From NCBI GenBank assembly GCA_008360975.2, contig VLJF02000840.1, positions 186,001-250,000 of the forward strand: a DNA stretch of 64,000 nucleotides, read 5' to 3'. Positions 1 to 64,000 of the stretch are shown here, one piece after another; position 1 is the first letter of the stretch; each line of letters opens with the position of its first letter. Source of the stretch: Lichenostomus cassidix (lineage: Eukaryota; Chordata; Aves; Passeriformes; Meliphagidae). Under the pieces are notes generated by a model that was not told the DNA's origin, searched no databases, and saw nothing but the letters and a program-made list of their open reading frames with translations. Both the position numbers and the translations under genes were made by a program.

Positions 1-259
1 CCGCTCACTCAGGAGGGTCACGCTCAATAGGGTGACTGTGACTTGATGTGGGGTGTGGGATGTGACAGGTGGGATGAGGGAGCCATGGGTGGGATGTCCT
101 GGGTGGAGATATCTGGACCCAGATGGTCTCAGTTACCTGGGACTGTGACATGCAGGGGTGAGGCTGTGACCTGGGGTGTGTTGGGGATGGTGTGGGGGAG
201 ATGAGGTGGGATGGGGAATTCCATGGATGGGATCACCCCAGCCCGAGGGTCCCACTCAC

Positions 260-2931
260 CCAGAACAGTGACATTCAGTGTGGGGCTCTCAGCCATGCTG
301 TCCCCATTGCTGGCCCGACACTGGTAGTGGCCGCTGTCATTGTCCCCAACGTGGCGCAGCTCCAGGCGGGGTCCAGTGCCCAGCGGTGTCACCAAGCCCT
401 CCCGGTGCCAGGAGACGGACAGAGGACCTGTCCCTGCGGCCACTGTGCAGTTCAGCACCAGGCCGTCACCCAGTGCCACCTGTCCATTGGGGGGCTGTGC
501 TGACAGGGACACCCCTGATACTGAGATCCCTGTGGGGGAGACAAAGGGAATGGGGGACCCTCCTAGAGGGATGAGGGACACCAGATAGCAGTGAGGGACT
601 CAGGAAAGGGAGGATCAGAGAGGGGCGGGGGGATCCCAGTGAGGAAGAAGGATGACTAGAGATGGGGAGGCTTGGAAAGGGGTGGAAGGGACCCCAGGAA
701 GGCATGGAATGTTAGGAAGGGGAGACATGGAGTGGGTTGGAGGGTACCACAGGGAAGGTTTTGGGGAGCCAGACAGGGATGGTGGGATCTTTGAATAATG
801 GCGAGACCTAAGAGAGGGAGAGGTGCACGGGGGGAGTGGTTTGGGGTCGAGGTGAGGGATGCAGGGACCAGGGACACTCATGGGAGGACGGAGGAGGGAC
901 CTGGGGAAGGCAAGGAGGCAGGTAGAGAGAGAGTGAGGCAGTGTCTGGGGTACCCGGGGAGGCTGTGGGGGTTGCCGTGCCCATCCCCGCACTCACTGCG
1001 CACCGTGACGCGGAGCCGGGCGCTGCTCTTCCGCACGGCCCCCCCCTCGGAGCGCACCTCGCAGCTGTAACTGCCCGAGTGGGAGACCCCCACGGCGGGC
1101 AGCAGGAGCTGCGGGGACCCCTGCGGGCCCCCCAGCAACTGCCCGTCCCGGTAGAAGAGGTGCAGGAGGGGGGCTCGGGGCCGCAGGGGGCTGGGGGTGC
1201 TGAGGCAGCTGAGATTCAGGGGGGACCCCTCGGTGGGCTCGGTGGAACCCTCCAGCTCCAGCACCAGCACCGTGAAGAGCTCTGGGAAGGAGATGGGAGG
1301 TGGGGATGTGACTCTGAGTCTGCTGGGAAGTCTCTGAGTCTGCTGGCTGCGAGGATGTCTCGTTATTGGAGTTCCAGCTGTGGGGTGCTTACCGTGCACT
1401 GTCACTGGCTCTGACACTGACACTGACAGGCCGCTGCTCACCAAGCCACTGTAGTGGTAGCTGCCACTGTGGTGCAGCTTCAGGCGGGACAGGGGCAGCT
1501 CAGTCCTCCTGGGATAGCCCCCCAGCTCCGTCCTGTCATGGTAAAATTGCACTCTGCTGACCGACGTGTCCTTCCTGACCCGGCAGCGCAGTGTCACCTT
1601 GTCCCCCTCCAGCAGTGGCCCTGCTGGCACCTGTAGCACCAGCCGGTCTGTGGGACAGGGAGAAGCCCATTGCACTGAGGGGCTTGAGAAGGGTCCAAGG
1701 TGGGACCCCAAGGCACCAGGGACCACTGGGGGAGTCTCCATTGTGTGGAAGGATCCCAGGGAGACCAGGGATCGCCCCATTGCACCAGCATCTCCATGGT
1801 GTTCCCATCACACTGGGATGCACAGGGAAGCACTGGGATGTTCCTGTGTAAAGGGGACAGACTTTCGCCACAGGAGCAGTGTGAGGCCAGCCACACAGCA
1901 GAGCCCACCCAGAGCCATCAGTGGGCCATCCATCCCCATCCCCTGCTCACCATTTAAGACCCTCACGGTGGGGCTGCGCCTGGTGCCATGTGTTTGACAA
2001 TTGTAGGTACCACTCTCAGTGACAAGGAAGTGGTCAGCTGCATCCTGCCACCAGCACTGCCCATCCTTGTACCAGGTGGTGGCACCGGCAGTCCCCAAGC
2101 CCCGGCAGGTCAGTGTCATTTGGTCCCACAGCACTGCTGCTGTCCAGGAGGGATCCACGAGGAGCTGGGTGGTTGTCTGTGCACCTGCAAGTGACAGGGG
2201 ACACCAGCCTGCCATGGCCAGCACATGGCTGGGGACAGTGGGGCAGGGACATGGCATCTGCATGGGGACTCACCGGCGAGGCTGAGGGTCTGGGCTGGAA
2301 GGGAGAAAGAAGAGGGTCTAGGTGGGGGTGGCACCATGAGGTCAGAGGCACCCGGGGACAGGGTGTGGGGTTGTCCCCAGCAGTCCCCATGGGGACTCTG
2401 GTGTGGCCCAGAGGTCTTGTGGACAGGGACACATTTGGCCACCCTGGGCTGAGGCAGGACATGAGGACACTGTGGACACCCTGGCCACGGTGACACCACC
2501 ATCCTGGCAATGGTCCCACAGTCCCACAGCACATTGCTGCACCTCCACATCCCCATGGCTCTGTGCCTATGATCCCATTGCGATGGCATCTGTCCCCATG
2601 GGCTATCCTCATGTTGCTTATCCCCTTGTCCCTGTGCCTGCATCTTTCTCCCCTGTACCCACAGCTGGTCCAGCCCTGTGATGCCTCTCCTTACAACTCA
2701 TTCCCCCCATTCCTGTACCCTGCTCTTGTCCCCACAGCCACCCCATGGCCCCAGTCACACCAGGGTCCACTCCCATGGACTTTCTCTGCTGGCACTGGGG
2801 ATCTCAGGGGACCCCACAGCCCCCCTGTGCCCCCTCCCCACTGCTCTCTGCCTCACCAGGGCCATCCCTGGGGCATCAGGCCTGTGCCCAGGGTACTCAC
2901 CCCACAGGAGCAGTGCCACCTTCCCGGCCAT
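260..2931 (-). CDS. FCRL-like receptor gene A (5' part; continues beyond left edge)
   Basis: Fc receptor-like membrane receptor, read right to left. Exons: signal 1 2901-2931, 21-bp signal 2 2274-2294, D1 1951-2184, D2 1393-1647, D3 997-1281, D4 260-529; all junctions are GT-AG and every Ig exon is phase 1-1. D5, membrane and tail exons would lie left of base 1. The start is ATG at 2931 (MAGKVALLLW); six codons upstream, where most other units have ATG, this copy has GTG. Odd: in D2 the second disulfide cysteine is tyrosine (SYHYSG instead of SYHCSG) and the conserved CRGW tryptophan is missing, so D2 probably folds poorly or the gene is decaying. D4 is open, unlike that of its close relative gene I. 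A and I share gene order, promoter and introns with scattered substitutions. Ligand unknown; binding of immunoglobulin is only inferred from the family. Confidence 0.88.
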
Positions 2932-3005
2932 CCCGGTGTCCTCAGCCACCCTGGCTGGCTGTCACACAATGACTGCACCGACTGTCCCCTGGGTGGTGGT
3001 TCTTC

Positions 3006-3050
3006 GGATTAAGGGGAAGGAAGCGAGGTCAGGTCTCGTCTCCACGTGTG
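3006..3050 (-). promoter_or_regulatory. Putative promoter core of gene A (Ets/PU.1-like site plus E-box)
   Basis: About 75-120 bases upstream of the gene A start, an AAGGGGAAGGAAG purine run with a GGAA core lies beside a CACGTG E-box. The same pair, at the same spacing, precedes all eight gene starts visible here, and no TATA box is seen. PU.1/Ets-driven TATA-less promoters are known for mammalian Fc receptor genes; use in this bird is inferred. Confidence 0.5.
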
Positions 3051-3059
3051 GGTGGCCCT

Positions 3060-3680
3060 TGGTCAGGGGAGGGTGGGGACAGGCTGGGGGCAGGGTGGGG
3101 ACATGATGGGGACATGATGGGGACACGGTGTTCCCACGCATGGGGGTCTCAGGGGATGTGAGGAGCTCAGGATGGGTGTCCCAGGGCAATGGAGCTCCAG
3201 GGAATGGAGGTCCTGAGGAGGAGGACTCACAGGGAATGGCTGTCTGGGGATTGGGGGTCCCCATGCAGGGGGTTTCAAGGATGGGGGTCCCAGGGGAACA
3301 TGGTAACCATGGATTGGAGTCATGGCATGTGGGTCCCGGGGACAGGGGTGTGGAGGAAATGGGGGGACCCCTAGGGAATAGGGGATTCTTGGGGAATGGG
3401 GGCCCATTGGATCAAGGGAATGAGGGTCCTGGGCACCAGGAATCCTGTTATGGTGGTGCCAGGGAGGTGGGACCTAAGGAATGGGGGTCCTATTTTTCGT
3501 TTCCATGGGGAATGGGGGTCTGAGGGATGGGCAGTGTCTGGTTGGGCATGTGGGTTGAGCTCCTTCATTGGGTGACTCAGATTTTGGGGTGACCCAGGGC
3601 ACAGCAAAGCCCCCAGCTTGGGGGACACCGCATGAGGACACTGAAGGTATCCAATGTACTCCTGGAATGTGCCATTCACC
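3060..3680 (-). repeat. Imperfect G/C-rich minisatellite upstream of gene A
   Basis: Degenerate tandem array of roughly 15-30-base words of the type GGGGGTCCCAGGGAATGG. A homologous array lies directly upstream of every unit promoter (about 8600-9010, 15480-15850, 22010-22450, 28650-29110, 38250-38640, 49890-50280 and 63170-63620). It produces long open frames in several phases that have no coding logic. Confidence 0.7.
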
Positions 3681-4479
3681 TGTGAGGATTTTTCCTTTCT
3701 CTGTTTCTTTTTTTTCTTATTTTCCACATTTTCACGCTACCACCCCCATCTTGCCCTGCCCCAGCCCCTGTCTCAGCAATCCCGGGGAGAAACTGAGCAG
3801 GGAAAGGCTGGGGTAAAAAGGAGTGCAGAGGTTTCAGGGAGGGGTGGGGGGGCTGTGGGGGCTGTTGGTGATGGAGCTGTCTGGCTGAACACTTTCCCTT
3901 TCCTGCAGCAGAAGGAAGAGGCTGTTTGTGCTGGGAATTGCAAGACAGGGGCAGGATCATTGCTGGGGGGCACATCTAGGGAGGTCCTGTCCTGGGGGGT
4001 CCCTGTTCTGGGGGTGACACATCCTGGAATCTCCAGTCCAGGGAAGGCCCTGGAATCTCCAGTGTCCCCAGTGGGGCATTGTGACCTCTGGGGTGCCACA
4101 GCTTGGGAAATGCCCCATCCCCTCTATGTCCCCCTTATCAGCACCTCTTTAGTTTGGGAGCCCCCAGTCCCCCTTCTGGAGCCCCAAGGTGCAGCCCCTT
4201 CCCCTCCAATCTTGCAGACCCCCAAGGCCCTTCTGTGGGTAAGAAGCCCCCACAGGAGTAACAGAAACCCCCACAACGTCCCATAACCACCACCCCTCAC
4301 TCCCCCTGCAGGGCCTCAATGCTGGGAACCAGGATGAGGATGACACCTTCCACATGAAATACTTGTGACCCCCCTGACTGTCCCTCCTCTGTTCAGAACA
4401 TGTGAGGACAATCCTGAACCCTCCCCCCAGCACTGGGATGGAAAACTGGAGCTGACTTTAGAAGAGCGGCTTTTGCCAG

Positions 4480-4930
4480 CCCTGCTCTGAGGCTCCCACT
4501 TGCCCCCCTGGCTTTGATTCTCACAGCTTTAGAGCTGCTCAAAGGTGTGAATTGTGTGGGGGAAAAGGCCTGGCTGTGGTTTGCTCAGCTCTGCAAGAAG
4601 CACAGAAACCAATTGGAGCTCAAGCAATGGCTTTGCGAAGGCCTTTGATGGTTTTCAGAGCAGGGCTGGGTGGAAACCAACTCTGCAGGGGCAGCTGGGA
4701 GGGAACCAGTCTGGAAATGCAGCAATTGATCATTTTGTCCCTCTGGCCAAGGGAATGAGGGGACAAAATCCCTCTGGTCAAGGGACTGAGAGAGCCCCAG
4801 AACTCCTGCAAAGACAACAATATGCTAAACGACCTGACCTGGACACTCCTCCTTCCTGTCCAAAACCTGCAGCCCTTCGGAGTCTCCCAGAAAGAATGTT
4901 GGGCTCTGGCTGTGGCCACCAGACAAGAGG
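4480..4930 (-). repeat. Spacer block R, copy 1 (reverse)
   Basis: A roughly 450-base non-coding block found once upstream of each of units A to F. It is recognised by the words TTGGCCAGAGGGACAAAATG and GATCAATTGCTGCATTTCC. Frames differ between copies, so it is probably not protein coding. Part of it resembles sequence just after the poly(A) signals of B, C and D. Confidence 0.75.
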
Positions 4931-5370
4931 GAAAAGTGTGGAAATATTGATCAGGGGCTGCACAAATGGATCCTGGGAACACCGGGGTGAGAGCAGGAGC
5001 AGGGAGTGCCCAGGCAGGGGAATTCAGGGCAGGATGGAGGGGATTTACCAGGGAATCACACCCTGAGGGATACACGGGCATTTCCACAGATTCCTGTGCA
5101 GTGGTCCAAGGATGGAAAGAGTTGTTCCATTTTTGGGAGCAGAATCCATGGGAAGTAAATCAAGTCTCAGGGTGCGAATGAGAAAAGTTGGGAAGAGTTC
5201 CTAAATGTGTCCCAACAAAAGCCTTCCTTGTGGGGTGTGTTGCTGCCCAGCAGACAGGAAACAATTGCATGGACCTGTTGGACGGCAGGGAGATTCCACA
5301 CTCCGTACTATCCAAAGCAAATGCTGCTGTGGGATGCACGAATAGAGTCCTAAAGCAAACCATATAGTCT

Positions 5371-6775
5371 CAGTGCTTTGTGATTTCTTTTTGTTTATAT
5401 TGTGTGCGACTTGTTTGGAGACCAACTCTCAAAAAGATCCTATAAACCAGGCCATTTTATCTTTGTCAGTTTGATTTGGCTGAGTTTGTTTTCTTTACTC
5501 ATAAAAAAAGGTGTGGCAAAAGCATTTTACTTGTATCCTACGGATGTGTAATTTTGTCTCAACCAATTGGGAATAAGGGAATTCAATCCAATTTAGTCTG
5601 AGAATTGCCATTGTCCAGGCAAGGTCATTAGAGGACATGTCTGAAGTTGGGGCACTTCAGAGGTCACAGTGCCCCACAGGTGATGGGGAGGTGGTCAGGA
5701 TTCCCCTGGGATGTGTCAGCCCCAGAGCAAGGACCCCCCATGACCAGACCTCCACCCAGATGTGTCACCACACCAGAAGAGCTCTTTTCCCCCAGGACAG
5801 GACCCCCCTGGATGTGCCCCCCAGGACAGAACCACCCCCATGTCTGACTCTTTCCCCATTCGGTGCAGTTACAGTCACAGCCGGCAGGGGCGCTGTTGGC
5901 TCCCAGCTGGGCAGCTCAGGTGCAATGATTCCCCCGCGGCTGCAGGGGGCGCTGTGGAGCGAGATCAGCCGCCTCTCCACCTGGCAATGGCGGCTCAGGT
6001 GACAGAGAATGAGAGACAATGGCTTCCTTTGCGAAACTCACGGGGAGCAGCTGGTCTGAGTGCCACTGCGGGTGGTGAGCTGGACTGTAGCAGGAACCTC
6101 AGAGCAGTGGGCTGGAACAGCAGAGCCGAGCACACCCAGGGTGGCAAACAAAGTGTGGACAAAACTCTGAAGCCCTGGCAAGAGCCGCAGGGGTTGGGGC
6201 AGATGCAGGGTGTCGAGTGAAAGTGTAGCAAAAACTGCCACAACACTGGCAGGAAGACAGCCAGGCTAGGCAGCTGCAGCTGAGCTCCCGCAAGCACCAG
6301 GGAGAAACTCCCTCCAGAGAAGGGAAGGCGGTCAGGGTCCTGGGTTTCCCCCGAGGCACCCAAGCAGATGGTGAGGGTCGCTCCCAGTGAGGTTGGGTGT
6401 TGTAAACATCCCAGTTCAACAGCTGCTCTTATGAGCAAAGGCTCACCCATGGTACGGAGAAGCAGTGAAGGACAAAACTCCGCAGTAGCAGTGAATTCTC
6501 ACCCCAGGCACAGCCCAGCACCAAGACCACAAACATCTCTCCTGCCATCCCCCTGAGAGCAAGAGAGCAAGAGAGTGCTGAGAGGGCTGAGCCAAGCCCC
6601 TGACCCCCAGCCAAGTCTCACCGTATCTTTGCACTTCCCAAGAGAAAACCCCCCAGCTAAGAGACTGCAGCAAACTGCACTCCTTCCCTCTCCTCCGCAT
6701 CCTGGCTACATCTTTTGTCTCTTAAGTACTCCTCCTTCCCATCTCTTAGGCAACAAATGGGGAAAAAATTCCCTG
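5371..6775. other. Centre of the A/B palindrome: A/T-rich and LTR-like sequence
   Basis: Unique sequence between the inverted arms. 5371-5640 is A/T rich and unrecognised. 5640-5850 is a displaced fragment of the unit upstream region (GATGTGTCACC... words, as at about 8040-8170). 5860-6010 resembles part of the 902-base LTR at 43909-44810 (shared CAGGGGCGCTGTTG and GCGGCTGCAG words), so an old LTR remnant is likely. No gene was recognised. Confidence 0.45.
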
Positions 6776-6850
6776 AGAGAGAGAGGGAGAGAGAGAGAGA
6801 GGGAGAGAAAGGGAGAGAGAGAAAGAAAGGAAGAAATAAATAAGGAAGGA

Positions 6851-6942
<92 letters not shown>
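6776..6942 (+). repeat. GAGA/GAAA microsatellite
   Basis: Purine-only tract: GAGA and GGGAGA words to about 6840, then roughly 22 uninterrupted GAAA units to 6942. It lies near the centre of the inverted repeat. Confidence 0.97.
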
Positions 6943-6969
6943 ATCTTAACTTTCAAGAGGAGGTCCATC

Positions 6970-9179
6970 CACAGCCACAAATCTTTATGGTTCCCTTTAG
7001 GAGCCCATTGGTGCATCCCACAGCAGCATTTGCCTGTGGATAATACAGAGTGTGGAATCTCCCTGAGTATCCAACAGGTCCATGTGATTGTTCCCTGTCT
7101 TTTGGGCAGCAACATACCCATAAAACATAAGGAAGACTTTTGTTGGGCCATATTTAGGTATTCTTCACAATTTTCCCATTCCAACCATGAGACTTGATTT
7201 ACTTCCCATGGATTCTGCTCCCTAAAAGTAACAACTCTGTCCCTTCTTGGATCACTGCCCAGGAATCTGTGGAAATGCCCGTGTGTCCCTCAGGGTGTGA
7301 TTCCCTGATAAATCCCCTCCATCCTGCCCTGAATTCCCCTGCCTGGGCACTCCCTGCTCCTGCTCTCACGCCTGTGATCCCAGGATCCATGTCTGCAGCC
7401 CCTGTTCAATATTTCCACACTTTTCCCTCTCATCTGGTGGCCACAGTCAGAAACCAAACATTCTTTCTGGGAGCTTCCGAAAGGCTGTGGGTTTGAGCCA
7501 GGATGGAGGAGTGTCCAGGTCAGGTTTTTGAGCAGATTGTTCTTGTCTTTGCAGGAGTTCTGGGGCTCTCTCAGTCCCTTGGCCAGAGGGACAAAATGAT
7601 CGATTGCTGCATTTCCAGACTGGTTCCCTCACAGCTGCCCCTGCACGGTTGGTTTCCACCCAGCCCTGCTCTGAAAGCCATCAAAGGCCCTCACAAAGCC
7701 ACTGCTTGAGCTCCAATTGGTTTCTGTGCTTCTTGCAGGGCTGAGTAAACCACAGCCAGGCCTTTTTCCCCCACACAACTCTCACCTTTGAGCAGCTCTA
7801 AAGCTGTGAGAATCAAAGGGGCCAAGGGGGCAGGTGGGAGCCTCAGGTGCTGGCTGCCCCTGGGGTTGGCCAGAGCAGGGCTGGCCAATGCCCATCCCTG
7901 TGCAGTGGGGCTGTGCCATGGCTGAGCCCCACAGTTGGATGGACAGGGGTCCCCAGGTTGTGCCACCTTTGGGACATGCAGGACTCAGGGAATGTGCAGG
8001 GACACTCCCAGATCTGCCCTTCCCCAGACCACGATCCTCCTGTCCAGGATGTTTCACCCCCTGGACTGGATTCCCCCAGGATGTGTCACCACCAGAACAG
8101 CGACCCCAACAAGACAGGATCCACCGGGATGTGGCCCCCAGGACAGAAACACCCCCTCATCTGACTCTAAGCACAAACAGCCTCTTCCTTCTGCTTCAGG
8201 AAAGGGAAGGGAAAGTGTTGGGAACACAGCCGGACACCTGCATCCCCCACAGTCCCCACAGCCCCACTGTGCTGCTCCCTGCGCCCCTCACTCCCTTTTA
8301 CCTCTCCCTGGGGTCTCTCCAACCACTTCCGTGCCCAGGTGCTCCCTAGGATTGCTGAGTCAGGGAGTGGGATGGATGGGTAGGTAGACTGAAAATGGGG
8401 AAAATAAGGAAAAAAAAGAAATGGAGAAAGGAAAAACCTTAGGGAGGGAAACAGCTCATCCCTGGAGTACATCAGATACTCTCAGTATCCTGATGAGGTG
8501 CTCCCCAAGCTGGGGGGCTTTGCTGTGCCCTGGGTCAACCCAAAATCTGAGTCACACAGTGAAGGAGCTCAACCCACATGCCCACCCAGACACTGGCCAT
8601 CCCTGGAACCCTATTGACCTGGGAACCCAAAAATAGGACCCCCATTCCTTAGGTCCCACCTCCCTGGAACCACCATAACAGGATTCCTGGTTCCTGGGAC
8701 CCCCATTCCCTTGATCCAATGGGCCCCCATTCCCCAAGGATCCCCTATTCCCAAGGGTCCCTCCATTTTCCCCCACACCCCTGTCCCTGGGACCCACATG
8801 CCATGACTCCAATGCAGGGTTACCATGTTCCCCTGGGACCCCCATCCTTGAACTCCCCCTGCATGGGGACCCCCAGTCCCCAGACAGCCATTCCCTGTGA
8901 GTCCTCCTCCTCAGGACCTCCATTCCCTGGAGCCCCATTGCCCCGGGACACCCATCCTGAGCTCCCCACATCCCCTGAGCCCCCCATGCCTGGGAACACC
9001 ATGTCCCCAACATCAAGTCCCCATTATGTTCCACCATGTCCCCAGTCTGTCACCACCCTGCCCCCACAATGTGCCATCAACACGTGGAGATGAGATGTGA
9101 ACTCGCTTCCTTCCCGTTCACATGTACAACCACCACTCTGGGGCCAAGTGGCCGCAGCAGACTGTGACAACCAGCCTGG
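6970..9179 (+). repeat. Right arm of inverted duplication between genes A and B
   Basis: Mirror of 2950-5370. It contains spacer block R copy 2 (about 7415-7885, + orientation) and the pre-promoter minisatellite (about 8600-9010), and leads into the gene B promoter. Nothing else recognisable. Confidence 0.78.
9081..9119 (+). promoter_or_regulatory. Putative promoter core of gene B
   Basis: CACGTG E-box followed by CGCTTCCTTCCC (GGAA core on the other strand), about 60-100 bases before the ATG. Same pair and spacing as the other units. The Ets site is slightly altered here (CCCGTT for CCCCTT). Confidence 0.45.
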
Positions 9180-12100
9180 ATGGCCGGGGACACCGGGATG
9201 GCCAGGAAGATGGCACTGCTCCTGTTCGGTGAGTGCCCTGGGCACAGGACTGATGCCCCAGGGATGGCCCTGGTGAGGCAGAGAGCAGTGGGGAGGGGGC
9301 ACAAGGGGGCTGTGGGGTCCCCTGAGGTCTCCAATGCCACCAAAGCCAGTCCTTGGTGGTGGACACTGGTGTGACTGGGGAAGTGGGGCACCTGTGGGGA
9401 CAGGAAAGAGGAAAGAGAAATGGGAGGACGAAGGTTTGAGGAGAGGCATCATGGGGCTGGGGCAGCTGTGGGTACATGGGACAGGGAAAAGGGGAAGCTC
9501 ACCAAGGGGCCATGCAGACAGGTGCCATCAAAATGGAATCTTGGGAAGAGGGCCCTGGGGATGTGGCTGTGGGGACAGAGCCTGTGGGGCTGTTGGGAGA
9601 ACCCGTGCCAGCATGGTGGTGTCCCCGTGGCCAGGGTGTCCACAGTGTCCTGATGGCCTTCCTCAGCCTGGGGTGGCCAAATGTCTGAATCCATGAGACC
9701 TCTGTGCCACCAGGTTATCCCTGCAGGGCCAGTGTGGGGACAGCCCCTACAACTCCTCCCCCGGTGCTGCTGTTCCCATGGTGCCACCCCCACCCAACCC
9801 TCTCCCTTCTCCCTTCCAGCCCAGACCCTCGGCCTTGCTGGTGAGTCCTTGGGGGATGCCATGTCCCTGCCCTGCTGTCCCCAGCCCTGTGCCAGCCCTG
9901 GCAGGCTGGTGTCCCCTGTCACCCACAGGTGCCCAGACCACCCAGCTCCTCGTGGATCCCCCCTGGACACCAGCGGTGCTGTGGGACAGAGTGACACTGA
10001 CCTGCCAGGTCTTGGGGCCTCCCGGTGCCACCACCTGGTACAAGGACGAGAAGCGTTGGTGGCAGAAGGGACCCAACAACCTCACTGTCAATGGGATTGG
10101 CACCTACAGATGTGACAGACCTGGCACTTGGCGCAGCCCCTCTGTGAAAGTCTTAAATGGTGAGGGGTAAGATGGGGATGGTGTTCCCCTGGAGGGCTCT
10201 GAGGGCTCTGGGTGGCCTTGCACCCCTCAGTGCCCCCTGGAGCCCCCTGGTGTGACAGGACCCCCCTGTCCCACAGACTGGCTGGTGCTGCAGGTGCCAG
10301 TGCGGGTGCTGCTGGAGGGGGACACGGTGACACTGCGCTGCCGGGTCTGGAAGGACAAATCGGTCACTGGATTGCGCTTCTACCACGAGGACAAAGAGCT
10401 GAGAGAGCCTCTCCATGGGACCGAGCTGTCCCTGTCCCCACTGCAGCTGCATCACAGTGGCAGGTATCGCTGCAGGGGCTGGGTCGGCATGTGGCATGTA
10501 CTGTGGGAGAAGTCAGAGCCGGTGACAGTGACAGTGCATGGTGAGCAGCCCCAAAGCCACACCTGATACCCTGACACCCCCACATCCAGCACAACCTACC
10601 CTGAGACCCCAATACCGAAAAATCCAAAACTCCCACAGCCTCTCACCTATAGACACCAAATAACAGTCCCAATCTCCACTACCTCCATTCCAGAGCTCTT
10701 CTCAGTGCCGGTGCTGAAGCTGGAGGGTTCCCCCGAGCCCACCGAGGGGTCCCCCCTGAATCTCAGCTGCCTCAGCACCCCCACCCCCCTGCGGCCCCGA
10801 GCCCCCCTCCTGCACCTCTTCTACCAGGACGGGCAGTTGCTGGGGGGCCCGCAGGGGTCCCCGCAGCTCCTGCTGCCCGCCGTGGGGATCTCCCACTCGG
10901 GCAATTACAGCTGCGAGGTGCGCTCCGAGGGGGGGGCCGTGCGGAAGAGCAGCGCCTGGCTCCGCGTCACGGTGCGCAGTGAGTGCGGGGATGGGCACGG
11001 CAACCCCCACAGCCTCCCCGGGTACCCCAGCCACAACTGGAGATCCCCACCCCTCGCTGACACCCTGCCTGTCTGCCCCCATGACTACTCGGATCACTTC
11101 CTATCTTTCTGTGTCCTTTACCATTCCCCTCACCCTTCACAGGATCCTGTCTCGCCTTCCTGGGTCGACCCGCCTCCCTCTGAGGTTCCCCCATGCTCCC
11201 CGGCTCCTCCCATCACCGTCTGGGTCCCCAGACACCTCCCTGGGGTCCCTTCCATCACTTTCCAAGCCTTCCCCAACTCTTCCTTACTGGGGTCCTCCCA
11301 CATTTCTCTGATCCGTCTTCCCCAAGTCATTCACTGTCCCCTGGTGTTCTTCCCATGCAGGGGTCCCAATCTCAGGGGTTTCCCTGTCAGCACAGCCTGC
11401 TGGGGGACAGGTGGCACTGGGTGACAGCCTGGTGCTGAACTGCACGGTGGCCGAGGGGACAGGTCCCCTGTCCTTCTCCTGGCACCGGGAGGGCTCGGGG
11501 ACACCGCTGGGCACTGGTGACCGCCTGGAGGTACACCATGTTGGGGACAATGACAGCGGCCACTACCAGTGCTGGGTCAGTGATGGGGACAGGATGGCCG
11601 AGAGTCCCACACTGAATGTCACTGTCCTGGGTGAGTGGGACCACCAGCCTGGGGGAGATCCCACTGACGGCATCCCCAATTCCACCCATCCCCCCATCCA
11701 CCCCATCTCCCCATCCCACTCATCCCACCCCCACCCTCAGCCCCGTCTCTGTCCCCGCAGTGCCCGTGGCCAATGCCACCATCACCCCTGGCCCCCTGGA
11801 ACATCAGGTGCACGCAGGTGACCCCGTGACCCTGCGCTGCTCGGTGCAGGTGGGCTCAGCACCTGTCAACTTCACCTGGCTGCACGACGGGCTGGAGGTG
11901 GCCCAGGGTCCCCTCCTGGAGCTTGGGGACATCGATGTGGGACATTCTGGCACCTACCAGTGTGTGGCCACCAACCAGCTGGATGAGCACCGTGTGTTCC
12001 AGGCATTCAACCCAGAGCTGGCCCTGGAGGTGACACCGCGGGGACACTGGGGCACAGGTGCAGTCTCATGGGGTCCTGGGGGTGAAACACGCTGGGGGTT

Positions 12101-12754
12101 CCGGGTGACCCCAGTGTATCTCTTTCTGTCCCCAGCAGTGGCCGCAGGGGTTGGTGGTACTCTCGTCTTCCTGGTTGTCATCATGGGCTGCTGCTGGTGG
12201 CATCCTGTGGGTGGGTAAAAATTGGATGGGGGTCCTGGGGAGGGTGGGAAGCCCCCAGGCTGGGTGGGGTCACAGCCCAAGACTTGGCGGGGGGGCGGAG
12301 CCCCCAATGACTTCAGTTCGGAGTCTTGTGAGGTTTGGGGAGGTGTTGGGATGGTGGGGGTTCTGTCAGGGGTCCTGGGGCTGTTTGGAGGGTCTTCATC
12401 CCTGCCAGGCTTGGGGCTCGGGGGGTCAGGACGACTGGGGTGACCAGGGTTTCCGCAGGGCATCAGGAATGTTCGGGTAACCCAGAGGGAGTCAGAGGTC
12501 CTGCAGGGTTTCAGGGGTTTCAGGGACCTCATTGTCAGCCCCTCTCCTCTCTTTCCTTTGTAGCCACCAGGAAGCCCCAGGACACGTGAGTGGGGGGCTC
12601 CAGCCATAACCCCCTTTTATCCCCACCCCCACAACCCCCCACCCCCATAGACACCCCGTTATCCCCGCAGGGTCCCCCCAGCCCCCCCGGAAGAGGAGGT
12701 TCTTTACACCCAGGTTGTGAGCACCGCGAGGGCAGGGGGTGAGTCTGGGTATTG

Positions 12755-12790
<36 letters not shown>

Positions 12791-12965
12791 CGTCACCCAC
12801 GGGTTTCACCTCCCACCCGGATCCCCCCAACCGGTGTCTCTCGCAGGGCCACCCTGCGCCACATCCCCCCAGGTGACCTACGCGGAGCTGCCGGGACCCC
12901 AGTGGCAACAGGGGCAACAGGGGCAACAGCAGGACCCCAGTGGCATCTACGGGAACGTTCTGTGA
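9180..12965 (+). CDS. FCRL-like inhibitory receptor gene B (five Ig domains, ITIMs)
   Basis: Type I membrane receptor, complete, 565 residues. Exons: signal 1 9180-9228, 21-bp signal 2 9820-9840, D1 9929-10159, D2 10277-10540, D3 10694-10978, D4 11361-11630, D5 11761-12057, membrane 12139-12210, tail 12564-12585, 12671-12738, 12847-12965. D1 and D2 match the two FcgammaR domains (LLVDPPW; WLVLQVP, then LRCRVWKDKSV). The membrane segment is VAAGVGGTLVFLVVIMG with no charged residue. The tail has VLYTQV and VTYAEL, two ITIM-type motifs expected to recruit SH2 phosphatases, and a third tyrosine in GIYGNV (YxN, possible Grb2 site). A CAACAGGGG repeat adds a Gln/Gly-rich stretch between the second and third tyrosines. 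Start chosen as the in-frame ATG preceding a signal peptide (MAGDTGMARKMALLLF). Ligand unknown. Confidence 0.92.
12755..12790 (+). repeat. (GGGACA)n microsatellite in gene B tail intron
   Basis: About six head-to-tail GGGACA units just after the donor of the first ITIM exon. Related GGGGGACA arrays occur at about 22924-22970 and 29571-29626 upstream of D1 in genes D and E. Confidence 0.95.
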
Positions 12966-13201
12966 CACTGGGAGGCACTGGGGGTGCTGGGGACACTGGG
13001 GACACTGGAGATCCCCACCGTTAGACACCCCCCGTGTGTTTCGCCCTCCCCCGGCTCCCATTGGTGCCCACCCTGCCCAGAGCCACCGGAGCTCCCCGTT
13101 CCAGTGCTCCCAGTGCTCCCAGGGCTCCCCATTCCCCCTCCCACTGCCAGGGGGGCACAGGACCCTTTTCCCTCTTATTGGACCCAAAACGCAGCTCTTT
13201 G

Positions 13202-13207
13202 ATTAAA
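13202..13207 (+). promoter_or_regulatory. Poly(A) signal of gene B (ATTAAA)
   Basis: ATTAAA 237 bases after the stop codon. The same position in genes C, D and E also carries ATTAAA. Confidence 0.65.
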
Positions 13208-13479
13208 GTGGAAGAAATGGGGTTTGTTTGTTCAGCTCTGCCTGTTCAGCTCGGGAAGGAGGAGGGTCCAGGTCAGGCTGTTGAGCAGATCCTTGAGGGA
13301 TTTCCAGGATTTCTGGGGCTCTCTCAGTCCCTTGGGGAGGGTGACATTATGATCGATTGGGGAATTTCCAGGTGGAATCGATTGGGATCAATTGGGTTCC
13401 CTCGCAGCTGTTCCCGCAGAGAGGAAGGAGCTGCCGCTCACTGTCCCCTCTAGGTGACACCCGGCCCGGGGCTGGGGGA

Positions 13480-13985
13480 CCTGCGGCGCTGCAGCCCCAT
13501 ACCCGTCAGCATCGATCCCGCAGCTCCCGAGACCCTCGGGCCGAGCTGGAGCCCCGAGAGCCCCGAGAGCCCTGGGACGGAGCCGGGGACAACCTGAGGT
13601 GTCCCCCGAGCCCAGCCCAGCCCCGCCGCAGCCCTGTCCGGTGCCCCCCGGTGCCCAAAGCCCCGCAGCCGGCGCTCCCCGAGCGGCTCTGAGCCCCGCA
13701 GCTGCTGCGGAGCCTCGGCCGGGCTCAGCCCTGGGGCGGGCGGGGGGCGCCGGGAGGGAGGGAGCGGGAGGCTGGGGGAGAGCAGGGAGCCCGGCAAGAG
13801 CCGCCGGGCCTGCGGGAGCGGAGTGCTGGGCTCGGTCACCGGGGCAGGTGGCGCTGCCATGGCGCTGCGAGTGGCGCGACTGTCCCGGGCTGCGGCAGCG
13901 ATGGTGGCCATGTGTCCGGAGCGGCTGGGACAGCGTGTCCGGAGCCACTGTCGCCATCCAGCCGGGGTCACCCCCAGCCCCAGCA
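13480..13985. repeat. CpG-rich block, copy 1
   Basis: CpG-island-like, about 500 bases, very rich in CG and in GAGCCCCGAGAG words. Homologous blocks lie after gene C (about 20308-20560, internally deleted) and gene D (about 26765-27225). On + it contains ATG at 13859 followed by MALRVARLSRAAAA, with an open frame conserved in the third copy. It could be a duplicated promoter/first exon of another gene; I cannot name one. Confidence 0.6.
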
Positions 13986-14017
13986 TGACCGCGGGGCAGA
14001 GCCACTGCTCGGTATTT

Positions 14018-14490
14018 CCACACTTTTCCCTCTCATCTGGTGGCTGCAGCCAGAAGCCAAACATTCTTTCTGGGAGGTTCCAAAGGGCTGCAGGTTTGAT
14101 CCAGGAAGGAGGAGGATCCAGCTCAGGTTGTTGAGCAGATCGTTGTTGTCTTTGCAGGAGTTCTGGGGCTCTCTCAGTCCCTTGGCCAGAGGGACAAGAT
14201 GATCAATTGCTGCATTTCCGGACTGGTTCCCTCCCAGCTGCCACTGCACGGTTGGTTTCCACCCAGCCCTGCTCTGAAAACCATCAAAGGCCCTTGCAGA
14301 GCCACTGCTTGAGCTCCAATTGGTTTCTGTGCTTCTTGCAGAGCTGAGCAAACCACAGCCAGGCCTTTTTCCCCCACACAATTCTCACCTTTGAGCAGCT
14401 CTAAAGCTGTGAGAACCAAAGGGGGCCAAGGGGGCAGGTGGGAGCCTCAGGTGCTGGCTGCCCCTGGGGCTGGCCAGAGCAGGGCTGGCA
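14018..14490 (+). repeat. Spacer block R, copy 3
   Basis: Same block as 4480-4930, in + orientation, upstream of gene C. The rest of the B-C spacer (14490-15960) holds the common unit upstream sequence, including a GACAGGACC-rich stretch at 14930-15010 and the minisatellite at about 15480-15850. No gene seen. Confidence 0.75.
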
Positions 14491-15969
14491 AAAGCTGCTC
14501 TTCTCAAGTCACCTCCAGTTCTCCATCCCAGCGCTGGAGGGAGGGGGGCAGGATTGTCCTCAGGTGTTCTGGACAGAGGGGGACAGTCAGGAGGGTCACA
14601 GGTGTTTCATCTGGAAGGTCTCATCCTCATCTTGGTTCCCAGCATTGAGGCCCTGCAGGGGGAGTGAGGGGTGGTGGTTATGGGAGGTTGGGGGGGTTTC
14701 TGTCACTCCTGTGGGGGCTTCTCACCCACAGAAGGGCCTTGGGGGTCTGAAAGATTGGAGGGGAAGGGGCTGCACCTTGGGGCTCCTGAAGGGGCACTGG
14801 GGGCTCCCAAACTGAAGAGGTGCTGTCAGGGGGACATAGAGGGGATGGGGCATTTCCCAAGCTGTGGCAACCCAGAGGACACAATGCCCCACTAGGGACA
14901 CTGGGGGTGGACAGAGCCTTTCCTAGACAGGGGATTCCAGGATGTGTCATCCCCAGAACAGGGAGTCCCCCGGACAGGACCCTCTTGGATGTGCCCCCAG
15001 GACTGAACCCTCCCCCCACTCCCCCATCAGACTCTCAGCACAAACAGCATCTTCCTTCAGCTGCAGGAAAGAGAAAGTGAAAATGCTGGGGGCCCAGTCG
15101 GACACCCCCCATCCTCCCCAGCCCCTGCCCCTCCCGGCACCCCATGCACCCCCTTTTTCCCATTCCTCGGGGTGCCCCCAACATGTGACTGGCTCAGGTG
15201 CTCTCTTGGGTCACTGAGCCAAGAACTGGTGGGGGGGGGAGTGTAGTGCACAGTTTAGGAGAGCAATGAAAAATAGTAATAAAGAGAGGAAAAAGCCCCG
15301 GGGTGGGGTGGCACAGAACCAGAGAACCATGGCAACCCCCTTCAGTGTGCCCCCTGGCCCTGAGCACCCTGGGGAGGGCTGCACTGGGCTCTGGGAAATC
15401 CCAAAATCTGAGGCATCCCGTGAAGGAGCTGCAACTCACGCCCACCTAGCTGCTCCCCGTGCCTGGAACCCCCATTTGCCAGGGACACTGAACCACTGGA
15501 TCACCCTTACTGTCCCCTCCCTGGGTACCCCCATCTCAGGACCTCCATTGTCCAGGACATGTCTCCTCTACATCCTATCCCATGGGTCTTGCATTCACCC
15601 AGGACCTCCCCTTCCCACAGGACCCCCAGTTTCCCCAGCAGCGCAGTCACAGGGACACCGATCCCATGACTCCAAATCCTCAGGGCCTACATTTCCCTTG
15701 GGCCCCCATGCCTTGGCATCTCTTCTCATGGGGACCCCCATTCCCCAGGAGCCGTATTAACTGTTACTTCCCCTCTTCAGCGCCCCCATTCACCTGAACA
15801 CTCATCCTCAGCTCCCCACTTTCCTTGAGCCCCCCATTCCCAGGACCCTGTGACCCACCATGGCCCACTATGGCCTCACTATTGCTGCACCACGGCCCCA
15901 CGATGGCCCCAGCATCTCTCCACCATGTCCCCAGCCTGTCCCTACCCTGCCCCCACCATGAGCCACCAA

Positions 15970-16018
15970 CACGTGGGGACAAAATGTGACCTCGCTTCCT
16001 TCCCCTTTGGCCGAAGAG
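15970..16018 (+). promoter_or_regulatory. Putative promoter core of gene C
   Basis: CACGTG E-box and CGCTTCCTTCCCCTTTGG Ets-like site 50-100 bases before the ATG, as in the other units. Confidence 0.5.
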
Positions 16019-16067
16019 ATGCCACTGAAGGACAGGTGGCCCCAGCAGTGTGTGACAGCCAGCCCAG

Positions 16068-19000
16068 ATGGCCGGGGACACCATGATGGCCGAGGCGGTG
16101 GCATTGCTCCTGTGGGGTGAGTGCCCTGGGCACAGGGGTGACAACCCAGGGATGGCCCTGGTGAGGCAGAGAGCGGTGGGGAGGGGGCACAGGGGGGTTG
16201 CAGGATGCCCTGAGATCCCCAGTGCCAGCAGAGGCACTCCATGGGGCTTGACCCTGGTTTGACCTTGGTTCTGGGGTGGCTGTGGGGACAAGAACAGGTG
16301 GACAAGAATGGTGGGACAGGGAGAAGGGGACAAGCACCATGCAGATGGGCCATGGGGACAGGTGCCATCACAATGGGATCAAAGGCACAGGGCCATGGGG
16401 ATGTGGCAATGGGGACTGATGATGTGGCACTGGGGGATGACCGATGCATGGGTGGCTATGGCAATGACACATCCCCCAACCTCTCCACAACCACTGGGGA
16501 CTGTTTCCTAGCACTTTCCCAGAAGAACTGGTGCCCCCCACAGGGACAGTTTGGGAACCACAAACACACACCCCATCCCAGGGGCAGCCCTCCCCATAGG
16601 GCAACCCCCACCCAGCCCCTCTCCCTTCTGTCTTCCAGCCCAGACCCTCAGCCCTGCTGGTGAGTCCTCAGGCAGATGCCATGTCCCTGCCCTGCTGTCC
16701 CCAGCAACATGGTGGCCCTGGCTGGTGTCCTCTGTCACCAGCAGCTGCCCAGACCACCCAGCTCCTCGTAGAGCCCCCCTGGACACCAGCGGTGCTGTGG
16801 GACAGAGTGACACTGACCTGCCAGGGCTCAGGGACACCTAATGCCACCACCTGGTACAAGGATGGGAAGCGCTGGGGGAAGGAGGGAAGCGACAGCTTCC
16901 TTGTCACTGAGAGTGGCACCTACATGTGTGAGAGACCAGACATCAGGCTCAGCGACCCTGTGAACGTCTTGAATGGTGAGGGGGGAAATGGCGATGGGTG
17001 TTCCCCACGGGGCTCTGGCTGGGCTTCACTGTGTCTTGTGTCATATGACGAGAGCCCATGCCCTGCACAAGGGAACATGCCAGTACAGCCCTGTGCACAG
17101 CAGTGCATCCCCTGTCCCACAGATGAGCCGGTGCTGCAGGTGCCTGCACGGGCACAGCTGGAGGGGGACACGGTGACACTGCGCTGCCGGGGCTGGCGGA
17201 ACAGGTTGGTCACCGCGGTGAGATTCTACCACAATAAGAAATATCTGCGGGTGTCCCTCAGAAGGGCAGAGCTGTCCCTGCTCCCCCTGAAGATGCACCA
17301 TGGTGGCCACTACCACTGTGGGGGCTGGGTGGGCTCCAGGATATCACCGTTGTGGAAGGAGTCGGTGCCAGTGCCACTGACAGTACATGGTGAGCACCCC
17401 CACAGCTGGGACCCCAATACCCCGTGATATTGACTCCCACAGCCAAAATTCCCACACCACCTTCCCCATGCTGAGGGTCACAATTGTCCCCTCTTTTCCT
17501 TTCCAGAGCTCTTCTCGGTGCCGGAGCTGGAGCTGGAGGGTCCCCCTGAGCCCACTGAGGGATCCCCCCTGACTCTCAGCTGCCTCAGCACCCCCAGCCC
17601 CCTGCGGCCCCGAGCCCCCCTCCTGCACCTCTTCTACCGGGACGGGCAGTTGCTGGGGGGCCCGCAGGTGTCCCCGCAGCTCCTGCTGCCCGCCGTGGGG
17701 GTCTCCCACTCGGGCAGTTACAGCTGCGAGGTGCGCTCCGAGGGGGGGGCCGTGCGGAAGAGCAGCGCCCGGCTCCGCGTCACGGTGCGCAGTGAGTGCG
17801 GGGATGGGCACGGCAACCCCACAGCCTCCCCGGGTACCCCAGCCCTGCCTGGCGTGTCCCATCTCACCCGGACACCTTTTCCGGGTCCCCACATCACTGC
17901 CCTTTGCCCCATCATTCCTCCCACGGTGCCCTGCCTGGGTACCTCCATCACTTCCTGGGTCCATTAATCTCTTTTGCATCCCTCTCAGATTCCCTCATCC
18001 TTCACCGAGTCACCTCACCCCTTTCTGGGTCCACCCACCCTTCCCTGATGTCCCCCCCATGGTCCCCTGGTCCTCCTGTCACTGTCTGGGTCCCCACAGC
18101 CCTCTCTGGGTTCCCCCCATCCCTCTCCCCGTTTCCCCTCCTTGAATCTGCCATCTCTACCTGCAGTCCCTTTCCAAGCCTCCCCGAATCTCTGAGCCCC
18201 CTCTTCCAAACTGGGGTCCCCCACCCCGCTCTGAACCTCCCCATGACCCTCACTGTCCCCTGGTGTCCCCCTCTCACAGGGATCCCAGTATCAGGGGTGT
18301 CCCTGTCGGTGCAGCCTCCCAGGGGACAGGTGGCACTGGGTGACAGCCTGGTGCTGAGCTGCACGGTGGCTGCGGGGACAGGTCCCCTGTCCTTCTCCTG
18401 GCACCGGGAGGGCTCGGGGACACCGCTGGGCACTGGCCCCCGCCTGGAGCTTCGCCACGTTGGGGACAGTGACAGTGGCCACTACCAGTGCCAGGCCAGT
18501 GACGGGGACAGCGTGGCTGAAAGCCCCACACTGAATGTCACTGTCCTGGGTGAGCAGGACCCTCAGGCTTGGTGTGATCCCAAACGCGGCATCATCATTC
18601 CCTCCACCCCCCTCCCCCCACACCTAATGCCAGCCCCTCCCCCAGCCTCAGCCCCGTCTCTGTCCCCGCAGTGCCCGTGGCCAATGCCACCATCACCCCT
18701 GGCCCCCCGGCACTCCAGGTGCGCACAGGTGACCCTGTGACCCTGCGCTGCTCGGTGCAGGTGGGCTCAGCACCTGTCACCTTCAGCTGGCTGCACGATG
18801 GGCAGGAGGTGGCCCAGGGTCCCCTCCTAGAGCTTGGGGACATCGGTGTGGGACATTCTGGCACCTACCAATGCGTGGCCATCAACCAGCTGGATGAGCA
18901 CCGTGTGTTCCAGGCGCTCAGCCCAGAGCTGGCCCTGGAGGTGACACCGCAGGGACACTGGGGCACAGGTGGGGCACAGGTGGGGTCATATGGGGTCACT

Positions 19001-19758
19001 GGGGGGTGTGGGGGTGTATGGGGTCACTCCTCAAGTGAGTAGTGACCCTCATGACCCATCTGTCCCCCAGCAGTGGCTGTGAACGTCAGCAGGACCCTCC
19101 TGTTCCTGGTTCTACTCCTGGCTGTCATCGGGGGCTGTCACTGGTGGCACCGCCCGGGTGGGTGACAGTGGGGAGGTTGGGGGTCCTGGAGTGAGGGGAA
19201 ACCTCCAGAGTGTGGGGAGAGATGGGGCAGCACCCAGAGCTCCTGAGTTAGGGGAAACTGATCCCCAGTGACCTTGGCTGGGGTCCTGGGGGGGTTGGGG
19301 GGAATTTGGTGGGTCTTGGTTGTGCTCCAGGGGGCATCCCTGGGTGGCATTTGAGGAACATTGGGGTGGCACTGCGAGAGACTGGGGGGTTTAGGGAGCT
19401 CTTGGAGGGTTGTGCAAGGATGTTGGGGGTTCTGTCAGTGATTCTATGGAAGTTTGGGTGATGCCCCTCGCTGCCGTGCTTGAGGTTCTGGGACTCAGGG
19501 AGACGGGGAACCAGGGGGGTTGGGGGCACTATGGTGGTGCAGGAATTCTAGGCGTTCAGGTGTTCCTGGGGTCCAGGTGCGAATCAGGATCCAGTGGGAA
19601 TCGGGGCTGCAGAGGGGATTTAGGGTTCCCGTGAGGATTTGGGGTCCTGAGGATGGTTGGAGCTCCCAAGGTCCCACGAAGGTTCAGGGGTCTCAGGGAC
19701 CTCACAGTCACCTCCTGCCCTTTTCCTTGCAGGAGCCAGGGTGTCCCAGGACTGGTGA
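16068..19758 (+). CDS. FCRL-like putative activating receptor gene C (NxxR, no ITIM)
   Basis: Five Ig domains, 509 residues if read through the old tail donor. Exons: signal 16068-16116 and 16639-16659 (21 bp), D1 16745-16975, D2 17123-17389, D3 17507-17791, D4 18280-18549, D5 18672-18968, membrane 19074-19157, last exon 19733-19758. The membrane exon reads VAVNVSRTLLFLV, an Asn-x-x-Arg motif where inhibitory siblings have VAAGVSGSLLFLV. That motif is known from FcR-gamma-associating receptors of the leukocyte receptor complex and from Xenopus FCR-like proteins. The first tail exon is kept, but the two ITIM exons are deleted; the former splice donor now supplies the stop (TGG TGA). The cytoplasmic tail is about 15 residues. 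The D1 acceptor is CAGCAG rather than CACAG. Association with FcR-gamma is inference. Confidence 0.88.
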
Positions 19759-19849
19759 GGAGGGCCTCCGGCCATGACTCCCCATTCACCCTCCCAGCCC
19801 CAGGGGGGCACAGGAACCTTTTCCTTTTATTGGACCCGAACCGCAGGTT

Positions 19850-20112
19850 TGTGGCTAGCACAGGCCTTTCTCGTGAGAACATTCTGTTGTGTTTTATAAA
19901 CAAAGATAAAGTTTGGATGTTTTTTAAACAGTGTCTAAAGATTTGGACAGTTCAGGCCTGGCCAATCAGGCCTACGGGGAGGTTTCTGGCTGACCAATCT
20001 GGGTGACCTCTGAAAAGTCTATACATATGTTGGATTCAAATAATAAAGGGCTTTTTCTATGCTACGCTGGGAATCCGGGTTTTCCTTCTCTGCTAGCGGC
20101 TCAATAGCGACA
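19850..20112 (+). mobile_element. Solo LTR (263 bp) in gene C 3' region, 6-bp target duplication
   Basis: Starts TGTGGCTAGC and ends GCGACA, flanked on both sides by CAGGTT (19844-19849 and 20113-20118). Genes B and D lack it at the same place. It contains an AATAAA at 20042-20047. TG...CA ends plus a 6-bp duplication fit an alpharetrovirus/ERVK-like solo LTR. No internal viral sequence remains. Confidence 0.85.
20042..20047 (+). promoter_or_regulatory. AATAAA inside the gene C solo LTR
   Basis: Canonical poly(A) signal supplied by the LTR, 80 bases upstream of the unit's ancestral ATTAAA (20123-20128). Either could end gene C transcripts. Confidence 0.55.
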
Positions 20113-20307
20113 CAGGTTATTGATTAAACCGGGAGAAATGGGTTTTTTTTGTCCAGCTCTGTCTTTTCAGCTCGGGAAGGAGGAGGGTCCAGGTCAGGCT
20201 GTTGAGCAGATCCTTGTGGGATTTGCAGAATTTTTGGGGCTCTCTCAGTCCCTTGGGGAGGGTGACAAAATGATCAACCGGGGCATTTCTGGACTGGTTC
20301 CCTCGCA

Positions 20308-20560
20308 ACTGCCCCGAGAGCCCCGAGAGCCCCGGGACGGAGCTGGGGACAGCCTGAGGTGTCCCCCGAGCCCAGCCCAGCCCCGCCGCAGCCCTGCCCG
20401 GTGCCCCCCGGTGCCCAAAGCCCCGCAGCCGGCGCTCCCCGAGCGGCTCTGAGCCCCACAGCTGCTGCGGAGCCTCGGCCGGGCTCAGCCCTGGGGCGGG
20501 CGGGGGGCGCCGGGAGGATGGCCACTGTGGCCATCCAGCCGGGGTCACCCCCAGCCCCAG
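20308..20560. repeat. CpG-rich block, copy 2 (internally deleted)
   Basis: Matches 13550-13780 and 26765-26970, then jumps over the MALRVARL segment to GGCCATCCAGCCGGGG. The conserved short frame is therefore lost here. Confidence 0.6.
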
Positions 20561-20594
20561 CAAGGCTGCAAGGCAGAGCCACTGCTCCATATTT

Positions 20595-21066
20595 CCATAC
20601 TTTTCCTTCTCATCTGGTGGCTGCAGCCAGAAGCCAAACATTCTTTCTGGGAGCTTCCAAAGTGCTGCAGGTTTGAGCCAGGAAGGAGGAGGCTCCAGGT
20701 CAGGTTGTTGAGCAGATTGTTGTTGTCTTTGCAGGAGTTCTGGGGCTCTCTCAGTCCCTTGGCCAGAGGGACAAAATGATCAATTGCTGCATTTCCAGAC
20801 TGGTTCCCTCCCAGCTGCCCCTGCACTGTTGGTTTCCACCCAGCCCTGCTCTGAAAACCATCAAAGGCCCTCGCAGAGCCACTGCTTGAGCTCCAGCTGG
20901 TTTTTGTGCTTCTTGCAGAGCTGAGCAAACCACAGCCAGGCCTTTTTCCCCCACACAATTCTCACCTTTGAGCAGCTCTAAAGCTGTGAGAATCAAAGGG
21001 GGCCAAGGGGGCAGGTGGGAGCCTCAGGTGCTGGCTGCCCCTGGGGCTGGCCAGAGCAGGGCTGGC
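20595..21066 (+). repeat. Spacer block R, copy 4, and C-D spacer
   Basis: Block R upstream of gene D. The following 21070-22510 is almost identical to 27710-29160 upstream of gene E and holds only the common upstream sequence and the minisatellite. Confidence 0.75.
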
Positions 21067-22525
21067 CAATGCCCATCCCTGTGCAGTGGGGCTGTGCCAT
21101 GGCTGAGCTCCACACTTGGATGGGCACTGGCTGCAAGGAGGAGGAGTTTGGGAGCTCCTTCCTGCCTGGGGCTGCATTCCCAAGCTGCTCTTCCCAGCTC
21201 AGATCCTCCAGGAGAACAGCAATGTTGGAGAAGACTGGAACAGGTTTTCTCTCGAAACCCAATAAACCCAAAGTGTCCCAACCCCCAGGACAGAAACCCA
21301 TGCAGAGGATGGTGGAGAGCAGGAGAGGAATAGGGCAGCTCCCAACAGCTTCAGCCCACCCAGATTTTGGAAGTCTGATCCCTGCGTCAGCAATTTGAGG
21401 CCAAATCAGGCATTTCTAGGGAGAAAAAGCTGCATCTAGGATGTGTCCAGGTTCCCTCCAGAACCGCCATCCCCCAGGTGAGGACCCCCCCAGCCGGGAT
21501 GTGTCACCCCTGGGACAGGACCCTCCCTGGACATGTCACCCCCAGAACAGGGACTGCCCCGGACAGGATCCCCCTGGATGTGTCCCCCTGGACAGAACCT
21601 GCCCCCCCGTCTGATTCTCAGCACAAACAGCCACTTCCTTCTGCTGCAGGAAAGAGAAAGTGAAAGTGTTGGGGGCACAGCTGGATACCCCCATCCCTCA
21701 CAGCTCCCCCTCCCCTCTCTGCAGCCCCTGCACCCCCATTTTCCACCTGTTACCAGCTCAGGTGCTCCTCAGGACTGGGGAGTCAGGAAATGTAGGGGCA
21801 GTGTGTGTGTGTGAAAGTGAGGCAAATAAAGAAAATATAGAAATAGAGGAAAAAGACCCTGGGAGAGTGGGGCAAAGAACCAAAGCCCCCTGGGACTGCC
21901 CTGTGGTGTCCCCTCAATCTATGAGCACCCCGGGGGGGCTCTGCTGGGCCCTGGGTCACCACAAAATCTGAGGCAGCCAGTGAAGGAGCTGTGACCCATG
22001 TGCTCACCCAGCCACTGCCCTGGAACCTCCATTGCCCTGGGAACACAACCATGGGATCCCCATTGCCTTGGTCCCTCCATCCCTGGGACCACCATTCCAG
22101 GGCTCCCACTGCCCAGGGTCTCCATTTCCCAGGACCTTCCTTTGATCCATTCCCACGGGGACCTCCATTCCCCCACCACCCCCATCCCTGGGACCTCCAT
22201 CCCATGACCTGAGTTCCCTGGAGCCTGCTTTCCCCAGGGACCCCTACATATTTGGACCCCCATTCCCAGGCAACCCATCCCCTGTGACTCCCCCTCCTCA
22301 GGACTGCCATTCCTCTGGATCTCCATTCCCAGGAACTCCCCTCCCAGGAAATCCTGGGACCTTCCCAGGACCTCATTCCTGCCCCCAGTTTCCCCTGGAC
22401 ACAAACCCAGGCTCACCACATCTCCTGATCCCCCCAATCCTGGGCCCTTATTTTCCACCAGGTCCCACCAGGTTCCCAGCCTGCCCCCAGCCTGTCACCA
22501 CCCTGCCCCCAGCAAGGGCCACCTA

Positions 22526-22574
22526 CACGTGGGGACGAAATGTGAAATCACTTCCTTCCCCTTCATCCGAAGAG
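22526..22574 (+). promoter_or_regulatory. Putative promoter core of gene D
   Basis: CACGTG E-box and CACTTCCTTCCCCTTC Ets-like site; nearly identical to gene E's promoter, so D and E should be expressed in the same cells. Confidence 0.5.
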
Positions 22575-22614
22575 TCACCACCCAGGGGACAGCAGCATGT
22601 GACAGCCAGCCTGG

Positions 22615-25600
22615 ATGGCCGGGGACAGCGGGATGGCCGGGAAGGTGGCACTGCTCCTGTGGGGTGAGTTCCCTGGGCACAGGCCTGATGCACAGGGATG
22701 GGTCCTGGTGAGGCAGAGAGCGGTGGGGAGGGGGCACAGGGGGCTGTGGGGTCCTCTGAGTTCCCCAAAGCAAGCAGTGCTGCACCATGGTGTGACGGGG
22801 ATCATGGGGTGGCTGTGGGGACAGGAACAGGGGGATAGGAATGGGGGGACAGAAATGGGGGATAGGGAGAGGGGGACAAGTATATGGCAATAGGCACCTT
22901 GGCACAGCATCAGCTGTGGGCTCAGGGACAGGGGGACAGGGGGACAGGGGGACAGGGAGACAAGGGGACAAGCACCATACAGATGGGCATTGTGGAGGAG
23001 ATGCTGTGGGGCTGATGAGGGTGATCTCTGCCAGCATGGGATGTCTATAGAGTCACCATGCCCAGAGTGTCCACAGTGTCCCCATGTCCTGCCTCAGCCC
23101 GAGGTGGCTGTGATGTCTCTCTCTGTCCCTGAGATGTCTATGCCCCATGGGTGTTTGAACAGGGACAGTTTGGGGACAGCCCCCACTAGCATCCCCCAGG
23201 TGCTGCTGTCCCCACAGTGCCACCCCCACCCAGCCCCTCTCCCTTCTCCTTTCCAGCCCAGACCCTCAGCCTCACTGGTGAGTCCTCAGGGGATGCCATG
23301 TCCCTGCCCTGCTGTCCCCAGCCCCACAGTGGCCCTGGCAGGCTGGTGTCCTCTGTCACCCACAGGTGCCCAGACCACCCAGCTCCTCGTGGATCCCCCC
23401 TGGACGCCAGCAGTGCTTTGGGACCGAGTGACACTGACCTGCCAGGGCTCAGGGACTCCTGGTGCCATCACTTGGTTCAAGAATAGGCGGAACTGGGAGC
23501 AGAAGAAAACTGACCGTTTCCTTGTCACCCAGAGTGGCACCTACAAGTGTGAGAGACCTGGCACCGGGGTCAGCAACCCTGTGAGCATCTTAGATGGTGA
23601 GTGGGGATGGGGTCTGGGTGGGCTGCACTCCGTGGGTGGTCACACACTCCTCATGTGATGAAAGCCTGTCTTCTGCTCATGGTGACATTCCAGTGCATCC
23701 CAGTTCATCCCAGTGCACACCAGTGCATCTCATTGTGATGGGACAGCCCTGGTGCATCCAGGTGCCATGGAATTTCCCCTGGTGTCCCCTGGGTCCCTGG
23801 GCACACTGCAGCTCAGAACCCCTCAGTGCCATGGGGACTCTGCTGTCCCACAGACCGGCTGGTGCTGCAGGTGTCAGCAGGGACACTGCTGGAGGGGGAC
23901 ACGGTGACACTGCGCTGCCGAGGCTGGCGGGACAACCTGGTCACTGAGGTGCGATTTTACCGTGAGAAGAAGGAATTGTGGTGGCCTCGTGGTGGGACCG
24001 AGCTGTCCCTGTCCCCCCTGCAGCTGCACCACAGCGGCCGCTACCACTGCACGGCCAAGGTGGGCTCCAAAGAGTCAGCGTTGGAGAAGTCAGCGCCAGT
24101 GACAGTGACAGTGCATGGTGAGAACCCCACAGCTGGGACCCTGATACCCCAACACCCCCACAGATCCTTCCCAGCAGACTTGGAGTCACAAAACACCCAC
24201 TTTTGTCTCCTTCCCAGAGCTCTTCTCGGTGCCGGTGCTGGAGCTGGAGGGTCCCCCTGAGCCCACCGAGGGGTCCCCCCTGAATCTCAGCTGCCTCAGC
24301 ACCCCCAGCCCCCTGCGGCCCCGAGCCCCCCTCCTGCACCTCTTCTACCGGGACGGGCAGTTGCTGGGGGGCCCGCAGGGGTCCCCGCAGCTCCTGCTGC
24401 CCGCCGTGGGGGTCTCCCACTCGGGCAGTTACAGCTGCGAGGTGCGCTCCGAGGGGGGGGCCGTGCGGAAGAGCAGCGCCCGGCTCCGCGTCACGGTGCG
24501 CAGTGAGTGCGGGGATGGGCACGGCAACCCCCACAGCCTCCCCGGGTACCCCAACCCTGCCTGAGTACCCCCATTCCTACCAGACACCCTTGCATTGCAT
24601 CTCCCTATTCCTCACTGGGCTTTCCCTGTCACTGCCCTGGTTCCTTCATCTTTTCCCAGGTGTCACCCCATGTCCTCCCATCATTGTCCCATGTCCCTGC
24701 ATTCCCCCCTGGGTCTTCCCACTTCTCTCTGAGGTTCCTCCATGGTCACCACATCCCACCATCCCCATCTGGTTCTCCGCATCTTTCACTGGTGTCCCCC
24801 ACATCCATCTCCAGGTCTCCACTCCATGAATCCTCCATCCCTCCCTGGGTTCCCTTCCTCTCCTTTCCAAACTGCTCAACAATCTCTCGGCTCCCTTCTT
24901 TATCACTGTGGTACCCCCACTCCTCTCTGACCTTCCCTACCTCCCTTGGTCCCTCACTGTTCCCTCTTTCGTCCACCCCTACCCAGGACCCCCAACCCAC
25001 CCATCTCCCCCCACAGGGGTCTCACTCTTGGAGGTGTCCCTGTCAGTGCAGCCCCCCGGGGGACAGGTGGCACTGGGTGACAGCCTGATGCTGAGCTGCA
25101 CGGTGGCCACAGGGACAGGTCCCCTGTCCTTCTCGTGGCACCGGGAAGGCTTGGCCACACCTCTGGGCACTGGCCCCCACCTGGAGCTGCACAACGTTGG
25201 GGACAATGACAGCGGTCACTACCAGTGCCGGGCCAGTGATGGGAAAAGCGTGGCTGAGAGCCCCACACTGAATGTCACTGTTCTGGGTGAGTGGGACCCT
25301 CGGGCTGGGGGTGATCCCACCCATGATATTGTCATCTCACCTCTCCCCCTCCCCCCACACGGCGTTCCAGCCCCTCCCCCAGCCTCAGCCCCGTCTCTGT
25401 CCCCGCAGTGCCCGTGGCCAATGCCACCATCACCCCTGGCCCCCCGGCACTCCAGGTGCACACAGGTGACCCCGTGACCCTGCGCTGCTCGGTGCAGGTG
25501 GGCTCAGCACCTGTCACCTTCACCTGGCTGCACGATGGGCGGGACGTGGCCCAGGGTCCCGTCCTGGAGCTTGGGGACATCGATGTGGGACATTCTGGCA

Positions 25601-26479
25601 CCTACCAGTGCGTGGCCACCAACCAGCTGGATGAGCACCGTGTGTTCCGGGCGCTCAGCTCAGAGCTGGCCCTGGAGGTGACACCGCAGGGACACTGGGG
25701 CACAGGTGGGGTCATATGGGGTCACTGGGTGGTGTAAGACTTCTGAGGAGAGTGGTGACCCTCATGTCCCCTCTGTCCCCCTGTAGTGGCTGTGAATGTC
25801 GGCAGGACCCTCCTGTTCCTGGTTCTGCTCCTGGCTGTCATCGGGGGCTGTCACTTGTGGCACCGCCCGGGTGGGTGACAGTGGGGGGGTTGGGGGTCCT
25901 GGAGTGAGGGGAAACCCCGAGAGTGTGGGGAGAGATGGGGCAGCACCCAGAGCTCCTGAGCTGGGGGAAACTGATCCCCAGTGACCTTGGCTGGGGTTCA
26001 TAGGGGGACTGGGGGGAAATTTGATGGGTCTTGGTTGTGCTCCAGGGGGTATCTCTGGGTGGCATCTGAGGAATATTGGGGTGGCACTGGGAGATCCTGG
26101 GGGGTTTTAGGGAGCTCTTGGAGGTTCGTGCAGGGATGCTGGGGGTTCTTTCTTGGGTCCTGTGGGAGTTTCGTGGCTGCCCCTCCCTGCCCGTCCCTTC
26201 AGGGCTCAGGAGCTCAGGATGTTGGGGGCATTGGGGGTGTTGGGGACACTGCGGTGGTGCAGAACTTCATGGGGTTCAGGGGTTCCTGGCGTCCAGGGGG
26301 GAATCAGGGTTCAGTGGGAATCAGGGCTGCAGTGGGGATTTGGCGTTCCCGAGGGGATTTGTGGGTCCCGTGGGTGGTTGGAGCTCCCGAGGGCTCAGGA
26401 AGGTTCAGGGGTCTCGGGGACCCCACAGTCACCTCCTCCCCTTTTCCTTGCAGGAGCCTGGAAGCCTCAGGACAGGTGA
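22615..26479 (+). CDS. FCRL-like putative activating receptor gene D (E-like ectodomain, C-like tail)
   Basis: 508 residues. Exons: signal 22615-22663 and 23257-23277 (21 bp), D1 23366-23596, D2 23854-24117, D3 24218-24502, D4 25017-25286, D5 25409-25705, membrane 25787-25870, last exon 26454-26479. Signal, D1, D2, D3, D4 and their introns are nearly identical to inhibitory gene E; from the D4-D5 intron (about 25330) onward it follows gene C. Membrane segment VAVNVGRTLLFLV carries Asn-x-x-Arg. As in C, both ITIM exons are deleted and the old donor provides the stop (AGG TGA), leaving a short tail. Differences from E in the binding part cluster in D2 (ELWWPRGGTE versus ELWGSHGGTK; CTAKVGSKES versus CKAKVGSKQS). 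Likely the activating partner of E; signalling via FcR-gamma is inferred. Confidence 0.9.
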
Positions 26480-26575
26480 GGAGGGGGCTCTGGCCATGAC
26501 TCCCCATTCACCCTCCCAGCCCCAGGGGGCACAAGACCCTTTTCCATGTTATTGGACCCAAAACGCTGTTTTTTT

Positions 26576-26581
26576 ATTAAA
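26576..26581 (+). promoter_or_regulatory. Poly(A) signal of gene D (ATTAAA)
   Basis: ATTAAA 97 bases after the stop; the 3' UTR is short because the deletion that removed the ITIM exons ended inside it. Confidence 0.65.
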
Positions 26582-26764
26582 GCGGCAGAAATGGGGTTTG
26601 TTTTTTCGGCTCTGTCTGTTCAGCTCGGGAAGGAGGAGGGTCCAGGTCAGGCTGTTGAGCAGATCCTTGTAGTATTTGCAGAATTTTTGGGGCTCTCTCA
26701 GTCCCTTGGGGAGGGTGACAAAATGACCAATTGGGGCATTTCTGGACTGGTTCCCTCGCAGCTG

Positions 26765-27225
26765 CACCGAGAGCCCCAAGAGCCCCGGGACGGAGCCGGG
26801 GACAGCCTGAGGTATCCCCCGAGCCCAGCCCAGCCCCGCCGCAGCCCTGCCCGGTGCCCCCCGGTGCCCAAAGCCCCGCAGCCGGCGCTCCCCGAGCGGC
26901 TCTGAGCCCCGCAGCTGCTGCGGAGCCTCGGCCGGGCTCAGCCCTGGGGCGGGCGGGGGGCGCCGGGAGGGAGGGAGCGGGAGGCTGGGGGAGAGCAGGG
27001 AGCCCGGCAGGAGCCGCCGGGCCTGCGGGAGCGGAGTGCTGGGCTCGGTCACCGGGGCAGGTGGCGCTGCCATGGCGCTGCGAGTGGCGCGACTGTCCCG
27101 GGCTGCGGCAGCGACGGTGGCCATGTGTCCGGAGCGGCTGGGACAGCGTGTCCGGAGCCACTGTCGCCATCCAGCCGGGGTCACCCCCAGCCCCAGCGCG
27201 GCCGCGGGGCAGAGCCGCTGCTGGG
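26765..27225. repeat. CpG-rich block, copy 3
   Basis: Near-identical to copy 1 (13480-13985). The MALRVARLSRAAAA frame begins at 27072 and stays open to 27347 without indels relative to copy 1. Confidence 0.6.
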
Positions 27226-27227
27226 TA

Positions 27228-27706
27228 TTTCCACACTTTTCCCTCATGTCTGGTGGCCACAGCCAGAAACCAAACATTCTTTCTGGGAGCTTCCAAAGGG
27301 CTGCAGGTTTGAGCCAGAAAGGAGGAGGATCCAGGTCAGGTTGTTGAGCAGATTGTTGTTGTCTTTGCAGGAGTTCTGGGGCTCTCTCAGTCCCTTGGCC
27401 AGAGGGACAAAATGATCAATTGCTGCATTTCCGGACTGGTTCCCTCCCAGCTGCCCCTGCACTGTTGGTTTCCACCCAGCCCTGCTCTGAAAACCATCAA
27501 AGGCCCTCACAGAGCCACTGCTTGAGCTCCAGTTGGTTTCTGTGCTTCTTGCAGGGCTGAGCAAACCACAGCCAGGCCTTTTTCCCCCACACAATTCTCA
27601 TCTTTGAGCAGCTCTAAAGCTGTGAGAATCAAAGGGGGCCAAGGGGGCAGGTGGGAGCCTCAGGTGCTGGCTGCCCCTGGGGCTGGCCAGAGCAGGGCTG
27701 GCCAAT
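27228..27706 (+). repeat. Spacer block R, copy 5, and D-E spacer
   Basis: Block R upstream of gene E. The rest of the spacer to 29170 is the near-identical duplicate of the gene D upstream region. No other gene seen. Confidence 0.75.
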
Positions 27707-29171
27707 GCCCATCCCTGTGCAGTGGGGCTGTGTCATGGCTGAGCTCCACACTTGGATGGGCACTGGCTGCAAGGAGGAGGAGTTTGGGAGCTCCTTCCTG
27801 CCTGGGGCTGCATTCCCAAGCTGCTCTTCCAGGCTCAGATCCTCCAGGTGAACAGCAATGTTGGAGAAGACTGGAACAGGTTTTCTCCCAAAACCCAATA
27901 AACCCAACTTGTCCCAACCCCCAGGACAGAAACCCATGCAGAGGATGGTGGAGAGCAGGAGAGGAATAGGGCAGCCCCCAACAGCTTCAGGCCACCCAGA
28001 TTTGGGAAGTCCGATCCCTGCGTCAGCAATTTGAGGCCAAATCAGGCATTTCCAGGGGGAAAAATCTACAGTTTTCCATCCCATCTAGAATGTGTCCAGG
28101 TTCCCTCCAGAACCGCCATCCCCCAGGTGAGGACCCCCCCAGCCGGGATGTGTCACCCCTGGGACAGGACCCTCCCTGGACATGTCACCCCCAGAACAGG
28201 GACTGCCCCGGACAGGACCCCCCTGGATGTGTCCCCCCTGGACAGAACCTGCCCCCCCGTCTGATTCTCAGCACAAACAGCCTCTTCCTTCTGCTGCAGG
28301 AAAGACAAAGTGAAAGTGTTGGAGGCACAGCCTGACACCTCCATCCCCCACAGCTCCCCCCCTCCCTGCAGCCCCTGCACCCCCATTTTCCACCTGTTAC
28401 CAGCTCAGGTGCTCCCCAGGACTGGGGAGTCAGGAAATGCAGGGGGCAGTGTGTGTGTGAAAGTGCAGAAAATAAAGAAAATATAGAAATAGAGAAAAAA
28501 GACACTGAAAGAGTGAGGCAAAGAACCAAAGCCCCCTGGGACTGCCCTGTGGTGTCCCCTCAATCTATGAGCACCCCGGGGGGGCTGTGCTGGGCCCTGG
28601 GTCACCACAAAATCTGAGGTAGCCAGTGAAGGAGCTGTGACCCATGTGCTCACCCAGCCACTGCCCTGGAACCTCCATTGCCCTGGGAACACAACCATGG
28701 GATCCCCATTGCCTTGGTCCCTCCATCCCTGGGACCACCATTCCAGGGCTCCCACTGCCCAGGGTCTCCATTTCCCAGGACCTTCCTTTGATCCATTCCC
28801 ACGGGGACCTCCATTCCCCCACCACCCCCATCCCTGGGACCTCCATCCCATGACCTGAGTTCCCTGGAGCCTGCTTTCCCCAGGGACCCCTACACATTTG
28901 GACCCCCATTCCCAGGCAACCCATCCCCTGTGACTCCCCCTCCTCAGGACTCCCATTCCTCTGGATCTCCATTCCCAGGAACTCCCCTCCCAGGAAATCC
29001 TGGGACCTTCCCAGGACCTCATTCCTGCCCCCAGTTTCCCCTGGACACAAACCCAGGCTCACCACATCTCCTGATCCCCGCAATCCTGGGCCCTTATTTT
29101 CCACCAGGTCCCACCAGGTCCCCAGCCTGCCCCCAGCCTGTCACCACCCTGCCCCCAGCAAGGGCCACCTA

Positions 29172-29220
29172 CACGTGGGGACGAAATGTGAAATCGCTTC
29201 CTTCCCCTTCATCCGAAGAG
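29172..29220 (+). promoter_or_regulatory. Putative promoter core of gene E
   Basis: CACGTG E-box followed by CGCTTCCTTCCCCTTC, 40-90 bases before the ATG. Confidence 0.5.
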
Positions 29221-29260
29221 TCACCACCCAGGGGACAGCAGCATGTGACAGCCAGCCTGG

Positions 29261-32200
29261 ATGGCCGGGGACACCGGGATGGCCGGGAAGGTGGCACTGC
29301 TCCTGTGGGGTGAGTACCCTGGGCACAGGCCTGATGCACAGGGATGGGTCCTGGTGAGGCAGAGAGCGGTGGGGAGGGGGCACAGGGGGCTGTGGGGTCC
29401 TCTGAGTTCCCCAATGCAAGCAGTGCCACTCCATGGTGTGACGGGGATCATGGGGTGGCTGTGGGGACAGGAACAGGGGGATAGGAATGGGGGGACAGAA
29501 ATGGGGAATAGGGATAGGGGGACAAGTATATGGCAATAGGCACCTTGGCACAGCATCAGCTGTGGGCTCAGGGACAGGGGGACAGGGGGACAGGGGGACA
29601 GGGGGACAGGGGGACAAGGGGACAAGCACCATGCAGATGGGCATTGTGGAGGAGATGCTGTGGGGCTGATGAGGGTGATCTCTGCCAGCATGGGATGTCT
29701 ATAGAGTCGCCATGCCCAGAGTGTCCAGAGTGTCCCCATGTCCTGCCTCAACCCAGGGTGGCTGTGATGTCTCTCTCTGTCCCTGAGATGTCTATGCCCC
29801 ATGGGTGTTTGAACAGGGACAGTTTGGGGACAGCCCCCACTAGCATCCCCCAGGTGCTGCTGTCCCCACAGTGCCACCCCCACCCAGATCCTCTCCCTTC
29901 TCCCTTCCAGCCCAGACCCTCAGCCTCGCTGGTGAGTCCTCAGGGGATGCCATGTCCCTGCCCTGCTGTCTCCAGCCCCACAGTGGCCCTGGCAGGCTGG
30001 TGTCCCCTGTCACCCACAGGTGCCCAGACCCCCCAGCTCCTCGTGGATCCCCCCTGGACGCCAGCAGTGCTGTGGGACCGAGTGACACTGACCTGCCAGG
30101 GCTCAGGGACTCCTGGTGCCATCACCTGGTACAAGAATAGGCGGAACTGGGAGCAGAAGAAAACTGACCATTTCCTTGTCACCCAGAGTGGCACCTACAA
30201 GTGTGAGAGACCTGGCACCGGGGTCAGCAACCCTGTGAGCATCTTAGATGGTGAGTGGGGATGGGGTCTGGGTGGGCTGCACTCCGTGGGTGGTCACACA
30301 CTCCTCATGTGATGAAAGCCTGTCTTCTGCTCATGGTGACATTCCAGTGCATCCCAGTTCATCCCAGTGCACACCAGTGCATCTCATTGTGATGGGACAG
30401 CCCTGGTGCATCCAGGTGCCATGGGATTTCCCCTGGTGTCCCCTGGGTCCCTGGGCACACTGCAGCTCAGAACCCCTCAGTGCCATGGGGACTCTGCTGT
30501 CCCACAGACCGGCTGGTGCTGCAGGTGTCAGCAGGGACACTGCTGGAGGGGGACACGGTGACACTGCGCTGCCGGGGCTGGCAGGACAACCTGGTCACTG
30601 AGGTGCGATTTTACCGTGAGAAGAAGGAATTGTGGGGGTCCCATGGTGGGACCAAGCTGTCCCTGTCCTCCCTGAACCTGCACCACAGCGGCCGCTACCA
30701 CTGCAAGGCCAAGGTGGGCTCCAAACAGTCAGCGTTCGAGAAGTCAGCGCCAGTGACAGTGACAGTGCATGGTGAGCACCCCACAGCTGGGACCCTGATA
30801 CCCCAACACCCCCACAGATCCTTCCCAGCAGACTTGGAGTCACAAAACACCCACTTGTGTCTCCTTCCCAGAGCTCTTCTCGGTGCCGGTGCTGGAGCTG
30901 GAGGGTCCCCCCGAGCCCACCGAGGGGTCCCCCCTGAATCTCAGCTGCCTCAGCACCCCCAGCCCCCTGCGGCCCCGAGCCCCCCTCCTGCACCTCTTCT
31001 ACCGGGACGGGCAGTTGCTGGGGGGCCCGCAGGGGTCCCCGCAGCTCCTGCTGCCCGCCGTGGGGGTCTCCCACTCGGGCAGTTACAGCTGCGAGGTGCG
31101 CTCCGAGGGGGGGGCCGTGCGGAAGAGCAGCGCCCGGCTCCGCGTCACGGTGCGCAGTGAGTGCGGGGATGGGCACGGCAACCCCCACAGCCTCCCCGGG
31201 TACCCCAGCCCTGTCTGAGTACCCCCATTCCTACCAGACACCCTTCCAAATCTCCCTATTCCTCACTGGGCTCTCCCTATCACTGCCCTGGTCCCTTCAT
31301 CCTTTCCCAGGTGTCACCCAATGTCCTCCCATCATTGTCCCAGGTCCCTGCATTCCCCCCTGGGTCCTCCCACTTCTCTCTGAGATTCCTCCATGGTCAC
31401 CACATCCCACCATCCCCATCTGGTTCTCCACATCTTTCACTGGTGTCCCCCACATCCATCTCCAGGTCTCCCCTCCATGAATCCTCCATCCCTCCCTGGG
31501 TTCCCTTCCTCTCCTTTCCAAACTGCTCAACAATCTCTCGGCTCCCTTCTTTATCACTGTGGTACCCCCACTCCTCTCTGACCTTCCCTACCTCCCTTGG
31601 TCCCTCACTGTTCCCTGTGTCTCCCACCCCTACCCAGGACCCCCAACCCACCCATCTCCCCCCACAGGGGTCTCACTCTTGGAGGTGTCCCTGTCGGCAC
31701 AGCCCCCCCGGGGACAGGTGGCACTGGGTGACAGCCTGATGCTGAGCTGCATGGTGGCCACAGGGACAGGTCCCCTGTCCTTCTCCTGGCACCGGGAAGG
31801 CTTGGCCACACCTCTGGGCACTGGCCCCCACCTGGAGCTGCACAACGTTGGGGACAATGACAGCGGCCACTACCAGTGCCGGGCCAGTGATGGGAAAAGC
31901 GTGGCTGAGAGCCCCACACTGAATGTCACTGTTCTGGGTGAGTGGGACCCTCGGGCTGGGGGTGACTCCACCCATGCTATTGTCACCCTACCATCCCTGT
32001 CAACCCACACCGTGTTCCAGCCCCTCCCCCAGCCTCAGCCCCGTCTCTGTCCCCGCAGTGCCCGTGGCCAATGCCACCATCACCCCTGGCCCCCCGGCAC
32101 TCCAGGTGCACACAGGTGACCCCGTGACCCTGCGCTGCTCGGTGCAGGTGGGCTCAGCACCTGTCACCTTCACCTGGCTGTACAACGGGAAGGAGGTGGC

Positions 32201-33331
32201 CCAGGGTCCCCTCCTGGAGCTTGGGGACATCGGTGTGGGACATTCTGGCATCTACCAGTGCGTGGCCACCAACCAGCTGGATGAGCACCATGTGTTCCGG
32301 GCGCTCAGCCCAGAGCTGGCCCTGGAGGTGACACTGCAGGGACACTGGGGCACAGGTGGGGTCATATGGGGTCCCTGTAGGGGTCTGAGACCCCTGGGTC
32401 TTTGGTGACCCTGGTTTGTCCCCGCTCTGTCCCTGGCAGTGACACAGAGGGAACAGAGCACAGGAGGGGAACTCCTGATGTCACTGGCATTGCAGCAGCT
32501 GTGGGGTGATGGGTGACCCTGATGTGTCCCTCTCTGTCCCCAGCAGTGGCCGCAGGAGTCAGTGGTTCCCTGTTGTTCCTGGTCCTGCTCGTGGGTGTCA
32601 TCATGGCCTGGCACCGGTGGCACCGCCTGGGTGGGTGACAATGGGGATCCCAGTGAGCTGTGGGAAGTCCCACTTAAGACGGCAGGAGCTGAGCCCCAAG
32701 TGACCTTGTTTTGGGGTTCTGTGAGGTTTGATGAGGTGTTGGAGGCTCATGTACGGATGTTGGAGGTTCTTTCAGAGATCCTGGGAGGCTTTGGAGAATT
32801 CCCCCTGCTGGGTTTGGGGTTCTGTGGGCTCAGGGGTTGTTCAGGGGTTCTGGGGGGAATTGAGGGTCCAATGGAGGTTCAGGATTTCTGTGTATGATCA
32901 GGGGCCCTGGGTACCCCACAGTAACCTCCTCTCTTTCCTTTCCAGCTGCCAGGAAGCACCAGGACAGGTGAGTGGGAGGCTCCAGCCACTATGAACCTTT
33001 TACCCCAACCCCTATCACCTCCCATCCCCTCCCACACATCCCCTTTATCCCCTCAGGGTCCCCCCGGAGCCCCCAGCTCCCCCAGAGGAGGGGGAGGTGC
33101 TGTACACCCATGTCATGAGCACCAAGCGAAAGGGGGGTGAGTATCAGAGTGGCACACACAGGGACATGTCACCCACTGGTGTCACCCCTCACCCAGATCC
33201 TACAGCCAGTGTCTCTCGCAGGGCCCCCCTGTGCCACTGTCCCCCAGGAAACCCAGGTGACCTACGCAGAGCTGCCAGGAACCCATGGGCGACCGCGGGA
33301 ACCAAGTGACATCTACGAGAACATGAAGTGA
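29261..33331 (+). CDS. FCRL-like inhibitory receptor gene E (five Ig domains, ITIMs)
   Basis: Complete, 570 residues. Exons: signal 29261-29309 and 29911-29931 (21 bp), D1 30020-30250, D2 30508-30771, D3 30872-31156, D4 31668-31937, D5 32059-32355, membrane 32547-32630, tail 32946-32967, 33057-33136, 33222-33331. Membrane segment VAAGVSGSLLFLVLLVGV is uncharged, followed by a basic AWHRWHRLG stop-transfer. Tail tyrosines: VLYTHV and VTYAEL (ITIM type) and DIYENM, which fits both YxxM (PI3K p85) and YxN (Grb2) consensus. The ectodomain is shared with gene D, so E is its likely inhibitory partner. Start is the upstream ATG of two in frame (MAGDTGMAGKVALLLW). The best preserved unit in the window. 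Confidence 0.93.
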
Positions 33332-33408
33332 CACTGGAGGGACTGGAGAGCACTGGCAGAAACTGGAGGACCCAGTGCTCTGCTGTTAGACCCAAAATGC
33401 AGCTATAG

Positions 33409-33414
33409 ATTAAA
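33409..33414 (+). promoter_or_regulatory. Poly(A) signal of gene E (ATTAAA)
   Basis: ATTAAA 78 bases after the stop. In genes F and H the same position reads GTTAAA. Confidence 0.65.
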
Positions 33415-34733
33415 CTGGCAGAAGTGGTGTTTCTTTGTTCAGCTCTCTCAGGCTTTAGCAATGGGATTCTCCAATTTCGGGCTGCCACTAAAAACCAGGG
33501 GCTGCTGCCCCTCACCCTCCCAGTGGAGGCACAAAAGGCAAAGATCCCAAAGGGCTGAGAGAAGAACAATTTCCTGCAAACAGCAATGACAGAAGAAAAC
33601 CAACAGCAACAGCAACAAGATTCAGAATCAGAAGGGTCAGAAAAGGAATGATTTCCAGGGAAAGCCCCCGACAAGGAACAAACCCCAGACGCTGCCCCCA
33701 GCATGATTCCCCTGCCAGGAGGAACCTGGCAGGGTCCTGGACCTTCATTGCTTTGATGGCCAAAGCAGCCTTCAGGAGGTTCTGGATTCTCTTCTCCCCT
33801 GTCTCCAAACCCTGCTTGATCCCCTGCTTTGCTCTGGTCAGGGTCAGATTGGGCAGGGCCAGCTCGACTGGGAGCTCCTCTGGTGCTGAGGGACCAGGGG
33901 GCATTTGCTGCAGGTGTGTCCCAAGGGCTGAAGCTCCCAGCACCCCTTGCTCTCTGCATGTCCTTTAACAGCCCATTCCAGTGTGGGATTTTTCCCGAGG
34001 CCGGGGAACCACAGGCAATGGGATCCATCCCTGCAGGGCCAGGTTCTTTGTCCCCAGTGTCTGTGAGGTTCTTTGGAGAAGGAGTTCCAGTGTTGGATTC
34101 AATTCTTTCTGCAGGGCTGTGTTGCCATAAGACTTCCTTTCCCAGGCCCAGCACAATGTTCCCAGGGGCACAGGGAGCCTTTCCAGCCATCCAGGGCTTG
34201 CTTCTCTCCCCAGGAGCCCTCAGGTTTGGGGTCTGTGATCCAGTCAATCTGCCAGGCCTGCCCAGACTGGGATTTCATCCCTCATCCTCCATCCCACAGG
34301 GGCTTGACCTGCCTGTGCCCTGTGTGATCACAGCACATTTCCCTTTCCTGGAGTGATGGTGTCCATGGGGAAATCCACATCAGCGCCAGGATGTGTGGCT
34401 GAGACTTTCCCTTTACTCACCTAGCCCATCCCTGGCAGTGTGGGCATTTGAAAGAGCTGAGTTTAAGTGCCAATCCCTTCTGAGGTGGCTCCAAGCCCTT
34501 CCTGAGCTGTCAGGATCTCTTGTTCTGTTGGGCTGGGACATGGCTCAGGTGGCAGCTGCCATTGTGCTCTGAGTGCTGTGACTGTCACTGGCTGTGGGGA
34601 CTGACAGTGGCAATGTGTCCAAAGCGACTGTGATAGAGTGTCCCAATTTGCCACGGCAATGACCCCAACAGCTCTCAGAACTCACAGGATGCCCTGGAAA
34701 AAGTGTGGGAAAGCAAAGGGTTTGAAGGGTTTG
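33415..34733. other. Gene E 3' flank; conserved hydrophobic frame on minus strand, no gene recognised
   Basis: Contains the empty LTR target CAGGGG (33496-33501) that is filled in F and H. On the minus strand (33943-33512) an open frame includes a hydrophobic stretch (LTLLILNLVAVAVGFLLSLL) that is kept in the F and H flanks at about 43740-43900 and 55370-55540, although adjoining sequence has indels. 33950-34733 shows nothing recognisable. Confidence 0.4.
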
Positions 34734-35324
34734 TGTAGGATTTAACTCTGTGGGATTTGGTTATGAGGATAATATAGAAACAAGATCTCTAAAGCTGAGT
34801 TTTAGAGCATGAGAGTTTATTGTGAAAGAGTGTGGGTGTGAGAGGCCTGCTAGGCTGCAAGATGCAGCTCAGAGCAGGTCAGAGAAGCAAGAGAGAGAGA
34901 GGCAAAAAGAGAGAGCAAAGAGAGAGCGATTTGCTGTTTACAATACAATAAGTCATCTTCTCTGTTGAATATTCTAATTCTCTTTAACCAATCTAAGACA
35001 AGCTACAAACCCTACAACATTTACATACAACCTATAAGAATCATCACATTACCATACGGGGTTATATTTTAAACCTTAAAAAACTGCTTTTTGGGATCTC
35101 TACCAGGCAGGTAGGGTCTGCTCTGACCTTTGGACCTGCCTAGGCAGAGGGCATTGTTCTATCAAGAAGGGGGATTACCTTCAGTCGGCTATACTATTGT
35201 TTCTTAGTTACTCTACAACTCAAACATTGTCTTCATCTCAATTTCATTTATACTTTCCATATTTTCAGCATTTTTTGCAAGGTAATCATATCTTTGAGGC
35301 TTTCCTATTTCATCTTCCCCAACA
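34734..35324 (-). mobile_element. Solo LTR family 1, copy downstream of gene E (591 bp)
   Basis: Ends TGTAGGATTT...CCCCAACA, with GGTTTG duplicated on both sides (34728-34733, 35325-35330). Homologous to 43112-43735 and 54738-55361. An AATAAA occurs on the minus strand, so the element reads leftward. A 6-bp target duplication fits an ERVK-like (class II) LTR. No internal viral sequence. Confidence 0.85.
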
Positions 35325-35428
35325 GGTTTGACTTCTTATCCTTCTTTGATTGTGTCAGCAATAAATTCAATGAATATCTCTAATTCCGAGCCTGTTTTGC
35401 TGGTGAGAGGATTTGATGAGTGATCCCT

Positions 35429-36367
35429 TGTCGGGGTTTGACCCTGACTAAATGCCAGACACCTCTGCTCCCTCCTGTTGCAGACGTGCAGGAGAGGGGA
35501 GGAAAAAAAACCTGTTAAACGACACCAAATTCATGAGTTGAGATAGGACACTGGTGAGGGGACACACAGAGAAAGGGCAAACAGGCTCCAAGCTTAAAGT
35601 TGCAAAGTGATTTAATTACCTAACAGAGTCGGAGGATAAATTAGAGGTAAAAATAAGTTTTCAGATACCATTTTTTCACTCACCCCTCTCCCTCTTAAGA
35701 CACCATTTCTCCTCTCACCCCCCTCCCTCTTTCCAGCCAACAGCTCAGGCAGGGGGCAGGGTAAGGGGTTTGTTCTCTGGGAACTCCATCAGGGAGAGGG
35801 GTCCTCTACTTAGCCACGGGGTACCTCCCACGAGAGACAGTCCTCTGGGAACTTCTTTGGCATGGGTCCAATCTCACAAGCAACATCCTGCCCAAATTCT
35901 GCTGCAACAGGAGTTCTCTTGTCCATAAGGTGCAGACTCTCCTGAGCCAAGGCCAGGCTGCTTCCATGCCAGGAGCAAGGGCATTCTCTCCCTTGCAAGG
36001 CCTTTGCAGCTTTAACTCTTTCTATGAGACTCCCACTGGATCACAGCTTCTTCCAGACATCCACCTGCTCCTCTGGTGTGGGCTGTGGGTGGATTTCTGC
36101 ATCCTTGTGGACTCCATGGGCTGCAGGGTGACCTCCTGCTCCCCCCATGGTCTTCACCACAGCCAGCAGAGGGTTTTCAGCTCTGGCACCTGGAGCACCT
36201 TCTCCCCCACCTTCTCCACTGACCTTGGTGTCTCCATGTTGTTCTCCCTTCACATATTTTTACCTCCTCCTCCTCCTCTAGCTAAAAAGAAGTGCATGAC
36301 TACTTTGTTTTGATTTTTTCTTAAATATGTTTTCACAGAGGCGTAACTAGCACCTCTAATTGGCCCA
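35429..36367 (-). mobile_element. LTR family 2 copy downstream of gene E
   Basis: Runs from TGTCGGGGTTTGACC (35429) to AATTGGCCCA (36367); the right end coincides to the base with the LTR ends joined to genes G and I. On the minus strand it starts TGGGCCAATTAG. Words such as CTCCAGGTGCCAGAGCTG (minus strand) are typical of a common avian LTR type, from memory. No flanking duplication found, so it may be rearranged. Family name not assigned. Confidence 0.65.
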
Positions 36368-36599
36368 AACTTGGCCAGCAGCATGTCCATCACTTTCAGA
36401 GCCATCAGAGATTAGCTCTACTGGACTTGGTGAAAAATTTCCAGAACTTTCACTCAGGACACACAGGAGCCATCTTTGTGCCACTCCCCACCCCTCAGAC
36501 ACTTCTTCAGGCCTACCACAACAGTGTTTGAGGAGTTTAAATTTCTCTTAGATGTTAAAGATACCTTGCTGATATTCTGGGCTAAGCAAAACCACCACT

Positions 36600-36728
36600 T
36601 TCCTCCTGGTCCTTATCTCAACCCAGGAAACTTTCGTTCAATTTTCTCTCCCCGTCTGACTGTGCAGGGCAGTGAGAGAGCAGCTTTGGTGGGTGCAGAG
36701 CATCCGGCCACTGTCAGCCCATGGCAAG
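36600..36728 (+). mobile_element. LTR end fragment
   Basis: CCTTATCTCAACCC...TCTCTCCCC...GCAGCTTTGGTGGG resembles the 3' end of an avian LTR in + orientation. It abuts spacer block R. 36368-36600 shows nothing recognisable. Confidence 0.35.
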
Positions 36729-36734
36729 ACAGGA

Positions 36735-37118
36735 AGGAGGAGGGTCCAGGTCAGGTTGTTGAGCAGATTGTTGTTGTCTTTGCAGGAGTTCTGGGGCTCT
36801 CTCAGTCCCTTGGCCAGAGGGACAAAATGATCAATTGCTGCATTTCCGGACTGGTTCCCTCACAGCTGCCCCTGCACGGTTGGTTTCCACCCAGCCCTGC
36901 TCTGAAAACCATCAAAGGCCCTCACAGAGCCACTGCTTGAGCTCCAATTGGTTTCTGTGCTTCTTGCAGGGCTGAGCAAACCACAGCCAGGCCTTTTTCC
37001 CCCACACAATTCTCACCTTTGAGCAGCTCTAAAGCTGTGAGAATCAAAGGGGGCCAAGGGGGCAGGTGGGAGCCTCAGGTGCTGGCTGCCCCTGGGGCTG
37101 GCCAGAGCAGGGCTGGCC
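36735..37118 (+). repeat. Spacer block R, copy 6
   Basis: Block R upstream of gene F, starting directly after the LTR fragment; its left part is missing compared with the other copies. Confidence 0.75.
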
Positions 37119-37325
37119 AATGCCCATCCCTGTGCAGTGGGGCTGTGCCATGGCTGAGCCCCACACTTGGATGGACAGGAGTCCCCAGGCTGTGCCACCC
37201 CTGGGACAGCCACCCCCCCAGGAAGGTGCAGGGACACTTCCAGAACTGCCCTCCCCCAGGACAGGATCCTCCTGTCCAGGATGTGTCACCCCCTGGACTG
37301 GATTCCCCCAGGTCATGTCACCCCC

Positions 37326-37746
37326 ATGAAAGGAATAAGGGAATATCTTTACAAACAAACAGCTGGTCAGACCGATACTGAGAAATGGAAGAAACAGTGG
37401 GAAAGATTTCCATAGGAATTCCACTGACTGACTTGCCCAAGACTGTGTTAATAAACGACAAGAACAGAGACATGAGAAAAAGAAGAAAGGGGGATGTACA
37501 TTAGAAGGGGGTTTGCATTAGGTGTTTCAGGAAGTCTGTAGCACTCAAGTACCTCAGCCAATGGGGAAAGGGAGAGGGAAATGCGGCCAGGAAATTAGGA
37601 TAAAAAGAGGCTGCGTCCTCTAGCAGTTTGAGAGACCCCATGGGAAATGCCCATGACATCTCCCTTTATTAGAATAAAGTTACAGGACTCCTCTGTCTCC
37701 TTTTTGGACATAAACCTCTGGTGGTTTTGGATTAATTTTCCTGACA
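37326..37746 (+). mobile_element. 3' end of an endogenous retrovirus: polypurine tract plus 252-bp LTR
   Basis: Inserted into the common unit upstream sequence (GTCACCCCC on the left, CCCAGAACAGG on the right; uninterrupted in gene D at about 21540). A purine-only tract (about 37475-37494) directly precedes the LTR (37495 TGTACATT... to 37746 ...CTGACA). The LTR has a TATA-like GGATAAAAAGAGG (about 37599) and AATAAA (37673). Only about 170 bases of internal sequence remain; the 5' LTR and genes are absent. Confidence 0.75.
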
Positions 37747-38691
37747 CCCAGAACAGGGATCTCCCTGGACAGGATCCCCCTGGATGTGTCCCCCAGGACT
37801 GACCCCACCCCCCCGTCTGACTCTCAGTGTAAAGAGCCTCTTCTGTCTGCTGAAGGAAAGAGAAAGTGAAAGTGTTGGGGACACAGCCGGACACCCCCAT
37901 CCCCCACAGCCCTCCAAACCTCCCTGCAGCCCCCTCACTGCCGTCCTTCCTCCCCGGGCTTCCCCCAACCTGTTACCTGCTCAGGTGCTCCCTAGGATCA
38001 CGGAGCCATGAACTGGGAGGGGACATGTTTACAAAGTTGAGGAAAAAGGAAAAAAGTAAAAATAAAGAGAGGGAAAAGTCCCAGTGGGGGAAGCACAGAC
38101 CCAGAGCACCATGGGAGCCCCCTGGTGTTCCCCACAGACCATGAACATCATCAGGGTCTGTGCTTTTGTCTGGGTCACCCTGAAATCTGAGGCACCCAGT
38201 GCAGGAGCTGTGACCCACATGCCCACCCAGCCACTGCCCATCCCTGGGACCCCCAATCCCCTGGGAACCCAACTATGGGACCTCATTCTCTAGGTCCCCC
38301 TCCTGGTGACCCCCATCCCTGCATGCCCATTTCCCAGAACCTCCATTGCCCAGCATTGCCCTCCCCTTGATCCCATCCCATGGGCTCCACAGTCCCCCAG
38401 GACTCCCCATAGCAGGGCCCACATCACATCACCCCAAATCCCTGGGGTCCAAGCACCCCTGGGACCCCAATCCCGTTTCCCCTTCACCCTTGGGGACCCC
38501 ATTCACCAAGATCCCATCCCCTTTGTCTCCCCTTCCTGAGAAGCCCCATTCCCCAGGGATCCCATTTCTGCCCCTCCCCGTTCCTATGGAAATCCATCCT
38601 TAGCTCCCCACATCCCCTGAGCCCCCCAGTCCCTCCATGTCCCTCTGTGTCGCCAGCCTGTCACCCACCCTGCCCCCACCAAGGGCCACCT

Positions 38692-38737
38692 ACATGTGGG
38701 TGATGTGACCTCGCTTCCTTCCTCTTTGGCCAAAGAG
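38692..38737 (+). promoter_or_regulatory. Putative promoter core of gene F
   Basis: Ets-like CGCTTCCTTCCTCTTTGG conserved; the E-box is changed to CATGTG in F and H (CACGTG elsewhere). Confidence 0.45.
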
Positions 38738-38822
38738 CCACCACCCAGGGGACAGGTGGCCCCAGCAGCGTGTGACAGTCAGCCTGGATGGCCAGCGACA
38801 CCGGGATGGCCAGCACACCGGG

Positions 38823-41800
38823 ATGGCCGGGAAGGTGGCACTGCTCCTGTGGGGTGAGTGCCATGGGCACAGGCCTGATGCCCCAGGGATGAGCCCTGGT
38901 GAGGCAGAGAGCAGTGGGGAGGGGGCACAGGGGGGCTGTGTGGTCCCCTGAGGTCCCCAGTACCACCAGAGCCAGTCTGTGGGGGTGGACGCTGGTGGTG
39001 GGGTGTCTGTGGGGACAGAAATGGGAGGACAGGAATGAGGGGACTAAGATCTGAGGACAAGGATATAATGACAGGCTCAATGGGGCTGGGAAAGCTGTCA
39101 TGACAGGGACAGGGGGATAGGGATAAGAGGACAGGGATAAGGAGACAAACACATTGTGGATAAGCCATGGGGTTGGTGGGGGTGACCTGTGACAGCATGG
39201 GATATCTGTGGTGTCCCCAAGTCCACAGTGTCCCCATGCCCCTAGCCCAGGGTGGTTGCAGTGTCCCTGTCCCTGAGATGTCCACGCCGCATGGATCTGG
39301 TGCATGGGCAGCTGTGACACAGACATGTTCCCCAGCCTCTCCAGATCTGTTCAGGATCATCTGTGAGCACTTTCTCACAAGAACTGATGTCCCACTGGGG
39401 ACAGTTTGGGGACAACCCCCACACCCCATGCCCTGGGTTCTGCTGTCACCGCAGTGCCACATCCACCCAGACCCCTTCCCTTCTTCCTTCCAGCCCAGAC
39501 CCTCAGCCTCGCTGGTGAGTCCTCAGGGGAATGCCATGTCCCCACCCTGCTGTCCCCAGCCCCACGATGGCCCTGGCAGGCTGGTGTCCCCTGTCACCCA
39601 CAGGTGCCCAAACCACCCAGCTCCTCGTGGAGCCCCCCTGGATGCCAGCGGTGCTGTGGGACAATGTGACACTGTCCTGCCAGGGCTCAGGGACATCTGG
39701 TGCCACCACTTGGTACAAGAACAGGGAGCACTGGTGGAAGAAAGGACCCGATCACTTCCTTGTCACTGAGAGTGGCACCTACACGTGTGAGAGACCTGGC
39801 ACCGGGCTCAGTCCCCCTGTGCGCATCTTAAATGGTGAGGGGGCGATGGGTGCCCTGGCGGTGTCCCCAAGGGCTCTGGGTGAGCTCTGTGTCACACCCC
39901 CATGTGACGAGAGCCAATCCCCTGAACACGGGGACATCCCAGAGCATCCCAGTACAATGAGACTGCCATCCTGGCAATGGGGGACCCTGGTGCCTCCCAC
40001 AGAGTCCCCAGATGTGACAAGTCCCCCCTGTCCCACAGAACGTCTGGTGCTGCAGGTGCCAGCGCAGGTGCTGCTGGAGGGGGACACGGTGACACTGCGC
40101 TGCCGGGGCTGGCGGGACAACACCGTCACTGGGGTGCGATTTTACCGTGAAGAGGAGGATCTGGGGGGACGCCTCAATGGGACCGAGCTGTCCCTGTCCC
40201 CCCTGCAGCTGCACCACAGTGGCCGCTACCGCTGCGGGGGCTGGGTGAGCTCGGGGCCATCACAGAGCTGGGAGAAGTCGGCACCAGTGACAGCGACAGT
40301 GACAGTGCACAGTGAGTGTGGGAATAGGGGTGGGAAACCCCAACATCTTCCCAGGGTTCCCTCACCACTGTGTGCATCTCTCATCCCTCCCTTCACCACT
40401 CCCTGGGTCATCCACACCTTCCCATGTCCCTCCCAGCCCAGGTCCCTCCATCTCTGCCCGGGTCCCTCTCCAGGTCCCTCTGCTCCTCCCCGGCCTCCCT
40501 TTCCAGTTCCCAGCTTCATCTTCTGCTCTCCCTTCCCTACCTGGGCCACATCCCCCCAGCCCCTCCCTGGGCTCTCCCCACCCCTCTCTGGGCTCCCCAC
40601 ATCCCTCCCTGGCTCTTCTCTGTCCCATCTCTTGTCTCTCATCCCTGCCTGCATCAACCCCACCCCTCCCTGGATCTCTTTCTTCCTCAATGGGATCTCC
40701 TCTATCCCCTTTGTACTCCCCTTTTGCCACACCCCGAGTCCCACACACCTCATGGGTCCCCCAACCTATCCATGTCCCCCTGCAGAGGTCTCACTCTCGG
40801 GAGTGTCCCTGTTGGCACAACACCCCGGGGGACAGGTGGTACTGGGTGACAGCCTGGTGCTGAGCTGTGTGGTGGCAATGGGGACAGGTCCCCTGTCCTT
40901 CTCCTGGCACCAAGAGGGCTCGGGGACACCGCTGGGCACTGGCCCCCGCCTGGAGCTGAACCATGTTGGGGACAAGGACAGCGGCCACTACTGGTGCCGG
41001 GCCAGCGACAGGCACAGTGTGGCCGAGAGTCCCACACTGAATGTCACTGTTCTGGGTGAGTGGGACCCTCGGGCTGGGGATGACCCACCCATGGCATCCC
41101 CCATCCCTCCTCAGGTCGCAGCCCCTGCCACTGCAGGTCACAGTCCTAGGTAGCTGTGGCTCTGGCTCTGGATGCTCCCACCACAGCATCCCCACCAGAG
41201 AACGGGTGTCAGCAAACACCACCGTATGTCACAGTCATGGGTGAAGGGCACCGTCTGTCTCCAGGTGCCACCATGCATAGAGTCCCTCATCCTACCCATC
41301 CCACCCTCATTCCCCCCTCTGCCCCTCTCTCACACAGTGTTCCAGCCCCTCCCCCAGCCTCAGCCCTGTCTCTGTCCCTGCAGTGCCCGTGGCCAATGCC
41401 ACCATCACCCCTGGCCCCCCGGCACTCCAGGTGCACGCAGGTGACCCCGTGACCCTGCGCTGCTCGGTGCAGGTGGGCTCAGCACCTGTCAACTTCACCT
41501 GGCTGCACGATGGGCAGGAGGTGGCCCAGGGTCCCCTCCTGGAGCTTGGGGACATCGATGTGGGACATTCTGGCACCTACCAGTGCTTGGCCACCAACCA
41601 GCTGGATGAGCACCGTGTGTTCCGGGCACTCAGCCCAGAGCTGGCCCTGGAGGTGACACCGCGGGCACACTGGGGCACAGGTCAGATCATATGGGGTCCC
41701 TGTGGGGGCCTGTGATGTCCAGGTCATGGACGACCTGGGTTCAACCCTGCTGTGTCCCTGGCAGTGTCACAGAGGGAACAGAGCACAGGAGGGAAGTCCT

Positions 41801-42592
41801 TAAGTCACCAGGGTTTCAGGACCCCTGTGGTGACAGGTGACCCCAGTGTGTGTCCCTTTGTTTCCTGCAGTGGCCGCAGGATTTGTTGGGTCCTTGTTGT
41901 TCCTGGTTCTTCTCGCGGGTGTCATCAACGGCTGTCACTGGTGGCACCACACAGGTGAGTGACAATGGGTGATGGGGGCTCCGGGAGTGGTGGGAAATCC
42001 CCCAGAGAAGGGAGGTGACAGGGCAGCACCCACAGTCTCTGATTTGGGAGGGGCTGAGCCTCCTGTGACCTCAGCTCTGGGCTCTGGGCAGTCTGGGGAG
42101 GTGTTGAGGGTCATGCAGGAATGCTGGGGGTTCTTTCAGGGATCCTGGGAGAGTTTGGAGGTTCCTCCTCCCGGCTGAACTTGGGGTTTTGGGGCTCAGT
42201 GAGTTGGGGACACTAGGATAGTTCAGGGTTTCCGGGGGACATCAGGGATACTCGGGGGTCCTCGGGAGAATTGAGGTTCTGGTGAGGGTTCAGGATCCGC
42301 AAGGATGGCTGGGGGCTCCTGGGACCCCACAGTCACCATCTGTTTTCCTTTGCAGCCACCAGGAAGCACCAGGACAGGTGAGTGGGGGGCTCCAGTCATG
42401 ACCCCCCTCTCACCCAAACCCCCAGGACTTCTCATCCCCTCCCACACACTCCCTTATCCCCACAGGGCCCCCCTGGAGCCCGAAACCCCCCCAGTGGAGA
42501 AACCTGAGGCAACCTATGTGGAGCTGCTGGGGCCGAATGGGCAACCGTGGGAACCCAGTGACATCTATGAAATTCTACAGCCAAAGTTTTGA
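38823..42592 (+). CDS. FCRL-like inhibitory receptor gene F (four Ig domains, D3 lost)
   Basis: Complete, 451 residues. Exons: signal 38823-38853 and 39494-39514 (21 bp), D1 39604-39834, D2 40039-40311, D4 40786-41055, D5 41384-41680, membrane 41871-41954, tail 42356-42377, 42466-42592. There is no D3: the D2 exon ends with the D3 donor sequence, so a deletion fused them. The two tyrosine exons are also fused into one (42466-42592), removing the VLYTHV motif and leaving ATYVEL (an ITIM with Ala at -2) and DIYEIL, 13 residues apart. A 16-base duplication near the start puts the usual first ATG (38788) and a second (38806) out of frame; the in-frame start is the third, giving an 18-residue signal peptide. 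The poly(A) position reads GTTAAA. Membrane segment VAAGFVGSLLFLVLLAG is uncharged. Confidence 0.9.
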
Positions 42593-43111
42593 CACTCTGG
42601 GAAGTGGGGGGCACTGGGGACACTGGGGTTTTCTCCTCCACGGCTTCTGTGGTTGCCCATCCTGTTTGTGAGGTGGCCACGAGTCAGGGGAGGCTGCACA
42701 GAGCACCCAGTGCTCCCCATTCCCCCTCCCAGTAGCACAAGGGGCTCCCCCATCCCCTTTCCAGTACCTGCAGAGGAGCCCCAATCCCCATCCGAGTGCT
42801 CTGAGTAACCTCAGTGACTTCCCCATTTTCGCCCCACAGTGCTCCCAGTACCCCCAGGGGATCCCCATTCCCCCTCCCAGTACCCCCATGCTCCCAGTGA
42901 CTCTGCATTCCTCCTCCCAGTGCTCCCAGTACACCAGGTGGCTTCCCATCCCCCTTCCCAATTCCAAGGGAGCACAGGACCTGTCTCCCTGCTCCTGAGA
43001 CAAAAATGCAGCTTTTTGGTTAAACTGGCAGAAATGGTGTTTCTTTGTTCAGCTCTCTCGGGTTTTGGCAATGGGATTCTCCACTTTTGTGTTGCCACTA
43101 AAAACCAGGGG

Positions 43112-43735
43112 TGTATGATTAGATCCTGTAGGATTTGAGGCTCTGTTTGTTGGTTTTGGATGGTCGGGACAGAGACGAGAGATCTCTGAAGTCAGGTCTT
43201 AGAGCATGGAATTTATTGTGAAAGAGTGTGAGTGTAGGGGAGCTGCTAGGGGCTGCCAGGCAGCGCAAAGCATGTCAGAGAAGCAAGAGAGAGCGAGAGA
43301 GAGGGAGAGAGCAGGAAGAGATGAATAACAAGAGAGCGAGCTGCCGTTTGCAATACAATAAAACATCTTCTGTGTTGAATATTCTAATTCTCATTAACCA
43401 ATCTAGAACAAGCTACAAATCCTACAACATTTACATACAACCTTTAAGAATCATTGCATTACCATACGGCGTTATATTTTAAACCCTAAAACCTGCTTTT
43501 TGCACCCTCTGCCAAGCAGGCAGGGTCTGCTCTGACCCTTGGACCTGCCTGCAAGCAGAGGGTATGGTTTCATCAAGAAGGGGGATTACCTTCAGTCGGC
43601 CATACCATTGTTTTCGAGTTGTTCAGTAACTGGGGTTGGTAACTCAAAGCTTGTCTTCATTTCAGTCTCCATATCCTCAGCATCTTTTGCCAGGTAATCA
43701 TATTTATAAGGCTTTCTATTTCATCGTCCCCAACA
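43112..43735 (-). mobile_element. Solo LTR family 1, copy after gene F (624 bp)
   Basis: TGTATGATT...CCCCAACA flanked by CAGGGG on both sides (43106-43111, 43736-43741). Gene E's flank carries the uninterrupted target at 33496. Same site and length as 54738-55361, so inserted before the F/H duplication. Confidence 0.92.
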
Positions 43736-43908
43736 CAGGGGCTGCTGCCCCTTCCCTTCCAGTGGAGGCACAAAAGGCAAAGATCCCAAAGGGCTGAGAG
43801 AAGAACAATTTCCTGCAAACAGCAATGACAGAAGAAAACCAACGGCAACAGCAACAAGATTCAGAATCTGAAGGGTCAGAAAAGGAACAATTTCCAGGGA
43901 AAGCCCCT

Positions 43909-44810
43909 TGTGTTGGTTTGAAAGACAGGTGTCTGCCAAGAGAGGTTGAACCCTCCCTTAGGACAGAGAATGTGATTTTTCCCCTCCCTCCGAATTATTT
44001 AATTTTGAAAAATCAAGGGCTTTCAGGCAAAGGTATGGGAAAAAAGGAATATCAGTTCTTTACTAGTATCTATAAACAAGCAATAACAATAATAGCAACC
44101 ACAACTAGAATCAGAAACCAATAGCAGATGACTTGTGAGCTGCTGAGCCTTTTCCCGTGTGGTGTAATCACGGTTGCAAGCAGCAGGGGCGCTGTTGAGC
44201 TCCCGGCCGGGCAGGGCAGGTGCGATGACTCCCGAGCGGCTGCAGGTGGTGCTGTGGCACAGGGTCAGGTCAGCCTCAGACAGCTGGTAATGGCGGGCAG
44301 GCTGAGAAGAGTGCAGGAAGGCAAAGCAGCTCTGAGCGGCAAAAAGCAGGGCGGCAGGGGTAGGAGCTGGCTCTCTCCCAGCTAGCTAGCGAGGTAGCAA
44401 GGATTTCTGCAGTCACAGCAGACGCCGCGGTCTCGTGCGGCAGAGGGCGGGGGGCAGGCGGCAGAGGCAGCCGGACTCTCCCGGCAGCTGCTGCGAGGAA
44501 ACGCAGCCTGGGGAAACATGCACTTCCCAGTGGGAAAAAGGTTGAATCAAAGCTCACCCAGCCAGGAGAAGAGGAAAAACAGGGCACAGTTGGATTTCCT
44601 CTGGTCGCAGCTGAAAAGCAAAGAGCAGCCTCTCCTCCCAGCGTCCGAACCACGAGAGAGCGTTCCAAGGGCCGGCTCTTCCCTTACCCTGCCCTGCCCA
44701 AGCACACCTTTTGTCTTTTACAAAAGACTTGATGGCTCTAAACATTCAACTATTTGTTGCTTAGTAACAGTGATGGAGAAAAATTCTAAGCCCTTCCCCA
44801 AACTCCAACA
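43909..44810. mobile_element. LTR (902 bp) unique to the gene F copy
   Basis: TGTGTTGGTTTG...AACTCCAACA with CCCCT duplicated on both sides (43904-43908, 44811-44815). The gene H copy has a single CCCCT at 55530-55534 and no insert. A 5-bp duplication suggests a different ERV class (ERVL-like) from family 1. Confidence 0.9.
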
Positions 44811-46940
44811 CCCCTGGAAAGGGACAAACGCCAGCACGTTTCCTCCACCAGGAGGAACCTGGCAGGGCTCTGGACCTTCATTGCTTTGATGGCCAAAGCA
44901 GCCTTCAGGAGGCTCTGCATTCTCTTCTTCCCCGTCTCAAAACCCTCTCTCTCAGTTTAGAGAAAAGTTTGGGAGAGAATGCTTGGGAATGAACATTTCC
45001 TCTGAAAAAAGGGTTTCAGCAATCCCTTCCCACTGATATGAAATGAATTTTTAGTAGGTGAAAGTGAAAAAAGTCTGTTTATTTGACAAACAAGGTGCCC
45101 GTGTGGCACAGGAGGAAAATAAGTAACTGTTAGATATTGAACCATCAGAATGTCACCCTCCACACACACACCCCACACCCACAGCAGCAAAAACAAACCC
45201 AAAATGTCAGGGGAGGGGGAAAAAACCTTCACCAGCCACGTGCTAGGAAAAAAAAAGGCAGATAATTTTGTCTCAGGGAAGGGAATAAGAGTCCACACAG
45301 CAGCTTGGGGAAGAGAAAAAACAGATGGGAACCTGGTGAACCTCTGACATTGGTCTCCTCCATGCTGCAGACAAGGCTGGTGAATTTTAAGAGTCCTTTC
45401 TTTCGGTGGCTCAGCTTCTCCCAAGGTCCAGGGCTGGGCGGAGTTGCTCTGGCAGCTCCCCACAGGTCCTGCTGACCGTCTCCCCAGGGATGATCTGATC
45501 TTCAGACCAAAAGCAAGGCAAACAGTTCCAGAAGAAACAACAGGAGCCACTGAAGAATTGCTACTGCAGGCCAGTGAAAATCTTCTTGCCTAAGCAAACA
45601 CAACCGAAGCTAGCTAAAAGCAACAATGTAACACCTGTCTGCTCCAAAAAGCTGAGCACAGGGGAGTGAGGGTTTGGACCAAGCCCGAGCTAGAGTTCCT
45701 CTGGCTCCTGCTCCTCCACCAGACCACACCTAAAACTACAAGACCCATTTCTGGGCATAAATCAGACGATCAGGAGTAGAGACTCATTAAAAAATCACCC
45801 CCAGACACCCTCCTCTGCCATGTTCCCCCTCATTATGATGTCATCAATGCACTGTGGGTTTTCTGGAGCCTCCCCATTTTCCAGGGCAGGCAGGATCAAT
45901 CTGTGGCAGTTGAATTTCCTCTGTCTCCACAGCAGCTCTGCCAATGCCCAACAATGTCCTTTGGGGTCCCTGAAATCCCCTCTCCTGACAGAATCTGTGC
46001 CAAGGATTCCCACGGCCACTCCCAAGGGGCTGATTTGGCCATTCCCACTCGGGGTCACATCAGCAGCAGCTGTCCGCGGTGCTGCCGGGAGCCGTGCGGT
46101 CTCACCCTGGGCTTTCTGTGCCAGAGCTCAGCACCGCCATCGAGCTCTGCCTGCCCGCCCTGCCTGTGCCCGCTGCTGGCCAGAGGATCCTGGCTGCCCC
46201 TGCTGACTCAGACTTGGGCAACATCCAGTGCTGAGACTGGACAGGGCCGTGTGGGTTTGTGGGTGGAGCACCTCCTTCTTTCCTTGTGATGCCGGTTAGT
46301 TGTTACCACCCGGGGAATTTCTGAGCTCACATCAGACCCTGCCCACTGCAAGTGAGTCCCTGCAGTTTCTGCCCTGCTGGAGCCACCAGTGCCCTTTGCT
46401 AGCTGTGGTCATAACCACAACAAAGGGGAAAAAATAGCACTGAGTAGGTTGGAAACTTCTGTTACTGTGTTGTTTGTTTTGTTCCATTCTATATATTTTC
46501 TAGTAAAGAACTGTTACTCCATTTTCTACATTTTTCCTGGAAGCCCTGTAGTTTTGAAGTTAAAATAATTTGGAGAGAGGGCTCTTCTTTCTGTTCCAAG
46601 AAGATTCCTGCCCTCCTTGTCAGACATTTGTCTTTTAAACTAAGACACTTTCCTATGGAAAACAGACATCCTTGGAGGCCTGGCACCAGCGAGTGCAGGG
46701 AGGAAGGAGGGGAACGAGGGGCTGCGGGCACCTGAATGGGGATCTCAGGGAGTCCAAAGGGAATGTTGGGCTTTGGCAGAGCTGCTGTGGAGACAGAGGC
46801 AGTTCCACAGCTCAATCCCTGGCCTGGGCTTCCAGGACCCTTCTGTTGTGGGGCTGCCGAGGGTGGAAGAACAACAGGGCCCAATGGACACTACAACAGG
46901 ACCCCATTGGAAACACGGCCTCGACCAGGACAAACACAAG
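44811..46940 (-). mobile_element. Degenerate ERV internal sequence with reverse-transcriptase fragment
   Basis: The minus-strand frame 46058-45795 reads ...CHRLILPALENGEAP then ENPQCIDDIIMRGN, which fits the retroviral pol region around the YxDD box, with the Tyr changed to Cys (CIDD). The frame is short and otherwise broken. A roughly 70-base inverted pair (about 45900-45990 and 46735-46810) lies inside. No gag or env part was recognised. The duplicate is at 55535-57660. Confidence 0.5.
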
Positions 46941-47761
46941 GGTTGATGAGTTGAGATAAGGAACTGGGAGAAAACACTCCAAGGACAAAACAGGCTAAAC
47001 TTAAGCTGCTGCAAAGTGAAATTTATTACTAACAGAGTCAGAGGAGGATAATGAGAAGTAAAATAAGCCCTAAAGACACCATTCCTGCCCCCAGCCTTCC
47101 CACTGATAGCACAGAACAGGTATGGGGCTTTGGGTCAGTTCATCACCAGAACCTTCTTGTGCTGCTTAGGGAGAGGAGTTCTTCCCCTGCATTGCTGTGA
47201 GGTTCCTCCCATGGGAGACAGCTCTCCATGAACCTCTCCAGCATGGGTCCAAATCTCTCAAGCAGCAGCACACACACTGCTGCAATGTGAGCTCCTCCCA
47301 CAGACAGACAGACCTCCCAAAACTGCTTCAGTGTGGCTCCCTCATCCACAGGGTGCAGACCTCCGAGGCCAGGCTGTTCCATCTCAGGAGCAAGGCCTCT
47401 CTCTCTATGGGGTCTCCCAGTGGATCACAGCCTCCTCCAGGCATCCACCCGCTCCAGTGTGGGTCACTCTCCCATGGGCTGCAAGTGAATCTCTGCATCC
47501 CCATGGACCCCATGGGCTGCAGGGGGACAACGTGCTTCACCATGGTCTCACCATGGCCAGAAGAGGAAATTTGGCTCTGGCACCAGGAGCACCTCCTCCC
47601 CCACCTTCTCCACTGACCTTGGTGTCTCCATGTTGTTTTCCCTCACATGTTCTCACCTCCTCCTTCTTCTCTGGCTAGAACGAACTATATATGCATGTTG
47701 TTTTGATTTTCTTCTCAAATATGTTATCACTGAGGTGTAACCAACATCTCTAATTGGCCCA
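46940..47761 (-). mobile_element. LTR family 2 fused to the end of gene G
   Basis: Homologous to 35429-36367. On the minus strand it begins TGGGCCAATTAG exactly where the gene G reading frame runs into it, so its first 12 bases encode Trp-Ala-Asn-stop. Contains a minus-strand AATAAA near 47022, suited to end gene G transcripts. Confidence 0.75.
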
Positions 47762-49002
47762 GGCCACATTCCCACAGATTTCACTTGGTTCCTGCAGTCG
47801 CCCATGAGGTCCTGGCAGCACTGCGTAGGTCACCTGGGGATCCTGGGGTGTGGTGGCACGGGGGGATGCTGCAAGAGACACTGGCTGTGGGATGGGGGTG
47901 GGGGTGACACCCTGGGTGACGTGTCCCTGTGTGTGCCACCCTGTACTCACCTGCCATCCTCTTGGTGAACACAACGTGGGTGTACAGCACCTCCCCCTCC
48001 TCTGGGGTCGCTGGGGGCTCCGGGGGGACCCTGCTGGGATAAGGGGGTGTGTGGGAGGGGATGGGAGGTGTTGGGGGTTGGGATAAAAGGGGAGTCATGG
48101 CTGGAGCCTCCCACTCACCTGTCCTGGTGCTTCCTGGCAGCTGCAAAGGAAAGAGGTGGAGGTGACGGTGGGGTCCCAGGGCCATGACCCTGCACAGGAA
48201 TCCTGAACCCCACTGGACCCTCAGTTCCCCCAGGATCCGTGAGTATTTCTGAAGTGTCCAGGAACCCCTGAAACACCGCGGTGCTCTGGACCCTCTGAGC
48301 ATCTAGAACCCCAAGCCTGATGGGAGGGGACTCTGCAAAGTCCCCCAGGATCCCTGAAAGAATCCCCAGCATCCCTGCTGGATCCTCCAGCACTGCCCCA
48401 AATCCTTGACAACCTTAGGCAAATGTCACAGGGGGTTTAGCACTGCCCAAGTCAAGCACTGTGATTGCTGCCCCATCACCCCCACATTCTAGAGGGCTGC
48501 CCACATCCCCAGGCCCCCATTGCCCCCATTGTCACCCACCCATGCTGTTCCACCGGTGCCAGGCCACAGCTACACCCAGGAGCAGGAGCAGGAACACGAG
48601 GGACCCACTGACCCCTGCAGCCACTGCTGGGGACAGAAGGGGATACATCAGCATCACGTGTCACTCTCGGCATCGTGCAGCCCTGGTGACCACATATGAT
48701 CTGACCTGTGCCCCAGTGTCCCTGCGGTGTCACCTCCAGGGCCAGCTCTGGGCTGAGCGCCTGGAACACGCAGTGTTCATCCAGCTGGTTGGTGGCCACA
48801 CACTGGTAGGTGCCAGAATGTCCCACATCGATGTCCCCAGGCTCCAGGAGGGGACCCTGGGCCACCTCCCGGTTGTCGCGCAGCCAGGTGAAGGTGACAG
48901 GTGCTGAGCCCACCTGCACCGAGCAGCACAGGGTCACGGGGTCACCTGTGTGCACCTGGAGTGCCGGGGAGCCAGGGGTGATGGTGGCATTGGCCACGGG
49001 CA
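47750..49002 (-). CDS. FCRL-like receptor gene G (3' half; 5' half in gap)
   Basis: Visible exons, right to left: D5 48706-49002, membrane 48540-48623, tail 48119-48140, 47951-48030, 47750-47868. The frame is open. Membrane segment VAAGVSGSLVFLLLLLGVAVAW is uncharged. Tail: VLYTHV and VTYAVL are ITIM-type; the third tyrosine is replaced by Cys (EICGNV versus GIYGNM in gene I). The last three residues and the stop come from an LTR. D5 has VTLCCSV, an extra Cys next to the disulfide Cys. Signal to D4 should lie in the N gap. Closest relative in the window is gene I, its duplicate. Confidence 0.85.
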
Positions 49003-49060
49003 CTGCAGGGACAGAGACGGGGCTGAGGGTGGGGGAGGGGCTGGAACCTGGTGTGGGGGG

Positions 49061-49560
49061 NNNNNNNNNNNNNNNNNNNNNNNNNNNNNNNNNNNNNNNN
49101 NNNNNNNNNNNNNNNNNNNNNNNNNNNNNNNNNNNNNNNNNNNNNNNNNNNNNNNNNNNNNNNNNNNNNNNNNNNNNNNNNNNNNNNNNNNNNNNNNNNN
49201 NNNNNNNNNNNNNNNNNNNNNNNNNNNNNNNNNNNNNNNNNNNNNNNNNNNNNNNNNNNNNNNNNNNNNNNNNNNNNNNNNNNNNNNNNNNNNNNNNNNN
49301 NNNNNNNNNNNNNNNNNNNNNNNNNNNNNNNNNNNNNNNNNNNNNNNNNNNNNNNNNNNNNNNNNNNNNNNNNNNNNNNNNNNNNNNNNNNNNNNNNNNN
49401 NNNNNNNNNNNNNNNNNNNNNNNNNNNNNNNNNNNNNNNNNNNNNNNNNNNNNNNNNNNNNNNNNNNNNNNNNNNNNNNNNNNNNNNNNNNNNNNNNNNN
49501 NNNNNNNNNNNNNNNNNNNNNNNNNNNNNNNNNNNNNNNNNNNNNNNNNNNNNNNNNNNN
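49061..49560. other. Assembly gap (500 N)
   Basis: Exactly 500 Ns, a usual placeholder for unknown length. By comparison with gene I and the A/B interval, the missing sequence should include exons signal to D4 of gene G (about 3.3 kb) and probably several kb of head-to-head spacer before gene H. Confidence 0.95.
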
Positions 49561-50325
49561 CCCCCCACCCTTCCCTGCAGCCCCTGCACCCCCATTTTCC
49601 ACCTGTTACCTGCTCAGGTGCTCCCTAGGATCACGGAGCCATGAACTGGGAGGGGACATGTTTACAAAGTTGAGGAAAAAAATAAAAATAAAGAGAGGAA
49701 AAAGTCCCAGTGGGGGAAGCACAGACCCAGAGCACCATGGGAGCCCCCTGGTGTTCCCCACAGACCATCATCATGATGAACATCATCAGGGTCTGTGCTT
49801 TTGTCTGGGTCGCCCTGAAATCTGAGGCACCCAGTGCAGGAGCTGTGACCCACATGCCCACCCAGCCACTGCCCATCCCTGGCACCCCCAATCCCCTGGG
49901 AACCCAGCTATGGGACCTCATTCTCTAGGTCCCCCTCCTGGTGACCCCCATCCCTGCATGCCCATTTCCCAGAACCTCCATTGCCCAGCATTGCCCTCCC
50001 CTTGATCCCATCCCATGGGCTCCACAGTCCCCCAGGACTCCCCATAGCAGGGCCCACATCACATCACCCCAAATCCCTGGGGTCCAAGCACCCCTGAGAC
50101 CCCAATCTCGTTTCCCCTTCACCCTGGGGGACCCCATTCACCAAGATCCCATCCCCTTTGTCTCCCCTTCCTGAGGAGCCCCATTCCCCAGGGACCCCAT
50201 TTCTGCCCCTCCCCGTTCCTATGGAAATCCATCCTTAGCTCCCCACATCCCCAGAGCCCCCCAGTCCCTCCATGTCCCTCTGTGTCGCCAGCCTGTCCCC
50301 ACCCTGCCCCCACCAAGGGCCACCT

Positions 50326-50371
50326 ACATGTGGGTGATGTGACCTCGCTTCCTTCCTCTTTGGCCAAAGAG
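50326..50371 (+). promoter_or_regulatory. Putative promoter core of gene H
   Basis: Same CATGTG and CGCTTCCTTCCTCTTTGG elements as gene F. Confidence 0.45.
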
Positions 50372-50422
50372 CCACCACCCAGGGGACAGGTGGCCCCAGC
50401 ATGCGTGTGACAGCCAGCCTGG

Positions 50423-53400
50423 ATGGCCAGCGCCACTGGGATGGCCGGGAAGGTGGCACTGCTCCTGTGGGGTGAGTGCCATGGGCACAGGCCTGATGCC
50501 CCAGGGATGAGCCCTGGTGAGGCAGAGAGTGGTGGGGAGGGGGCACAGGGGGGCTGGGTGGTCCCCTGAGGTCCCCAATGCCACCAGAGCCAGTCTGTGG
50601 GGGTGGATGCTGGTGGTGGGGTGTCTGTGGGGACAGAAATGGGAGGACAGGAATGAGGGGACTGAGATCTGAGGACAAGGATATAATGACAGGCTCAATG
50701 GGGGTGGGAAAGCTGTCATGACAGGGACAGGGGGATAGGGATAAGAGGACAGGGATAAGGAGACAAACACATTGTGGATAAGCCATGGGGTTGGTGGGGG
50801 TGACCTGTGGCAGCATGGGATGTCTGTGGTGTCCCCATGTCCACGGTGTCCCCCTGACCCTAGCCCAGGGCGGTTGCAGTGTCCCTGTCCCTGAGATGTC
50901 CACGCCGCATGGATCTGGTGCATGGGCAGCTGTGACACAGACATGTTCCCCAGCCTCTCCAGATCTGTTCAGGATCATCTGTGAGCACTTTCTCACAAGA
51001 ACTGATGTCCCACTGGGGACAGTTTGGGGACAGCCCCCACACCCCATGCCCTGGGTTCTGCTGTCACCGCAGTGCCACATCCACCCAGACCCTTTCCCTT
51101 CTTCCTTCCAGCCCAGACCCTCAGCCTCGCTGGTGAGTCCTCAGGGGATGCCATGTCCCCACCCTGCTGTCCCCAGCCCCACAATGGCCCTGGCAGGCTG
51201 GTGTCCCCTGTCACCCACAGGTGCCCAAACCACCCAGCTCCTCGTGGAGCCCCCCTGGATGCCAGCGGTGCTGTGGGACAATGTGACACTGTCCTGCCAG
51301 GGCTCAGGGACCTCTGGTGCCACCACTTGGTACAAGAACAGGGATCACTGGTGGAAGAAAGGACCCGACCACTTCCTTGTCACTGAGAGTGGCACCTACA
51401 CGTGTGAGAGACCTGGCACTGGCCTCAGTCCCCCTATGCGCATCTTAAATGGTGAGGGGGCGATGGGTGCCCTGGTGGTGTCCCCAAGGGCTCTGGGTGA
51501 GCTCTGTGTCACACCCCTCATGTGACGAGAGCCAATCCCCTGAACATGGGGACATCCCAGAGCATCCCAGTACAATGAGACCCCCATCCTGGCAATGGGG
51601 GACCCCTGGTGCCTCCCACAGAGTCCCCAGATGTGACAAGTCCCCCTTGTCCCACAGAACGTCTGGTGCTGCAGGTGCCAGCGCAGGTGCTGCAGGAGGG
51701 GGACACGGTGACACTGCGCTGCCGGGGCTGGCGGGACAACGCCGTCACTGGGGTGCGATTTTACCGTGAAGAGGAGGATCTGGGGGGATGCCTCAATGGG
51801 ACCGAGCTGTCCCTGTCACCCCTGCAGCTGCACCACAGTGGCCGCTACCGCTGCGGGGGCTGGGTGAGCTCGGGGCCATCACAGAGCTGGGAGAAGTCGG
51901 CACCAGTGACAGTGACAGTGACAGTGTGGAGTGAGTGTGGGAATAGGGGTGAGAAACCCCAACATCTTCCCAGGGTTCCCTCACCACCGTGTGCATCTCT
52001 CATCCCTCCCTTCATCACCTCCTCCCTGGGTCATCCACACCTTCCCATGTCCCTCCCAGCCCAGGTCCCTCCATCTCTGCCCGGGTCCCTCTCCAGGTCC
52101 CTCTGCTCCTCCCCGGCCTCCCTTTCCAGTTCCCAGCTTCATCTTCTGCTCTCCCTTCCCTACCTGAGTCACATCCCCCCAGCCCCTCCCTGGGCTCTCC
52201 CCACCCCTCTCTGGGCTCCCCACATCCCTCCCTGGCTCTTCTCTGTCCCATCTCTTGTCTGTCATCCCTGCCTGCATCAACCCCACCCCTCCCTGGATCT
52301 CTTTCTTCCTCAATGGGATCTCCTCTATCCCCTTTGTACTCCCCTTTTGCCACACCCCGAGTCCCACACACCTCATGGGTCCCCCATCCTATCCATGTCC
52401 CCCTGCAGAGGTCTCACTCTCGGGAATGTCCCTGTCGGCACAGCCCCCCAGGGGACAGGTGGTACTGGGTGACAGCCTGGTGCTGAGCTGTGTGGTGGCA
52501 ATGGGGACAGGTCCCCTGTCCTTCTCCTGGCACTGGGAGGGCTCGGGGACACCGCTGGGCACTGGCCCCGCCTGGAGCTGAACCATGTTGGGGACAAGGA
52601 CAGCGGCCACTACTGGTGCCGGGCCAGCGATAGGGACAGTGTGGCCGAGAGTCCCACACTGAATGTCACTGTTCTGGGTGAGTGGGACCCTCGGGCTGGG
52701 GATGATCCACCCATGGCATCCCCCATCCCACCTCAGGTCGCAGCCCCTGCCACTGCAGGTCACAGTCCTGGGTAGCTGTGGCTCTGGCTCTGGATGCTCC
52801 CACCACAGCATCCCCACCACAGAGCGCGTGTCAGCAAACACCACCGTATGTCACAGTCATGGGTGAAGGGCACCGTCTGTCTCCAGGTGCCACCATGCAT
52901 AGAGTCCCTCATCCTACCCATCCCACCCTCATTCCCCCCTCTGCCCCTCTCTCACACAGTGTTCCAGCCCCTCCCCCACCCTCAGCCCTGTCTCTGTCCC
53001 TGCAGTGCCCGTGGCCAATGCCACCATCACCCCTGGCCCCCTGGCACTCCAGGTGCACCCAGGTGACCCCGTGACCCTGCGCTGCTCGGTGCAGGTGGGC
53101 TCAGCACCTGTCAACTTCACCTGGCTGCGTGATGGGCAGGAGGTGGCCCAGGGTCTACTCCTGGAGCTTGGGGACATCGATGTGGAACATTCTGGCATCT
53201 ACCAGTGCTTGGCCACCAACCAGCTGGATGAGCACCGCGTGTTTCGGGCGCTCAGCCCAGAGCTGGTCCTGGAGGTGACACCGCGGGCACACTGGGGCAC
53301 AGGTGGGGTCATATGGGGTCCCTGTGGGGGCCTGTGATGTCCAGGTCATGGACGACCTGGGTTCAACCCTGCTGTGTCCCTGGCAGTGTCACTGAGGGAA

Positions 53401-54218
53401 CAGAGCACAGGAGGGAAGTCCTTAAGTCACCAGGGTTTCAGGACACCTGTGGTGACAGGTGACCCCAGTGTGTATCCCTTTGTTTCCTGCAGTGGCCGCA
53501 GGATTTGTTGGGTCCTTGTTGTTCCTGTTTCTTCTCGCGGGTGTCATCAACGGCTGTCACTGGTGGCACCACACAGGTGAGTGACAATGGGTGATGGGGG
53601 CTCCGGGAGTGGTGGGAAATCCTCCAGAGAAGGGAGGTGACAGGGCTGCACCCACAGTCTCTGATTTGGGAGGGGCTGAGCCTCCTGTGACCTCAGCTCA
53701 GGGCCCTGGGCAGTCTGGGGAGGTGTTGGAGGGTGGTGCAGGGATGCTGGGGGTTCTTTCAGGGATCCTGGGAGAGTTTGGAGGTTCCTCCTCCCTGCTG
53801 AACTTGGGGTTTTGGGGCTCAGTGAGTTGGGGACGCTAGGATAGTTCAGGGTTTCCGGGGGACATCAGGGATACTCAGGGGTCCTCGGGAGAATTGAGGC
53901 TCTGGTGAGGGTTCAGGATCCACAAGGATGGCTGGGGGCTCCTTGGACCCCACAATCACCCCCACCTCTTTCCTTTACAGCCACCAGGAAGCACCAGGAC
54001 AGGTGAGTGGGGGGCTCCAGTCACGACACCCCTCTCGGCCAAACCCCCAGGACCTCTCATCCCCTCCCACACACTCCCTTATCCCCACAGGACACCCCCT
54101 GGAGCCTGAAGCCCCCCCAGTGGAGAAACCTGAGGTGACCTACGTGGAGCTGCTGGCGCCGAATGAGCAACCGTGGGAACTCAGTGACATCTATGAAATT
54201 CTACAGCCAAAATTGTGA
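50423..54218 (+). pseudogene. FCRL-like gene H (four Ig domains; two frameshifts)
   Basis: Duplicate of gene F. Exons: signal 50423-50471 and 51112-51132 (21 bp), D1 51221-51451, D2 51658-51930 (fused to the D3 donor), D4 52409-52677, D5 53006-53302, membrane 53493-53576, tail 53981-54002, 54091-54218. D4 is one base short: CCCC at 52566-52569 where F has CCCCC, leading to TGA at 52579. The last exon has one extra base near its start (GACACCCCC versus GGCCCCCC in F), which also gives an early stop even if D4 is skipped. The tail, in its intended frame, has the better ITIM VTYVEL plus DIYEIL. Homopolymer context means assembly error is possible for the D4 lesion. Signal start is in frame here (MASATGMAGKVALLLW). 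Confidence 0.75.
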
Positions 54219-54737
54219 TGCTCTGGGATGTGGGTTGCACTGGGGACACTTGGGGTTCCTCCTCCACGGCTTCTGGGGTTGCCCATCCTGTTTGGAGGTG
54301 GCCACGAGTCAGGGAAGGCTGCACAGAGCACCCAGTGCTCCCCATTCCCCCTCCCAGTAGCACAAGGGGCTCCCCCATCCCCTTTCCAGTACCTGCAGAG
54401 GAGCCCCAATCCCCATCTGAGTGCTCTGAGTAACCTCAGTGACTTCCCCATTTTCGCCCCACAGTGCTCCCAGTACCCCCAGGGGATCCCCATTCTCCCT
54501 CCCAGTACCCCCATGCTCCCAGTGACTCTGCGTTCCCCCTTCCCAGTGCTCCCAGTACACCAGGTGGCTTCCCATCCCCCTTCCCAATTCCAAGGGAGCA
54601 CAGGACCTGTCTCCCTGCTCCTGAGACAAAAATGCAGCTTTTTGGTTAAACTGGCAGAAATGGTGTTTCTTTGTTCAGCTCTCTCGGGTTTTGGCAATGG
54701 GATTCTCCAATTTTGTGTTGCCACTAAAAACCAGGGG

Positions 54738-55361
54738 TGTATGATTAGATCCTGTAGGATTTGAGGCTCTGTTTGTTGGTTTTGGATGGTCGGGACAGAG
54801 ACGAGAGATCTCTGAAGTCAGGTCTTAGAGCATGGGGTTTATTGTGAAAGAGTGTGAGTGTAGGAGAGCTGCTAGGGGCTGCCAGGCAGCGCAAAGCATG
54901 TCAGAGAAGCAAGAGAGAGCGAGAGAGAGGGAGAGAGCAGGAAGAGATGAGTAACAAGAGAGCGAGCTGCCGTTTGCAATACAATAAATCATCTTCTGTG
55001 TTGAATATTCTAATTCTCATTAACCTATCTAGAACAAGCTACAAATCCTACAACATTTACATAAAACCTTTAAGAATCATTGCATTACCATACGGCGTTA
55101 TATTTTAAACCCTAAAACCTGCTTTTTGGACTCTCTGCCAAGCAGGCAGGGTCTGCTCTGACCCTTGGACCTGCCTGCAAGCAGAGGGTATGGTTTCATC
55201 AAGAAGGGGGATTACTTTCAGTTGGCCGTACCATTGTTTTCGAGTTGTTCAGTAACTGGGGTTGGTAACTCAAAGCTTGTCTTCATTTCAGTCTCCATAT
55301 CCTCAGCATCTTTTGCCAGGTAATCATATTTATAAGGCTTTCTATTTCATCGTCCCCAACA
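54738..55361 (-). mobile_element. Solo LTR family 1, copy after gene H (624 bp)
   Basis: Same element and site as 43112-43735, with CAGGGG on both sides (54732-54737, 55362-55367). Confidence 0.92.
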
Positions 55362-55534
55362 CAGGGGCTGCTGCCCCTTCCCTCCCAGTGGAGGCACAAA
55401 AGGCAAAGATCCCAAAGGGCTGAGACAAGAACAATTTCCTGCAAACAGCAATGACAGAAGAAAACCAACAGCAACAGCAACAAGATTCAGAATCAAAAGA
55501 GTCAGAAAAGGAACAATTTCCAGGGAAAACCCCT

Positions 55535-57660
55535 GGAAAGGGACAAATGCCAGCATGTTTCCTCTACCAGGAGGAAACTGGCAGGTCTCTGGACCTTCAT
55601 TGCTTTGATGGCCAAAGCAGCCTTCAGGAGGCTCTGGATTCTCTTCTTCCCTGTCTCAAAGCCCTCTCTCTTGGTTTAGAGAAAAGTTTGGGAGAGAATG
55701 CTTGCGAATGAATATTTCCTCTGAAAAAAGGGTTTCAGCAATCCCTTCCCACTGATATGAAATGAATTTTTAGTAGGTGAAAGTGAAAAAAGTCTGTTTA
55801 TTTGACAAACAAGGTGCCCGCGTGGCACAGGAGGAAAATAAGTAACTGTTAGATATTGAACCATCAGAATGTCACCCTCCACACACACACCCCACACCCA
55901 CAGCAGCAAAAACAAACCCAAAATGTCAGGGGAAGGGGAAAAACACCTTCACCAGCCACGTGCTAGGAAAAAAAAAAGGCAGATAATTTTGTCTCAGGGA
56001 AGGGAATAAGAGTCCACACAGCAGCTTGGGGAAGAGAAAAAACAGATGGGAACCTGGTGAACCTCTGACATTGGTCTCCTCCATGCTGCAGACAAGGCTG
56101 GTGAATTTTAGAGTCCTTTCTTTCGGTGGCTCAGCTTCTCCCGAGGTCCAGGGCTGGGCGGAGTTGCTCTGGCAGCTCCCCACAGGTCCTGCTGACCATC
56201 TCCCCAGGGATGGTCTGATCTTCAGACCAAAAGCAAGGCAAACAGTTCCAGAAGAAACAACAAGAGCCACTGAAGAATTGCGACTGCAGGCCAGTGAAAA
56301 TCTTCTTGCCTAAGCTAACAAAACCCAAGCTAGCTAAAAGCAACCATGTAACACCTGTCTGCTCCAAAAAGCTGAGCACAGGGGAGTGAGGGTTTGGACC
56401 AAGCCCAAGCCAGAGCTCCTCTGGCTCCTGCTCCTCCCCACCTAAAGCTACAGGACCCATTTCTGGGCATAAAGCAGATGATCAGGAGTAGAGACTCATT
56501 ATAAAATCACCCTCAGACACCCTCCTCTGCCATGTTCCCCCTCATTATGATGTCATCAATGCACTGTGGGTTTTCTGGAGCCTCCCCATTTTCCAGGGCA
56601 GGCAGGATCAATCTGTGGCAGTTGAATTCCCTCTGTCTCCACAGCAGCTCTGCCAAAGCCCAACAATGTCCTTTGGGGTCCCTGAAATCCCCTCTCCTGA
56701 CAGAATCTGTGCCAAGGATTCCCACGGCCACTCCCAAGGGGCTGATTTGGCCATTCCCACTCGGGGTCACTTCAGCAGGATCTGTGTCCGCGGTGCTGCC
56801 GGGAGCCGTGCGGTCTCACCCTGGGCTTTCTGTGCCAGAGCTCAGCACCGCCATCGAGCTCTGCCTGCCCGCCCTGCCTGTGCCCGCTGCTGGCCAGAGG
56901 ATCCTGGCTGCCCCTGCTGACTCAGACTTGGGCAACATCCAGTGCTGAGACCGGACAGGTCCGTGTGGGTTTGCGGGTGGAGCACCCCCTTCTTTCCCTC
57001 TCATGCTGGTCAGTTGTTACCACCCGGGGAATTTCTGAGCTCACATCAGACCCTGCCCACTACAAGTGAGTCCCTGCAGTTTCTGCCCTGCTGGAGGCAC
57101 CAGTGCCCTTTGCTAGCTGTGGTCATAACCACAACAAAGGGGAAAAAACAGCACTGAGCAGGGTGGAAACTTCTGTTATTGTATTGTCATTTGTTTTGTT
57201 CCATTGTGTATATTTTCTAGTAAAGAACTGTTACTCCTTTTTCTACATTTTTCCTGGAAGCCCTGTAGTTTTGAAGTTAAAATAATTTGGAGAGAGGGCT
57301 CTTCTTTTTGTTCCAAGAAGATTCCTGCCCTCCTTGACAGACATTTGTCTTTTAAACTAAGACACTTTCCTATGGAAAACAGACATCCTTGGAGGCCTGG
57401 CACCAGCGAGTGCAGGGAGGAAGGAGGGGAACTAGGGGCTGCAGGCACCTGAACGGGGATTTCAGGGAGCCCAAAGGGAATCATTGGGCTTTGGCAGAGC
57501 TGCCATGGAGACAGAGGCAGTTCCACAGCTCAATCCCTGGCCTGGGCTTCCAGGACCCTTCTGTTGTGGGGCTGCCAAGTGTGGAAGAACAACAGCGCCC
57601 AATGGACACTACAACAGGACCCCATTGGAAACACGGCCTCGACCAGGACAAACACAAGGT
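55535..57660 (-). mobile_element. Degenerate ERV internal sequence, duplicate
   Basis: Copy of 44811-46940, including the minus-strand CIDD reverse-transcriptase fragment (frame 56770-56513) and the inverted pair. Not coding as it stands. Confidence 0.5.
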
Positions 57661-57661
57661 T

Positions 57662-58472
57662 TGATGAGTTGAGATAAGGAACTGGGAGAAAACACTCCAA
57701 GGACAAAACAGGCTAAACTTAAGCTGCTGCAAAGTGAAATTTATTAGTAACAGAGTCAGAGGAGGGTAATGAGCAGTAAAATAAGCCCTTAAGACACCGT
57801 TCCTGCCCCCAGCCTTCCCACTGATAGCACACGGGGAACAGGGTATGGGGGTTTGGGTCAGTTCATCACCAGAACCTTCTTCTGCTGCTTAGGGAGAGGA
57901 GTTCTTCCCCTGCATTGCTGTGGGGTTCCTCCCATGGGAGACAGCTCTCCATGAACCTCTCCAGCATGGGTCCAAATCTCTCAAGCAGCAGCACACACAC
58001 TGCTGCAATGTGAGCTCCTCCCACAGACAGACAGTCCTCCCAAAACTGCTTCAGTGTGGCTCCCTCATCCACAGGGTGCAGACCTCCGAGGCCAGGCTGT
58101 TCCATCTCGGGAGCAAGGCCTCTCTCTCTATGGGGTCTCCCAGTGGATCACAGCCTCCTCCAGGCATCCACCCGCTTCAGTGTGGGTCACTCTCCCATGG
58201 GCTGCAAGTGAATCTCTGCATCCCCATGAACCCCATGGGCTGCAGGGGGACAACGTGCTTCACCATGGCCGGCAGAGGAAATTTGGCTCTGGCACCAGGG
58301 GCACCTCCTCCCCGCCTTCACCACTGACCTTGGTGTCTCCACGTTGTTTTCCCTCACATGTTCTCACCTCCTCCTTCTTCTCTGGCTAGAATGAACTATA
58401 TATGCATGTTGTTTTGATTTTCTTCTCAAATATGTTATCACTGAGGTGTAACCAACATCTCTAATTGGCCCA
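57662..58472 (-). mobile_element. LTR family 2 fused to the end of gene I
   Basis: Same junction as in gene G: the minus-strand LTR start TGGGCCAATTAG encodes Trp-Ala-Asn-stop. AATAAA-type signal on the minus strand near 57740. Confidence 0.75.
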
Positions 58473-61400
58473 GGCCATATTCCCATAGATTCCACTTGGT
58501 TCCTGCAGTCGCCCATGAGGTCCTGGCAGCTCTGCGTAGGTCACCTGGGGATCCTGGGGTGTGGTGGCATGGGGGGATGCTGCAAGAGACACTGGCTGTG
58601 GGATGGGGGTGGGGGTGACACCCTGGGTGACGTGTCCCTGCGTGTGCCACCCTGTACTCACCTCCCATCCTCTTGGTGATCCCAACGTGGGTGTACAGCA
58701 CCTCCCCCTCCTCTGGGGTCTCTGGGGGCTCCGGGGGGACCCTGCTGGGATAAGGGGGTGTGTGGGAGGGGATAGGAGGTGTTGGGGGTTGGGATAAAAG
58801 GGGAGTCACGGCTGGAGCCTCCCACTGACCTGTCCTGGTGCTTCCTGGTGGCTGCAAAGGAAGGAGGTGGGGGTGACTGTGGGGTCCCAGGGCCATGACC
58901 CTGCACAGGAATCCTGAATCCCACTGGACCCTCAGTTCCCCCCAGGATCCCTGAGTATCCCTGAAGTGTCCAGGAACCCCTGAAACACCGCGCTGCTCTG
59001 GACCCTCTGAGCCTCCAGAACCCCAAGCCTGATGGGAGGGGACCCCACAAACTCCCCCAGGATCCCTGAAAGAATCCCCAACATCCCTGCTTGATCCTCC
59101 AGCACTGCCCCAAACCCTTGAGGACGTCAGGCGAAGGTCACAGTGGGTTCAGCACAGTCCAAGTCAAGCACTGTGCTGCCCCATCACCCCCACATTCTAG
59201 AGGGCTGCCCACCTCCCGAGGCTCCCCATTGCCCCCATTGTAACCTACCCATGCTGTTCCTCCGGTGCCAGGCCACAGCTACACCCAGGAGCAGGAGCAG
59301 GAACACGAGGGACCCACTGACCCCTGCAGCCACTGCTGGGGACAGAGGGGAGGACACATCAGCATCACCTGTCCCTCTGGGTGTCCTGCAACCCTGGTGA
59401 CCACGTGTGACCCCACCTGTGCCCCAGTGTCCCTCTGGTGTCACCTCCAGGGCCAGCTCTGGGCTGAGTGCCTGGAACACACGGTGCTCATCCAGCTGGT
59501 TGGTGGCCATGCATTGGTAGGTGCCAGAATGTCCCACATCGATGTCCCCAAGCTCCAGGAGGGGACCCTGGGCCACCTCCAGTCCATTGTGCAGCCAGGT
59601 GAAGGTGACAGGTGCTGAGCCCACCTGCACCGAGCAGCGCAGGGTCACAGGGTCACCTGCGTGCACCTGGAGTGCCAGGGAGCCAGGGGTGATGGTGGCA
59701 TTGGCCACAGGCACTGCGGGGACAGAGACAGGGCTGAGGGTGGGGGGAGGGGCTGGAAACTGGTGTGGGGGGATGAGGGAGACTGTGCATGGTGGCACCT
59801 GGACACAGAGGGTCTCCTTCACACATGACTGTGACCAACAGTGGTGGGGATCACACCTGGTGTAAGGTGAGGGCATGCAATGGGTGGGATGAGGGTGTGG
59901 TGAGGGATACTGTGAATGGGAGTGACCACAAGCCCGAGGGACCCTCTCACTCAGGACCTTGTCTGAGGGTGATGGTGGCCGTCACCCTGTAGGGGGTGTG
60001 GATTAGTTTTGGTGGGATGTGACTGATTGGTCGAGGCAGATCGTGGGGGGTGTCACCCCAATCCTCAGTGTCCTGCTCACTCAGAAGGGTCATGCTCAGT
60101 AGGGTGACTGTGACTTGATGTGGGGTGTGGGATGTGACAGGTGGGATGAGGGAGCCATGGGTGGGATGTCCTGGGTGGAGATATCTGGACCCAGATGGTC
60201 TCAGTAACCTGGGACTGTGACACGCAGTGGTGGGGCGGTGATCTGGGGTGGGTTAGGGATGGTGTGGGGGAGATGAGGTGGGATGGGGAATTCCATGGGT
60301 GGGATCACCCCAGCCCGAGGGTCCCACTCACCCAGAACAGTGACATTCAGTGTGGGGCTCTCGGCCATGCTGTCCCCATTGCTGGCCCGGCACTGCTAGT
60401 GGCCGCTGTCCTTGTCCCCAACGTGGCTCAGCTCCAGGTGGGGGCCAGTGCCCAGCAGTGTCCCCGAGCCCTCCCGGTGCCAGGAAAAGGACAGGGGACC
60501 TGTCCCTGCGGCCACTGTGCAGTTCAGCACCAGGCTGTCACCCAGTGCCACCTGTCCATTGGGGGGCTGTGCAGACAGGGACACCCCTGATACTGGGACC
60601 CCTGCGTGGGGAAGACAAAGGGAATGGGGGACCCTGGAGGGATGAGGGAAAGCAGGGAGCAGTGAGTGACTCAGGAAAGGGAGGATCAGAGAGCGGTGGG
60701 GGGATCCCAGTGAGGAAGAAGGATGCCCAGAGACGGGGAGGCTTGGAAAGGGGTGGAAGGGACACCAGGGAGGGATGGAATGTTAGGAAGGGGAGACATG
60801 GAGTGGGTGTGAGGGGACCAGAGGGAAGGTTTTGGGGAGCCAGCCAGGGCTGGTGGGACCTTTGAATAATGGAGGGACCTAAGAGAGGGAGAGGTGTACC
60901 TAGGGGAGGGATGAGGGGACCAGGGGAGGGATGCAGGGACCAGGGACACTCATGGGAGGACGGAGGGACGGACCTGGGGAAGGCAAGGAGGCAGGTAGAG
61001 AGAGAGTCAGGCAGGGTTGGGGTACCCGGGGAGGCTGTGGGGGTTGCCGTGCCCATCCCCGCACTCACTGCGCACCGTGACGCGGAGCCGGGCGCTGCTC
61101 TTCCGCACGGCCCCCCCCTCGGAGCGCACCTCGCAGCTGTAACTGCCCGAGTGGGAGACCCCCACGGCGGGCAGCAGGAGCTGCGGGGACCACTTCGGGC
61201 CCCCCAGCAACTGCCCGTCCCGGTAGAAGAGGTGCAGGAGGGGGGCTCGGGGCCGCAGGGGGCTGGGGGTGCTGAGGCAGCTGAGATTCAGGGGGGACCC
61301 CTCGGTGGGCTCGGGGGGACCCTCCAGCTCCAGCACCGGCACTGAGAAGAGCTCTGGGAAGGAGATGGGAGGTGGGGATGTGACTCTGAGTCTGCTGGGA

Positions 61401-63004
61401 AGTCTCTGAGTCTGCTGGCTGAGGGGATGTCTCGCTATTGGAGTCCTAGCTGAGGGGTGCTCACCGTGCACTGTCACTGTCACTGGCACTGACACTGACA
61501 CTGACAGACCGATGCTCACCAAGCCACTGCAGTGGTAGCTGCCACTGTGGTGCAGCTTCAGGGGGGACAGGGACAGCTCAGTCCTCCTGGGAGAGCCCCC
61601 CAGCTCCTTCTTCTCATGGTAAAATTGCACCCTGCTGACCAACGTGTCCTTCCAGCCCCGGCAGCGCAGTGTCACCGTGTCCCCCTCCAGCAGTGGCCCC
61701 GCCGGCACCTGTAGCACCAGCTGCTCTGTGGGACAGGGAGAACCCATTGCACTGAGGGGCTTGAGAAGGGTCCAAGGTGGGACCCCAAGGCACCAGGGAC
61801 CACTGGGGAGTCTCCATTGTGCAGAAGGATCCCAGGGAGACCCAGGATGGCCCCATTGCACCAGCGTCCCCATGGTGTTCCCATCCCACTGGGATGCACT
61901 TGGGAGCACTGGGATGTCCCCATGTAAAGGGGACAGACTCTCACCACAGGAGCAGTGTGAGGCCAGCCACAGAGCAGAGTCCACCCCGAGCCATCAGTGG
62001 GCCATCCATCCCCATCCCCTGCTCACCATTTAAGACCCTCACGGTGGGGCTGCGCCTGGTGCCGTGTGTTTGACAATTGTAGGTGCCACTCTCAGTGACA
62101 ATGAGGTGGTCAGCTGCATCCTGCCACCAGCGCTGCCCATCCTTGTACCAGGTGGTGGTACCGGGAGTCCCCAAGCCCCGGCAGGTCAGTGTCACTCTGT
62201 CCCACAGCACCGCTGGTGTCCAGGGGGGATCCACAAGGAGATGAGGGGTCTGGGCACCTGCAGGTGACAGGGGACACCAGCCTGCCAGGGCCAGCACATG
62301 GCTGGGGACAGCAGGGCAGGGACATGGCATCCCCCAAGGACTCACCGGCGAGGCTGAGGGTCTGGGCTGGAAGGGAGAAGGAAGAGGGTCTAGGTGGGGG
62401 TGGCACCATGGGGTCAGAAGCACCCGGGGACAGGGTGTGGGGTTGTCCCCAGCAGTCCCCATGGGGACTCTGGTGTGGCCCAGAGGTCTAGTGGACAGGG
62501 ACACATTTGGCCACCCTGGGCTGAGGCAGGACATGGGGACACTGTGGACACCTTGGCCATGGTGACACCACCATCCTGGCAATGGTCCCACAGTCCCACA
62601 GCACATCCCTCCACGTCCCCATGGCCCTGTGCCTATGATCCCATTGCGATGGCACCTGTCCCCATGGGCTGTCCTCAAGTTGTTTGTCCCCTTGTCCCTG
62701 TGCCTCCATCCTTCTCCCCTTGCCCCTGTACCCACAGCTGGTCCAGCCCTGTGATGCCTCTCCTTACAACTCATTCCCCCCATTCCTGTATCCTGCTCTT
62801 GTCCCCACAGCCACCCCATGGCCCCAGTCACACCAGGGTCCACCCCCATGGACTTGCTCTGCTGGCACTGGGGACCTCAGGGGACCCCACAGCCCCCCTG
62901 TGCCCCCTCCCCACTGCTCTCTGCCTCACCAGGGCCATCCCTGGGGCATCAGGCCTGTGCCCAGAGTACTCACCCCACAGGAACAGTGCCACCTTCCTGG
63001 CCAT
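58461..63004 (-). pseudogene. FCRL-like inhibitory receptor gene I (five Ig domains; nonsense codon in D4)
   Basis: Exons, right to left: signal 62974-63004 and 62346-62366 (21 bp), D1 62027-62257, D2 61465-61725, D3 61069-61353, D4 60332-60601, D5 59417-59713, membrane 59249-59332, tail 58830-58851, 58662-58741, 58461-58579; total 567 codons. In D4 the conserved DSGHYQC tyrosine codon is TAG (60396-60398). Everything else is open: tail VLYTHV, VTYAEL and GIYGNM, LTR-derived C-terminus WAN. The D4 exon is phase 1-1, so skipping it would restore a frame; a null allele or pseudogene is the simpler reading. The tail-exon-1 donor is GTCAGT instead of GTGAGT. D2 keeps its cysteines, unlike gene A. 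Start MARKVALFLW, with GTG at the usual upstream ATG position. Confidence 0.78.
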
Positions 63005-63077
63005 CCCGGTGTCCTCAGCCACCCTGGCTGGCTGTCACACAATGACTGCACCGACTGTCCCCTGGGTGGTGGCTCTT

Positions 63078-63124
63078 CGGATTAAGGGGAAGGAAGCGAG
63101 GTCAGGTCTCGTCTCCACATGTGG
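63078..63124 (-). promoter_or_regulatory. Putative promoter core of gene I
   Basis: AAGGGGAAGGAAG Ets-like run as in gene A; the E-box position reads CACATG. Confidence 0.45.
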
Positions 63125-64000
63125 GTGGCCCTTGGTTGGGGCAGGGTGGGGACAGGCTGGGGGCAGGGTGGGGACATGACGGGGACATGATGGGGACATG
63201 GTGTTCCCATGAATGAGGGGCTCAGGGGATGTGGGGAGCTGAGGATGGGTGTCCCGGGGCAATGGGGCTCCAGGGAATGGAGGTCCTGAGGAGGAGGACT
63301 CACAGGGAGTGACTGTCTTGGGATTGGGGGTCCCCATGCAGGGGGGTTCAAGGATGGGGGTCCCAGGGGAACATGGCAACCATGGATTGGAGTCATGGCG
63401 TGTGGGTCCCAGGGACAGGGGTGTGGGGGAAATGGGGGGACTCTTGAGAACACGCAATTCTTGGGGAATGGGGGCCCATTGGATCAAGGGAATGGGGAGC
63501 CTGGGCACTGGGAAACCTGTTATGGTGATGCCAGGGAGGTGAGACCTCCGGAATGGGGGTCCTATTTTCGGGTTCACAGAGCAATGGGGGTCTGAGGGAT
63601 GGGGAGTGTCTGGGTGCGCATGTGGGTTGAGCTCCTTCATTGGGTGACTCAGATTTTGGGGTGACCCAGGGCACAGCAAAGCCCCCCTGCTTGGGGGGCA
63701 CCTCATGAGGACACTGAAGGTATCCAAAGTACTGCAGGGATTTGCCATTGACCTGCGAGGATATTGCCTTTCTCTGTTTCTTTTTTTTTTTTTTATTTTC
63801 CACATTTTCACGCTACCACCCCCACCTTGCCCTGCCCAAGTCCCTGGCTCAGCAATCCCAGGGAGCAACTGAGCAGGAAAGAGGTTGGGGAGACGCCATG
63901 GAGGGGGAAAAGAGAGTTCAGGGATTTCTGGGCGGGGTGGGGGGGCTTTAGGGGATTGGGGTGTCTAGCTGTGTCCCCCAACACTTTCACTTTCCCTTTC
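63125..64000 (-). repeat. Gene I upstream region, colinear with the gene A upstream arm
   Basis: Minisatellite (63170-63620) and following sequence match 3060-3930 in the same order and orientation, offset about 60,073. The window ends before block R would appear. No gene seen. Confidence 0.8.

Follow-up and report, generated by a model that had tools for sequence, protein, structure and literature searches.

The window analysed here, a 64-kb stretch of DNA, contains nine FCRL-type units, which we refer to as A, B, C, D, E, F, G, F' and G' (Table 1). The window has a single run of N, the 500-base gap within unit G, and positions 1 to 49060 contain none. Copies of 95-96% identity flank this gap and may be two haplotypes. 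All eight units whose 5' part lies inside the window have a second signal exon of 21 bases. C, D and E are intact as predicted models of 503, 502 and 564 amino acids, with AG/GT edges and phase-1 Ig exons. The TGA stop of gene D falls in GTGAGG, which is a splice donor in E, and D might be spliced onward to a further exon.

Table 1. Coordinates of the FCRL-type units and their features in the window
Feature	Position	Strand	Remarks
Unit A		-	partial
Units B, C, D, E, F, F'		+	
Unit G		-	cut by 500-N gap at 49061-49560
Unit G'		-	
Gene C	16086-19758	+	intact, 503 aa; NxxR (NVSR), predicted 8-residue tail
D stretch nearly identical to E 27157-31980	20521-25330	+	BLAST, trees
Gene D	22633-26479	+	502 aa, FCRL-type predicted model
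D signal-peptide exon 1	22633-22663	+	31 bases from ATG; ATG and GT donor
D signal-peptide exon 2	23257-23277	+	21 bases; AG and GT edges
D Ig exons D1, D2, D3	23366-23596, 23854-24117, 24218-24502	+	phase 1, AG/GT edges
D Ig exon D4	25017-25286	+	last clearly E-like exon; 263/270 identical to E
Switch zone: end of D4-D5 intron and D5 exon	25310-25706	+	22 E-type, 15 C-type sites; D5 tree without resolution
D exon D5	25409-25705	+	inside switch zone
D membrane exon, NxxR (NVGR)	25787-25870	+	80/84 bases identical to C
D predicted last coding exon	26454-26479	+	8-residue tail; collinear with C, ITIM exons absent
GC-rich block after D	26570-26970	.	like 20117-20517 after C; 380/401 identical
Gene E	29279-33331	+	564 aa, FCRL-type predicted model
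E signal exons	29279-29309, 29911-29931	+	
E exons D1-D3	30020-30250, 30508-30771, 30872-31156	+	
E exons D4, D5	31668-31937, 32059-32355	+	
E membrane exon	32547-32630	+	span without charged residue (translation)
E cytoplasmic exons	32946-32967; 33057-33136 (VLYTHV); 33222-33331 (VTYAEL, DIYENM)	+	

Comparisons with solved structures place D within the FcR/FCRL family. The best match of the whole D protein in the Protein Data Bank is FCRL5 (9loc; E = 2.5e-69), and other solved relatives are FCRL4 (3.9e-52) and FcgammaRI (4.1e-33). Among the best 120 of 586 matches in the protein database, most are named Fc receptor-like, and the best full-length ones are about 75% identical. We take the source birds of these matches to be passerines. 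For the final 48 residues of D, the nearest sequences come from the wrentit Chamaea fasciata (86%) and then Sylvia borin (80%), so the host is probably a passerine related to these birds. The architecture of D is present in other passerine entries as well. The split signal peptide with its 21-base second exon is an FcR/FCRL trait, in keeping with the exon rule given for the family in excerpts of PMC2413239. D has five Ig exons, not the one or two Ig domains of CHIR and other LRC receptors, and its best structural matches are FCRL and FcgammaR proteins.

The two genes differ at their signalling ends. The classical activating FcR motif, (M/L)Fxx(D/N)TxL, was not found by eye in the membrane spans of C and D, which have NxxR instead. 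Spans of the NxxR type are named as FcR-gamma associating in excerpts of PMC2413239, and the span and predicted 8-residue tail of D fit this pattern. In gene E, an uncharged span is followed by VLYTHV and VTYAEL, both of which match the inhibitory ITIM consensus L/VxYxxV/S/I/L (excerpts of PMC3601082). An initial sequence-only reading of this DNA had proposed that D and E are a paired activating/inhibitory set on one ectodomain. Judged by sequence, that proposal is upheld: nearly identical ectodomains are joined to an NxxR end in D and an ITIM end in E.

Comparison of D with E and C revealed a mosaic. Measured in 100-base steps, D was nowhere less than 86.9% identical to E between 21400 and 25699 (86.9-100%), but from 25700 onward the values were 40.7-75.8%. 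Its identity to C was 47-93% ahead of D5, apart from the D3 exon (99-100%), and 72.7-99% starting at 25700. This is the move from E to C that the sequence-only reading had said a sliding window would reveal. D agrees with just one of E or C at 1343 informative sites. From 21400 to 25310 these comprise 802 E-type and 36 C-type sites, from 25310 to 25410 15 and 8, in the D5 exon (25410-25706) 7 and 7, and from 25706 to 26980 50 and 418. The top switch score was 371, whereas none of 20,000 shuffles, in which sites were treated as independent, exceeded 23. The E-like signal of D fades at 25310-25350, and D matches C from 25706 on. Because exon D5 is nearly alike across all paralogues, the switch is a zone of about 400 bases; the change to C sequence earlier placed near 25330 is therefore real, but it is not a point.

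Trees of eight genes per segment gave a corresponding result. D and E grouped at 100 in each of three 5' segments (signal intron; D1-D2; D2-D3 intron to D4), C and D grouped at 100 from the end of D5 to the first tail exon, and exon D5 alone gave no resolution. The 3' end of D thus has its nearest relative within the window in gene C, with which it shares the short D5-membrane intron and the NxxR membrane exon, as had been claimed; between D and E, dN in the membrane exon is 0.33 over 27 codons. The proposed loss of the ITIM exons was likewise borne out. D 26441-26513 aligns with E 32933-33005 and D 26535-26616 with E 33369-33449, skipping E 33057-33331, and C is collinear with D across this deletion, so that both ITIM exons are gone at the same junction in C and D. 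As read from these alignments, the deletion is a change common to C and D that backs their grouping in the 3' segment. The 3' flank, described in the sequence-only reading as holding a C-like CpG block, does resemble that of C (Table 1).

At the 5' side, BLAST aligned 20521-25779 with 27157-32433 at 95.9% identity. A near-identity of D and E from promoter to D4 had been claimed, and the match through D4 holds, but the "promoter" is at most a putative one. The upstream match is present too, but D and E do not have its first part (20521-21072) to themselves: the sequence preceding C resembles it at 95.1%, and the upstream sequences of B and F agree with those of D and E at 93-98%.

D appears to be made of halves of unequal age. 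Noncoding sequence from 20521 to the D3-D4 intron differs between D and E at 115 of 3657 positions (3.1%), whereas that of the tail (D5-membrane intron, membrane-tail intron, and last exon with the 3' end to 26566) differs between D and C at 119 of 768 (15.5%), five times the D-E value; these sums exclude the D4-D5 intron, as part of the switch zone, and the GC-rich block behind the genes (94.8%). Had one crossover joined E and C with no conversion afterwards, the two values should be similar; D would be better explained by conversion onto a C-like tail that was already old, or by a different C-like donor located beyond the window. These ages suggest that D had a C-like tail before gaining the head of E, or that its tail came from another gene. 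The view of D as a hybrid made by crossover or conversion therefore survives as regards the mosaic, but not as regards a fresh one-step product of E and the present C.

D and E differ at 16 amino acids in D1-D4: 13 in D1-D3, with ten in D2 and none in D3, and a further three in D4. D2 carries 11 nonsynonymous and 2 synonymous changes. The 11 nonsynonymous changes fall on about 192 sites, compared with 5 silent changes on about 426 (D2 synonymous sites and two flanking introns; Fisher p = 0.0019, in a test chosen post hoc). Among the positions at which D and E differ here, 102, 120-122, 143 and 150 vary over about 100 passerine sequences, whereas at 126, 131 and 133 it is E that carries a rare residue and D the usual one. 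This divergence may mean that the ligands of D and E are already different, and it may reflect drifting specificity, which we regard as a lead only. Altered Fc binding was considered and is not supported: on a rough map through a distant alignment, none of the 13 differences in D1-D3 falls on the 17 FCRL5-IgG contact residues or the glycan site taken from excerpts of PMC13131648. Two of the 13 lie within two residues of a contact, and contacts D99 and S177 fall in alignment gaps.

To place the pair among other passerines, we typed proteins as activating or inhibitory by span and tail motifs, and the window units by eye. Of 142 proteins and 8 window units, 145 yielded the D1-D2 stretch, and 104 of these entered the comparison: 43 activating, 60 inhibitory and 1 untyped. 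With 92.2% identity in D1-D2, D and E rank at the top of 79 within-species activating/inhibitory comparisons and are the only one to reach 90%, a level reached by 12 of 131 same-type comparisons. On a D1-D2 tree with 103 distinct rows (102 typed, of which 95 are public and 7 come from the window, and 1 untyped), end type needs 27 changes, at least 15 of them forced by well-supported branches; shuffled labels needed about 32.5 on average, and 12-15 of 500 shuffles needed no more than 27. Automatic gene models, some of them fused, inflate such counts. Under tighter criteria, 88 rows remain (public models 350-650 amino acids long, three long-branch rows removed, quick tree), and this stricter set needs 19 changes, at least 9 forced, against a shuffled mean of 28.0 with 0 of 500 as low. 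Because both counts lie below the shuffled means, end type is clustered by descent beyond chance, though it has changed many times.

The clearest second pair is found in Chamaea, where P0045 (ITIM) and P0089 (NxxR, with a C-terminal QDR like D) are 87.6% identical in D1-D2. These proteins are identical at 114/120, 112/120 and 89/101 in three successive blocks and part at the end of D5; their N-termini, in which the models diverge, agree less (20/41). P0053 and P0037 of Melospiza georgiana form a similar, looser pair (87.7%). Across species, NxxR spans have a median identity of 88.9% (41 of 41 activating proteins), compared with 53.8% between activating and inhibitory spans (span found in 46 of 55 inhibitory proteins). 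Judged from these sequences, songbirds seem to have evolved similar activating/inhibitory pairs on more than one occasion. As an avian pair, D and E are a less clean example than had been suggested, given these pairs in other passerines and the ten D2 residues at which their ectodomains already differ. Comparisons of Agelaius phoeniceus P0003 with P0028, P0048, P0054 and P0056 (84-89.6%) were dropped as pairs because P0003 is a fused gene model; it is still included in the 103-row tree and lies outside the length limit of the stricter set. Several NxxR proteins keep ITIM relics in which the tyrosine is replaced (VTNAEL in P0094 and P0099), whereas C and D lost the ITIM exons outright.

Taken together, we consider it probable that the adjacent passerine FCRL genes D and E make up a paired receptor, in which D has an E-type ectodomain on an older C-like activating end. 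After the split of C and D, an older C-like activating gene would have had its 5' part replaced by that of E, or E would have taken that of D. Exon D5, which is nearly alike in all paralogues and adjoins the signalling exons, would be a likely end point of such exchanges. D would associate with the FcR gamma chain via its membrane arginine and activate, and E would be phosphorylated, recruit SHP phosphatases, as stated for the ITIMs of CHIR in excerpts of PMC3601082, and inhibit. Their ligands may be identical or alike, with an immunoglobulin or a pathogen decoy among the candidates.

The trees are compatible with either direction of the D/E exchange, and the same pair would result if E were the mosaic, having taken the 5' part of D and kept its inhibitory tail. 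D and E do not group with F, the weak 3' neighbour of E, in two of the three 5' segments, as this direction would allow; however, the first 5' segment does unite them with F, at 99, and E groups with F at just 38 in the 3' segment, which weakly favours E as the native owner and leaves a mosaic E rather unlikely. One recent unequal crossover of E with the present C, taking the order C-E to C-D-E in one step, accounts for the gene order and for the resemblance to C of both the D tail and the block behind it. Yet it would require later homogenisation of D and E to explain the unequal noncoding divergence, and about 270 bases after the C 3' end are missing from D, so we judge this history unlikely.

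D could also be an assembly artefact, chimeric from reads of other gene copies, and the cluster is repetitive, with possible haplotype copies around the gap at 49061. We rejected the misjoin of C and E that the sequence-only reading had itself raised, since the head of D is about 3% from E and its tail about 15% from C, too far for those two to have been joined. The frame and splice edges of D are intact, the sole N run lies beyond the gene, and the wrentit entry pair looks similar, making an artefact of any kind very unlikely. Alternatively, D and E might not function as a pair, with D being a decoy or a decaying copy: the D branch exceeds the E branch in all three 5' segments, and position 37 of D1 is F in D but Y in E and in 102 of 102 other sequences. 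The intact 502-amino-acid frame and the conserved NxxR exon argue against decay, and we regard this reading as improbable.

The preferred reading, an E-type ectodomain on a C-like end, has D5 as the likely limit of exchange, and exons evolve unevenly in this cluster. Among the window paralogues (D-E left out), silent divergence is 0.01-0.10 in D3 and D5 compared with 0.2-0.5 in D1, D2 and D4. Median activating-inhibitory identities within and between species are 89.2 and 79.6 for D3, 89.2 and 84.0 for D5, 80.9 and 76.2 for D4, 78.9 and 75.7 for D1, and 64.5 and 63.5 for D2; the within-species excess of D5 is just slightly above that of D4. D3 thus shows clear concerted change, but for D5 the signs are no more than suggestive, which leaves a hinge role for D5 leaning mainly on the window and on where pairs part. 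A broader scheme, which we hold to be doubtful, is that the expanded passerine FCRL cluster is the main paired-receptor system, replacing the galliform CHIR cluster, with D5, similar among paralogues, as a standing recombination hinge through which diversified ectodomains repeatedly gain new signalling ends, and with D2, perhaps ligand-facing, then diverging as the variable domain.

We know of no NxxR partner with the same ectodomain for human FCRL5, FCRL4 or FcgammaRI. The Ig domains of these receptors (PDB codes 9loc, 9mbz and 8din) are homologous to those of D and E by sequence. Closer in organization are the Xenopus XFL genes (excerpts of PMC2413239), which also belong to the FcR family, combine either an NxxR span with a short or no tail or an uncharged span with a YxxV/L/I tail, and include paired members with similar ectodomains, the classes being intermingled in the genome. 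In XFL, however, the NxxR span and tail share one exon, whereas songbird D has a separate predicted tail exon and deleted ITIM exons; a fraction of XFL genes follow a 30/21-base rule for the signal exons, which we count as 31/21 here. Primate Siglec-11 and Siglec-16 are likewise an inhibitory/activating pair whose ectodomains are kept similar by repeated gene conversion, but they are Siglecs with sialic acid ligands (excerpts of PMC5701461). Chicken CHIR and turkey TILR are bird receptors with either a charged span and short tail or an uncharged span and ITIM tail, but they are members of the LRC family whose Ig domains number one or two, and the authors describing CHIR detected none in zebra finch or duck (excerpts of PMC3601082). 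Excerpts of PMC2413239 and PMC4016189 give the chicken one or two FcR-related genes. Among open-licence papers, judged from the best-ranked titles and abstract openings, we found none on passerine FCRL pairs. Thus, the kind of receptor pair is already known from XFL and Siglec-11/16, and the passerine FCRL setting appears undescribed in that literature. D and E suggest a paired FCRL system in songbirds. The origin of activating partners is often inferred from old pairs, whereas in D and E one can read directly both halves, the zone in which they meet and the deletion, common to C and D, by which the tail was disarmed. Because end types are scattered across the passerine tree, how often and where exchange takes place can be measured.

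Among the FCRL-type units of the window, the paralogues share islands of near-identity that coincide with exons, namely the D3 and D5 immunoglobulin (Ig) exons of B, C, D, and E, and D5 in F as well. In paralogue comparisons other than D with E, silent divergence was 0.01 to 0.10 in the D3 and D5 exons, compared to 0.2 to 0.5 in the remaining Ig exons. In contrast to these islands, the introns of gene D differ from those of gene C by ~20 to 45%. The stretches of ~500 bases that lie 5′ of units B to F show 93 to 98% similarity to one another, a level that the gene bodies do not reach. At D, ~186 bases of the GC-rich stretch found 5′ of E and C are missing (20517–20521 versus 26971–27156). About 270 bases 3′ of gene C, perhaps an inserted repeat, have no counterpart 3′ of gene D. 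A long simple repeat, which reads as KKERKKER, lies between units A and B.

Coordinates of features in the window
Feature	Position	Strand
Similar stretch before B	7397–7945	
Similar stretch before C	13944–14495	
Similar stretch before D	20521–21072	
Similar stretch before E	27157–27762	
Similar stretch before F	36727–37177	
Extra stretch 3′ of C	about 19847–20116	
Simple repeat	about 6840–6950	
F + G copy	37968–49060	
500-N gap	49061–49560	
F′ + G′ copy	49601–59772	
Stretch of F without a D3 match	40302–40787	
Tail of F	42464–42571	
F′ D4	52411–52679	+
G′ D4	60330–60602	−

Tail exons persist in activating-type FCRL proteins of other passerines, with another residue in place of the ITIM tyrosine (e.g., VTNAEL): N in public proteins P0094, P0099, P0114, and P0129 and D in P0110.

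The F + G and F′ + G′ copies, which flank the gap, are 95 to 96% identical and may represent two haplotypes set in tandem rather than a true duplication. A search of F and F′ for a D3 exon gave no match. Their tails lack a VLYTHV-type exon (the motif that gene E carries on an exon of its own) and read ATYVEL and DIYE; both units were classed as inhibitory by eye. The reading frame shifts in D4 of F′, and D4 of G′ contains an in-frame stop.
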